From: Isoetes taiwanensis
Lineage: Eukaryota > Streptophyta > Lycopodiopsida > Isoetales > Isoetaceae
DNA length: 64,000 bases
Reading direction: 5' to 3'
NCBI GenBank assembly: GCA_021234155.1
Contig: JAJEKV010000030.1
Coordinates: forward strand, 15,428,003-15,492,002
Shown here: piece after piece, positions 1 to 64,000 of the stretch
Position numbering within the stretch: position 1 is the first letter of the stretch
Layout: each line of letters starts with the position of its first letter
The notes under the pieces: model-generated
The model's database searches: none
What the model saw: the letters and a program-made list of their open reading frames with translations, nothing else
What the model was told of the DNA's origin: nothing
Translations under genes and position numbers: made by a program

Positions 1-171
1 GCATTTAGATCAACTTTTAATAATTCTTAAGGAAGGAAGGAAGGAACTTTTATCGTCCGCGGAGGCCAATCGGCCTATGGGACCCAACAAAACAAAGGGT
101 CAAAGCCCAACAACAACCACAATAGTGGGCCGAAACCCTGGTACAGACAATGAAGATAATAAGGATCAAGG
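1..171. other. Left edge, no gene seen
   Basis: I see no coding signal here. A short GGAA microsatellite (about four copies) lies near 31-45. If the neighbouring minus-strand frame is a LINE ORF1, its ORF2 would lie to the left, outside the window. Confidence 0.4.
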
Positions 172-1206
172 CTATGCGCTCACTGCCCACGGGTCGGAGG
201 GCCACTGATCCCGAATAATAGCCTGCCCACCTCTATACACTGCCCACTGCCGCCGCAAGCGAGCTTCCCGTACCCGGCACAATTCCTCCTTCCGTAGGCA
301 CAGCTGTACTGGAGTAAGATCCTCCTGGATGAAGAATGTGGTCCCCTTCAGATGATTGCCGTGCTGCAGGACATGCAGTCGAGAGATGGCATCCCGAAAG
401 TGGACTAAGAGGTGTCGCGGGCGATCAGGCCGTACTGCTCCAACTCGAGACGCCGAGATGACGCCTTCAGCCTGGATATGCATCTCCCTGGTGAAAAATT
501 GCCCTGCTTCATCTGTACCAGAACAACCACCGTTCTTGGGAATGCTGACTAGACGCAAGGCCAGGGTATGTGGCCCACCTGCTGGATTCGGACCTGGCTC
601 AGAGGCAGAGGTGGGCATCGGATCTGGTGTCGAGGCCCCGACCAACCCATCTGGTGCCGTCGAGGTCTGTGTGGACATGTCCACTCTAGCCACACGCGCA
701 GGCCTGGTAGGTGCAGGTGCGGTAGAGCAATGCAAGTGTTTGGATGTCGGACCTGTGCTTAATCCTGGTGGGACGGTACTGAGACTGGCTGATCCGTGCC
801 CTACCGACTGGAGCAGCAACTCAAGAAGCTGCACCCAGGCCACTAGTGGCAACTGAGCAGAGGCCTGAGTGAAAGTAACGGTAGACTGGACCATGTGGAT
901 GCTGGCCAGCATTCCTGGGGGCAGACACTGAAGCTGAGCATCAATCCTAGCCAGAGCTGCAGCAGAAGATGCATCAGGAACAGAAGTAGAATGTGCATCT
1001 AGGTGTGCCAGGAGGGGATGCTGGGGCCCAAAGAAAGGAGCTGCTTGAAGGTAGGGCGCAATGGTGGAATCATAGGGTTCTGCCGAGGCAGACTTGGGAG
1101 CCGGGATGAGGTTGTTTGATTTGCGGGTCTCCCTAGCCAGGCGCTTTATCCGGCAGGTCATGCTGAGGCTATAAGAGAGGGCACAAGCTGGCGAGAGCCC
1201 AAGCAA
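172..1206 (-). CDS. LINE ORF1-like protein (L1 ORF1p C-terminal-domain-like)
   Basis: A 344-codon open frame, GC-richer than its surroundings. The N-terminal two thirds are rich in Ala, Pro, Ser and Thr and look disordered. The last ~110 residues (after about residue 235) read like the C-terminal RNA-binding domain of L1 ORF1 proteins: a strand ending LLVHFRDA, then HLKGTTFFIQEDLTP (compare the usual K-G-x-x-I-x-x-D-L-S/T-P), then a charged Glu/Arg helix. Such proteins bind LINE RNA in a ribonucleoprotein; known plant L1 ORF1 proteins more often carry a DUF4283 plus zinc knuckle. No ORF2 is visible downstream on the minus strand because the window ends. It could instead be an unrelated host or captured gene; the assignment rests on motif resemblance only. 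Confidence 0.42.
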   Translation of the reverse strand: MLGLSPACALSYSLSMTCRIKRLARETRKSNNLIPAPKSASAEPYDSTIAPYLQAAPFFGPQHPLLAHLDAHSTSVPDASSAAALARIDAQLQCLPPGMLASIHMVQSTVTFTQASAQLPLVAWVQLLELLLQSVGHGSASLSTVPPGLSTGPTSKHLHCSTAPAPTRPARVARVDMSTQTSTAPDGLVGASTPDPMPTSASEPGPNPAGGPHTLALRLVSIPKNGGCSGTDEAGQFFTREMHIQAEGVISASRVGAVRPDRPRHLLVHFRDAISRLHVLQHGNHLKGTTFFIQEDLTPVQLCLRKEELCRVREARLRRQWAVYRGGQAIIRDQWPSDPWAVSA

Positions 1207-1535
1207 AGGCAGGCCAAGGCAAGCAACTGGAGATGACTAAATCACCGATTCTATGAACCAAAACTATGAATCAAAACTCAGGGCCAAAGGCAGGGCCGAA
1301 GAAAAACAAGAGGCTGGATAACTGTTCAGAGTGCAAGAGCATCGAAGCAAGCCGAAGCAAAGGGAAAACCGAAGCCAAGGGAAAACCGAGGTGGAAAACT
1401 GTTCAAAAACACCAGAGCAGCTAAGCATGTAAAAACAGAAATCAAAGCAGACCATAACCTGTGTCGGTTGGGCGGTTCATGGGCGAAGCTGCCCTAGAAA
1501 CCTGGTCGAAGCCGGCCTGGTATGGTATGGCGAAG

Positions 1536-1772
1536 CCCATGGGCAAATCCGACGCCGCTGTACAATCCAAAGCCGATTCCAGAACCCGGCCAATCCGGAT
1601 CCAAAACCCCACCCCTTCCAACACTGCTGGACAATCTAAATCCGAATCCAAAACCCCGGCCAATCCGAATCGAAAACCCTCCTGCCAAGCCAAAGTCCTG
1701 CCAATCCGAAGTCAAAACCCCTGCCAAGCTGAATCCAAAATCCTGCCAATCCGATCCAAAAACCCTGGTGCT
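1536..1772. repeat. Degenerate CCAATCCGAATCCAAAACCC-type tandem repeat
   Basis: Many imperfect copies of a ~20-40 bp unit built from CCAATCCGAA, TCCAAAACCC and CCTGCCAAGC words. All six frames stay partly open because the unit is short and stop-poor. It lies upstream of the minus-strand LINE-like frame, where LINE 5' UTR repeats can act as promoters, but that role is inference. Confidence 0.6.
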
Positions 1773-1794
1773 GAGGCTGCCGATGCCGGCGAGG

Positions 1795-1895
1795 GTGGGC
1801 TATTAAAGGCAAATGTGGGTTATTAAAGGGCAAAAGTGAGCTATCAAAGGGTAAAAAGTGGGCTATTAAGGGGCAAAAAGTGGGCCATTGAAGGG
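1795..1895. repeat. Tandem repeat of ~22 bp (GTGGGCTATTAAAGGGCAAAA)
   Basis: Five diverged copies of a unit reading GGGCTATTAAAGGGCAAAAGT lie head to tail. No gene overlaps them. Confidence 0.7.
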
Positions 1896-1944
1896 AAGTG
1901 GGTGAAAGAAGGGCACCCTCCCCCTAATCGTCACAAATGTTAAA

Positions 1945-1953
1945 AAACCCTAA
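1945..1953 (+). promoter_or_regulatory. Telobox (AAACCCTAA) upstream of the ferredoxin gene
   Basis: AAACCCTAA sits about 250 bp before the start codon of the plus-strand ferredoxin gene. Teloboxes are common in promoters of plant housekeeping genes and bind TRB proteins. A single 9-bp match is weak evidence. Confidence 0.25.
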
Positions 1954-2205
1954 CTAATCCCAAACAATCAGCAACCGCGTAATTAGAATATTTTATGGGA
2001 TTCAAATCAAATGAAGGCCTTCTATATGTCACTCCACCCTCTAACACGAGGGTTGGGGGCAACCCAAAGCGACAAGGACAGAAATTGGTAAAAGGGAAAT
2101 TTTGCATTGTGGAATGTTACTACCAATATGGTAGATATTCCAGGTCATAAAAAGGTGGACGGGAGAATTTCAGAATTGCTTAGCCGAATTGGCGTCTAGG
2201 TCGGA

Positions 2206-2706
2206 ATGGCTATGGCGGGGAGGAAGCTGTTATCAAGGCGCTTAACGGCGCCATTGCTTCAACGGGTTCGAAACTATGCAGCAGCAGAAGCTGTGGCAAT
2301 ACCGGAGCAGAAGGGCCAGTTAGCCCTAAAACGGCCTCTTCCCAAGGTGCAGGATCGCCTTGTATCCATCACCGTTATTGATGAAGACGGTGACCGGAGG
2401 AAGATTAATGGCCTTTCTGGGCAAACCCTCTTTAAAACCCTAGCCAACAATGGGTACAGGCTTCACATCTCGCACCCTTTGGATGACATCTATGCCTGCT
2501 CTGCCGAAGTTTGCCAGGTTAGTATTGCTAATGAATGGTTGGAAAAATTACCCCCTAGGAGTGAGGATGAGGTTGAAGTTTTGCAGCGCGCTACCCGCAA
2601 AGAGGTTGATTTTCATTCTAGATGTGGTTGCCAGATTGTTCTTCAACCTGAACTTAATGGCATGGTGGTTGCTTTGGCAGAAGAACAGCCTTGGGATATT
2701 CCTTAA
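2206..2706 (+). CDS. C1-FDX: Mitochondrial complex I bridge ferredoxin (C1-FDX-like)
   Basis: Encodes 166 residues in one exon. Residues 1-30 (basic, Arg/Leu/Ala-rich, no acidic residue before Glu28) fit a mitochondrial presequence. The rest matches the 2Fe-2S-ferredoxin-like family that in Arabidopsis (At3g07480) forms the ferredoxin bridge between the membrane and peripheral arms of complex I: GLSGQTLFKTL near 69-79, WLEKLPPR at 111-118 and the C-terminal PWDIP. Cysteines are at 98, 103, 140 and 142. This is not the CxxxxxCxxC...C pattern of a normal [2Fe-2S] ferredoxin, which fits a structural or atypical metal-binding role rather than electron transfer. The ATG chosen gives the complete presequence; a second ATG two codons later is also possible. 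It converges on the FTR variable-chain gene about 1.6 kb downstream. Confidence 0.8.
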   Translation: MAMAGRKLLSRRLTAPLLQRVRNYAAAEAVAIPEQKGQLALKRPLPKVQDRLVSITVIDEDGDRRKINGLSGQTLFKTLANNGYRLHISHPLDDIYACSAEVCQVSIANEWLEKLPPRSEDEVEVLQRATRKEVDFHSRCGCQIVLQPELNGMVVALAEEQPWDIP

Positions 2707-3339
2707 ATTGTTAGTTTTGCATAATCCAAACCTTGGCTTGTCTGTTTATTCAAAATGTTTTCAATTCTGTATAATGATTACAGACCTGAGCAGTCTCACT
2801 AATGGATACATAAAAGGTTTGAAATCAGAAATAAAAAGATTTATGATCTATGTTTCATGTATTGGTAATGTTTGACTTTTGAGGAATGGATGTCCACTTT
2901 CTTGCAGCAATCCAATGGCATTTTGAATTTTGCTCTTATGTTACAAGATGAACCTGAGTCTTTACATTGTAAGCTCCCTGTTATTGGAGATAAATGATAA
3001 GTTCAGGAGACATAGACAAATAACTCTATAGACATGATCAAATTAAAATATTGGTGGAGCAATAATTGCAGTACAAATCCATTGCCTCTTTCTGTGTTAT
3101 TATCTAATCTTTAGCCAGGCAGGAATTTCTCTTTTGGATGGCCACTGTCAGTTACTGCATCCATTCCGATTGGATAAACAATTCTTTGGCACATGCCATC
3201 CAATTCTTTGGCACATGCCATTTGTAACGTATTAGCAGACATGGAAAATAACTTCCACATGAAACATATTAACAGATATGGAAAATAAATTCCACATCTA
3301 ATCGGTTTGTCTGATGGAAATAAAAAACGTGGTCAGCTT
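2707..3339. other. 3' flank of the ferredoxin gene, no gene seen
   Basis: AT-rich and without a coding frame. It contains two small direct duplications: AATTCTTTGGCACATGCCAT twice (about 3181-3223) and an ACATATTA/ACAGATATGGAAAATAA-type pair (about 3228-3300). Confidence 0.5.
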
Positions 3340-4095
3340 AATATCTTAAAGCCTCTCACTCTCTGGAAACCATGTTGAACAGGGTTTGATCTGATAGTTG
3401 TACAGGATGCTATGCACTTTGTTATTGTTCACAATATTGCTCCAAGAAAGGAATCGACAAGCAATGTTGAAAGAAGCACATGTCCCAAGAAACCAAAATT
3501 AATCATGTATCTTGCTGAGTGAACAAGAGAGATTGTATCCAGAAAAGATGAAGGATCCACACAAGTTCAGTAACACTGGTCAATTTAAAACATCTCTCTT
3601 TGGGAACCATGTTCTACTACGGGGTTTGATCTGATAGTTGTACAGACGCTATGCATTTTGTTATTGTTCACAATGTTACTGGCACAGAAGTTGCCTTAAA
3701 TTGAATGGAAGCCCGTCATAACATGGGAATCGATAAGCAATGTTGAGAGAAGAAGAAATCATGTATCTTGCTGAGACTGTATCGGGGAAAGTTGACAAGT
3801 TCAGTAACACTGGTCAAATTAAAGCCTCTCACTCTTTGGGAGCTATGTTCAAGTGCAGTAATACTGGTCAAATTAAAGCCTCTTACTCTCTGGGAACTAT
3901 GTTCTACGGGGTTTGATCTGATAGTTGTACAGGATGGTACTGATAGTATGCACTTCGTCAGATCGTTGGCGCAGAAATATATCAAGGTGCCTTATAATTG
4001 AATGGAAGCCCGGAATCAATAAGCAAAGAAGCACAGGTTCCAAGAAATCAAAATTAATCATGTATCTTGCTGAGTAAACAAGAGATACTGTATAG
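3340..4095. repeat. Three-copy degenerate tandem duplication (~200-280 bp units)
   Basis: The blocks near 3346-3535, 3570-3780 and 3803-4095 share, in order, CACTGGTCAA, CTCTCACTCT, GGGTTTGATCTGATAGTTGT, GCTATGCA/TATGCAC, AATTGAATGGAAGCCCG, AAGCAA and ATCATGTATCTTGCTGAG. The third block also has an internal partial repeat (3803-3850 against 3848-3895). It lies between two convergent genes and codes for nothing I recognise. Confidence 0.75.
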
Positions 4096-4322
4096 GTGAA
4101 ATTCACAGCAACCAGAAAAAAGAAAGTATGAAATCAACAAAGGACATCTGAAGTAAAAGGTCTAAAGTGCTCTTCAGTTACTTTTATGTGCATAACTACA
4201 TGTTTCAGCAATATTGATAGGACAAGCCACTCATCTTAAACAAGATTTCCCAGGGAATCAAAACTTCAAAATGTCCTGATAACTCAGACAGGTCTTGTGA
4301 GGAATAGAAAACCTGAAATTTT

Positions 4323-4865
4323 CTAGCCCACAATGTCATACTCCCCATCCATGAGACGAGCATTGAACTGGATCTTGTCACCATCATGTTCAATCTCAAA
4401 CTGCACTCTAAAGGTAGTAACCTCTTTTCCAGTTCCAACCTGATCAACAGTTCCGACCAAACCGCCAAGATCATATTCACCAACATTTCTAATGTGATAA
4501 ACCTTAAGAGGACCTCTAACCCTAATCTTTTGCCCTACAACAGCCTTTGGTCCATAATCTATGATTTCTGGAGCTGGAGCTCTGCGTCTGTTTGGAGGCA
4601 CATAAACATCTCTGCCTTTTCTGGGTCCCATGCCACGGCCTTGCCCTTGCCCTTGCCCTTGCCCTTGCCCTTCCCCTTGCCCTTGGCCTTGGCCTTGGCC
4701 TTGCCATTGCCCTTGTTCCGGCGCAGGACCGTCTGTATTCATAGCCGCTACAAAGCGCAGGCTTTTAGAGCTCCGCAGTAAATTCGGCAGAAAAAAACGT
4801 GTGGCAAATGCAATGTGAAAAGAGTGTGGTGGTCGGAGTACCGTTGCTGCCGCTGCCATCGCCAT
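4323..4865 (-). CDS. FTRV: Ferredoxin:thioredoxin reductase variable (alpha) chain, plastid
   Basis: A 180-residue protein, the usual length of plant FTR variable chains. Residues 1-41 form a plausible plastid transit peptide (Ala/Ser/Arg/Phe-rich, no acidic residue). Residues 51-78 are a Gln-Gly repeat not typical of the family. Residues 107-180 form the SH3-like barrel: GQKIRVRGPLKVYHI at 111-125, YDLGGLVGTV at 131-140, VQFEIE near 154-159, then IQFNARLMDGEYDIV to the end. The variable chain caps and stabilises the catalytic 4Fe-4S subunit that passes electrons from ferredoxin to thioredoxins in the stroma. The loop between the two halves is shorter than in angiosperm homologues, which carry a WKGKRISANLP-type insert, so an early-diverging paralogue is possible. 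One exon; convergent with the complex I ferredoxin gene. Confidence 0.72.
   Translation of the reverse strand: MAMAAAATVLRPPHSFHIAFATRFFLPNLLRSSKSLRFVAAMNTDGPAPEQGQWQGQGQGQGQGEGQGQGQGQGQGRGMGPRKGRDVYVPPNRRRAPAPEIIDYGPKAVVGQKIRVRGPLKVYHIRNVGEYDLGGLVGTVDQVGTGKEVTTFRVQFEIEHDGDKIQFNARLMDGEYDIVG
4634..4716. repeat. Hexamer tandem repeat (CCCTTG/GCCTTG) inside the FTR variable-chain gene
   Basis: About 13 copies of a 6-bp unit that keep the frame and encode the (Gln-Gly)n tract between the transit peptide and the SH3-like domain on the minus strand. Confidence 0.8.
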
Positions 4866-5679
4866 AGCTCCAGCGAACTCAAAACCCCTTCAAAACCTAA
4901 AATATGAAAATGGTCGCTATACAGTAAAATAGTTCAACTTTTCGTCTTGTTGGACTCCATATATGTTTTGATGTGTTTTAATGTGGTAGTAGAGTCGTAT
5001 ATGAACCCAAAAATACTAACTCGTGATCCTGAGAGACTCGGACGACTCACATGATCCAGATATGTTTTGAATCCCATCACAAATACGCAAAACCCTTGCT
5101 ACAAAACCAACATTCTGCCAAGCTTGAGGGGACGTATCCAGACCAAGGATACCCAGCAGAGTAACTTGCCTCATCTCTTCTTTACTTCCACAATGCAACA
5201 TCTACATAGTCTAAAGTCTTACTCGACTATGAGATATCCTTCCAATCGGAGAAAGATATACGCTAAACTCTAACAACATAATCAAAATTCTGACCAAGGT
5301 TTATCCCCATACCAGATACACCTAGAGGAGTAGTCTATCTAGTACGTGAATTATGATGAAGGGCACTTATGACTTAGGTGCACACAAAAGGCCCATTCCA
5401 AAAAATAATGGATCAAGATTCACCAATCCCTACGTAGTAAAATGCCAATATGCGACACTTTTCCACCGTAGAAATTCGAGACCATGACTTGAGCCTACAA
5501 TACCCATGACCACATATAAGCTAAAATGACGAAGAGCATTATATGCTAGATAATACCCAAACTATCATGGGAATTGCAATATTGAACTCAATCTTGAAAC
5601 TAACATCTCTATCGCACCAATTCTGAATTGTCCTTTTACTACTATCTTCAGCCGCGCTATGTCATCTTTCTCAATTTGT
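4866..5679. other. Upstream region of the FTR variable-chain gene, no gene seen
   Basis: The proximal part should hold the minus-strand promoter. I find no clear TATA box or open frame. The distal part may be the decayed 3' end of the adjacent minus-strand gypsy fragment. Confidence 0.4.
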
Positions 5680-6660
5680 TCTATGCTTATATGCATATGC
5701 CATTTGCATAGTTTAATTCTCTTGCCCCTCTAATGTTCATCCATGTCTTGGACTTGAATGGATCAAGCATGCCGCAAGTGATATCCATAAAGAATAGATG
5801 GAGACATCTCATTGTGGAGTGCTTAGCATTGTTGTAAGGAAATTATACAAGCATCTTTCCCGCTGATCATGTTTGTTCACATATACATTGTCAATCCAAC
5901 ATATCTTCTCGCACTCTATTCAGTCTCTCGATTTGCCCATCCATCTGAGGCTGGGGATATATCGTACTCATGTGGAGGCCTTCTAGAACTTGAGAGCTCT
6001 ATTTGCCACCATCTAGACCTTCAATGAAGCCTAAAGATGTGTTTGCAAAGAGCATTGTCATAGCCAAAGCAGTGATCATTGACTTGTAAGGTATGAAATG
6101 TGTCAAGATAACTATTATTTCTTTTCCTTGTTTGAGGGAGTCGTGATGAAATCCGTTGAGCATACACCTCGCTTGTGGATATGTGCTTCTAATGGTTGCA
6201 AGTGTCCTAACACTCTAATTTGATTCGCTTTGACTCTTTGGCAAGGTTGACATTTGCAACATACCTAGTAATGTATTTTTCTCCTGGCCAACAATAACTC
6301 TTTTTAAATTGTGTTACATGTTCTATCAAACTCTGGTTGATCAGCCATTGGCCCATTATGCAATTCATACAACATGATTTGATCCTAGATCTCTTTCACA
6401 TCATGTATGAAAAGCGTATGCTCATGATAGAAGTGTCCTTCCTCTACTTTATATCCTTTCGTGAGATCTTGCAGTATGGGTTTAGCATTTTGAGCTTATC
6501 ATGGATCTCTTTGACGAAGATATCTTGAGCCTAAATACTGCGTTGATGACTCCTAAGGTCTCGTTTGTTGCTAGAGTAATAGTTCTGAATGGTATTGATC
6601 TGAGATCCTTGACAGAGCATTTGTCACTACATTCAGTTTACTTAGCATATATATGATCTC
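5680..6660 (-). pseudogene. Decayed Ty3/gypsy fragment (RNase H end to integrase)
   Basis: Read on the minus strand, and only by changing frame repeatedly, this stretch shows gypsy pol landmarks in the right order. Near 6620-6640 there is a LSRIS-type end of RNase H (compare VVADALSR). Near 6090-6130 comes THFIPYKS, and near 5920-5965 a STIYPQPQMDGQIERLNR-type match to the integrase core motif S-T-A-Y-H-P-Q-T-D-G-Q-T-E-R-x-N-R. Stops and frameshifts are frequent and no LTR is obvious, so this is an old fossil, unlike the young chromovirus farther right. Confidence 0.6.
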
Positions 6661-7353
6661 AGATGATAAATATTTATACCATCAATTCGACCAACAATAT
6701 TCTCTGAGGTTGCATCAGAAAATGATAATTTCCATATGAAGTATCAGCAGCAAATTATTTAATGCTCATTAGGATGTTTAAAGAAACCATACCAGTCTGT
6801 AGAAATTGTAAATGCAAAAATTTAGGTTATTCTAAACATCAAGTCTGAGACATTTGAATAACACCATTTTCTTCTCCGTTGCAGAAGCAGGAACAATAAG
6901 AAATAGTTCTTTATGTTTTTTGAAGTTTCCTAAAAAGTGGTTGAAAATACATTCTATCAAAGCATCTATAGTTTCTGCAAATTGATTTGGTGATATATTT
7001 TTGTTGAATGTCTTGTTTTTGCATTTTGCAGATGCTAGATGGTGCGAAAGCAACTATTATAAGAAGCAGCAAGGTAATGATTTCTAGCAATGGAGTTGCA
7101 AGGTTTTGGTCAGGCATTGTAGTTGAAGGTTAAAACTGCTCTGATGCTTTGGTCCTTTGTTTATGCGCAGATGGGCAAGACTGAAACTATGAAAAGGTGA
7201 ATGAAAAAGACAAACTGGATATAGTTTCTAATGAAACTATGTGTAGTTTCCACATTGAAACTAAATATAGTTTCATATTCTTAAGAGGATAACTCTGATC
7301 GGGCGTAGATAAAGTCATCGACGGTTCTTGATCTTGGTTTTTTCAGCGATGAT
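6661..7353. other. Non-coding stretch with repeated GAAACTA/TAGTTTC words
   Basis: I see no convincing gene. Between 7183 and 7275, GAAACTA and its complement TAGTTTC alternate several times, so the strand can form short hairpins. The copia element starts just beyond; its presumed target duplicate (TTGGC) is at 7354-7358. Confidence 0.45.
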
Positions 7354-7358
7354 TTGGC

Positions 7359-7576
7359 TAATAAAAGACGAAAAGCATTGCACAGCAAGATCTTGTTCTA
7401 TTATGCCTCCCTTATACATGAGATGGCGGTGCTGCATTAAGAAACATGCAACCGCCATACCTAATTCCAGAAATAGCTCCGTTCCAAAAGCAGATCAACA
7501 AAAAGGTGGTTTAACTAAAGCAACGTAAACTGAACTGCCAAGTCATCTCTTGCTTAAAATACCTTAATATCCAATA
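7359..7576 (-). repeat. Copia 3' LTR
   Basis: 218 bp, nearly identical to 26909-27114 apart from small indels. On the minus strand it begins TATTGGATATT next to the polypurine tract, so the usual TG terminus appears as TA. Confidence 0.88.
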
Positions 7577-7585
7577 CTCCCCCTC
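7577..7585 (-). other. Copia polypurine tract
   Basis: Minus-strand GAGGGGGAG directly abuts the 3' LTR, the expected primer site for plus-strand DNA synthesis. Confidence 0.8.
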
Positions 7586-7742
7586 AAGAGTGACTTGAGC
7601 ATTACTTAACAAAACAACTGGAATTCTAAGTTCATAGTTCTGATCTACATGAATAGAAATAAATTGCCACACTAAAACAGAATCTTCATCTCCTATAGAC
7701 TGTAAGCATGCCTCAGAATTGTAACTGACTAGTCTTACCTGC

Positions 7743-7940
7743 TCATATTTTTACCATTTCCATTTCTTCGAGACATTCAACATGTCTTTTCCTGCCCAAA
7801 GGTTTAGTTAGAGCATTTGCAGTCATGAATTGCGTACCTAGATGTTGTATAGCAATGTTCCCTTGTTCCACGTTCTCGCGTGTGAAGTGATATTGAGTTT
7901 CAATATGTTTGGCCTTAGACCAATTGCTAGGGTTCTTCAC
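7743..7940 (-). pseudogene. Copia RNase H, C-terminal part
   Basis: Encodes the standard copia ending: a KHIETQYHF match to the K-H-I-D-x-R-Y-H-F motif, then a match to the A-D-x-L-T-K-P-L motif (ANALTKPLG). The frame is cut at 7940 by the solo LTR and resumes at 9470. Confidence 0.85.
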
Positions 7941-9464
7941 TGTGATGTTCCCCTAAAATATATGCCATACGTACGTATATTTTACGGACACGTCACCATA
8001 CATTTCTACATCCCTAGACATGTATACGACCAATGTGGGGGTAATGACTAAGTTATCTATAACTTAGCCAACCTAAGGTAAGAAGCCATTTCCACATGGC
8101 CTCACCTTATAGGCATACCGCCACATAGACGCACCTATAGGAGCCAAGTGGCACTCATGTAAACCCTAACATATAAAAGGCTAAACCCTAAACCGTAGCC
8201 ACTTTTGGCTCCACCAACCTCAGACCCACAAGTTCGCAATCGAGCTCAGGCTCAAGACCGCTCTTCGACTGACCCGGTTTGCGATACTTGATTACCCGAG
8301 ATGGAGAACTGTGGAATTAGCGTGAGCGTCAGGGGCAGGTATTTCGAATAGATTCCAGTATTGCAGTAGAGCCATTCTAGAACCTATTGTTCTGAACATG
8401 AACCCTAATCAATGAACCCTAACTATAGGTTAGATGTATGTGATTAGGATTAGTTGTTATTCTCTTTTATTATCAAGATTATGTTGATATGATCTTTGGT
8501 TGATCTTATGTTTGCACCTCTTGTGTATTGGGAAGGGGGTAGAGACTTAGTAGCCATTATTTAGAGGATGCTCCTAGTTTAGACCCATTAGTTCCCATTA
8601 ATATGCGGCTTTGTGCATAGAGCCCACCCGGCTCACGGGAGGCTATGGGAGGATCGAGCACCACACACAAGCGGGTCGGTGGCAAAGTGGAGGGAGGACC
8701 TTGCTGGCGGCCACGCATCTTGGGGTCCCATAGCGGGCTAGGCTCATAGTCGGTCACTTCGTATGGGCCGGGTATGGGTCCGACACTTCCTGGGTCAATG
8801 GTGTCACCCTGACTCTCAAGAGTTGCAAGTGTCGGCTTGGCTCTTGTTTTGGGGAGTTCAGTCGGGTATGGGCGTGTGTCGCCCGCGATCCTCTAGCCGC
8901 CCATGGAGCCATTTGCACCGGGAGGGGGGGAGATGCAACCTTTCCTACCTCATCGGACCAGGGAGATGCAACCCGGTGTAGTCTCGTTGGGTGATACCAT
9001 GGGATTACGTCTCCGGCAGGTTACAGTCACGTCAGAGCCTGATTTAGCTAGCCATTGTCTATTGCCAGCCCAAGTCATTGCCATAACTCGGTCTATTCTA
9101 TCTGGAGGCCCCCAGCCGTCAGTCGACTCCCCCTTGAGTCTGAGCCCTGGGTAAGAGCCTCTATTTGATGTATTTGATGCATTCATTGTATTGTTATATT
9201 TGATGACATGGTTAGATGGCTTATCACTACCCTTCGAGGTAGTTTATTGTTATTGTAGCTAGTGCTTATGTTGTATATTTTTGCTTCCGCTGACATAGGG
9301 ACCCCATAGAGGACGGGACGGAATGACACCTCTGTGTCCTCTACTCGATCGTCTGGACCCCAGATGCGAGTTAGACAGAGGACACATACAACGAGTGCCG
9401 TTGGATGGGGAAGGTCCTTCGTTGTATAGGGCGGGCTGTCGTATATAGCGCAAGGAGCGTCACA
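7941..9464 (+). mobile_element. Solo LTR of a Ty3/gypsy family related to the chromovirus
   Basis: A 1524-bp block starting TGTGATGTTCC and ending GCGTCACA, flanked on both sides by TTCAC (7936-7940 and 9465-9469). No internal region remains, as expected after LTR-LTR recombination. Its sequence resembles the chromovirus LTR (shared GGGGTAGAGAC, ATGCTCCTAG, AGAGCCCACC, CCGAATGACCCC-type words), but it is clearly a different subfamily. It interrupts the copia RNase H frame. Confidence 0.9.
8161..8192 (+). promoter_or_regulatory. TATA box with flanking teloboxes in the solo LTR
   Basis: TATAAAAG at 8172-8179 lies between two AAACCCTAA motifs (8161-8169 and 8183-8191). Two further AACCCTAA words occur at 8401 and 8415. 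This is the likely U3 promoter of the ancestral element. Confidence 0.5.
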
Positions 9465-9469
9465 TTCAC

Positions 9470-10102
9470 TAAGCTGACTGCAGCCTTATTATCATTCATG
9501 AGTACAGTAGGGGTTGCTTGTTCTGCACCAAGGGATTTCAGGAGCCTCCTTAGCCATATGGCTTCTTTACAAGCTGCACAAATTGCCATGTACTCTGACT
9601 CACATGAGCTAACTGTGGTTGCCTTCTGCTTTCTGCTGCTCCAGCTAACTACTCCCCCTTGCAGCTTGAAACAGAAGCCAGTGCGGGATTTTATGAGCAT
9701 GGTATCCCCTGCGTAATCTGCATCCACATATCCTTGGAGAACAGGAGAAGCATATGTTTTCTTATATGAAATGCCAAGGTTAGAAGTGGTGTGCAGGTAG
9801 TGAAGGAGCCGTTTCACAGCCTGCCAATGTGCTAACCCTGGATTCTCCATGAACTGACTATAAATTATAACACTTTCCGCAATATCAGGCCTGCTGCACA
9901 CCATGATGTGCATGAAGGAACCAACAATACTTCTATATGGGATGTCTTGAATTTGAGTCTTTTCTTCAGCAGTACTAAGACACATATCAAAGGTCAAATG
10001 ATTGGACACAGTAGGTGTACTTACCCCTCGAGGATGAATCATGTTGTACCTGGCAAGCAATGACTGAACAGCCTTATTCTAATGGAGAATGAGAGTGCCT
10101 GT
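9470..10102 (-). pseudogene. Copia RT end and RNase H, central part
   Basis: Encodes copia RNase H. Visible landmarks are YRSIVGSFMHIMVCSRPDI (the Y-R-x-x-V-G-x-L-x-Y-L-x-x-T-R-P-D region), YVDADYAGD, VSWSSRKQ, SSCESEYMA and WLRRLL. It is joined at 10102 to the RT half that now lies beyond 23406, and at 9469 to the C-terminal piece beyond the solo LTR. Removing the two insertions gives one continuous pol. Confidence 0.88.
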
Positions 10103-11771
10103 TGTGACGTTCCACGTATTTCTATGGTCTACGTCACGTATTTATACGGGACACGTACAAATACACCGACACGTCACCCATTAAAGGTACGCCACTAGGG
10201 GGTCCTATAACCTCAGGGGGTTACTCTAAAAAGGGATTAAATTAGCTATGCTAATTTAACACATTAAAGATAATAACCTATAACTTAGGAAATTAAGGAC
10301 TAAATAGGATTAATTAGACTATTTACTGTTTTGGGAAGGCGCCACCTGCCCCAATCGATTGGGGAGCATGGGGATTTCCAAATTAGGCTGTCAACCTGAT
10401 CCCTATCCCTGTGTTGACTCCCTCAATTCGGCCAAAGAAGGAGCAGGAGCTGAGCGCCATCATACCTATCAGAGCGCCACCATACCAAGTCGAACCTGTG
10501 AAGCAAAAGCGGAACCCTCAACTCCCAAGAGATGGAAGCACCCCATGGTAATGAGTCCAGCCAGAACTCAGGTGGGTGGCTAGGATAGTCGTGAATTCTA
10601 GATAACGCCCCTATTGGGCCTTGGTTGTGTTCGTTTCTCTGTTCTCTTTGTGTTTCAATCATAGGAACTAACCCTTGGTTGTAAAAGTAAGTTCTCTTTA
10701 TATTCGATTTCGGTTCTTGCTCCGAAAGGATGGATTGTTAGTTCTTTGTCTAGTCTTACTCAAAATGGGGGATTAGGGGTAGAGACCTCTGAGCCATGTA
10801 TTGTAGTATGCTCCTAGATAGCGCCCTGTAGAGTCCCATTAATTGCGGCCTGTGCACAAGAGCCCACCGGGTCCTAGATGCTATGGACTGGCTTAGCACG
10901 GCATAAGGAACACAGTGGTGAAGTGGGGGTGTGGTCTTGCACGCGAACATAAAAGGCTCCCGAGACTCCTCTGATTGGGCTAGGCCTAATAGCCGCCCGG
11001 CCCGAGCTAGGGCGCGAGCCGGGCAGGTATGGGTCCGACACTCCCTCGATCTGAGAGGTGTGACCCGCATGGGGCATCCTGTACTTTGAGTAGATTTAGG
11101 GTGAGTAAGTCGGAGATGTACGGATGCGGGGGTCGCTGATGCGGCACGTATTCTCTAGCTCACCCATGGAACCCCTGTGATTCGGAAGGGGCGCTTCCCG
11201 AGCCTGCCTCATCGGACCGGGAGTCATGAACACGAGTAGGCTCAAGGGTGATACCTTGAACTGCGTCTCCCGGGAAGGCTATAGCGAAGCCATAAGCGTG
11301 AATTGACCCATCCGCAAAGTGTGCAATGGGGGGGGATGGAGTGGACAACCCTAGCCGATGTTCTATGCCAGCCAACGCCATGCCAAGACTCGGTCTGCTG
11401 AACTCTTGAGTCCCAGCCGTCAGTCGATCCTCACTGGAGTCTGAGCCGGGGTAGAACCTGGGGTTTGGGCGTTTTCTTAGGTTTAGATGCATATTCTATG
11501 CCGTTGGTATTTGGATGGATGGGCCACCCTTCGTGGTGGTTATTTATATATATTTGTGTTGTGTGCTAACCCTTGTATTCATGCTTCCGCGACGTAGGAG
11601 TCCCATTGAAGGCGTGGGCCGAATGACCCCTTCGTGTCCTTCTTTCGGGCATCATTTCATAGATGGCCCGAAATAGACGGAGGGCCCTGCTCATGGTGAG
11701 ATGATCGCCATGGGAGGGGAAAGTCCCCGTATGTATACCTACGGGTCGTATATATTCGAGGGCGTCCGCGA
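10103..11771 (+). repeat. Chromovirus 5' LTR
   Basis: Starts TGTGACGTTCC and is highly similar to 21722-23401. Its first ~75 bases hold six ACGT cores. The last bases are diverged (GGCGTCCGCGA here, GGAGCGTCACA in the 3' LTR), so the right edge is uncertain by a few bases. Confidence 0.88.
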
Positions 11772-11783
11772 TGGTATCGAGCC
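11772..11783 (+). other. Chromovirus primer-binding site
   Basis: TGGTATCGAGCC immediately follows the 5' LTR. It matches the initiator-Met-tRNA PBS TGGTATCAGAGCC with one base missing. Confidence 0.75.
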
Positions 11784-12559
11784 GTGATTTGGTTGCTTTC
11801 GAAATCATAGCACTGGCCAAACACTAACTCGTAGCACGGTCGTTAGGAGGAGGCTAAGTCAATGTGTTGTTAGTCCTCTTTGATGTTTGGCTCGGTGTTA
11901 GGTTAAATTAAGAAAGTGTAGCTTTAAAGAGGATGGGGCGACTGGAGGGCCCAAGATTGGAAGCCTAGCAAGTGTCAGTAGGTAGCTCAAATGACGGAGA
12001 GGGTGGTTCCATTGGATCGGGCGTACTCGAATTACCTTAGAACAGTCGACTCTAGGCGAAAAATGGTCAAGGGCAGGCCCAGAAACCAACTCGGGCGCCG
12101 CTTGCCTTCTGTCGCTTTGTACTCATGGTAGAAGAGCTAGAAATGCCGCCGGGCCCGAGCCAGTCGGACCGAGTCAGCGCTGGCCCCCTTAGGTCAACCC
12201 GCTTGCTTTTCAACGACCCCGGTCGGCGGAAGCCGCGTATAATGCAGCGGGCCCGACCATCAGTATGCAGCAGCGTATTTCCGCCGTATAATTATTTTTT
12301 TAATAATAAAATTTTAAAGTTAATAAGAAAAATTTTTGAAATTTTAAAAGTTAACTGGCCGTTTAACAAAACTTTTCTTGTCATTTGCTTTTGCCTTGCC
12401 ATCGGCCTTGGCCGGTAGACCGTCTGAGCCAGCCGTCGCCATCGCCACCGGACGACCTTGTTCTTCCGCCCCTTGTGCCTTGCGAACCCTAAGCCTCCTT
12501 TGCCATCTCCCTTTGCGGAAACCTCCTGCTTCGACTTTGTAGACCTTAGTACTACCGCT
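11784..12559 (+). other. Chromovirus leader with AT-rich then pyrimidine-rich block
   Basis: No conserved frame. From about 12290 an AT-rich tract leads into a C/T-rich stretch that ends at the ATG of the first accessory frame, resembling a promoter plus 5' UTR of a captured gene. Confidence 0.4.
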
Positions 12560-13777
12560 ATGGCCAATACCAAGAGCGCCCCGGACCCATCTACTTTGAG
12601 CATCGTGGAGATTTACGCCATGATCGCCAAGCACATGGCTACAGACCCGGCCTTTATTGATATACTTCTGGATGAGCTCGTAAATAGGTTTGAGAACAAC
12701 GATAGGATTCCCTACCCTATCTATCACTTCTCCGAGCCATTTTTGATCCTTTGAACCTTCGCCCGACTCTCCTATACCATTGTTGAGCAACAACGACATG
12801 GTCATGATGCTCATTAAATTCTATCCTCCCGGCGGGGAAGGCCATGAGAGGAGGAAGATATCGGGACGAGGCCCGACCGTATCGGGGTTTGGCGGAGAGG
12901 ATGATCATAGGGAGATCGCCCGAGGCGGACACGGGCGGCCGTGGAAGGGAATACAGGTACCTCGGGGGCGGCTTTGCGGGTCATTGATGGCTTGAGCCAT
13001 TGAGGTTCCCCATCTGGATTGGCGGGAGGATCCAACAGGTTTTGTATGGGGAGAAATCCCCGATATCGGCATCGACTATCTGATAACCATTCAGATAGAC
13101 ATGGGTCTGCGACCACAGCGGTATCAAGCTGAACTTGATCGCCGCGGTGCAGCCTACCGCTTGTCCAGATCGTGAAGATCCGAGAGGGCCCGAAGAACGC
13201 GAAGCGTTAACAAGAGGAGCTGACCGGTAAGACCAGCGGAACCCCAACATGAAGGAGCCTGCCGGGGAGCCGGACCGGCCCAATCCCGACGATCGATCGT
13301 TAAGCACCGGAGAAGGGTCCAGCCCATAAGACCGGGTACAAGCATACAAAGAGAAATCAAGACCGCCGGGCTTTGGGAAGAAGACGAAGCCCGACCGGAG
13401 GCGTTAAGGCCGGGTGGATAGCTCCCGATCGTCTGCTGGGGCTAAGACGGTGCCAAGATCGACGGCCCGCCAGAAGCGGGGCACGAGGAAGCCCTCACAA
13501 AATGACTGATATCGCGTCTTTAAGGAAATCCGAAGTTCCGGTCTACAGCTCTTCCGACGAAGCTACCCTTCCGTAGGTCGGTACAGAGATCGCGCAGCAG
13601 TTCAAGACCAATCTCCGCTTCCAGACCTTTGCAATTTTGGCACTCCAAGAGGCTGCTGAAGCCTACTTGGTAGCACTTTTTGGTGACGCCAATCTTTGCG
13701 CGATCCACGCAAAGAGGGTCACCATAATGCCTAAGGATTTAGCCCTCGCCCGCAGGATTCGGGGGGAGCATCCTTAG
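12560..13777 (+). CDS. Chromovirus accessory ORF A with C-terminal histone H3-like domain
   Basis: Begins ATGGCCAATACC ([10 protein letters not shown]). An open stretch to about 12754 is followed by further open stretches in other frames (12755-12992, then 13001-13174), then a basic region rich in Lys, Arg, Pro and Gly, then an H3 fold ending at the stop 13775-13777. I recognise nothing before the H3 part. The first piece contains a plausible helical segment ([20 protein letters not shown]). Several stops and frame changes separate the pieces, so they may be one long protein damaged by indels or sequence error, or two adjacent genes. It lies between PBS and gag, where normal chromoviruses have no coding sequence. 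An AT-rich spacer with AATAAA follows the stop. Confidence 0.55.
13440..13777 (+). CDS. Histone H3-like domain within the chromovirus
   Basis: From 13586 to the stop at 13775-13777 a 63-codon frame reads as the H3 core: EIAQQFKT (alpha-N helix), [18 protein letters not shown] (alpha 2), [16 protein letters not shown] (loop 2), LARRIRGE, and it stops two residues later exactly where H3 stops. Just upstream, in the same or neighbouring frames, are matches to the tail and first helix ([14 protein letters not shown], a LREIR-like and a LPF-like segment). One base appears missing near 13530, and the CAGAGG expected near 13570 reads CGTAGG. The core is closer to canonical H3 than to CENH3; the tail is not canonical. 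Whether it is expressed is unknown. Confidence 0.88.
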
Positions 13778-13983
13778 CATATTCGCGGGGCTCCGCATTG
13801 TAAATATTTTCTTGTGATATTTAATAAAAAAAAAAAAAAACTTTTATTTTGTATTAAAAGTTTAATTATTTTATGTTAAAAAATAAAATAAAATGTTGAC
13901 GTCAGCCACAATAGCAAGGGTTAAAAAGGGACTTTTAACGTTATTTCAAATGTTTCTTCCCCTCTCTCCTCCCTTCTAGCGCC
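13778..13983 (+). promoter_or_regulatory. AT-rich spacer with poly(A)-like signal, TGACGTCA box and pyrimidine tract
   Basis: Contains TTTAATAAAA and an A-run just after the H3 stop, then TGACGTCA (about 13898-13905, a palindromic bZIP/CRE-type site), then a CT-rich tract ending CTAG four bases before the next ATG. It looks like a 3' end followed by a promoter or 5' UTR. Confidence 0.4.
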
Positions 13984-15380
13984 ATGGCTGCCGCCGACCT
14001 TGCCGCCTGGTACCATGATGGAGAGCAATGGGATCCGCAAGTCCCTTTCGACCTGCTGCAACCTTTGCTATGCCAACGCATAGATCTCCTCGCCAATATG
14101 CAGCGGCATCCGGATTACGCCGGATTCCTCGACTTCTACATGGAGGAAATGCTTCCTCTGTGTATTCCTCTTGGGGATCCTCCCCAGCTGTATTTGGAGC
14201 GGGAGGTAGTTCGGCAGATGTTAGGCGGGGACACCCATGCTTGATGTCCTGAAGGGGAAGCTCCGATGGGGTAAACACTTGCCGGTGGTCCAACATCAGG
14301 GGCGGCAACATCTGGAAGTTACTTTCGCCCTAGCCATCCTCCTGGACCAATACGTTGAGGATGAAACTTTGCCTGTAGAAAAAGGCAAACTGCCAGAGTC
14401 TTCCGAGGAGGGGGACGACGAGCACATAGGTATGGGCGACTTTGCCCGTTGGAAACAGTTAGCGGAGGAGTTGCCACCGCGCCGTGAACAAGCTATAGGC
14501 TTGTCAGGATTAGACGGCCTTCCAGTTATCTATCACCAAGGGCAGGAGTACCTTCTCTTGGATGATATTATCTGGACGTATCACATGGTGGCCGGATTTC
14601 GACGCAAGCGCAAAGACCATGTACTTTATGAGCTTGCGGAGTACTGTATGGACGATTTTATCGACTTCACTTCTACTGACCTTCCTCCAGAAGTGCAGCA
14701 GCTGCTCCAGTTCCGCCAGGAGACCATAGAGCCGGCAGAGACTCTATTACGTCTTCGGGACTTTGTGATGTAGGAGCCGGCCTCGCAGCCTTCACCAGAT
14801 GCCTTTACATATGGGACCTCACGTCCCAAACATCAACATAGTTGAGGTTCCCTCCGACTCAGATGACGAGGGAGAGGATTTATATCATAATCCTGCGCAT
14901 AAGAAGGAGGAGCAACAGGAACTCAAGGAGGAAGAAGTCCCCATGGACTTGGATAAGGAAGTGGCTACATCCGAGACCCCGCAAGGGAAGGTGCTGGGTA
15001 ACCACCTCACCCGTTTCTTTTTGTCAGCCTTCCGACAGGGGCAAGTCCTTTTTATAGCCCGAGATCTAGGGCCAGAGGCTGAAGCTTCATGGTGGGCCCT
15101 CCGTGCTCTTTCCACACTGGCCGGCCACAAGAAGCTTCCCTATCGTACGTTTACTTATGTACTCGTGCGACGGGATCTTGCCCTGACGGCCTTGGGTCAA
15201 GATATTGCGCCTTGGATGAGCATGAAGCTCCTCACGACAGCCCCATTGGCCGTTGCCTATCCACCGGAGGTTGCATCTGTTGCGGCTGCCACAGTAGACC
15301 CTGGGGTAACTCTGCTGCGACACCGACCGCCTCCACCACCTCCTAGGGCCACGGATGAAGAGGGAGGACCTAGCTCCTAG
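13984..15380 (+). CDS. Chromovirus accessory ORF B, unknown protein of about 465 residues
   Basis: Three overlapping or abutting frames (13984-14244, 14237-14773, 14799-15380) read as one protein with two frame changes. The first starts MAAADLAAWYHDGEQWDP in a good ATGG context and is rich in Leu, Asp, Glu and aromatic residues. The third has an INIVEV stretch next to SDSDDEGED, a SUMO-interaction-like arrangement, then a folded-looking segment (FFLSAFRQGQVLFIARDL, WWALRALSTLAGH) and a proline run near its end. I recognise no gag, env, protease or host domain. It follows the H3-carrying frame and precedes frame C and gag. Expression, possibly from the TGACGTCA-containing spacer, is inference. 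Confidence 0.6.
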
Positions 15381-15583
15381 ACTAATTGTGCTACGCATTT
15401 TTTTTATATATATGCGTGTGATTGTGGGATTTTGGATTGGCAAATGTTTTAGCCATGCTATAATATGATGTACCTTATTTCCTTATTAAATACAGTTACT
15501 GTCTTGATAAGTATGAGTGAATTGTTCTTTTCCATGACCTCCTCTTCAAAGCATTAAAGCTTAGAATATAGTGGAATCACAAA
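15381..15583 (+). other. AT-rich spacer between accessory frames B and C
   Basis: Contains a T-run, a TATATATA stretch and TTATTAAATA, resembling a plant 3' UTR. No open frame. Confidence 0.4.
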
Positions 15584-16073
15584 ATGTTCTCTATTCATTC
15601 CAACTATCTTGCAGAAGAAACCCTTTGGGAATATGAGGAGAGGATCACTGACATGGTGAGGAGGGATGATCCCGGACCGCCAGAGCAGGACTATGGCCAG
15701 AGATATGGTGAATATCCAGAGTGGGATGAAGGCTATGAGATCGAACCACCGCCACCAGGAGAACCCTATGATCCTGACAAAGGGCTGGAGATAGTTAAAC
15801 ATCCTTAGGGACAGAGCTTTCGAGGATCTGAAGATGACCCTGTGCCGTACCTGGGACTATTGGAATATGAGCAGACACGAGGCTTTCGAGGACGCCAACG
15901 ACCACCTTTGGCAACTCTTTTATGCTCTGCGAAGGCTTTTCAATCTTCTCATTGTCAGCCCAACATGGGAATACCAACCAGTGATTGTCCAAGCCTGGGC
16001 ACGCTATAAACTCGTTAGAGCTGTACGGGAGAGTACCCGCTACGCAATCCTATACCCCTTCGCGAACCCCTAA
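15584..16073 (+). CDS. Chromovirus accessory ORF C, acidic/aromatic protein
   Basis: Two pieces (15584-15808 and 15834-16073) join with a frame change to give about 160 residues. The first is acidic and rich in Tyr, Pro and Glu (EYEERITDMVRRD, PPPPGEPYDPDKG). The second is more hydrophobic and Trp/Arg-rich (RTWDYWNMSRHEAFEDANDH, YALRRLFNLLI). No family is recognised. It ends in an AT-rich spacer with AATGAAATAAAA (about 16211), a good plant polyadenylation-type signal, before gag. Confidence 0.5.
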
Positions 16074-16315
16074 GCTTGGTCTCTTCCGTTATGTTTTTCC
16101 GTTGTTGCCGTTACGCTATGTGCGAGTAAAACTTTAAAACTTCCACTGTATCATACCTCCTTTTTGTACCAACCCATGTATCAATCAACTTGTTGTTGTA
16201 CTCAACTTGAATGAAATAAAATATTAATTTCTGTTTGTATATTATCTTATCGCTATTAGCAAATGTTATCTTATAGGAATTGTACATTACTGTAAATCTG
16301 CTTATACTTTCATAA
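16074..16315 (+). other. AT-rich spacer before gag
   Basis: No frame. Contains an AATAAA-type element near 16215 and ends shortly before the gag ATG at 16316. Confidence 0.4.
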
Positions 16316-17500
16316 ATGCTCACTATAGACGGTGCACGTAACGCCGCTTGGCAAACACCCTCCAACGCCAGTAGGCTGACACCTGAACAGGAATTGATGT
16401 TAATGAAAAGGCAACTCGGCGAATTACAGGCCTATGTATTGCATACCAATCCACCGCAACAAACCCAGGAGGACGGAATTACCTCCGCGACCATTGAGTC
16501 CACCTGCACAACAGCCATCTCCCCCTAGAGCTAGCCCTGTACCTGTACCAAGGAGGACTCATGCTAAGCGTCACCGAAGTTCCTCTAAGGATAGCGCCAC
16601 TTCCTCACACTCAACCACTTCGGTGTCTTCTGGGTCATCGCTATCAGTTAGCGACCATGCAAAGCGTAAGGATAAGGAATACCGTAAAACCGTTGATACA
16701 GCCATAACTAGTATATGGAAGAACAGGAAGTTGGCTCAGTTTGATGGAAAATCGAGGCGGCTTGAATGCGAGAATCTGGTTGGGACGAGATGAAGGAGTT
16801 TGGAAAGTCCTATGGAATGACGGAGAAGGATCTGAGAAAAAGGTTGCCACCACCAACCTTACCGGAGCTGCCCGTATTTGGTGGAAGGGTTATGCCAGAG
16901 CCAAGCACCTGGACAGGAGCAGGTGCAAGTTCAAAAAGTTCGCCAAGGCTTTTAAATCGCATTACGTGCCTCGTGCGCACAAATGCCAACAGATCCAGAC
17001 CTTTACAGGTTAGAACAGAAGGGCATGTCCGTTCAGGCATACCTGATGAATTCATGCGCTGAGGTTGTATGTACGGGGATGAATGAAAAGAGGGCGGTGA
17101 GGGCTACATTGAAGGGTTGGCCCCATCCATTAAGCGAATGGTCAAGGCCATAGACCCAAAATCAATAGCTAGAAGCGGAGGCTAAGGCCTTAAGCCTCGA
17201 AGAGGACACACCAAGGAACCAGTATCCGCGACCTGCTCCTTACTCGCAGCCATGGCCGTCCACACCATATAAACCCCGCTCACCCAGTCCGGGGCCCTCT
17301 CGTGAGAACTCTTACGATTCGCCCGAAAAAAGAAAGTCGCCTTCAACATGCACGACAAAACCCACCAATGTTAGCAAGGAAGTTGAATGCAATTGCAGTC
17401 TATTCCCAAAGAGGCCGAGATCAGCTCACGTAAGGATAAGGCATGTTACGGTGTATGCGACCGGGCATTATATGCGAGAATTGCCCGTCGTCCAAAGCGC
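16316..17500 (+). pseudogene. Chromovirus gag
   Basis: The N-terminal part has a short coiled-coil-like helix (TPEQELMLMKRQLGELQAYV), then a Ser/Arg/His-rich linker. The capsid core near 16850-16985 shows the retrotransposon gag signature: A-x-x-W-W, then KFKKFAKAFKSHYVP. Near 17444-17490 a zinc-knuckle-like C-x-x-C...GHYMRE is visible only across a frame change. The frame changes several times, so as read gag is not intact. Gag would form the particle that packages element RNA. Confidence 0.75.
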
Positions 17501-17639
17501 CTAACTGGCCATGGCCGACCTTGATTGGGAAGATCACGGAGTCAATCGCTTTGTCGATGTGAAGCTCGAGTACATTCGCGGTCGCGTCTCATATTCTTGC
17601 CACTATTGAAACTGGCAACGCTGAAAGTCAGCCTTCTGT

Positions 17640-19667
17640 TATTTCTACAATAGGCCAAGTAGACAGTAAGCCTTTCATAATTTTGATGGATACGGGTAGT
17701 ACGCATAATTTTGCTTCTCCTAGAATGGCCGAATGCGCAGCTTGAAACGTTGAGATCCCGACCCTAAGCCCGATCCGTTAGCCCAGTGGTAAGATCAGAC
17801 ACACTCATGGCCGCCGCATTAACCTTAAGATGCAATTGCCAGGTGCGCCAGTTGCCTTGGGTGCCGAGTTAATGGACATTGGCAAATATGATCTTATTGT
17901 GGGTATGGAGTTTTTGGCATCTGCGAGGGCCAACATAGACTGCGAGAAATGGGAGGTTACCTTCAACGCCGCTAATGGAGCACGTGTAACGATAAAAGGT
18001 GATCCATTCCACTCTATTATGCAGTCTATGTCAATCAGGCAGTTAGAAAAAGCTATATGCAGGGATAAACTCCTTTGCCTCATTACACTTGCCTCCATTG
18101 AGTCTGACACCAAGCAGAAGAAGGAAATTGACACCTTGCCACAAAACGTTGCCACCCTTCTTCGAGAATTTAGCGATCTTTTTCCAGATGAGATCCACAA
18201 GCTTCCTCCTTTCAGAGGGGTAGAATGTGAGATAGCTCTAGAACCCGGTACTAAGCCTACCCAGCAAGGCCCCCGTGCAGAATGAGTCCTCGAGTTGGCG
18301 AGCTTAAGAAACAACTTCAAGAGTTACTAAACCTAGGTTTTATTCGGCCTAGTGTTTCACCATTTGGCGCTCCTATTCTTTTTGTCAAGAAGAAAGATGG
18401 CTCCCTGAGGATGTGTATTGATTACAGGCAGCTCAATAAGCATACCATCAAGAATCGCTATGCTTTGCCTAGGGCAGATGATCTCATGGACCAGTTACAA
18501 GGAGCCAAATATTTCTCAAAGATTGATTTACGCTCCGGGTACCATCAAATAAGGATAAAGGAGGAAGACATTCATAAGTCGCGCTTTTCGCACGGATATG
18601 GGCATTATGAGTTCACCGTCATGCCTTTTGGGTTAACCAATGCCCCCGCAACGTTCATGCGGTTGATGAATGACATCTTCCGCCAATACTTAGATGACTT
18701 TGTTGTTATTTTCTTTGACGACATTCTCATCTATAGTAAAACCTTGCAGCAACATGAACAACATCTTCGTTTGGCTTTGCAGAAGCTAAGGCGTCATCAG
18801 CTCTTCGCCAAGTTCTCCAAATGCAAGTTTGCCACTCCCAAGGTCGATTATTTGGGGCATATTATTTCAGCAGAGGGAATTGCTACCGATCCAGCCAAGA
18901 TTGAAGCAGTAAAGGATTGGCCTATTCCAGGTAATGTTTCAGAAGTCCGGAGTTTCTTGGGACTCGCAGGATATTATCGGAAATTTGTTAAAGATTTTGC
19001 AACAATTGCCGCACCTCTTACTAATCTCACAAAGCATGAGAAAGTGAAGGATTGGATGGAACATTGGAAAGCAAAAGTCCAAGTCGGCTTTCAGAAGCTC
19101 AAGGATGCTTTAACATCTGCACCAGTCCTCACTTTGCCTGATCCTGAAAAGGATAAATCGGTGGCCACTGATGCTAGTAAGATAGCTACCGGGGGAGTCT
19201 TAATGCAGGAGGGGAGAGTTGTTGCCTACGATTCAAAGAAGATGAATGACGCAGAGCAGCGATACCCTACCCATGATCAGGAGTTGTTGGCGGTGGTCCG
19301 CGCTCTCCGTATTTGGAGACACTACCTTCTCGGTAGAAGATTTCAGCTAGATACGGATCATCAGAGTCTCCGCTATCTATCCACCCAGCCAAATCTCAAT
19401 CTCCGTCAGAGAAGATGGATGGAATTCCTCGAGGAATACGACTTCGAGATTGTATACAAACCAGGGAAGCACAATGTGGTTGCGGATGCTTTATCACGTC
19501 ATCCTTTGATAACCCGAACCCATTGTAACGCCATTTCCACACTCACCAGCGAGTTTGGGAAACAGATAGAACAGACCCTCGCCACAGATCCCGAATTTTG
19601 TGATGTTTGGGGGAGTTTGAGTAAAGAAGCACGTCTGGATAAAGAAGCGAAGCTTCCGTTCATATAA
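17640..19667 (+). CDS. Chromovirus pol: protease, reverse transcriptase, RNase H
   Basis: The aspartic protease active site [12 protein letters not shown] lies at 17686-17721, before a frame change. The 17830-18285 frame is the protease-RT linker, and 18282-19667 is a long intact RT/RNase H frame. RT shows [19 protein letters not shown], a DLRSGYHQI block, [12 protein letters not shown] and the catalytic FFDDILIYS. RNase H shows [25 protein letters not shown] and TDHQSL. It ends [10 protein letters not shown] and then the connection to integrase, with an in-frame TAA at 19665-19667 after which the frame continues. The two RT/linker frames overlap by four bases, typical of a one-base indel. 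Confidence 0.92.
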
Positions 19668-20690
19668 GAGAGCGAGGGCAACTTATTATATCATAAGGAT
19701 AAGTTGTGTGTTCCGGAGACTTCAGGGGTGCGCAAGCTAATTCTCCATGACACACACAACAGCCCTATAGCGGGACATGCGGGTTTTATGAAAACTTACT
19801 TTAAGATCCGCTCCAGCTATTTTTGGCCTTCGATGAAGAAGGACATTGCCAGATACATTAAGCAGTGTCAGGTGTGTCAACAAACTAAAATTTGAACAAT
19901 TAAGAGTTCGGGAGAGTTGCAACCCTTGGATGTCCCTAGCGCCAAGTGGGAAGTAATAACCATGGACTTCATTGTGGGCCTTCCGCGTACTCTCGTGGAT
20001 ATGATGCATTAATGGTAGTGGTCGACAAATTGTCAAAGATGGCTCATTTCTTGCCATGTCGAACCACGGACCGCATGCTCGACACCGCCTTGCTATTTGC
20101 AAAAGAAATTTTCAGGTTGCCGCGGGATGCCAAGAGTAATTGTATCGGACGGGGATCCTAAGTTTGTAAGTGCATTGCGGAAAGACTTCTTCGCCACCAT
20201 CGGACCAAGCTTGCTATGAGTACGACTTATCATCCCTCAGACGGATGGTCGGACGAGCGTGTCAATCGTATTATCGAAGATATGCTCTGAAGCTATGTAT
20301 GGAGTAAAGCGGTCACAATGGGCGATTATATTTATTTGGTAGAGTTAGCTATAACTTGATCTGGCGAGGAGTCTTCCGGGATGTCTCCCTTCATGATAAA
20401 TTATGGCTATCAATGTCTTACTCCAGACACATGGCATAACCCTGTTTCTAAAGTGGAGGTCTCTCAACAACTCCTTTTAGAAATGCAGGCCTTGGTTGAA
20501 GAAGTTCGTGGTTACTTATTGGCAGTGCGCAGTCGTCAGAAAAGTCTAGCGGATAAACACCGAACTCCACGAGTTTTCCAGGTGGGCGAATCAGTTTGGC
20601 TTAAGATCAAAGTAAAACAAGCCAAGCTTAAAATTGGCAAGCGCAAGAAGTTGGCACCGGATGAAATTTGGGGCGTTCAAGATTACTGAA
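19668..20690 (+). pseudogene. Chromovirus integrase
   Basis: The N-terminal HHCC zinc domain is clear (H-x-x-x-x-x-x-x-H at HDTHNSPIAGH, then CQVCQQ). The core begins MDFIVGLP (first catalytic Asp) near 19962 and continues in broken frames through YDALMVVVDKLSKMAHFLPC, an IVSDGD-like segment near 20145 and a STTYHPSDG-type match near 20220. The C-terminal domain includes MSPFMINYGY and VGESVWLKIK. A TGA at 19893-19895 and at least three further frame changes break it. Confidence 0.85.
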
Positions 20691-21203
20691 CGTGTTGGTG
20701 AACAGGCATATCACTTAGACTTGCCGCCCCGCTTGAAGATCCACAAGGTCTTCCACGTGAGTCTTCTGAAGCAACACACCCCTGACCCAGAGGAGGTTTT
20801 GGATACTCCAACCCTCCTCGAAATGACTGAAGAGCAGCAGGAAATAGTGCCTGAAGCTCTTCTTGATCGAGCTTACAAACAGACCAGAAGGACTCAAATG
20901 TTACAGTACTTGGTCAAGTGGAAACACTTACCAGTTGAGGATGCTACCTGGGTGATGAAGATTGATCTTGAGAAGCACTATCCGGACTTCATGCGAGAAT
21001 CTCAAGGCCGCACTATCAACGATGCTATCAACCCCGCTCCCGGCGGTAAGCTTGAAGGCTTCAATTGCCGAGAATCATATTCTAGAGGGGTAGATACATC
21101 GTATCTTATAATAATAACCGATGATGAGATCACCTCTGTGTTCTCTAGGACGTGGTGTATTGTTGATGTTGACATGACCGTGCATTGCTTGGAAAGCATC
21201 TAG
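20691..21203 (+). CDS. Integrase C-terminus with chromodomain
   Basis: The frame has the usual gypsy integrase tail (YHLDLPPRLKIHKVFHVSLL) followed by a chromodomain: VPEALLDRAYKQT, then LQYLVKWKHLPVEDATWV and a terminal helix (DLEKHYPDF). This matches the chromodomain pattern of Y-L-V/I-K-W-K-G-x-x-x-x-x-x-T-W-E. Two aromatic-cage positions are visible (Tyr of LQYLVKW, Trp of VKW); the Glu usual after T-W is Val. Chromodomains in this position bind modified histone H3 tails and bias where the element integrates. Confidence 0.88.
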   Translation, partial: RVGEQAYHLDLPPRLKIHKVFHVSLLKQHTPDPEEVLDTPTLLEMTEEQQEIVPEALLDRAYKQTRRTQMLQYLVKWKHLPVEDATWVMKIDLEKHYPDFMRESQGRTINDAINPAPGGKLEGFNCRESYSRGVDTSYLIIITDDEITSVFSRTWCIVDVDMTVHCLESI

Positions 21204-21708
21204 TGGATAGACTGCGTTCATTTCGGCTATACAAGGAACTAAACCATTCCTTATGCCGCAATGAACTGCAAGCCATAGACATGATAGGTTCCTTTCTAAA
21301 TAGATTTTCTTTTATTTATAAGGGGGTGGTCCCTTCAACCACAATCTAATTATATTATTAATATACTGGTATATTGACATGTGCAGGCCAGTGAGCAGCT
21401 CGTGATCTGCCATGTATAGAGGGTTGCTGATGACCCAAGCTTCTCGCATTCGTTTTTGTTTACATGTGTCACTTTTGTTATCCATGATGTTTTCAAATCA
21501 GACTTTCCTCTGATGATAAGTTTGTATAAGGCACTTTGGGTGCTTGCACCTTGATATTTTCAACTTCAATGTATTACTGTCCGAAATGCTATATTTTCAA
21601 CGTATTAATGTTATATTATTAACCTTAGTCTGATACTTTTCTAATTGAGTTCTTTACGTATATGGTATTCGATTAACTAACCCCAATGCTGAGGACAGCA
21701 TTATTTTT
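21204..21708 (+). other. Chromovirus 3' untranslated region
   Basis: AT-rich, no frame, between the chromodomain stop and the polypurine tract. Confidence 0.6.
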
Positions 21709-21721
21709 AAGGAGGGGAGAA
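21709..21721 (+). other. Chromovirus polypurine tract
   Basis: AAGGAGGGGAGAA directly abuts the TG of the 3' LTR at 21722. Confidence 0.85.
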
Positions 21722-23401
21722 TGTGACGTTCCACGTATTTCTACGGTCTACGTCACGTATTTATACGGGACACGTACAAATACACCGACACGTCACCCAT
21801 TAAAGGTACGCCACTAGGGGGTCCTATAACCTCAGGGGGTTACTCTAAAAAGGGATTAAATTAGCTATGCTAATTTAACACATTAAAGATAATAACCTAT
21901 AACTTAGGAAATTAAGGACTAAATAGGATTAATTAGACTATTTACTGTTTTGGGAAGGCGCCACCTGCCCCAATCGATTGGGGAGCATGGGGATTTCCAA
22001 ATTAGGTCATCAACCCTGATCCCTATCCCCTGTGTTGACTCCCTCAATTCGCCAAAGAAGGGAGGGAGGTGAGCCATCATCATACCTATCGAGGCGCCAC
22101 CATACCAAGTCGAACACGTGAAGCAAAAGCGGAACCCTCAACTCCCAAGAGATGGAAGCACCCCATGGTAGCGAGTCCGTCCCGCGGGAACTTCGGGTGG
22201 GTGGCTAGGATAGTCGTGAATTCTAGATAACGCCCTATTGGGCCTTGGTTGTGTTCGTTTCTCTGTTCTCTTTGTGTTTCAATCATAGGAACTAACCCTT
22301 GGTTGTAAAAGTAAGTTCTCTTTATATTCGATTACGGTTCTTGCTCACGAAAGGATGGATTGTTAGTTCTTTGTCTAGTCTTACTCTCGAAATGGGGGAT
22401 TACAGGGGGGTAGAGACCTCGAGCCATGTATTGTAGTATGCTCCTAGATAGTGCCCCTGTAGAGTCCCATTAATTGCGGCACTGTGCACAAGAGCCCACC
22501 GGGTCCTAGATGCTATGGGTGGCTTAGCACCGGACAAAGGAACACGGTGGTGAAGTGGGGGTGGGGTCTCTACACGAACATAAAGGCTCTGAGACTCCTA
22601 CGATTGGGCTAGGCCTAATAGCCGGCCCGGTGAGCTAAGCCCGGCCGGTGGTATGGGTCCGACACTCCCGGGTACAGAGGTGTGACCCGCATGGGGCATC
22701 CCGTACTTTGAGTAGATTTAGGGTGAGTAAGTCGGAATGCGGATGCGGGGGTCACCGATGCGGCGACGTATTCTCTAGCTCACCCATGGAACCGGCGTGA
22801 TTACGGAAGGGGACGCTTCCCCAGGCACGCCTCATCGGACCGAGGAGTCATGAACTGGAGTAGGCTCAAAAGGGTGATACCTTGAACCTGCGTCTCCGGG
22901 AAGGCTATAGCGGGAAGCCATAGCGTGAATTGACCCATCTCGCAAAGTGTGCCTGGGAGGGGCGGATGGAGTGGACAACCCTAGCCGATGTTCTATGCCA
23001 GCCAACGCCATGCCAAGACTCGGTCTGGCTGAACTCTTGAGTCCCAGGCCGTCGGTCGATCCTCACCGAGTCCGAGTAGGGGTAGAACACGGGGTTTGGC
23101 GTTTTCTTAGGTTTAGATGCATATTCTATGCCGTTGGTATTTGGATGGATGCGCCACCCTTCGTGGTGGTTATTTATATATATTTGTGCTGTGTGCTAAC
23201 CCTTGTATTCATGCTTCCGCGACGTAGGAGTCCCATTGAAGGCGTGGGCCGAATGACCCCTTCGTGTCCTTCTTTCGGGCATCATTTCATAGATGGCCCG
23301 AAATAGACGGAGGGCCCTGCTCATGGTGAGATGATTGCCATGGGAGGGGAAAGTCCCCGTATGTATACGGCCGGGGTCGTATATATTCAGGGAGCGTCAC
23401 A
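21722..23401 (+). repeat. Chromovirus 3' LTR
   Basis: 1680 bp from TGTGACG to CGTCACA. Near-identical to the 5' LTR, with differences concentrated around CAG, CTG and CGG triplets rather than spread as C-to-T transitions. Confidence 0.92.
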
Positions 23402-23406
23402 CCTGT

Positions 23407-24470
23407 TGCCCTGTCTCATAGTTGTTGCATGCCCAAAAAGTACTTTAAAGGCCCCAAATCAGTCATATGGAACCTTTGTGTGAGGGAGTTCTTGGTCTGA
23501 GCCATGAGTAACTTTGAATTAGATGCCAAGATAAGGTCATCTACATAGAGTACCACAATTATGATCTCTGATCCAATACGTTTGGAGTTGATATTCCAAT
23601 ATGCATCACTGCGCTCAAACCCTTGGGCAGTGAAGAAGGCATATATGGTTTTATACCAAAGCTTGGGAGACTGTCGTAAGCCATATATGGCTTTGTTGAG
23701 TTTGCAAACCTTGGCAGCATTGTTTGGTTTAACAAATCCTGGTGGTTGCTTCAAATAGACTTCCTCGTCAATGACGGACTTCACATCCATTTGCTGCAAA
23801 TCTAAATCAAGAGCTGCAGCCAATGCCAGCACAACACAAACAGAGGTAAGACGAGCAACAGGGGCAAACGTTTTCTGGTAGTCAACACCTGCAGTTTGCG
23901 AGCAGCCCCTAGCTACCGGTCGAGCTTTGTACCTAGTAATCACATTATTCTCATCAAATTTTAACTTGTAAATCCACTTACAAGTTATTGCTCGCCTTCC
24001 AATTGGCAGATCACAAAGATCCCAAGTGTAATTGTCAATCAGGGATGCGTACTCCTCCTCCATGGCTTGCAGCCACAAGTTTTTGTCTGAGCTTTTCATT
24101 GCCTCCATGTATGAGCTGGGTCCTTCCTCAGAAGCATTACTATGCAGGGTCAGATATGCTGCTCCCTTTTGACTCCTACTGTTGAGATAGTCCTGCATTC
24201 TCTCATTAGGCATTTTAGGCCTGGAAGATCTCCTCGGCTCCAAGGACACAGCTGCATCAACATCCCCTTCAGTATCTCCCTCCTCACCTGCAAATTCTAG
24301 TTCTGAAGGGACGTGAAGATCATCACGTAGAGTGTTTGAGATGTCCATTTCATTGTCACTGTCAGAGTCACTGGAGTCTGCAGTGTTTTCAGCAGGCTCT
24401 TGATCAAATGGATCAAATTCAGGCGGGTTCTGGAACTGGCCAATGCTAAAGTCTTGTTCTTAAAAAACAA
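23407..24470 (-). pseudogene. Copia reverse transcriptase
   Basis: The 23416-24348 frame reads as copia RT: WKWIYKLK-type (TCKWIYKLKFDE), YKARPVARG, TFAPVARLTS, LQQMDVKSV, EEVYLKQPPGF, KAIYGLRQSPKLWY, VVLYVDDL and TDLGPLKYFLGM. The normal block between MDVKS and EEVY (AFLNGxLD) is shortened here by about five residues, an internal deletion. The frame is cut by the chromovirus at 23407 and continues at 10102. Confidence 0.9.
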
Positions 24471-25664
24471 CACTTCTTCGAACCATTCTCCTTGTGGCAG
24501 GAACATATAGTTTGTAGCCTTTACTGGTGTCTCCATATCCTATAAACATATAAGGGACTGCTCTGGCAGAAGTTTTGCCTCCCCTCCTTTCTTCTTTGGA
24601 TACACGTGCATAAGCTGTGCACCCAAGAATTTTGAAGTCTTTTACATTAGGCTTGTGGCCAGTCCAAATGGTTTCTGGTACTCCATCAGGGCGAGCTTTA
24701 GTGGGAACCCTATTAAGAATGTAAGCAGTGGTGTGAATGGCCTCTGCCCAAAACTTATGATCAATTCCTTTTGACAGCAGCATGGACCTTGCACAATCAA
24801 GCACGGTTCTATTTTTGAGCTCCACAACACCATTCTGTTGATGTTCATGGGTGATTGACGTCGCATGACGTATGCCAAAGCTCATTAGAAATTCAGAAAA
24901 CTCATCACTTGTGAATTCGCCTCCCTGATCTGTTCTTAATGTCTTTATAGTCTTGTTAGTGAAGTTTTCAACCAACAATTTCCACTATTTAAAATACTCA
25001 AAGGAGTCTGATTTGAATACCATAAAGTACATCCAATTTTCCTGGAAAAATCATCAATGAGCAACAGAAAATACCTTGAGCCATCACGAGCTGGACCCCA
25101 TAGATCCATGTGTACAAGCTCGAAGGGGTGATTTGCTATAGTGCCCTTGCTTTTGTGGTATGGTTTTCTGCTGAGTTTTCCCAAAGCGCAGCCCTCACAA
25201 ACTCCTGCAGGTGCCTGGATCTTTGGTAGAACATGCACAAACTTTTGCTCCCTCATTTTCTTTAAGAACTGAAAAATGGCATGTCCTAGTCTCTCGTGCC
25301 AAATTTGGTGCTCATTTGTTGAGGCAACACTTAATGCAGTGGACTGTTTCGTGTACCAGCTCAGTTTGTAAAAGCCTCCATCTCGTTCTCCTTTAGCTAG
25401 TACATGGTGTTGCTTGTCACTCACTACGCATTGTCTATTGCCAAAAGTAGCAAATAGATTAGCATCATCCATTTTTGAAATAGAAATGAGGTTTGCCTCT
25501 AGATCTGGCACAAACAAGGTGTTCTTGAGCTGTACATTCCCTATTGGTAGCTTTAGAACCACAACATCGACATCTCGAATATTCAACTTCCCCTTACCAA
25601 TTTTGACTTGCTTGTTCCCAGCCAGCAGCTCCAATTGTCTTAACAATTTCTTGTTGCCAGTCAT
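24471..25664 (-). pseudogene. Copia integrase
   Basis: Contains the pre-integrase zinc domain (HERLGHA...CEGCALGK), the core starting MDLWGPA, DDFSRK, TDQGGEFTSDEF, the G-I-x-H match GIRHATS, the HQQNGVVEL match to P-Q-Q-N-G-V-x-E, and the C-terminal FKILGCTAY / GYGDTSKGYKLY segment. It is split over two frames (24460-24978 and 24945-25664). Confidence 0.9.
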
Positions 25665-25740
25665 GTGTGATCACTGGCACCTGAGTCTAAGTACCAGGTT
25701 CCTTGTCCCATTTCAGCAAGCAAACCCATGGAATTTAGCA
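25665..25740 (-). pseudogene. Copia protease active-site remnant
   Basis: Minus-strand WYLDSGASDH, the copia aspartic protease signature, lies at about 25669-25700 and changes frame before joining MTGNKK at the start of the next open frame. Confidence 0.75.
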
Positions 25741-25950
25741 CTTATGGACTGCAACAAGCTTCAGCTCTATCCATAGTTGCAGGGACTATCATATGTATTA
25801 TTAAACATATGACATGTTTCAGATAATACCAAATGCTTTCAAGAGTACATGACACCTTACTTCTAAATGAGTGCTTTCCTTGTGAGATAGCCACAAAGGC
25901 TCTGGCCACAGACATGAATGAGTCACTACTGCAGCTTTGGTCAGAATCCT

Positions 25951-26874
25951 CTATGTCACTTGCCTTTGAGGCTTTGTGACTATGGGCATGAGTCTTCTTT
26001 TTCTTACATCCTCCTTCTCATTTGCTTTGGTTTTTCTTCTCCTTCTGTCAGGCTCTGGGCAGTCTTTAGCCAAGTGTCCATGTTTACCACAGTTAAAGCA
26101 CTTCCTAGTTTCTCCACCATCTTGTCTTCCTAAGAGTGCTTGCCCTTCTTTGTTTCCCCCTTTCTTGGATCCTAATTGGTTTGTTTCCTCCATTAGTATC
26201 TGTTGATAGGCCCACTCCAGCTCTACATGTTCACATGAACCAATAAGATTCTTGACATTATTATAACTAGCAGATAAACCAAGCAACATGGCCCCAACTA
26301 CCAGATCATTATCAATTCCCTTCTCCATGCCTCGAAGTTGCAGTGCTGCAACCTTTATTCTGGAGATAAAGTCTTCTACAGATGCTCATTCTTTCATCTT
26401 AGTGGTGAAGATGGTAGAATAGAGATTAGCCTGCTGTGAAAAATGCTTCTTCTTATGAGTGAGCACAAGCTGCTTCCACGCATCTTTTGCACTATCTGCA
26501 GCTTCAACTTGAGCAATTTGAGTGTCATCAAGATACTTCATGATCTTGTTTCGAGCTTCCCAATCTCGCTGCATCCATTTCAACAGTGGTTGCTTATCAG
26601 CCTCACTCCCTTTGAGACCTACATCTGTTGCTATTAGTTCACCCTTGCTCTCAACCTGTAGTGAAGTTCCTCCTTTCACTATTTGAGCAGGAGCTTGGCT
26701 TTTTTGAGGATGTGAGACGGGCACTGGTCTTGGCTCGTCTCCAGAGATTATGTGCCATAATCCCTCCTCAACCAATTTTCCCCTGACCTTGATGAACCAA
26801 TAGAATGCATTACTGTGGGATAGCTTTTCAATCTTGCCCATTTCATCATGCACAGAGCAGTAGCAGCAATTCAC
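25951..26874 (-). pseudogene. Copia gag
   Basis: Two frames (26386-26874, 25951-26328) make a copia gag. It has the capsid-type helix block WMQRDWEARNKIMKYLDD...AKDAWKQL, then GLSASYNNVKNLI, then the CCHC zinc knuckle CFNCGKHGHLAKDCPE and a basic tail. One frame change near 26340-26380 separates the halves. Confidence 0.88.
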
Positions 26875-26896
26875 AAAACACTAAGGTAATCGGGCT

Positions 26897-26908
26897 GCTC
26901 TGATACCA
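26897..26908 (-). other. Copia primer-binding site
   Basis: Minus-strand TGGTATCAGAGC, the classic initiator-Met-tRNA PBS of plant copia elements, immediately follows the 5' LTR. Confidence 0.9.
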
Positions 26909-27114
26909 TGATAAAAGACGAAAAGCATTGCACAGCAAGATCTTGTTCTATTATCAAAGTGCCTCCCTTATATATGAGATGGCGGTGCTGCATTAAAAAA
27001 CATGCAACCGCCATACCTAATTCCAGAAGGAGATCAACAAAAGGTGGTAAAACTAAAGCAACGTAAACTGAACTGCCAAGTCATCTCTTGCTTAAAATAC
27101 CTCAATATCCAATA
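26909..27114 (-). repeat. Copia 5' LTR
   Basis: 206 bp, nearly identical to 7359-7576 apart from small indels. Its plus-strand left end is TG, next to the PBS. Confidence 0.88.
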
Positions 27115-27209
27115 TTGGTCAACGATGAAAGTACTGGTAATAAAAGTAAACATGATAACTTAAGGTAACTTACCGATTCCTGTCTTTCAACGGCAAGAAG
27201 ATAAGAAAG

Positions 27210-28115
27210 GATAATTTTAGAGCCATTCTATGCGCTTTAGGTGCTAATTCCGATGGAGGTATAAGCCTCTTTGTCTTCATTCTCTGATTTGCTCCTCACC
27301 ATCATGGAATATGTGGAATATGATTTGCTCAACGAAGAAAGTGCTTATTGTGATGTGAAGTCTAAGGTAGAGATGGAAAGTATCGTATCCACACTTCTTC
27401 ATCCCTGTTGCAAACTCCGGGAGCTTGAGCTTGAGCTTGAGCTTATATTTGGTTATGATATGGATGGAGCGGAAGTTGCAAGAATACTTGCCACGGCCAT
27501 TCAAAGCCCCATTGCAAACTCCGGGAGCTTAAGCTTGAGCTATCTGTTTCAATGGATGATCTGGATAGAGCAGAAGCTGCAGAAATGATTGCCACGGCCA
27601 TTGAGAGTGAGAAATGCAATCTCCACAGCTTGAATTTGCATAATTGGGGCAGCTTGGATTGGGGATATTTCCAAGTTGCTGGGTGCCTGGCTAAATCCCT
27701 TGAAAGCCCCAATTGCCATTTGGAGAGTTTTGGTCTGATATATAGTCATTTAAGATCAGAAGGCACCAAGAGCCTGGCTGAAGCCCTTCAAAGCCCCAAT
27801 TGCCATTTGAAGACGTTGGATCTGCAAGGAAATAAGATAGGATCAGATGGCATCAAGAGCCTGAGTAAAGCCCTTCAAAGCCCCAATTGCCATTTGAAGA
27901 CTTTGGCTCTGGGATTTAATTGGATAAGATCAGACGGCATCAAGAGCCTGGTCAAAGCCCTTGAAAGCGAGAATTGCCATCTGATGAGCTTGGATTTGTG
28001 GGATAATACTGTAGGAATGAGCGGCGTTGAGGCCCTGGCAAAGTTTCTTGAAAGGAAAAGTTGTCGTTTTGAATTCTTGGATCTAAGACGGAACAAAGAC
28101 GACATACAATGGTGA
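27210..28115 (+). pseudogene. Ribonuclease-inhibitor-type LRR gene fragment
   Basis: About seven leucine-rich repeats of ~28 residues. Several repeat units carry near-identical words (ALQSPNCHLKTL, SDGIKSL), the pattern of ribonuclease-inhibitor/NLRC3-like LRR proteins. The first ATG that keeps the frame is at 27304. The repeats then shift frame near 27510, where one base appears missing from the repeated GCCCCAATTGC word, and continue to a stop at 28113-28115. No NB-ARC, kinase or membrane segment is visible. The copia element lies just upstream and may have separated it from its 5' part. It could be a decayed gene or a live one with a sequence error. Confidence 0.6.
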
Positions 28116-28150
28116 TGAAACCCGATACAGAAATTAAAAAAAAAAAAGGG

Positions 28151-28248
28151 GGTAAGAAGCATGCCAGAAAGAGATAAGTTGAGAAGATAAAAAAAGATAA
28201 TTCTAGCAAAGATAGAGAAATGCCAATCTAGGCACTTTTGCTAGGTGC
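28151..28248 (+). repeat. Dispersed ~100-bp repeat, copy 1
   Basis: Shares GGTAAGAAGCATGC, AGAAAGAGATAA, TCTAGCAAAGATAGAGAAAT and GCCAATCTAGGC with 63087-63187 in the same orientation, about 35 kb away. Identity of the element is unknown. Confidence 0.75.
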
Positions 28249-30387
28249 TTAATTAGTGTTAAATATTTCTGAAGTAGAATAGCAATGTCTGTTAAAAAAT
28301 AAAAAGGAAAGATAAATGTCTCCTGGTCAAAAATTCAAGCATGTATTTAATAATTGATCTGTGTTTATTAGAAGAAAACAGGCACCTGTGAGTGTGGGTG
28401 GAAAGGGACATGTGGATATCTTTTGTTATGCAAATTACCGATTGAAAACGTGAAATATCCGTTGATGAACTGCAGAGTTGAGTCATCTGCAAATCCGACT
28501 TCATCGGCTTTGTTGGTGAAGTTGAAGAAGGGGTTCACCTCCCCAACGAGCCCATTACGTGTGATAAATGGGCGAGCCCATTTATCTGGCGTAATGGGAG
28601 AGCAGGGCAAGATTATCAGCATCCAGACCAAGATATGAGCATCCAAACCTGAATCCGAAGCTACAATCAGCTGGTTCTGGCATATCACAAGTCTGCAACA
28701 GACGTTCAAGATTGATTTGATCCAAAAGCCTGTCGGTTAAGATATAATAGTGCTGTAGTTTGAGCATACAATGGTGATAAACTAGATACAGAAATTAAAC
28801 AAGGTGCTGCGCACAGAGGGTTGCCCTCCATGGCCGGAGGATGAAGTGGTTTAAATCATAGTTCTCTCTTAATATGCCTTTAGAATTGGCAAAACAAGGT
28901 GCTATCATTTTTAAGTGGCACGTTGCTTGGATGCGCAAGAGTTGTAAATGAATTTGCTTCGTTGTATCTTAATATGGCCAGGGCTGGTGTTTTATGCATC
29001 CTTGCTCTTGACGATCTTTCATAAAGTGAGCAGTTATTAGGTAAGTTGTTGTCTGTGCTAGAGACAACAACTTACCTAATAACCAGAAACCACATAATTT
29101 AGGAACCATGTAATTTTATATAAAGACTATTGAGAATGTGCATCTCATTCAACGGCCGAGATGAGCCAAGATGGATGGCTAAGATTACGATCTAGGTCCT
29201 GTCATCCCATTGGCTGTCTAATTCCTATGTTTTTCTGCCTACTCTTGCTCGTATGCCCTGTGCTCCAGCTATGGAGCTGTGTTTCGTATCTGCTCTAGCT
29301 ATGGCAATGGTGCTGCACTGTATTGAGGTCAGAACATGGCTTCCCAAATCCGATGAAGCATGAAGGAACTTGCCGTAAGATCCAGTCACGCATGAAGGTT
29401 AATTCATGGAACTTACCCTGTTTCAACCCTGTTTCAGCGATGACTACAGCGATAGCAAATTCGGCAGTCATTTTTTGTATTTATTTGTTCTTAGAAGCAT
29501 GAACCGCTTGCCCTCAAAATGACCGGATTAGGAAATGCATAATCAAATGCTCTTTTAGCAAAGGAAAAGATAGTTGTACTGAAATTTATCCCGCCCATAT
29601 TGGATGGATAATTTGAATTCAAGTTTATATTACCTTTAAACTTGTAGGCTAGCGGGCCTGTGAACTCAAAATTCTCTAACATTTAATTTATTTTTCATGT
29701 TAATGAAACTTGTGCATAAGAGCAAGAGATGCGAGGATAACCTTGAGGTAAAGATGTAGACCGCTAACTAGGAAGCTTTGTGGTGCTATAGCTCCAATGA
29801 TTTAGATATGCAATGAGGCCAAAAATGCCATTTATATTCCAAATCTTTGCAAGAACAGATGCATGGCCAGAAATGCCATTTATACTGCCAAATGTTCGCA
29901 AGAATAGATGCATAAGGGCAATTTGCAGATAGCATGCAGGAAGGCAAGCATGCAAACGTTGGTAGGTGCATGTGAATGCAAAAGATGAAATCGATAGAAG
30001 GAAACGCCGTAGCCGGAGCTCGAGCTTGCTTCAAAAATCATGTAACTCGTCTGTTCAAAGTATGGCCATGGCGCATCTGGTAAAAAGCAAAAAGCGGGAA
30101 TTTTCTGTGGTGGCAGGCTCTAGCTAATTGGCACAGGTTGAGTGGTACAAGTAATTATGCCATGAACAGACGCCTAAGATTCTAATGACCATTGCCGTCT
30201 TTTTGGTGATAACGATGGTTAGGCTTCCTCAAGGGTCACATTATTTGATTTAGTTTCCTAGCCTACCCTTTGCAATATTAGTTTCCATTGTATAAGCAAG
30301 TTGGAGTAAGAAGCATATTTTAGATAACTTATCTAGATACCAGTTCATGGATGTTACCTCTTTCATAGTTGCAAGAATAAAGCTATC
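28249..30387. other. Non-coding region with one perfect hairpin
   Basis: No gene I can support. A minus-strand open frame at 29491-29682 reads protein-like, with a GTAATA donor after FTGPLAYKFKG, but I recognise no family. The hairpin is listed separately. The LINE target duplicate is at 30376-30387. Confidence 0.4.
29033..29083. repeat. Perfect inverted repeat, 22-bp arms and 7-base loop
   Basis: The left arm 29033-29054 and right arm 29062-29083 are exact reverse complements; the loop is GTGCTAG. Possible origins are a very short MITE remnant or a small-RNA hairpin. Confidence 0.9.
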
Positions 30388-30609
30388 GATTTATGGTGTG
30401 GAAACTGCATTCCAATAGGGAAATGGGGGGAGCGCCTAAAATCTTGGAAATTTTGTCGTTTGCCTCTCTTTTCAGTTTAAACTATTTTCTTGGCAGAATT
30501 TGCTGAAAACTTGCTCGATCCTGCCTGCTTGACACCCGATTTCTCTCTTCAGGGTGCTAGCCTTGTAGGGGCTAGCAATTAATTTGATTGAGGATGCAAA
30601 GATCTACAC

Positions 30610-30930
30610 ATGGATACTAGAATCTTTGCTATTTTGAAGCAGGGAGACAGGTTAATTTGTGGTTTTCTCATTGGAAGGCCTTCAGATCTGTGGAATTCTT
30701 TGATTCACAGGAGTATTTTTCCTCATAATTCTTTTCATCCTGAGTGCTCATTTGTACCGGGGTGTGAGGAATTTGCGATTCAAATTATCGACTCTTGGCT
30801 TGAAGAATTTCTAGGAACTAAGAATACTGAGGCCACTGCCATTGTAAGAGCCTATAGCGAAGAGTTTGACTCCAAAATCACAATTAAGCTATTTTCTGAA
30901 ATAGAATTGGGGGATTTTGCAAGCAATTGA
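30610..30930 (+). CDS. Small frame in the LINE 5' region, unknown
   Basis: Encodes 106 residues (starts MDTRIFAILKQGDRL) ahead of ORF1. It is leucine-, phenylalanine- and aspartate-rich with no recognised domain. Plant L1 5' UTRs are not usually coding, so this may be chance or a remnant. Confidence 0.3.
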   Translation: MDTRIFAILKQGDRLICGFLIGRPSDLWNSLIHRSIFPHNSFHPECSFVPGCEEFAIQIIDSWLEEFLGTKNTEATAIVRAYSEEFDSKITIKLFSEIELGDFASN

Positions 30931-31121
30931 CTCAATTTTCCGATGCCTTCTTTGGTAATTTTGACTTTGAGGAGTAATCTTGATCTTCTTCTTCTTGATC
31001 TTCTTTCTTGTTGATAGGATCCTCTCTCAATTCATCCTTCCTTTCCTTTTTGGTAAAATTTCATTGTTCCTTCTATTCTGCTTTTTCCCAATTTGCCTTT
31101 GTTGTTTTCTCCTGCTCGCCT

Positions 31122-33672
31122 CTAATGGAAAATAAAAAACATTTTAGCCCTAAGTTTTTGTCTCTGCTCCACTCTTTCTCTGCATTGTCGACTGAGGACC
31201 AAGCTGCCCTTCTTCACCAGTTAAGCTCTTTTCATAAGGATCCAAATCATTTCATTCTCTTTGGCAATTTCGCTAACTCTGCAGATCAATATCAGGGTAT
31301 GGATCCAAAATCTTCCAAAACTCCAGTGTGGGACAATTTCTCTAAGGATCCGGATATGTGGGGTCGTTTTCCTGCTCTGGATCCTGTCTCACAAATTCCT
31401 CTGCCTTATGGTGTTCCTAGACCTAACGCTGAAATCCAACCTGACGAGAATTATGATGCTGCATTGAAGGAGCTACGTCCTATTGAAGGGAGTAAACAGA
31501 AACTCTACCATGGTATTTCTCTTAATCTACCTTCTGTTCATTCTAAAATGTCCACCCTTATGAATACTGCTGTTCTTATCAAAGTATCCAGATCGGGTAT
31601 CCAAATAGATAAACTGTGGGCATTTTGTCTAAATCTTCAAAAGGGGGTCATTATAAATGCCATGTACTGGTTAAATTTCCCATATATCATGGTAGAATGT
31701 GGCAGCCAGAGAACTGCCAATTTCCTTCTTAAGCTGGGTGTTCGATCTTTTGAAGCCTATCAAATTTCCTTCCTTAAATGGGACCCCAAGCTAAATTCTG
31801 AAAATATGGAAAATCTCTGTGTGGCCTCCACAACTCTTCAAGGTTTAAATCCTATTTACTGGAGTGAAGAATGCCTTAAGCTCCTATTTAATTCCATTGG
31901 GAATTACATTTGCACTGAATACTCTCCCTCAAGATCACCAAAAGCTTTCATCCAATTAGACCTTTCCAAAACCATCCCTACTTCAATTCCCTTCACTGAT
32001 GCTTTTGGCCAAAACTCCTGCCTATCATTAAGATGGTCAGGCCTACCTCCTCACTGTCAAAATTGTTTAAAGAGACATTACTGGTATATTGAGTGTCCCC
32101 AAAGGGAAGCAATGCTGAAAGAAGGAGATAAGGTTGACATGATTCCAGAGCCAAGAATTGACACTGTTAACAAAGTCAGTGGCAGGTTACTTTCAGGAGA
32201 GCCAGGTGGCTCGACCTTGATTTCACAAGACCTTCACCAAACATTCCAATGGCACAGGGTTAATGGAAGCAGAAAGAGGATTAGAAATAAACAGGCCAAC
32301 AGAATAGATATGACCTCTCACTCTCCCAACATCAACAAGGGTTCCCTTTATTCCAATAAAACCTAATTCCACTGGAGTCAAGGTACTACAGAATTATGAA
32401 AAGCTCAAAGATAAAGGGAAAGATAAAGGGAAAGCTCCAGTTTTGCAAAATGTAATGCAAACAGATAAGTTGCATAATCTTTTAGACCAAGTTATTACAG
32501 ATTCTCGAGGAAATTACAAGATGCAGACACAAGACTTGATTCACCATTTTGGGCATTCTAATGTTAAGAATGTTCCATTAATTATTAAAAGCCATACCAC
32601 ACATCAACCTGCCATTCTTAAAGGGTTGAAATTGTGTGACAAAGTTCTGGCAGAGAGCTTCAAGGTTGATACAGCACATAAGCAAAAAATGACACAAAAA
32701 AGTTCTCAGTCAAAAAAGTCAGCTTTGTTCTCAAAGCAGTTGAACTCTCATGGAGACAATTCCATCATGGAATGCATGGTATCCAATGATCCAGGTACTT
32801 CATCTGCTCCAGCTCAAGTTACCCCTGCAGAATCTCCACAAGAAAATCAACATAAAATTGATAATGAGCTAGCACCAGCAGCAACACTCGAAGACAATGG
32901 TCTCCTGCAAGAAGAAGATAACCTACTTGACAAAATTGATTGTTCTAATCAATTCCAGGTACTTGCTAGTTTAAGTGTTGAACAAGATCTTGATTTAATT
33001 TTGAGCAATAATGTTGTGCCCTCTCATGATATCACTCTATATCCAAAATCTACCTTTCCCTCACCCTGCCTTCCACAAACTCACCCTTTAATTGATTTTC
33101 ATAACCTGCCTTCCCATTCCCCAAGGTCCACCTCTCCTATCTCCAAGGAAATAGCAGAGCAACTTGCCACCCTGCAAGATGGGATGGTTCAAGATTCAAG
33201 AACTACAGATGGAGTGCCATATGGGAATCTTACAGTGAACAGCAATGGTGCTCAAGATACAGTTACAGGAACTCAAGAACATGAGCCTTTGGCAGCTGGT
33301 CTGGAGTCTAAGGGGGATACCATAGACTGCTCGATCTCCCACATCTCAAATTCACAACCTGAGATCAACAGGGCAGACATCTCTAGCAGTCAAGTACCTC
33401 TCTTTTATGATTGTAATGAATTTGTTTCTAAGGATGATGCCTGTAATTTGTTTGAGTTTATACCTGGGGGGTGTTCTGACAATGAGTGTAATAGTGACAA
33501 AGAGAATTGGGGTAATGAGAACTTTCTCTCTGATAACTCTATTGCTATTAAATCTAGTAAAGAATCTCGATCTAGAAAAACTAAAAAACTTGCCAAATCA
33601 GAGATATCTGCCATTTTACACAAGACCCCTGCTGGCAATACCAGGAGCAAGAAAAACAGGAGAAACAGATAA
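31122..33672 (+). pseudogene. LINE ORF1 (DUF4283/zinc-knuckle type), frameshifted
   Basis: The first part, from MENKKHFSPK at about 31122 to the stop at 32364-32366, has the RNA-binding DUF4283-like region and a zinc-knuckle-like CQNCLKRHYWYIEC whose spacing is one residue short of the usual C-x2-C-x3-G-H-x4-C. The second part, 32443-33672, is in another frame: Ser/Asp/Glu-rich and disordered, ending in a basic tail (NTRSKKNRRNR). It forms the LINE ribonucleoprotein. Confidence 0.75.
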
Positions 33673-33713
33673 TTTGGTTTCCCTATCTCTCTTCTTATGT
33701 TTGGATCATCATC

Positions 33714-36700
33714 ATGAAGATCATGACATGGAATGTGAGGGGCATGAAAGGTCCCATCAAAAGGAGGAGAATTATCTCCCAACTAAGGCTTTACAAGTCT
33801 GACCTCATTTTGCTTCAGGAAACTAAGCTTCCAAAATTTGAAAGCTCTTCTCTTGCTGATTGGATTTATCCAGGGGCATCCTCTATTTGGATTGAATCAT
33901 CTGGTACATGTGGAGGTCTAATCATGATATGGAAAACTTTGACTCAAGTTTCCTTTCACAACAGCATTAGTAAATGCTGGCAGGCAGCTGTCTTCTCCAT
34001 GAATAACTCTAACTTTGGAGTTATAAACATTTATGCTCCCACTTCCCCAAAGGACAGAGAGAATCTTTGGCCTGAAATTTTATCTTGGGTGTCCTCCCAA
34101 CCTCGAATTGACTGGATTATTTCTGGAGATTTTAATAATACCCCAAACTGGGACATGAAACTAGGGAATAAAATTAACATGTCCAGATATGAGAGGATCA
34201 ATTGGGACTCAATGATCTCTGATCTTAATTTAATTCATGTCCCCTCCTCCACTGCAAGTTATACCTGGTCAAACAAACAAAAAAACTCAAATAGAGTTTA
34301 CTGTGCTTTAGACAGGTTCTATGTCTCAAGTTCTTCCAGCTCCTTTTGGGATAATTGCTTTGTGGTAAGTGATGAATCAACCTCGATTTCTGATCATCAA
34401 CCACAATTCTTACATACCAAGCACCTTCTCCAACTTCCTAGGGATGGCAACATTCCTTTTAAGCTTAATTGTTCACTGCTTGGCAATGAGCATTTCTGCA
34501 CGGATTTCAGAAACTTCTATCTCTCTTTGCAGGCAAATCAAGCCTCAACTACTGGGTTTAATGTTAATCTCTCCATGAAATCCTTTTACTTCAAGATTAA
34601 GCAAGTCAAATCCTGGATCAAAAGCTGGTCTCACAGAATTCACAAAGAGAAAAACATGCTCAAGGAAAATTATCTGGAACAAATGAGGCTAATTAGGAGT
34701 CGATTGCAGCAACATCCTTATGATCTAAATCTCCAAATTGGGGAGGAAGTTTTAGAAAAGCAGATAAAATCCATTGAAGAAATAGAGGCCAGAAGTTATG
34801 CTATTAAATGCAAGATGAAATACAACAATGAGATGGATATTGGGAGCTCCAGATTCTTCTATAGAACTGCTAAACATAGGCTCCTAAACAACTCTGTTCT
34901 TCAGATCCAAGATGACAATGGCTCAAATATTGATTCTCCCACTGATATTAAGCATTTCTTTTATGGGAAATTTGCCACTATGTTTAATGGTAGGAATTCT
35001 GCTGTCAATAGCTCTTCCCCTAAGAGAGATGAGTTTATTTCCTTGATCAATCAAATCTACCCTACCCCGAGCAATTCCATGAATGACTCCATTGCAGCTA
35101 TCCCTTCTGAGCAGGAAATTCTTAAGGTTCTCATGAGCTTTTCCAAAGGTAAATCCCCTGGTCCAGATGGGTTGCCCCCAGAGTTTTATTTAAACTTCTG
35201 GGATGTTCTAAAGGATGACATTGTAAATTTGGTCCATGGTTTTTGGAATGCAAACCATTTACATCCCTCTATCTCTGCTGGCTTCATAACCTTAGTTCCC
35301 AAGATTGACATGCCTACTACCTTCTCGGATTGGAGGCCAATCTCTCTGACCAATTCCACTTATAAACTTTGTGCCAAGATCATTGCCAACAGGATCAAAC
35401 CTTTCCTTCAGGAGAATATAAATTTCAAGCAATCTGCTTTTCTCCCAAACAGATTTATTTTGGATAACTATATAGTGGCTATGGAGGGTTTACACTGGAA
35501 TAGAGTGTCTGATCAAAATTGTATCCTTTTGAAACTTGATTTCAAAAGAGCTTTTGACTCAGTGAACTGGGACTTTTTGGAACTTGCTATGCATAAAATT
35601 GGTTTTAATCCCAAACTTATTTCTTTAATCATGGGTTTAAACTTGAAGGCAAACTCAGCTGTCCTTGTCAATGGTTCCCCATCAAATTTTTTCAATCTTT
35701 CTCGAGGGGTTAGGCAGGGTTGCCCTCTTGCCCCTTATCTTTACCTGGTGGCTGCTGAATTTCTCACTAAGGCTGTTGACTACCATCAGGCTAGTGGAAA
35801 CATTACAGGATTACTTCTTCCTAATAACAAAGGTAGTCTTATTATTTCCCAATATGCAGATGACACCTTTGCTTTCTTAGACTCTAATCCTGACAATATT
35901 GCCAAATTCCTAGATATTGTTGAATTATTCTCTGCTGCATCAGGTATTTATCTCAACATTGATAAAAGTGTGATTGTTGGTGATATTATGCATAGCCAAG
36001 TCTGTGGTATCAAGGTCCTCAATACTATGTAAGCAACTAAGATCCTAGGCATGCCATTATCTCTCAATCCCAATATTAAAGGGCTGTGGGATCCAATTTT
36101 ACAAAGAATCAGAAAGAAGCTAAATTCCTTCAGAAATTCCTTGTCAACTGCAGGTCGTATCATAATTGCAAACTCTGTTATTGCAGCTTCTCACATTTAC
36201 TATTCTTCTGCCTTAATAGCTCCAAAGTCCATTTATAATGAACTTGAGAAAACTATCAGGAAGTTTATTTGGAATGGTAACCATTGTGTCAATTGGGATA
36301 CTGTCACAAGACCAAAGTTTCAGGGTGGTCTAGGCTGTAAGAACTTATATTTACAAGCCTGTGCCCTGGCAGGGAAATTTGTTTGGAGAACCTTGACTGG
36401 AAATAATTCCTTGGCTTCAACCTTCATTAGATATTGGCTTGAATGCTCATTTGTTGATGGTCATCCAAGTGTGAAGCACTGCCTGCCAGAGTCAGCTCTC
36501 AACTATTTACACCCAGGCAGAAATACCAGTCCTCTGATGCAGAACATGATTAAATCTTGGAATATTGTTCAGGATTGTTTTGACATCCCTCAAATACAAG
36601 ATTTACATTCAAATTCTTCCTTATTCTGGTCTCCACAGTTTCAAGACAATAATGGTCACATCCCTGCACTCAGACACCCGAGAATATATAGGAAATGGCT

Positions 36701-37589
36701 TCATTTTGGCTTCACTAAGGTTAAGCATTTATTTATTAATGACCATATCATTTCCTGGACTAATCTGAGAAGGCTTATTCATGGCACTTCCAGTGACAAG
36801 CTGGTTTTTTCTCATTTCAAAAACATCTTGGCTCAAAGTGCAAATCTTTTAACCAATCAAGAGCAATTTCCCTTAAAGGTAAATGGTAATGCCAGATATA
36901 AGGTAAGTGGAGTGTATGCCTTTCTAAACCAAAAGATTTCCTCAGCTAAAGCTCAAATTCAATGGTCTATTTCTGAAAGGGAGTGCAGTAATATTTATTT
37001 GAACATCTGGAACTCTTACTGTCCCCCTAAAGTTAATTTCTTCATTTGGCTCATTGCACACAAAAGTCTTCCCAATCTTGTTTCTCTTTCTAGAAGGATT
37101 CCTACTATTCTGCCTGCTTGCCAGCTTAATTGCTCTCAGGATGAATCCATGGAGCATATTTTCTATTGCCCCAAGATTGCAAGCTTCTGGTCATGGTTCT
37201 ACAACAAATTCAACAGCCTCTTTCCTGGCCAGCCTCAGGGTAACCTGCTCCAGTTATTGCAGAATAATGATGCCTTTATGAACACTATAATTTTTACTGC
37301 TCTATGGAACATTTGGAAAGCTAGAAATAGGATTGTTCATGGTAAGAAAAATGTCTCTATTTTCTGGATCAAGATGAACTTCCAGTTAGATTTGGAAGGC
37401 TATGCTACTGCTCACAGGAGTAAATTGGGAGACAATTATGACAAGAAATGGGATTCTGTTGGTAATTTTACAGGGGTTTTTAATTTATATATTTCCTGTC
37501 TCAAGGTCATTAATTCTAATGCTCCCTTCTCTGATTTTCTTCATAGAGTACCTGGAATTCCTGAAGGGGGAGGGGAACAACAAATTTGA
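33714..37589 (+). pseudogene. LINE ORF2: endonuclease and reverse transcriptase
   Basis: One frame of about 1290 codons interrupted once by TAA at 36030-36032. The N-terminal APE-type endonuclease shows MTWNVRGMKG, LLQETKLP and ISGDFNNTP. RT shows KSPGPDGLPPEFY, ISLTNSTYKL, FLPNRFILDN, KLDFKRAFDSVNW, RGVRQGCPLAPYLY and the catalytic QYADDTFAF. After the stop the same frame continues with the ILGMPL block and a C-terminal zf-RVT-like region (PPKVNFFIWLIAHKSLP, C-x(n)-MEHIFYCP). Apart from this one stop it is intact. Confidence 0.9.
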
Positions 37590-38440
37590 CACTATGTTGA
37601 CATATCAAGAGGCAGCTCTATACTGCAACAGCACAGCCAGCACAAATTTGTCACCACCAGGTCCACAAGCAAGCTCAGATGATGTCCTGCTATATAAAGT
37701 CAGATGCACCAGTAATGAGAACACTTGGGCAAAAATTTATTGTAGGGAAGTGGTGCAAATGTACTGTCTGTTCAGATTCCTATTTATGTATCACTTCTCC
37801 CTCACGGAAAGGCAGCTTAGCAGATACAGAGAATTATACTATTCCCACAAAATGTTGTCTGATCTATATGGCACTTTGCTCTTGCCGATGGCTACAGAAG
37901 ATATTCACAAGCTACTCATCGACAATGGTTCTGAGCATAACAGCTATAAGTTTGGTACTGACTCAGGTTTCTACTGGGTTTACAATCATATCTTTGACCA
38001 AGTCATGGGTTCCTCATAATCTCCATCTCAGCCTACATTCACCCTCACTATTTGCTCCTCATCTGTACTTTCATCCTCTTGCCACAACAACTGTTGCTCA
38101 GATTTAAACTTGCTCTTGTCTAACACTTCACACATGTGCTTGGTTTTGAATTTGACTTTGCAGGCTTTCTGGATTCATCTGAAGATCATCTATGTCAGAA
38201 ATTTAGCTACAACAACTTGGTCAAAATTTTGCTGCATTCACCTCCACATGAAAGTCTATCTGAAGATTTTGGCTGCTCTTATGTTACTACTTTTAAGCAC
38301 TATGTCATATTTTGTATCTCCTAGATAACTCTGCCTTTAAGTTATAACTAATGAGGTTGATTCTACACCCATTAGTGACACTATGTATGGTTTTTATTAA
38401 TTAATGGAAAAAACAATCTTAACTTCAAAAAAAAAAAAAA
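37590..38440 (+). other. LINE 3' untranslated region
   Basis: No LINE domain. It ends with an A-run and the target duplicate. Scattered open frames look incidental. Confidence 0.65.
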
Positions 38441-38450
38441 TAAAGCTATC

Positions 38451-39152
38451 TTATCCAAATACTTTACACTAGCAGGAAGGCATAATGCCTTGTTTCATGG
38501 GCTTCATGGACCCTGTATCAGACCTATTTGACAGGTTGGTGCATTACATGATTTTGCAATGCCATATTAGACAAGAACGATCCCTTGCAACAAATATTTC
38601 ATAGCCCTAGAATACCAGAAGCAATATCAGAGTATTGGAAATCCGGTAAGCCATTGCATATCTTATTGGAATCGAGGCTCTAAGTAGATGTACCAACCAA
38701 CAACAGATCAAATATCATTGCAAATAAGCTCTAAGCATATCCGAAATGATTTTAAGCCGCTACAACCATTCCAGTTTCTACTTTTTTGCATTGAACAGCT
38801 GTGCATCATCATAATCATGTTGGCATGGAGCCGACATCTCCAACATGCGATCATTTGGATGCAGAGGTCTCATATGTAGCCACCAATTAGCCACCAAGCA
38901 CACAAATGTGCTATGTTGCAGTTATTGGTGAATTAAAGAGCCGTATTTGGCAGCACTACCTTCACAATCACACTTACACATGAGCTTTTGATTCCTCTTC
39001 ACATTGTTTAGATGTTGCATTTTGGGTGGGGTGGATTTGCTCTAGTGGACATTTTCTCTATTGAGTTTTTAGTCCCCATTATACTTTCTTTGTAGTTTTC
39101 TCTATTAATAAAGGTTCTCGTGTCTTAAAAGAAAAAAAAACGAAAAAAAAAA
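38451..39152. other. Spacer between the LINE and the tandem array
   Basis: No gene seen. It ends in interrupted A-runs (39127-39152) that mark the first array boundary. Confidence 0.45.
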
Positions 39153-40515
39153 CCCAGCCAATCCTAGCTTCAGACAAAAGCCCAACTAGGATCCGCGTCT
39201 GTATAAGTCAATCCTTATCACAGCATGATCAACCCATACAAAGTCTAGGCTAACTTAGATGGTACTCTAAATCCATAGTATCTTTCATGAAATTTATAAT
39301 CTTCGAAACAAGCAGCCATATCTGAAGTCAACATCTTTCTGTATACAACCAGAACTTAACAGTCCTATCTGGGTTACAATATTTCATTTTATTTGTAACT
39401 ATATTCCAGTACTTTAAGAGTATCAATGGTCTGGTATATTGCTAAAGCAAAACAAACAATGGTTTATTCTGACTGTTCTTGTGTGTCTAATCGTATTTTA
39501 TTTGGTATATGAACTATGTGTCAACTATAACTGGGATTAAGACTATATAATATCCAACCAGCGAATAAATCTTAGTTAATATTCCCATATCTTCTTTATG
39601 TTTGCATATTCAGATCCAATATGAGCAGTACTTTCAGCTGTATGTATTTTATGTCTAGAAAACATATTCCTATTGCTGTTATGTACTCATTTCTTAACTC
39701 ATTATGCATATATGCTTTCAGTCTAAACATAAAGTTGATGAAGCTATAGTCTCAGCCAAAATTGGCATTAAAACAGAGCATGTATGTATAACTTATATCA
39801 TAAGTCACAACTTCTGTAATATCCTTAGTTTAAAGAGGTAATAATCTGTTTATATGCAGTCACAATCTGCCATCTATAGGCATAGTATAAGAGTGTAGAA
39901 CTAGAATCCCAACACAACCAAAATTATACCATAAATATGCAAAACTTTGTGCATGTAATAAGTTTGGGAGGATCTTACCAGATCATCATAGCAGTAAAAT
40001 AAAAAACAATAGAAGCATAAGTAAAAATGCTGTCTTTAAACAGTTTACTGATGTAACATCTGTTTGTGTATTTGTACTCAATCCATTGTAAGTCGTAGGA
40101 ACAGTTCAGCATTCTTGTTTTGTAAATCTTCTACCAGCTAAACACCAACAACCAAAGCAGAGAAGCGACAAGGGAAGGAGACCATCAAAACCATCAAAAC
40201 ATTAGCAGGAAACTGGTAATGATTGAAGGGCCAAAAAGGTACATGTGGTTACTCTCAGTTTATCACATTTCACCCCTTGTAGCCCTTTGCAAATCATTAG
40301 TTTTAGCATGAAATAGAAGGAAAGGTATGGAAAAGCAAAAGCATAATATTATCAATCAGAAATAACAGCAATAAGAAACCCTGAATCCAGGAGAATAAAA
40401 GGAAACCATATTTGGAGGATAAACCACTGCTAATAATCACTGGGAACCTTGTATTCCATGTATGTAGATCAGAGGTATAAAATATCGAGATTCTAAATAA
40501 TAATACCAAAGTTAC

Positions 40516-40839
40516 CTGATCGTTATCATGGTCTGATGCAAATCCATCAGATTCTTGTGTTTCAGGAACAGACACAATATTTGTATAGGACTTCGAACCA
40601 TGCTGGATCTTATTATGCAAGGCATCTGCAGAGGGTCTTTTCTTACTGGAACCACCAACCATCTCATTTTTACCACGTTTTAAACCATGAGACTCATGCA
40701 GATTAGCCATGGGGCCGCAGTTAGAGTAGTAATCTAAGCTATCCTTACACCATAAGGTTTCCTCGTCAATATGGAGAGTATTCAGGCGCTCAAGATCAGC
40801 AGATGATATAAAGTTATCAGGGTCGGACTCAGAGTCCAT
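40516..40839 (-). CDS. Candidate coding exon, unknown acidic protein
   Basis: 108 codons from an ATG (MDSESDPDNFISSADLERL...) to a donor ATCAG|GTAAC at 40516. Acidic and Ser/Asn-rich with a short basic stretch (GSSKKRPSADALHNK). An in-frame TAA lies upstream and a plausible intron acceptor (TTCTGTTTTAG) 24 bases before the ATG, as expected for a start codon after a 5' UTR intron. Family unknown; downstream exons not identified. Confidence 0.45.
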
Positions 40840-41005
40840 GGTATTATGGTATTAGGGATCTTACTAAAACAGAAATATCCGTCAGAGATTAAAGCTCAGT
40901 CATTTATAATATCTGTGGTCTCGAAACCATCGTTCATCTTGGGAAACCCCATCGAAGAAGAAGACTAAGACGTAAAGACTGTCAATGCCAGCAAGAAATT
41001 CATAC

Positions 41006-41105
41006 CTATGTATATTTTGGGGAACCGGAAGGAGCATTCAATGTGGCCGTCTGGTGGGAAATCCGTCCCTTCCGATGCTATGCTGTATAATCCTAGTGTC
41101 TCCAT
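41006..41105 (-). CDS. Candidate first exon, unknown gene
   Basis: An ATG at 41103-41105 opens 33 codons (METLGLYSIASEGTDF...) ending in a good donor ATAG|GTATGA at 41006. It reads like real protein and ends in phase 1. Joining it to the next candidate exon at the TTCTGTTTTAG acceptor runs into a stop, so the two may belong to alternative transcripts, or one base may be wrong. I do not recognise the protein. Confidence 0.35.
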
Positions 41106-41451
41106 GCCCTAAAATTTGAGATACCGAATCTATGCCCAAGACTAACATACGTAAAAGGGGTTTTATTTTTTATAAAAAAGGGGAAGCATTATTACAGATC
41201 TTTAAGCCTTAGGTTTATTTACTAGGGACCTTAGGGCCAACCATAGGATACATCACCTATATGTACATATAACATCTTGGGATACAAATCTCCCTTATAT
41301 TCTCTTGTGTATTCTGCATAAGAGCTTGAATGCTAAGTCCAAATAGCAGATAAGTATTAGGCAAAGGAGTAAAATGTGTATTATGAAGGAAATAGAAATA
41401 GAGAGATATTTTATAGTCTACTAGCCTAGTAGACATCAAAATTGGAAAGGG

Positions 41452-41483
<32 letters not shown>

Positions 41484-41768
41484 AACTGCAAAAAAACACT
41501 TTTATCTAGTTAAAACCCATTTGGGTGGTTATCTAGATACAATAAGCAATCCTAGAAACAGTAGGTGCAGAACTGGATCTAGGCAAAGACTTGGTGTATA
41601 CTTGAGAACGAAAGCAATAATTATAGTATAAAAGCCAAAAGCTTTCTACATTCATCAAGACAAAATGATAGATTTCTTTGATCATTTACTTAAAATCAAG
41701 TTTGCTAAGAAACTGACATACTTTGGAGCAAGTAAGACAACAAATATATTGCAGAAATCAAATGTTAC

Positions 41769-41873
41769 AGAACATTTTATAATCTTCAAGAGTTCGTCTT
41801 CGTATAATTTATCCGCATCAATGCCCAATCCACCCGTTACATATTTGGAAAACATAACAGAGAGTAAAGGATC
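41769..41873 (-). other. Candidate exon in A1a
   Basis: 35 open codons (DPLLSVMFSKYVTGG...) between acceptor GTAACAG| and donor |GTAACA, with no stop. The same exon is at 44733-44837 in A2a. Protein family not recognised. Confidence 0.38.
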
Positions 41874-43927
41874 CTGTTACCTGCACCAACATTACAAAAA
41901 ACAAGCATCAGAATGGTTGTCTTGTACATGGTAGCAGGTGTCATGGGATCCTTTAGGGTCAACCCCCTTCACACTGCTTGTGATCCTACTAAATAGCAAA
42001 GAATTCACAATACATCCATTAGCAATTAATAAACAGATGTAACTAATGGATTCTTAGAGACAAATGCTTTATAAACATATGTCGACTTTCCCTGAGAGAT
42101 TATCGCCTACCATTTGCTGTTGTAAGGAAATCGATTCTGCTACAGACTGGCCAGAGCAGAACATATTTCAATGTATATCATTGTCTAGATAACAAACACC
42201 ATCTAGAAATAGCACCCAGTTAATTAGAATCCATAAGGAAAATTTGCTACAAGAGTGACTATCAGCTCGTCCAACAGTAGAAGGTATTTCCAAATGCCAA
42301 ATACATTTCTCAACCTATGTAAAATACTAGAACATATCCAATACTAGTTATAGGTGGCAAACTGAAAGGCAACACGTTCATCCCAAATAGCATGACATTT
42401 GCATCTCATGGATTCCTGAATGTTATGGTCTACACAAACCTAATGGTAAGGAGAAATTATGAGCATGCTTATGTATCACAGTATCTGCACTATGTGCCAC
42501 AGCCATTTTGATCACAAAAACAACAAAGCTGATGTTCTATTGGTGCAATAATGACCAGATCAGCATAACAACTCTATAACTAGCAATTATCCACAGAGCA
42601 GTAAGGTGCAAAATCATTAAAACTTAGTGAAAGATTCTGAAAAAGCTATTGTCATGTAATTATTGCTAGACCTGTTTACACAGATCAGATCTGTTTACTC
42701 AGATCAGATAACTATCCAGATTATCCAGATTAACATAATAGACATCGCCAAGGCTTAGATTATAATTCAGATTAGTAGTTTAATAGCAACAAATTGCAAG
42801 CAGCTTATCGTGTTATTAGATCAACATGCACTTACTGTGAAAATATTAGTAGATTTGACCAGATAAAGAGCAAAGAAGCTAAATCATAATTCCAAACCTG
42901 ATTAGAGCGAGTGTTGCCCAATGTAATGCCGATGGATCATCCACAGTTGCTAATGCATTGTCCATTGTTGGAATTGAGAATAATATCACTCTGACCATGA
43001 GCAGAAGCCACAGATCTGATCTATTCATTTGCCTTGAACTGAAGCCACATACATGATTTGCTCATTCTTGTCACCCCTAAAATCATCCTCTGGAAATCGC
43101 TAACATACACCATGTGTTGACACCATGCAATCGGATGCCAGATGCATGGGCTCTATCTGCATGTGCTCTATTTAGTGTACAAAGGAGAACCCTAAAATAC
43201 AGATATGCATCAAATCGGCTATCCCTGCTTCCTCTGAACAGATGATTCAAGCCGTCAGCTGCCGTCCTAGCCGTCCTGCAGAAGCACGATCATACCAGCC
43301 TTTTGCCCTAAAGCGTCTACTGTATTATTTCCACAGGGGTAATTTTTTCTAAGTTAATGACCAAATTTAATAAAACCAACATTATATTTCCATTTCCAAC
43401 GTGCACCAAGTGCCAAATGCTAGCCATGCATTTAGAAAATCGATCTAAAAGCCTTCACTTAACAAGGTAAACCCCATATTGTTGGGGCCACTATAAGCCA
43501 TTGGCATGCCAAGTGGATCATATAGCATATGGTTTGCTCAAGCATACAGGCTGATAAGAAACTTAGGCCTTGAAAGCCTTCTGCAAATATGACAAGAGAC
43601 AAATATAATATTCCTTTGAAGAAATAAAAGAATTAAGGGACTTGAACCATTTAAAGTGTTGCCCCATATAGGTCAACAAGTTGTGCAGTGCCTATGCTAC
43701 TCATATTTGCTTTGTATTATAGCATTTATGCCAACAATCCAAATACCTAATAAAAAAACCCTGCCACCTTCCGTAGATCGGGGGGCCCAAGTATAAGTCA
43801 ATTTATTGCAACAAGGAGAGTAGGACCTTGTTGCACCAAGGCCCTACCCTACCTATATTGCCCATACTTCTACTCATGAAATAAGAACTTTGATGTAACA
43901 TGAACATTGTACAACATACCAACATAC

Positions 43928-44140
43928 CTGGAAATAGCTCATTCTTCAAAATGCGGAGTAAATTTCTTTTGATATCCTTCAAAGCGCCACCATTTTTGCA
44001 GAATGCATCAGTGAGCTTTCAGTATCCAAATCAGTAGCTACATTTGGTAGAACTTGAGATACCATCCCTTTTGCGGCATGACCATAAGGTCTAGCCATTT
44101 TGTTATTTCCAAATGGAATCTTTGATTTTTCCTCAGTATT
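43928..44140 (-). other. Candidate exon in A1b
   Basis: Reads as protein on the minus strand (KSKIPFGNNKMARPYGH..., then GGALKDIKRNLLRILKNELF) up to a donor |GTATGTT at 43927. One frame change, at a CACTGATG site, splits it. Its last ~28 codons align loosely with the B1b/B2b exon, so the two may be ancient duplicates. Confidence 0.35.
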
Positions 44141-44732
44141 TTTTAGCAAATGCAATTGTCATGCAATCATGACTTTTCTGACCTTAAGATAAGATACTCC
44201 TTGCTCCTTTGCTTTAACACTTCGTTATCATCTTGTTCATAGATATCAGAAGGTACAAATGTGTAATTTAGAGATTTGGCCTGTATATATTGCATTTGTC
44301 ATAATCCAACGACGCAAGATCCTTAATGCAATGCTTGTAAACTGCATTCTCTTCATGTTCCTATATGTCAGAAAGTCCAAGATAATATTTAGATAAGTCA
44401 ATTATTAGATCAGCACCTATAATCACCGAGTCTTTGTTATTCGTATAACCAATAAATTGGGATTAAGAAAAAAAACCTTTAAACTGCAAAAAATCAGTAT
44501 TTTATCTAGTTAAAACCCATTTGGGTAGTTATCTGGATACAATAAGCAATCCTAGAAACAGTAGGTGCAAAACTGGATCTAGGCAAAGACTTGGTGTATA
44601 CTTGAGAATGAAAGCAATAATTATAGTATAAAAGCCAAAAGCTTTCTACATTCATCAAGACAAAATGATAGATTTCTTTGATCATTTACTTAAAATCAAG
44701 TTTGCTAAGAAACTGACATACTTTAATGTTAC

Positions 44733-44837
44733 AGAACATTTTATAATCTTCAAGAGTTCGTCTTCGTATAATTTATCCGCATCAATGCCCAATCCACCCG
44801 TTACATATTTGGAAAACATAACAGAGAGTAAAGGATC
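44733..44837 (-). other. Candidate exon in A2a (copy of the A1a exon)
   Basis: Identical length and splice edges to 41769-41873. Just outside the donor, A2a lacks ~36 bases present in A1a. Confidence 0.38.
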
Positions 44838-46596
44838 CTGTTACCTGCACCAACATTACAAAAAACAAGCATCAGAATGGTTGTCTTGTACATGGTAGCA
44901 GGTGTCATGGGATCCTTTAGGGTCATCCCCCTTCACACTGCTTGTGATCCTACTAAATAGCAAAGAATTCACAATACATCCATTAGCAATTAATAAACAG
45001 ATGTAACTAATGGATTCTTAGAGACAAATGCTTTATAAACATATGTCGACTTTCCCTGAGACATTATCGCCTACCATTTGCTGTTGTAAGGAAATCGATT
45101 CTGCTACAGACTGGTTAGAGCAGAACATATTTCAATGTATATCATTGTCTAGATAACAAACACCATCTAGAAACCCAGCCCTTTACCGTGCGCCATGCAG
45201 CACCCAGTTAATTAGAATCCATAAGGAAAATTTGCTACAAGAGTGACTATCAGCTCGTCCAACAGTAGAAGGTATTTCCAAATGCCAAATACATTTCTCA
45301 ACCTATGTAAAATACTAGAACATATCCAATACTAGCTATAGATGGCAAACTGAAAGGCAACACGTTCATCCCAAATAGCATGACATTTGCATCTCATGGA
45401 TTCCTGAATGTTATGGTCTACACAAACCTAATGGTAAGGAGAAATTATGAGCATGCTTATGTATCACAGTATCTGCACTATGTGCCACAGCCATTTTGAT
45501 CACAAAAACAACAAAGCTGATGTTCTATTGGTGCAATAATGACCAGATCAGCATAACAACTCTATAACTAGCAATTATCCACAGAGCGGTAAGGTGCAAA
45601 ATCATTAAAACTTAGTGAAAGATTCTGAAAAAGCTATTGTCATGTAATTATTGCTAGACCTGTTTACACAGATCAGATCTGTTTACTCAGATCAGATAAC
45701 TACCCAGATTATCCAGATTAACATAATAGACATCGCCAAGGCTTAGATTATAATTCAGATTAGTAGTTTAATAGCAACAAATTGCAAGCAGCTTATAGTG
45801 TTATTAGATCAACATGCACTTACTGTGAAAATATTAGTAGATTTGACCAGATAAAGAGCAAAGAAGCTAAATCATAATTCCAAACCTGATTAGAGCGAGT
45901 GTTGCCCAATGTAATGCCGCTGGATCATCCAAAGTTGCTAATGCATTGTCCATTGTTGGAATTGAGAATAATATCACTCTGACCATGAGCAGAAGCCACA
46001 GATATGATCTATTCATTTGCCTTGAACTGAAGCCACATACATGATTTGCTCATTCTTTCACCCCTAAAATCATCCTCTGGAAATCGCTAACATACACCAT
46101 GTGTTGACACCATGCAATCGGATGCCAGATGCATGGGCTCTATCTGGCATGTGCTCTATTTAGTGTACAAAGGAGAACCCTAAAATACAGATATGCATCA
46201 AATCGGCTATCCCTGCTTCCTCTGAACAGATGATTCAAGCCGTCAGCTGCCGTCCTAGCCGCCCCTGAAACCGCGATCATACCAGCCTTTTGCCCTAAAG
46301 CGTCTACTGTATTATTTCCACAGGGGTAATTTTTTCTAAGTTAATGACCAAATTTAATAAAACCAACATTATATTTCCATTTCCAACGTGCACCAAGTGC
46401 CAAATGCTAGCCATGCATTTAGAAAATCGATCTAAAAGCCTTCACTTAACAAGGTAAACCCCATATTGTTGGGGCCACTATAAGCCATTGGCATGCCAAG
46501 TGGATCATATAGCATATGGTTTGCTCAAGCATACAGGCTGATAAGAAACTTAGGCCTTGAAAGCCTTCTGTAAATATGACAAGAGACAAATATAAT

Positions 46597-49575
46597 CAGC
46601 CAGGATAGCGGAATGAGTGCAATGGTTACAGCATTGGCTAGGGTAAAACAGTTTGCGAAAGAATGGGGGCGGCAAAAGGCTTTGGCTCAGCGTCGCAGGT
46701 TGGATGCCTTATATGCGGAACTGGAGTCTCTTAGAGGGCGGGTCTCTGATGGCTTGCGTGAGCAGCAGGTGCTTCATCAGATCGAGGTTGAGGAGGAGGC
46801 CAAGGTGTCATGAGGCCGGGGTCAAAGCAGGTTTGGCGTGGGCTGAAGATCGACACTTGCTCTAAAGTCTTTTTTCCGAAAGCAGCCCGCCGGAAGAAGT
46901 ATCACGGCAGACCATGGCGGACATAGTTACACCCGGGGAGTGTTGTTGCAGCAACCCGGATGCTATCAAGGCCTTTGTAGCGGCGACTATGAAACATTTT
47001 GCAAGGAGAGCCCGCTTCCCTCACGAGTGTTTTTCAAGAGCTGGTCTTTGGCCAAGGTATCGCCAAGAATCTCGACCCTTCAAAGGCAGAGCTTAGAGGA
47101 GCCGTTGACAGGGCAGGAGTTGGGGATGCATGCCCTTTGTTGGCTCGGAATAAGTGTCTGGATTAGATGGAATACCCGGTGGAGTTTTTTTGAAATCTTG
47201 GGAATGGGTGGGGGCTCCGGTGGTGCGGTGTATGTGGATCTTTTGGGGAATAACTCGATGCATCCTCTGCTGAATACAGGTTGTATTTCACTTATACCCA
47301 AATGTAAGTATCCTGACGGAGGCCTATTACTCCTGTTGTCTGTAGTGTATAAAATCATTGCTAAGGCTTTGGCTGAGAGGCTTAAGCCAGTACTAGTTCA
47401 CGCCATTAGTGCAGGAAGCGATGCGGTTTTATACCACAGTGGAACATTCTTCATAATGTGGGCTGGCGCTTTTGAAGGAGTGCATTGGGCTCGTAGGATG
47501 AGGCAGCCCCTTGTTTTTCTTAAGTTGGATTTTGCCAAGGCTTATGACAGTGTTAGCTGGCAATTCTTGGCAGATATGATGCAGGCCTTTGGGTGCGGAC
47601 CTAATTTCAGGGAAACGGTTATGAAGCTGCGTGTTCCGCTAGGGCGGCAGTGTGGTGTCGGTGAGACCTCTTCAATCTTCTCGTGGGCGAGGCATTAGGC
47701 AGGGATGTCCGTTGGCCCCCTTCCTGTTCACTATAGTGGCAGAAGCTCTCTCGCAGCTTTTTCAGGTGGCAGTTGTTGACAATGTGGTGCAAGGTCTCCG
47801 CATGGATGATGGGTCGCAACAGGTTTGCAATCAATTTGCGGATGATACATTCCTCTTTCTTCATGCAGATGAGTCCAATCTCCAGGCAGCCAAGAATATT
47901 TTGGATGCCTTTTCTTTTAGCTTCCGGGGTGCTTGCTTGGCGGGAAGTGCTTTCGGCCATGTGGGTGCTGGAGGAACCTCCTCCTGCGTGGTTGAGTCGG
48001 TTTCCACGGGCTCTTACGCCGCCACACGGTACCGCCAAAACTGTTAGGCATACCATTTGGCTTGGACATTAATGCTAGGGCAATTTGGTAGGAGACATTA
48101 CGAGAATCTTAAGCGACATCTCGAGGCTGGTGGGAGGAAGTAAACTCACCATGGCTGGTAGGGTTACGGTAGCCAAGTCGGTGCTTTCTAAAGACACTCA
48201 TGTTTGTGACCTCCTGGCGTGCTTAAAGAAAGTGTGGTTAAGGAGTTGGATGACACCATTCGCAATTTTGTTTGGGGAGGAAATGAGGAGGGGGCTACAG
48301 TGAAGGTCGCATGGTGGAAGTGTGTGCGTCCCAGAAAGGCGGGGGGCTTAGGTATGCTTGATGTGTCATTGCACCACGAAGGTTACGGTGTCGAAATTCA
48401 TCTGGCGGTTGTTGCGGGAGCAACAATCCCGAGGATTAGCTCTGTTAGCACGGATCGCTAAGCCACTCTATTGTGTTTAGGAAGCCCAGCAATTCGGCTC
48501 GATTTGCCGTGGGCTCTGTTTGAGGATTTGCGGCCATTCCCTCATGCTTAGCCTTTTCTCAAAAGGTCTCCTCAAGGCACGGAAGGTGGTCAAGGTTCTC
48601 TTTTCATTGGACCCTAGCAGGGTGTATGGTAGCCTCATCGCCCTTTCTTTGGGTACCCTTGGATTACGCATCTCCCTTGGCCTCTTCCCTACACCCGGTA
48701 TTTTCGGCCTTAGATGGATTGCTGGGGGTAACATCCATCCGTGGCCCGGTATTGGGAGGGTCATCTGGCGCCCGTGGGAGTTTTTAGGGATCGATTTGGC
48801 CTTGGCTGGGACATTCGGACGTGGGCGAGTGCGAATGCTATTCCATTCGGTTGTCTTCTCAAGTCAATCAGCGTTTGGAAGTCGCATAGTGGACTTGATG
48901 CATCTCGGTTTGTAGCATCGGCTTATGGGCTTCTAAGCGGCGGGGACACATTACGCCCGGATAAGTGGTCACTTAAGCTTCCGAGGGAGTAAGTGGCCCG
49001 CTATGTGGAAGTGGGCGTGGAATACATTGCCTCCTCCTAAAATTCGTACCCTTTTATGGCGGATCTTGCCGCAGTAGCCTCGGGGTGAATGTCAGAATTA
49101 CGCAGGTTCAAGCCTCGGTGCGGAAACATGTCCTCTATGTGGGGGCGTAGAGACCATTGAGCACCTTTGCTTTGTCCTATGCCGGGAGGTAGGGGCAGCT
49201 TGGTCACGGGTGAGAGCCCTCTTTGGGTCTTCACCGTGCGGTCGAAGCTTCTCATGGGAGTCTTTCCTAGCGGTTGGTCGTGGCCAAGCCAGCGTTCCAT
49301 TTATGCGAGCTTGGCTTACGTGGTTGATTTGGAAAGGCGGAGGCGAAGGTCTTTGAATGCAAAGTGCTTAGCCCTTTTCGGTTGGTTCCGATCTTGAGGC
49401 ATAAGTTGTGGCAGGCTTACCAAGTCTCAAGCTTGTCTGGCACAGTTAAGCGGGAAATTTGGTCGACATTCTTACAGATTGTGAATCATGATGGGCACTT
49501 CATTTTTTAGCACCACACTTATCATTGTACTTGATCACATTCTAGTGGTTTAATATATTCCTATATTCTTCAAAA

Positions 49576-49614
<39 letters not shown>
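46597..49614 (+). mobile_element. 5'-truncated L1-type LINE inside array unit A2a
   Basis: Starts abruptly within A2a and ends in an A-run (49572-49584) continued by a (TA)n tract. TATAAT at 46591-46596 and 49615-49620 is the likely target duplication, but its edge is blurred by the TA repeat. Unit A1a has the same site without the insert. RT landmarks: TGCISLIPKC, KLDFAKAYDSVSW, RGIRQGCPLAPFLF and QFADDTFLF. Then comes a zf-RVT-like end (WWKCVRPRKAGGLGM). Frames are heavily broken. It is a different family from the LINE at 30.4-38.4 kb. Confidence 0.88.

Positions 49615-49618
<4 letters not shown>
49584..49618. repeat. (TA)n microsatellite at the LINE 3' end
   Basis: About 17 TA units directly after the LINE A-run, probably grown from the tail/target junction. 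Confidence 0.9.
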
Positions 49619-49623
<5 letters not shown>

Positions 49624-51948
49624 CCTTTGAAGAAATAAAAGAATTAAGGGACTTGGACCATTTAAAGTGTTGCCCCATATAGGTCAACAAGTTGTGCAGT
49701 GCCTATGCTACTCATATTTGCTTTGTATTATAGCATTTATGCCAACAATCCAAATACCTAAAAAAAAAAAAAAAAAACCCGGCCTGAACTAGCAAACGCT
49801 AGACCAGCATCTGCCTCGGTCAATCCCTTGGCAGTATTATCATCCTAATATCTAAACTGGGCAAGCCAGTCTAGACTAGTACCTCTTTTCCCAAAGCCTA
49901 AATAATTTGAAGACCATTATTTATTCACTAGAATCATTATAAAATAGAAGTAATTAATCTGCTACAATATTCAATTCGAATTATGTGCAGTTACATAGAC
50001 TATAAACTCTATGTACCATAGTTTGAACATTATGCCCAGAACTTGGCATGGATACACTTGAGCCAAAAGGATCTTACCATGTGTATCAGTAATCTAAAAT
50101 AGTTGTCTTACTAAATCACTTTGAATCGTAGATCGTCAATATTAAGCCCATATTCCAATGGACAGACAGCTCCAAACCAATGTCCATGTCTTTTTTCGAT
50201 ATTCCACATCCTTCAAGCTAAAGCCAACTCTAACAGCAAAATAAACACAATCGGAGGAGAGAACCCGTACCTGCAGCCAATCAATACACAATTAGCATGA
50301 TAATGGTAATTGTGCAAAAACAAAAGGTACATTGGGTCTCTCAGTTTATCACTGATCACCAATTGTATCCTTTTGCCCTGAGGTGAACATTAACAAGAAT
50401 GGAAACTGGAATATCAACGTTTTTAGTATTATAAATTTCCAAATTAATCTCGAGTTTTGTATCATAATGTATAAGATTTTAGACATTTAGCTCTTCCCAA
50501 ATCAACCTCAAAAGATTAAATTATCCACCTTTAAGTCTTAAAATCTCAGCACATATCAACAAATAGTCCATCTAGCATTATATAGAATTATTCCAGAAGC
50601 ATTTTTCACTTTAAAAGCCTCGGTAGCATAAGGAATGATATGGAAAGATGTATCCAAAAAGTCAGTAAGCATAAGCTTTAGAATCTTATATTCTTGGCTG
50701 TTATAGAACCCTATAATCTAGGCTTAAACATAAGGTCTAAAAATCTTATGGTCTTGTAAACCCATATATGCCAGCAATTATCATTGCAATTTGAATGCCA
50801 CAGAAGCATAAATATCAATTTCTCATATGTGGTTGCTTTTAAACAAATAGTCACATGTAACATAAACATATGAGACAAAAAAATCACTATAGTAATATCT
50901 AGAAATAATGAAGAACCTGGTATTTTGAAGTCACATATGCTATCCCAATGGCGCAGCGGTTTGTATAGGAACATATCCATACTACTATGGAACTTCAGAC
51001 ATAGCTACTGCTTTTGTACAGCCATCTAGCCCCGTGTGGCATGACATCACCATAGGATGATGGCATCTTGGTCTTCATATGAGAACCATAAATCGTGATT
51101 CAAAAGCACCCTTTATTTATGTTGTTATGCTCAACAACTACTAAGATCAAAATACCCATCCGCACTATTATTACGCACTCACATCCTTGCATTCTATCGA
51201 TTTTATGACATTGCCATGAATGCCAAAGCTAACAGCATGTAAGTATCACTTGTATCATTCTGTAGCATAAGGTATATAACTGATATATGTTCCTTCATAT
51301 GCCATAATCTAAGCGAGAACTTGTATGCTTGTTTCAGCGAAGCCCATGCAACCACTTATACATGCAACCACTTATACAAGCGATTTTCTTTTTATCTTTG
51401 TGTCGATAAGCCCTTTGTGTGGCCATTTTAGCGCCGGTATTCTTTGAGCAAAAGCCCCAAATGTAACCCGGACAACAAACCCGGCAATTCTTTTGCCTGA
51501 TTTATGTTTGAATAGATTCGAAATGAAATACATAGGCCTACTGTTTTTCGGCCAAGGCTAGTGAACTCAAATGTCCATGCTTCCAAAAGGTCCCGCTTGT
51601 CGTGAATTTTTCAAGCTATGCACAAAGATTCTAACAAATCCGACATTCTTTTTTTTCTATGACTTTTTCTGTTCCGTCCATATTTTTCTCTGCTATCAGA
51701 TCTCCAAGTAGCCTTTGTAGGCGAGGACATAAGGCAAAAGCCGGAAATACTTAATCGGCCAAGACCCAAATGACTTGACCATAACATTTATTTGGCGCCA
51801 AGGCCTGGAGACATTTATCAGAACCCCTTTAAAAATATACCATCTATGCTTATAAGATGGAGCTCAAAAATATCATATAATACTTAGCCCACTAGCATGT
51901 GGCATTTGATGACGTATTCAAAAGATCCCTTGCAAGAGAGCGACATAC

Positions 51949-51998
51949 CTTAGAGTTTACTTCATAAAGCAAATGAGCACTTCGGCTAGCTCCATAAT
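51949..51998 (-). other. Candidate short exon in B1a (copies at 55233-55282 and 58507-58556)
   Basis: 50 bp between acceptor AACCATAG| and donor |GTATGTCG; reads YGASRSAHLLYEVNSK. All three copies are identical over the exon. Confidence 0.3.
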
Positions 51999-52601
51999 CT
52001 ATGGTTAAAGTGGCATGCAAGCATATTTGCATGTTGACCACCATATGTCTAGCATGGTTTTAAGCCACATGCATGCATAAAATTCAATAAAACTACTATG
52101 TGCCTTATCCTTATCAAATGAGAACTTAATAATCAAGTAGAACCCCTTGTAAACAGTATTAGAGATATCATTTATCCCCTTGTGCTCTAGTGTGGAGTTA
52201 ACTTTTCTTGGAAATGTGCACTTTTCCAATGTTAGGTAGTCCATAACTAGATCATTATTGCCTATTGAGGCAAAAAATCATACCATTCGTATCAAAATCA
52301 AGTTATTTACTGTCAAAAAATATCCCAGGATCCTTACTGACCTCAATTGTTCTAGTGTCATGAGTTCTAGTGTCATGAGAGACCTCTAGATCACTATTGA
52401 CTCTCCAAGCAACATTGCTTAATTGAAGCAAAATAGCTTAAATAAAAAAAACCCTACCACCTTCCGTAGAGTATAACATGACCCCCGTGATATATAAAAG
52501 CGTAATTATAGGGATGGCAAGACCCCACCATTACAAGCATGAATGCCATACCCTATAGCTATTTAGCCTATATATAGAATGTAATTAATGCAAATACATA
52601 C

Positions 52602-52708
52602 CCTTTCATTACTGCAATATGTACTTGTAGTAGGAACTTCCTCTTTGCATCAGCCAATTTAACACTGAACATTGCCCTTTCATCATGCATAAGCATACAA
52701 ATAGTATC
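52602..52708 (-). other. Candidate exon in B1b (copy at 55886-55992)
   Basis: 107 bp open between acceptor ATATTAG| and donor |GTATGTATT; reads DTICMLMHDERAMFSVKLAD... Ends in phase 2. Both copies are open, but as recent duplicates they are not independent evidence. Confidence 0.35.
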
Positions 52709-53045
52709 CTAATATCCTTGTATTAAGGATTTTAGCCAAGTGGCATAATATAGCAATTGCCATATGTGTAATAATGACATCGCGCCATTAATGCACGTTA
52801 GTTCTTGATGAATTATTATTCATTACCGGGGTACCCCTGAATAGAATACCTTGGCATAAGCAACATAGCATAGCCTCATATGCAACCCGCACATAAATAA
52901 CCATGTAGCTTAGTCTATTTAAACAAAAGACCAAATAATAAATGCAAAGGAAAGCTCCCAAAAGTGTTTAATCTTCAAAATCACCTAGAGCAAAGGGAGA
53001 GAGGCATCACGGGTGTCCCTAGTGAAATGAAGTTTCTAAAAAAAA

Positions 53046-56000
53046 CCCGGCCTGAACTAGCAAACGCTAGACCAGCATCTGCCTCGGTCAATCCCTTGGC
53101 AGTATTATCATCCTAATATCTAAACTGGGCAAGCCAGTCTAGACTAGTACCTCTTTTCCCAAAGCCTAAATAATTTGAAGACCATTATTTATTCACTAGA
53201 ATCATTATAAAATAGAAGTAATTAATCTGCTACAATATTCAATTCGAATTATGTGCAGCTACATAGACTATAAACTCTATGTACCATAGTTTGAACATTA
53301 TGCCCAGAACTTGGCATGGATACACTTGAGCCAAAAGGATCTTACCATGTGTATCAGTAATCTAAAATAGTTGTCTTACTAAATCACTTTGAATACGTAG
53401 ATCGTCAATATTGCAGCCCATATTCCAATGGACAGACAGCTCCAAACCAATGTCCATGTCTTTTTTCGATATTCCACATCCTTCAAGCTAAAGCCAACTC
53501 TAACAGCAAAATAAACACAATCGGAGGAGAGAACCCGTACCTGCAGCCAATCAATACACAATTAGCATGATAATGGTAATTGTGCAAGGGCCAAAAGGTA
53601 CATTGGGTCTCTCAGTTTATCACTGATCACCAATTGTATCCTTTTGCCCTGAGGTGAACATTAACAAGAATGGAAACTGGAATATCAACGTTTTTAGTAT
53701 TATAAATTTCCAAATTAATCTCGAGTTTTGTATCATAATGTATAAGATTTTAGACATTTAGCTCTTCCCAAATCAACCTCAAAAGATTAAATTATCCACC
53801 TTTAAGTCTTAAAATCTCAGCACATATCAACAAATAGTCCATCTAGCATTATATAGAATTATTCCAGAAGCATTTTTCACTTTAAAAGCCTCGGTAGCAT
53901 AAGGAATGATATGGAAAGATGTATCCAAAAAGTCAGTAAGCATAAGCTTTAGAATCTTATATTCTTGGCTGTTATAGAACCCTATAATCTAGGCTTAAAC
54001 ATAAGGTCTAAAAATCTTATGGTCTTGTAAACCCATATATGCCAGCAATTATCATTGCAATTTGAATGCCACAGAAGCATAAATATCAATTTCTCATATG
54101 TGGTTGCTTTTAAACAAATAGTCACATGTAACATAAACATATGAGACAAAAAAATCACTATAGTAATATCTAGAAATAATGAAGAACCTGGTATTTTGAA
54201 GTCACATATGCTATCCCAATGACTGCAACAGTTTGTATAGGAACATATCCATACTACTATGGAACTTCGGACATAGCTCTTTGCTTTTATGTACGACCAT
54301 CTAGCCCAGGTGTGGCATGACATCACCATAGGATGATGGCATCTTGGTCTTCATATGAGAACCATAAATCATGATTCAAAAGCACCCTTTATTTATGTTG
54401 TTATGCTCAACAACTACTAAGATCAAAATACCCATCTGCACTATTATCTGCACTCACATCCTTGCATTACTGATTTTATGCCATTGCCATGAATGCCAAA
54501 GCTAACAGCATGTAAGTATCACTTGTATCATTCTGTAGCATAACGTATATAACTGATATATGTTCCTTCATATGCCATAATCTAAGCGAGAACTTGTATG
54601 CTTGTTTCAGCGAAGCCCATGCAACCACTTATACATGCAACCACTTATACAAACGATTTTCTTTTTTATCACTGTAATCTGATAAGCCCTTTGTGTGGCC
54701 ATTTTAGCTTCAAGATTCTTGAGCAAAAGCCCCAAATGTAACCAGACAACAAACCCAGCAATTCTTTGCACAGGTTTATGCGTGAATAGATTCGAAATGA
54801 AATACATAGGCCTACCTGTTTTCGGCCAAGGCTAGTGAACTCAAATGTCCATGCTTCCAAAAAGGTCCTGCTTGTCGTGAATTTTTCAAGCTATGCACAA
54901 AGATTCTAACAAAGATTCTAACAAATCCGACATTCTTTTTCTATGACTTTTCCTGTTCCGTCCATATTTTCTCTGCTATCAGATCTCCAAGTGGCAATCA
55001 GAGAGCGAGGACATAAGGCAAAAGCCAGAAATACTTAATCGGCCAAGACCCAGCGACTTCGACCATAACATTTATTTGGCGCCAAGGCCTGGAGACATTT
55101 ATCAGAACCCCTTTAAAAATATACCATCTATGCTTATAAGATGGAGCTCAAAAATATCATATAATACTTAGCCCACTAGCATGTGGCATTTGATGACGTA
55201 TTCAAAAGATCCCTTGCAAGAGAGCGACATACCTTAGAGTTTACTTCATAAAGCAAATGAGCACTTCGGCTAGCTCCATAATCTATGGTTAAAGTGGCAT
55301 GCAAGCATATTTGCATGTTGACCACCATATGTCTAGCATGGTTTTAAGCCACATGCATGCATAAAATTCAATAAAACTACTATGTGCCTTATCCTTATCA
55401 AATGAGAACTTAATAATCAAGTAGAACCCCTTGTAAACAGTATTAGAGATATCATTTATCCCCTTGTGCTCTAGTGTGGAGTTAACTTTTCTTGGAAATG
55501 TGCACTTTTCCAATGTTAGGTAGTCCATAACTAGATCATTATTGCCTATTGAGGCAAAAAATCATACCATTCGTATCAAAATCAAGTTATTTACTGTAAA
55601 AAAATATCCCAGGATCCTTACTGACCTCAATTGTTCTAGGGTCATGAGTTCTAGTGTCATGAGAGACCTCTAGATCACTATTGACTCTCCAAGCAACATT
55701 GCTTAATTGAAGCAAAATAGCTTAAATAAAAAAAACCCTACCACCTTCCGTAGAGTATAACATGACCCCTGTATATAAAAACTGTAATTATAGGGATGGC
55801 AAGACCCCACCATTACAGTGGGGGTAATGCCATACCCTATAGCTATTTAGCCTATATATAGAATGTAATTAATGCAAATACATACCCTTTCATTACTGCA
55901 ATATGTACTTGTAGTAGGAACTTCCTCTTTGCATCAGCCAATTTAACACTGGACATTGCCCTTTCATCATGCATAAGCATACAAATAGTATCCTAATATC

Positions 56001-56328
56001 CTTGTATTAAGGATTTTAGCCAAGTGGCATAATATAGCAATTGCCATATGTGTAATAATGACATCTGCCATTAATGCACGTTCGTTCTTGATGAATTATT
56101 ATTCATTACCAGGGTACCCTGAATAGAATACCTTGGCATAAGCAATCTGCATAGCCTCATATGCAACCTGCACATAAATAACCATGTAGCTTAGTCTATT
56201 TAAACAAAAAGACCAAATAATAAATGCAAATGAAAGCTCCCAAAAGTGTTTAATCTTCAAAATCACCTAGAGCAAAGGGAGAGAGGCATCACCAGCTGTC
56301 CCTAGTGAAATGAAGTTTCTAAAAAAAA
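53046..56328. repeat. Array unit B2
   Basis: 3283 bp, bounded by A-runs at 53038-53045 and 56321-56328. Candidate minus-strand exons at 55886-55992 and 55233-55282 match those of B1. Confidence 0.9.
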
Positions 56329-59024
56329 CCCGGCCTGAACTAGCAAACGCTAGACCAGCATCTGCCTCGGTCAATCCCTTGGCAGTATTATCATCCTAAT
56401 ATCTAAACTGGGCAAGCCAGTCTAGACTAGTACCTCTTTTCCCAAAGCCTAAATAATTTGAAGACCATTATTTATTCACTAGAATCATTATAAAATAGAA
56501 GTAATTAATCTGCTACAATATTCAATTCGAATTATGTGCAGTTACATAGACTATAAACTCTATGTACCATAGTTTGAACATTATGCCCAGAACTTGGCAT
56601 GGATACACTTGAGCCAAAAGGATCTTACCATGTGTATCAGTAATCTAAAATAGTTGTCTTACTAAATCACTTTGAATACGTAGATCGTCAATATTGCAGC
56701 CCATATTCCAATGGACGGGAATGACTCCAAACCAATGTCCATGTCTTTTTCGATATTCCACATCCTTCAAGCTAAAGCCAACTCTATGACAAAATAAACA
56801 CAATCGGAGGAGAGAACCCAGGTACTGCGAAACGACCAATCAATACACAATTAGCATGATAATGGTAATTGTGCAAGGGCCAAAAGGTACATTGGGTCTC
56901 TCAGTTTATCACTGATCACCAATTGTATCCTTTTGCCCTGAGGTGAACATTAACAAGAATGGAAACTGGAATATCAACGTTTTTAGTATTATAAATTTCC
57001 AAATTAATCTCGAGTTTTGTATCATAATGTATAAGATTTTAGACATTTAGCTCTTCCCAAATCAACCTCAAAAGATTAAATTATCCACCTTTAAGTCTTA
57101 AAATCTCAGCACATATCAACAAATAGTCCATCTAGCATTATATAGAATTATTCCAGAAGCATTTTTCACTTTAAAAGCCTCGGTAGCATAAGGAATGATA
57201 TGGAAAGATGTATCCAAAAAGTCAGTAAGCATAAGCTTTAGAATCTTATATTCTTGGCTGTTATAGAACCCTATAATCTAGGCTTAAACATAAGGTCTAA
57301 AAATCTTATGGTCTTGTAAACCCATATATGCCAGCAATTATCATTGCAATTTGAATGCCACAGAAGCATAAATATCAATTTCTCATATGTGGTTGCTTTT
57401 AAACAAATAGTCACATGTAACATAAACATATGAGACAAAAAAATCACTCTAGTAATATCTAGAAATAATGAAGAACCTGGTATTTTGAAGTCACATATGC
57501 TATCCCAATGACTGCAACAGTTTGTATAGGAACATATCCATACTACTATGGAACTTCAGACATAGCTACTGCTTTTGTACAGCCATCTAGCCCCGTGTGG
57601 CATGACATCACCATAGGATGATGGCATCTTGGTCTTCATATGAGAACCATAAATCGTGATTCAAAAGCACCCTTTATTTATGTTGTTATGCTCAACAACT
57701 ACTAAGATCAAAATACCCATCTGCACTATTATCTGCACTCACATCCTTGCATTACTGATTTTATGACATTGCCATGAATGCCAAAGCTAACAGCATGTAA
57801 GTATCACTTGTATCATTCTGTAGCATAAGGTATATAACTGATATATGTTCCTTCATATGCCATAATCTAAGCGAGAACTTGTATGCTTGTTTCAGCGAAG
57901 CCCATGCAACCACTTATACATGCAACCACTTATACAAACGATTTTCTTTTTTATCACTGTAATCTGATAAGCCCTTTGTGTGGCCATTTTAGCGCTTCAG
58001 TATTGCTGAGCAAAAGCCCCAAATGTAACCAGACAACAAACCCAGCAATTCTTTGCACAGATTTATGCTTGAATAGATTCGAAATGAAATACATAGGCCT
58101 ACCTGTTTTCGGCCAAGGCTAGTGAACTCAAATGTCCATGCTTCCAAAAAGGTCCTGCTTGTCGTGAATTTTTCAAGCTATGCACAAAGATTCTAACAAA
58201 TCCGACATTCTTTTTCTATGACTTTTCCTGTTCCGTCCATATTTTCTCTGCTATCAGATCTCCAAGTGGCACTGTAGAGCGAGGACATAAGGCAAAAGCC
58301 AGAAATACTTAATCGGCCAAGACCCAGCGACTTCGACCATAACATTTATTTGGCGCCAAGGCCTGGAGACATTTATCAGAACCCCTTTAAAAATATACCA
58401 TCTATGCTTATAAGATGGAGCTCAAAAATATCATATAATACTTAGCCCACTAGCATGTGGCATTTGATGACGTATTCAAAAGATCCCTTGCAAGAGAGCG
58501 ACATACCTTAGAGTTTACTTCATAAAGCAAATGAGCACTTCGGCTAGCTCCATAATCTATGGTTAAAGTGGCATGCAAGCATATTTGCATGTTGACCACC
58601 ATATGTCTAGCATGGTTTTAAGCCACATGCATGCATAAAATTCAATAAAACTACTATGTGCCTTATCCTTATCAAATGAGAACTTAATAATCAAGTAGAA
58701 CCCCTTGTAAACAGTATTAGAGATATCATTTATCCCCTTGTGCTCTAGTGTGGAGTTAACTTTTCTTGGAAATGTGCACTTTTCCAATGTTAGGTAGTCC
58801 ATAACTAGATCATTATTGCCTATTGAGGCAAAAAATAATACCATTCGTATCAAAATCAAGTTATTTATTGTCAAAAAATATCCCAGGATCCTTACTAACC
58901 TCAATTGTTCTAGTGTCATGAGTTCTAGTGTCATGAGAGACCTCTAGATCACTATTGACTCTCCAAGCAACATTGCTTAATTGAAGCAAAATAGCTTAAA
59001 TAAAAAAAAAAAAAAAAAAAAAAA
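56329..59024. repeat. Array unit B3 (truncated)
   Basis: 2696 bp, lacking the b module. It ends in a 23-base A-run (59002-59024) followed by CAACAACAAC. The candidate exon at 58507-58556 matches those at 51949 and 55233. Confidence 0.9.
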
Positions 59025-59978
59025 CAACAACAACATGCTTACGTCGCATAAATAACATGAATGAGAATCGATTGTTGTACCAAGCACTTCTGGGATTTAC
59101 ACAGTCAGGATGTTACATTAACATAGAGAGTGGATGGAACAATGGGGGGATTGATATCATGATTGAAATTAAACTCACATCATTCAGAGGTGGAAATCGA
59201 CCGAATGCAAAAGAAGATATTATGCCCATAAGAATTTTGGCAGTGCCCAAAGTCATCGAAGACAAGATTATCTATGTGGACAAACAAAGATTAAACGTAT
59301 ATATATCATGATTGAAATTAAACTCACATCATTCGAGGGTGAAAATGGGCAGACAACAAAAGAAATATTGTGCCATATGAATTTTAGTAATGCTCAAGAT
59401 CTTCATTTGTACATGACCTTTTGCTACTTTGCCTAGAGACTATCACAAATATCGTAAAGAGACATTACAATTTGTTGGTATTATTGGTGAAAAGGAAGCA
59501 GATGGACTTGCCTAATGATATAACCATTGACAGTTTGGTACGTTAATTCGGCCCTGAGGGTCCTTTTTTGCATTTCAAATATTTAATTAGAGCCAATGAA
59601 CCCCAAAGAATTGTATATTGTGTACTGCATTTGATCATACAGCAGAAATTGTAAACATCCGGTGTAATTCGAAGCATTGAGGCTAACAAATTCGAGTTCA
59701 TTTGATTGAAGAATCAAATGTTATGTATAACTGAAAACAGCATATTCCGAGTTCTGCTCTTATCCATACCCACATCCTTATGTTGAGGTGATAAAAAATA
59801 CAAAAGATTAGAACAGAAGTTTAAGGCCTATCGTTCCATCTTTACACAAAATTTCACAACTCTATTATATTATATAACATTCACACAAATTTTTTTATGT
59901 ACAGCTCTGACGACAACAGCCCTGTTGTGGAAGTTTATTACCAAACTAAGTAAAAAGATACCAAAACTCATCCATTAC
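59025..59978. other. Spacer downstream of the NF-YC gene
   Basis: No gene supported. A diverged ~70-bp direct duplication begins at about 59154 and 59304 (shared ATATCATGATTGAAATTAA). The minus-strand 3' UTR of NF-YC should lie at its right end. Confidence 0.45.
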
Positions 59979-61760
59979 CTATTGACTTGGATGCACTAAT
60001 TGGGAGTCAATTGGAAGCAAATCTTGGGAGGGAAATACTTGAGAACCGGATGGCATTGTAACATCCTGCATCTATGCATTGTTGAAAATCAATTTTGTGA
60101 AAGGAACATTTTTAAGACCAAGCAGGATTTAATCTATAAAATTGTATAGAACACACAACTAATTAGATAATACAGACATAAAAGAAAAATCCAAACAGCT
60201 TTACCTGTGGAATAAAATGCAGGGACGATGGAGAAACACTAGCATTGGAATAGTAGCCTCCTGCATATGTGACTGGTTCTCCGTTTACTCCGAACCATGG
60301 CATCCCCAAATTTTCGTCCTTAACAAACAGACCATAACAAATGTAACTTCAATAGAAAACATAATCAATAGATGTTTCTCAACTAGCTAATTGTGGTTTT
60401 GGAGGAACCGATGCCTATGTTTTTGTATCTGTTAATGCATTTTTAGACAAGTAACATACTGTGTAATCAGAGTAGTTTCAGATGTACCATCTATCAGAAA
60501 TGAGGATGTGGTACTTCATCTTTATTTGTCTGACCCCTTTATATATACATCAATTCCTACATTAAAAGGATGCTAAAATGTATCATTGGTAGATGTGGTT
60601 TGTATTGTAAGTATATGAAGAATATTGTGGAATTGACTATTTAATGTCCACGGAAGAGGGTAGGGAGCATAGTAAATACCTTCAGATCTTCGTGGGGGAC
60701 TATGTCCACTAAAAGTCAAAAATATCTGCCTTACTTATAGCTCCAGCAATATCACTTCTCTGTAACGTTCTCCATTTGTTTTCTTTCGTGTGTATCCATG
60801 CTCTGAATGTCAATTCAAGAATAAACAGTTCACATGCCTTTGCAAATAGAACTGATGCTTCGGCGCTTATCATCTGCAAAATAAGAGAGGCAGTTAATCC
60901 CAAATATGGCTCTTGAAACTTAGGCATCCATCACCCAGTTAGTTAAGACTAATATATCACTGCATAATGATTCACTCATTACTACATCATGGTTTTACTG
61001 CTATGAATGTGCAAACAGAGTTCAATTATCTTAGTGTCATTATATAAGCCATTAAAACACATGTTTTATGTGCCTCGAAGCGTGTTTTATATGCATGGAA
61101 GCATTTGCAAGATTGGAAGTAACTTGGAATGTGACAAAGGGGTGGCCCTCAAAAGCAACCTGTTAATAAGAAGAAAGTAAGATAAAGAAATCTTATCCTA
61201 AATGATCAAATACAAAATAATTCAATGCTATAATCATTGTGCTTATTACGCTACCTTCACATGCTCACCAGCTTTCATAATTTTCTTTATTCGAGCAAGT
61301 GGAAGTTGGTGGGTCTTAAAATCTGCAGAAACTTGCACAAGGGATATAGTTTTTTAGCCTAACTGCAGATTTAGTGTGAATCTGAAAAAGAAATGGAAAT
61401 AATCATATTAGAACGTCTACAAACTTGTTATTTTGTCCATCTCCCTCATTTGCTGCTGCCAAAACATATGTAATTGCTGTTTTTGAGTTTGTTCCGAGTA
61501 TAACGAAGGCTGCATTGTACCAATGAACTGATTGGCAAGAAGAAGAATAGAAGGCTTAATACAATAAACGGCATTATCTTAGCTATCTGAAGATCATAAG
61601 TTACTGGTTTAATTATTCGTTGTTGTTGTTCTTGATGTTGCACAGCAGAGTACTGAATCATTGGCATTGCCGTGGAAACCATAGAAGTAGATGCAGCTAC
61701 TGGGACTGACATGGACTGTTGCCGTGGTAACGGTGGTGACTGATCCACATGCGCTGCCAT
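59979..61760 (-). CDS. NF-YC: NF-YC transcription factor (CCAAT-box binding, histone-fold subunit)
   Basis: Six coding exons on the minus strand: 61605-61760, 61425-61527, 61255-61322, 60680-60873, 60205-60318 and 59979-60065 (stop TAG at 59979-59981). All introns are GT-AG and phases agree, giving about 240 residues. Exon 1 starts [10 protein letters not shown] and is Gln/Ser/Pro-rich. Exon 2 has the Q-rich lead-in and [10 protein letters not shown]. Exons 3-4 hold the H2A-like histone fold: [61 protein letters not shown] pairs with NF-YB, then NF-YA, to bind CCAAT. The start ATG follows an acceptor-like TTTTTCATTAG, suggesting a 5' UTR intron. One base is missing near 60711, so exon 4 as written shifts frame just after DIFDF, within LVDIVP. 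Confidence 0.88.
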
Positions 61761-62394
61761 CCTAATGAAAAAACCACGAGCAATTAGGCCCTTCCAATTA
61801 ATTAGCATAGGACAAACTCTAAACACCACTATGATGGTACTGTCCATAGTGTAGTTGAATATGGAGTAAATAGAAAAGATTGGAGAAACACCATAGCTGT
61901 AAGTTCTCAAATCACCATAGCCAGGAAAAATCGAATTGCACAGGAACCAGCGAACTTGAAATACCTTTGGATCAAAGCCTTCAACTCCAAACATTCAATT
62001 ACTGCTGAACCAAAATTGACAAACATAAAATTCACCCATGGCACCATCTGTCTTAAGGAAAAACGTGCCTTTCCCATGTAATTTCACATAACTTACTACA
62101 AGCACATTATGAAGTAGAAGACATGTTCTGCATCCAAAGCTATGGTGTTCCATGCTGCTAAAGGCATGAGACCTCTTGATTGTTTGCTGAAACAGTCAGC
62201 CTATGAACTCTGAGATCGGAACTCAATTAAGGATGTCACACAAACAGAGAAAATATTATATCTTCAAGACAAACACATTCATGGATTGATTCCATCTGGA
62301 AAAAATGCCAATTAGGCTGAGTCAGGATAGTTGAGTGCTGCACGTGATTCATATAAGATTATTATGGTGTGACAAAACTGAAAAGGGAGCCGCT
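61761..62394. other. Upstream region of NF-YC
   Basis: Probably a 5' UTR intron and promoter of the minus-strand NF-YC gene. I see no other coding frame and cannot place the transcription start. Confidence 0.4.
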
Positions 62395-62465
62395 GGGTAG
62401 CAACCTAGGAGATCTTGCTTGCAAGCAAAATGCTTTACACTGCAGAACTACAACTCTCCTTAATG
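62395..62465 (-). repeat. tRNA-like (SINE-like) remnant 1
   Basis: On the minus strand reads like a decayed tRNA: GTAGTTCTGCAGTGTAAAGC resembles a D-arm/A box, then a TTGCTTGCAAGCAA anticodon-arm-like palindrome and a degenerate GGTTGCTACCC B-box region. It cannot fold as a functional tRNA. Confidence 0.4.
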
Positions 62466-62521
62466 GGCACATAACCACCCATGTCCTTTTCCATCTATGC
62501 CTTTGCTATACCATATTAAAA

Positions 62522-62592
62522 ACTGGGGAGATTGAGCGAAAAACCTCCTGCTTGCAAGCTGAATGCTCTACCATAGATTTACCAGCCCGAGG
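62522..62592 (-). repeat. tRNA-like (SINE-like) remnant 2
   Basis: Minus-strand CTATGGTAGAGCATTCAG is a good A box. It is followed by CTTGCAAGCAGGAGG and a poor B-box region. Clearly related to the copy ~125 bp away. Confidence 0.42.
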
Positions 62593-63086
62593 TGTGCTAA
62601 TCAAACAAATACTCGCTTAGACAAATTTTGTGCCTTAGTTAAATGATGCCCAGTCTTATCACTACGACAAATGTTTATCCCAAAACTACATCCTTGCTTC
62701 ATCCGGATTAATTCAACCTTCATACACAAATGTCTCCAAAAGAGTACATCTGAGATTGGAACTCAATTAAGGATGTCACGAACTGCCATTTGCTAGTTTC
62801 TTGTAAATGCCTGGATTATTTCGTATTGGATAACATTACCTGTGCGATTCAACTGGTTCTGCCGCCGATCTCCACAGAGCGACCTTGAGCACAACAAAAG
62901 AAAGAAACCGGCTTCAAGAAATGAGACGTCGAGTTCTTTACCAGCTGACCGCCAGTTTACAGGAAATAGGAGGTTTGGAGCAGTCACCAGCATATCCTAG
63001 GGATATTCTAGCATATACCTAGGATATGCCAAAAGCCCACATAAACAAACGTTTGCCCCCCTAAAGGCAACCCAAAAAAAAACTTC
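62593..63086. other. No gene seen
   Basis: A ~20-bp word (GGAACTCAATTAAGGATGTC) at 62217 recurs at 62757, another local repeat. Nothing coding supported. Confidence 0.4.
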
Positions 63087-63187
63087 GGTAAGAAGCATGC
63101 TAGAAAGAGATAATCTGAGAAGATAAAAAAAAAAGATAGTTCTAGCAAAGATAGAGAAATGCCAATCTAGGCGCTTTTGTGCTAGGT
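63087..63187 (+). repeat. Dispersed ~100-bp repeat, copy 2
   Basis: Matches 28151-28248 in the same orientation, with small indels in the A-run. Confidence 0.75.
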
Positions 63188-63196
63188 AGCCGGCCA

Positions 63197-63227
63197 GATT
63201 GAGGGGTTTCGTGGTAACCCCTCAATC
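63197..63227. repeat. Hairpin, 12-bp arms
   Basis: GATTGAGGGGTT (63197-63208) pairs with AACCCCTCAATC (63216-63227) around a 7-base loop. Confidence 0.85.
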
Positions 63228-64000
63228 AATCTAACATACCAAACGAAAAATGGCTTAGGGAAATTTCGAATATTCCCCATTTATTTATTTAGGTAATTTT
63301 TGGTTTATTTGTCTCTGGTGGCGCCACTTACAGGGCCGCCATAGCTTGAGCACCATTTCATTTGAGCGCCTAGCCAGTAGGGGCGTCTACGGGCAAAGAA
63401 GACCAAGAACAAAAAGGGGGAACTTCGGAAAGCGAGGGGGACAAAAAGGGGACTATTGGGCCGTTCACATGGGGCTTTTTACCTGACTGAGAGCGAGATT
63501 GCTCGAACTTCAAGAAATTTTTAAAATTTTTGCGTTGACATCCTTTGCGATTCATGGCCTTGTAGTGACTCCAGGAAAATGGGCTCTACCGATTCAGTAT
63601 TTGATTCAAATTTGGGAGGATTCAGCAGGGCATCAAAACTCATTCACATGCCTGATTGCTGGAATCCGGGCAGCTGTAATTGTGGGAAGAAGCAACTACA
63701 AATGATTCGAAAAGGCAAATGAATCCTTCATCACCATCTTGCTCGATTCTGCTCCTGCCGTAAGTAAGGAATAAAGGAAATCTGCCCAAAGGAATCAAGG
63801 AATCAAGGAATCAAGGAAATGAAGGTAATCTGCCCAAGGAATCAAGGAAATCAAGGGAATCAAGGTAATCGGCCCACAAATTCAATCAGATTTGTCATTT
63901 TGCGGAGGAAGCGACTATGGCAAATCTTTAGCGTAATAAGATCCATCAAATCAAGCTATCTATTCGAACCCAATAAGACCCACTTAGAGCTGCAGATGGG
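63228..64000. other. Right edge, no gene seen
   Basis: No supported coding frame. Contains a GGAATCAA-type short tandem repeat at about 63789-63870. Confidence 0.45.
63789..63870. repeat. GGAATCAA-type short tandem repeat
   Basis: At least seven GAATCAAGG units mixed with AATCTGCCCAA/AATCGGCCCA spacers. Confidence 0.75.

Follow-up and report, generated by a model that had tools for sequence, protein, structure and literature searches.

A Ty3/gypsy chromovirus family of Isoetes taiwanensis carries a histone H3 fusion gene with signs of purifying selection

Whether a histone H3 sequence lying inside an LTR retrotransposon is a stray piece of a host gene or a gene of the element itself, and what a retrotransposon might do with it, is the question raised by a 64-kb stretch of the Isoetes taiwanensis genome (contig JAJEKV010000030.1, positions 15,428,003–15,492,002; hereafter ‘the window’, to which coordinates refer). 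Genes for core histones have been described in cells and in some DNA viruses. In the window, a Ty3/gypsy element of ~13.3 kb (10103–23401) is bordered by copia-like sequence on both sides; two extra ORFs, ORFa and ORFb, both broken in this copy, stand between its 5′ LTR and gag. The features of the element are:

10098–10102, no strand: target site duplication CCTGT, left copy
10103–11766, plus strand: 5′ LTR, starting TGTGACG (right end approximate, last bases changed)
11772–11783, plus strand: primer-binding-site-like sequence, TGGTATCGAGCC
12560–13777, plus strand: ORFa, decayed in the window, a ~300-aa N-terminal region plus H3 core
13480–13777, plus strand: histone H3 core region (start approximate; open end 13577–13774; stop 13775–13777)
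13984–15380, plus strand: ORFb (MAAADL...), the second novel ORF, broken in the window
16840–16998, plus strand: gag domain (Retrotrans_gag), Pfam match
17842–17976, plus strand: aspartyl protease (RVP_2), Pfam match
18384–18866, plus strand: reverse transcriptase (RVT_1), Pfam match
19140–19439, plus strand: RNase H (RT_RNaseH), Pfam match
19728–19889, plus strand: integrase zinc-binding domain (Integrase_H2C2), Pfam match
20847–20993, plus strand: chromodomain, Pfam match (PF00385, E 1.9e-08)
21722–23401, plus strand: 3′ LTR, ending CGTCACA
23402–23406, no strand: target site duplication CCTGT, right copy

LTRs, a target duplication (perfect, 5 bp), gag and the PR-RT-RH-INT order identify the element as a Ty3/gypsy chromovirus, the matched domains running gag, protease, RT, RNase H, integrase zinc-binding, chromodomain. 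The LTRs measure 1664 (right end approximate) and 1680 bases, with a K2P distance of 0.086 between them, and the primer binding site is presumably of the initiator tRNA-Met type. Only the zinc-binding and C-terminal parts of the integrase were matched; its catalytic core gave no Pfam match in the scanned pieces of this decayed copy. The chromodomain, at the integrase C-terminus, is without the first and third cage aromatics (judged by eye), as in group II as described in sections of PMC3350952. ORFb, directly 3′ of ORFa and 5′ of gag, is as long as 466 aa in other copies; none of its scanned pieces matched Pfam, and at E 0.001 the piece from the window had no relative among 140 protein database candidates with common short words. 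Immediately downstream of the element is a minus-strand Ty1/copia element (23416–25670; RVT_2, GAG-pre-integrase), and upstream is minus-strand sequence at 9371–10078 that is copia-like by eye, with no Pfam match; the H3-bearing element has apparently inserted into this copia element.

The initial annotation, made from the window alone, had described an H3 core in a frame that stops where H3 stops, and this was confirmed: positions 13577–13774 encode 66 aa that match Pfam Histone (E 3.7e-23) and PDB H3 chains (E ~1e-28) and share the end point of H3. Frameshift-tolerant alignment of 13000–13900 to H3 scored 287, whereas 30 base shuffles reached at most 38. H3 homology extends 5′ of the open frame but is interrupted there by frameshifts and a stop, which marks the window copy as decayed. 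The H3 sequence is thus real and part of the element, but the earlier reading was limited to the end of a longer gene, which in intact copies comprises ~300 aa plus H3. The LTRs with their perfect CCTGT duplication and the presence of H3 in other family copies strongly support the domain as part of the element. As to its claimed place between LTR/PBS and gag, H3 does lie upstream of gag, but the ORF that directly follows it, from 13984, is not canonical gag but ORFb, the gag domain being at 16840–16998.

The genome (1,658,258,908 bases, 1110 contigs) contains many such elements. A search with the 66 H3 residues returned at least 150 matches of 94–100% identity, the window copy included, and 40 of the 150 listed had open frames of at least 400 codons (counted by eye). 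With canonical H3 as query, 15 host-type H3 genes (97–99% identity) and at least 135 further matches at ≤87% were found. The first 40 copies were taken for the similarity of their H3 protein, half of this set also for long frames, and in these copies the parts followed the order of the window element: LTR in 39/40, leader, N-terminal region and H3 in 40/40, ORFb start in 39/40 and ORFb second part in 38/40. An intact ORFa protein of 407–420 aa was present in 20/20 copies chosen for long frames; in the other 20, frames were broken or shorter. Over the ORF, the two closest intact copies differed by 2.1% of nucleotides and the median pair by 17.9%. A search with ORFb likewise gave at least 150 matches, and 20 copies spread through this match list, excluding those already taken via H3, had H3 upstream of ORFb in every case (tblastn, E ≤0.001). 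Many of these H3s were frameshifted, one showed the last 18 residues alone, and three were scrambled. These copies were not chosen by H3. We regard H3 as a standing component of the element family, and the decayed copies as old insertions. A single-copy chance insertion, against which a check for other H3-bearing family members had been proposed at the outset, is therefore not borne out.

Intact ORFa proteins consist of ~290–300 aa without known domain followed by H3 from PHRY to the end. The H3 of an intact copy matched PF00125 at E 2.5e-40 and PDB H3.3 at E 4.8e-51, the H3 histone fold and αN sequence being present, and the cores are identical to host H3.3 at 81–86 of 98 residues. The canonical N-terminal tail with K4, K9 and K27 is absent and ~300 aa stand in its place, the first residues alone being H3-like; from after these to approximately residue 36, the H3 tail is missing in 20 intact copies. 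The sequence just before the core and the beginning of the core are basic: residues 241–330 of copy L012, of which the last ~18 belong to H3, carry a net charge of +18. Among 2846 candidates with common short words from a 5.8-billion protein database, the N-terminal region had no relative at E 0.001, and against PDB, Pfam and NCBIfam it gave weak scattered matches at most. Its origin as a duplicate of ORFb was also rejected (hhalign probability 0.4%).

Conservation of the core is extensive. Host-identical residues number 68/98 in all 20 intact copies, always including C110, H113, R116, D123, L126, R129, I130, K64, K115, K122, R72 and R83, and 60/98 when five divergent copies are added, including R40, R72, R83, K64, K115 and K122, which we take to be contact residues. 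C110, H113, R116, D123, L126, R129 and I130, presumably important for the H3-H3 bundle, are unchanged also across all 25 copies. Substitutions at positions of DNA contact or in the core occur in single intact copies (R49W, K56N, R63K, R69K, K79R), and several carry R42K. The α2 chaperone site reads FAIL in intact copies (FAIS in one), HAIL in the divergent copies L061 and L065 and LGVL in L063, as against HAVL, SAVL or TAVL in host H3s; residue 87 is H in the host H3.3-like gene L049 and in L061 and L065, F in 20/20 intact copies, and L in L063. CENH3, which has a divergent fold and longer loop 1, can be ruled out, as the element H3 aligns gaplessly to canonical H3 through the fold.

Among the 20 intact copies (190 pairs), dN/dS was 0.118 in the N-terminal region (mean dS 0.88) and 0.032 in H3 (mean dS 0.58), compared with 0.023 among host H3 genes (12 fetched of 15). 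Because copies were picked by H3 similarity and long frames, low dN is favoured in the last 63 H3 codons (columns 36–98, dN/dS 0.021); H3 columns 1–35, outside the copy-picking query, gave 0.051. In the ORFb-selected, partly decayed copies, dN/dS was 0.172 (16 of 20 used, three scrambled copies and one of <40 codons being dropped, and codons of broken copies being taken from separate frame pieces), which is above the intact copies, as would be expected if neutral decay since insertion contributes to the value. Differences at first, second and third codon positions were 0.117/0.096/0.338 in the N-terminal region and 0.042/0.014/0.264 in H3, third positions dominating in both. Uniformly neutral decay had been named beforehand as the outcome that would argue against function, and the intact copies are not decaying neutrally. 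ORFa is almost certainly, on these comparisons, an H3 fusion whose protein sequence has been held by purifying selection, although such selection leaves open which molecular function would have been kept.

As for the origin of the gene, comparison of the element H3 with 12 of the 15 host H3 genes showed synonymous sites to be saturated, with dN of 0.10–0.14. A nucleotide tree split the host H3s from 25 element H3s with support 0.991, and a protein tree that also took in 100 public H3s (those with an H3 start motif among the 120 best database matches listed) placed the 25 element H3s in one clade, support 0.927 (L062 left out of both trees). Amino acid changes were nested: A107 and L124 are common to L063 and the rest, L061 and L065 have gained T86, I89, A102 and G105 besides, and F54, F87 and A125 come in with the main family. 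Given saturated synonymous sites and a single clade, we read the data as pointing to one old H3 capture that would have been followed by stepwise change and kept by selection. The donor was probably of H3.3 type, as pointed to, though not proved, by H87 in L061 and L065. N-terminal identity to the main family was 67–79% in L064, 33–37% in L065 and 28–31% in L061; in L063 the region was found as pieces at 28–41%, and in L066 as the last ~25 residues alone. Two other routes were rejected. After a recent gene capture (transduplication), the element H3 should differ little at synonymous sites from some host gene, and dS is saturated against the 12 host genes compared. As to a processed pseudogene with a poly(A) scar, A-runs of ≥7 within 200 bases after H3 occurred in only 13/40 copies, at varying places, so there is no fixed scar.

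The extreme N-terminus may preserve a trace of the capture. In the divergent copy L065 (G000:C914, oriented 561–1469) the ORF starts MARTK, as does H3; the protein starts are MARTKGTKSYAT in L065, MARTKQTARKST in H3, and MA[N/I/H/Q]TKSAPDPST or near in the main family. Over the first 14 residues L065 had 7 matches to H3, the 20 intact copies 3–6 and L061 3. None of 1321 ATG frames (all loci) outside the ORFa family and host H3 reached 6 matches; 9 unrelated ATG frames, three of them ORFb starts, reached 5, the frames not being independent of one another. This is suggestive of a start codon that is H3's own and of a novel region inserted within the H3 tail. The H3-like start rests mainly on the divergent copy L065; such an insertion is the simplest reading, but the H3 tip may instead have been mimicked under selection, or the likeness may be due to chance.

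The nearest parallel is the single H3 genes of some DNA viruses, of which sections of PMC9145170 describe those of Manila clam xenomavirus, Dishui Lake phycodnavirus and sylvanvirus. There, viral single H3s are 73–87% identical in the fold, have tails 35–68 residues longer in three of six, carry SAIL or TAIL among others at the α2 chaperone site, and come with no other histone; for all six, nucleosome formation together with host histones was considered likely (PMC9145170). Both they and ORFa, compared here as genes alone, are one host-derived H3 with an altered α2 chaperone site and, in ORFa and three of the six viral genes, a longer N terminus. Unlike them, the element H3 is carried by a high-copy LTR retrotransposon, its extension of ~290–300 aa is conserved, and its dS from host H3 is saturated. 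The bracovirus histone CvBV-H4, a host histone with extended tail, is described there as recovered in host nucleosomes, although it is an H4, carried by a wasp polydnavirus rather than a retroelement, and its acquisition is put at 17 million years (PMC9145170). Plant LTR retrotransposons with additional ORFs or captured domains resemble the present family in having an extra conserved ORF or domain in sense orientation in Ty3/gypsy (PMC7264820, PMC9289625), although, in PMC7264820, the additional ORFs lie mostly between pol and the 3′ LTR, unlike ORFa. The chromovirus chromodomain, proposed to guide integration, is likewise a chromatin-related module of the same elements; whereas it reads histones, here the element also supplies one (PMC3350952, in part).

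How might such a protein serve the element? We propose that a Ty3/gypsy chromovirus lineage captured a host H3 gene, probably of H3.3 type, probably once and long ago, and that the captured H3 became an accessory protein with a conserved ~300-aa region in place of the tail and a nearly intact core. This core would pair with host H4, host chaperones would put the protein into nucleosomes, and the nucleosomal core would anchor the N-terminal region on chromatin, where, alongside the chromodomain, it could act as a tether for the pre-integration complex or RNP. To this explanation as a whole, in which pairing, incorporation and anchoring are inferred, we assign a probability of about 0.5. Its parts differ in strength. 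Entry of the ORFa protein into nucleosomes is, judged from sequence, reasonably probable: a tail-swapped nucleosomal H3 is favoured because core residues are kept and viral single H3s are judged nucleosome-forming, although a 300-aa extension could hinder nucleosome assembly. That tethering of element complexes is the purpose of ORFa is a more tentative proposal. A bolder version, doubtful at present, sees a ‘parasite histone’, in which a new domain inside the H3 tail would have produced a tail-swapped H3, long kept, in host nucleosomes; with such a histone the element could mark chromatin, hold it or release it from silencing.

Other uses of the gene are less likely. One is anti-silencing, in which tail-less protein on element chromatin or fresh cDNA would dilute the methylatable H3 by which plants keep transposons silent. 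Absence of the canonical tail (K9, K27) in 20 intact copies with the nucleosome core kept is as such a role would have it, but simple tail loss would suffice, leaving ~300 aa conserved at dN/dS 0.118 unexplained, and we consider this unlikely. A decoy, the core binding H4 or chaperones outside nucleosomes and so disturbing host chromatin assembly, might account for the several fixed changes from host at 86–89 (the chaperone site) and 102–107; it has no need of the DNA-contact arginines and αN residues, most of which are conserved, and appears improbable. Packaging, in which the core would condense element cDNA or RNA in virus-like particles or the pre-integration complex, is very unlikely: wrapping of DNA would not be expected from an H3 that has no H4 as partner, and Pfam scans of window pieces revealed no other histone in the element, even if the basic stretch leading into the core would suit the role and some DNA viruses encode histones for which, in some, packaging has been suggested (sections of PMC9145170). 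Finally, a recent passenger, that is, a functionless host H3 copy trapped in one or few elements, finds an echo in the broken state of the window copy and many others but is refuted by copy prevalence (40/40 H3-selected and 20/20 ORFb-selected copies), purifying selection, saturated dS from host H3, a separate clade and the want of a fixed poly(A) scar.

A literature search of open-licence papers, in which absence is not proof, found no retrotransposon-encoded core histone described. The word ‘retrotransposon’ is absent from the main text of the viral-histone review (PMC9145170), ‘histone’ from the review of additional ORFs (PMC7264820) and from the main texts of two Isoetes genome papers (one of them PMC8566536), and no histone-fold domain is named in the section on extra domains of PMC9289625, a screen of LTR retrotransposons in 121 angiosperm genomes, non-seed plants not being among them, in which 15 such domains were frequent. 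Among the best 120 of 7999 matches to an H3 query of the protein database (8000 candidates scored) there was no retroelement name; the names were those of H3s, H3 fusions and unnamed proteins, many being incomplete or missing. As far as sequence comparison goes, purifying selection maintains a fusion gene with a histone H3 core in this retrotransposon family; the identity of the gene is solid, and the mechanism is our proposal. Such an element would supply a nucleosome part besides reading histones via its chromodomain, and it would make testable the action of mobile elements on chromatin, the function of an H3 with a 300-aa tail, and the resistance of retroelements to tail-based silencing in non-seed plants.

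Elsewhere in the window, a plus-strand LINE (30999–37589) encodes endonuclease and RT in long open frames, its first ORF being DUF4283-like, below the curated cut-off. A plus-strand leucine-rich-repeat ORF of 218 aa (LRR_6) lies at 27459–28115. The minus-strand ORF at 4323–4889 is possibly a host gene; it resembles the variable chain of ferredoxin-thioredoxin reductase, though weakly and at a score slightly under the curated cut-off. A plus-strand reverse transcriptase fragment at 46847–47698 (RVT_1, E 3.4e-08) is perhaps another decayed LINE.
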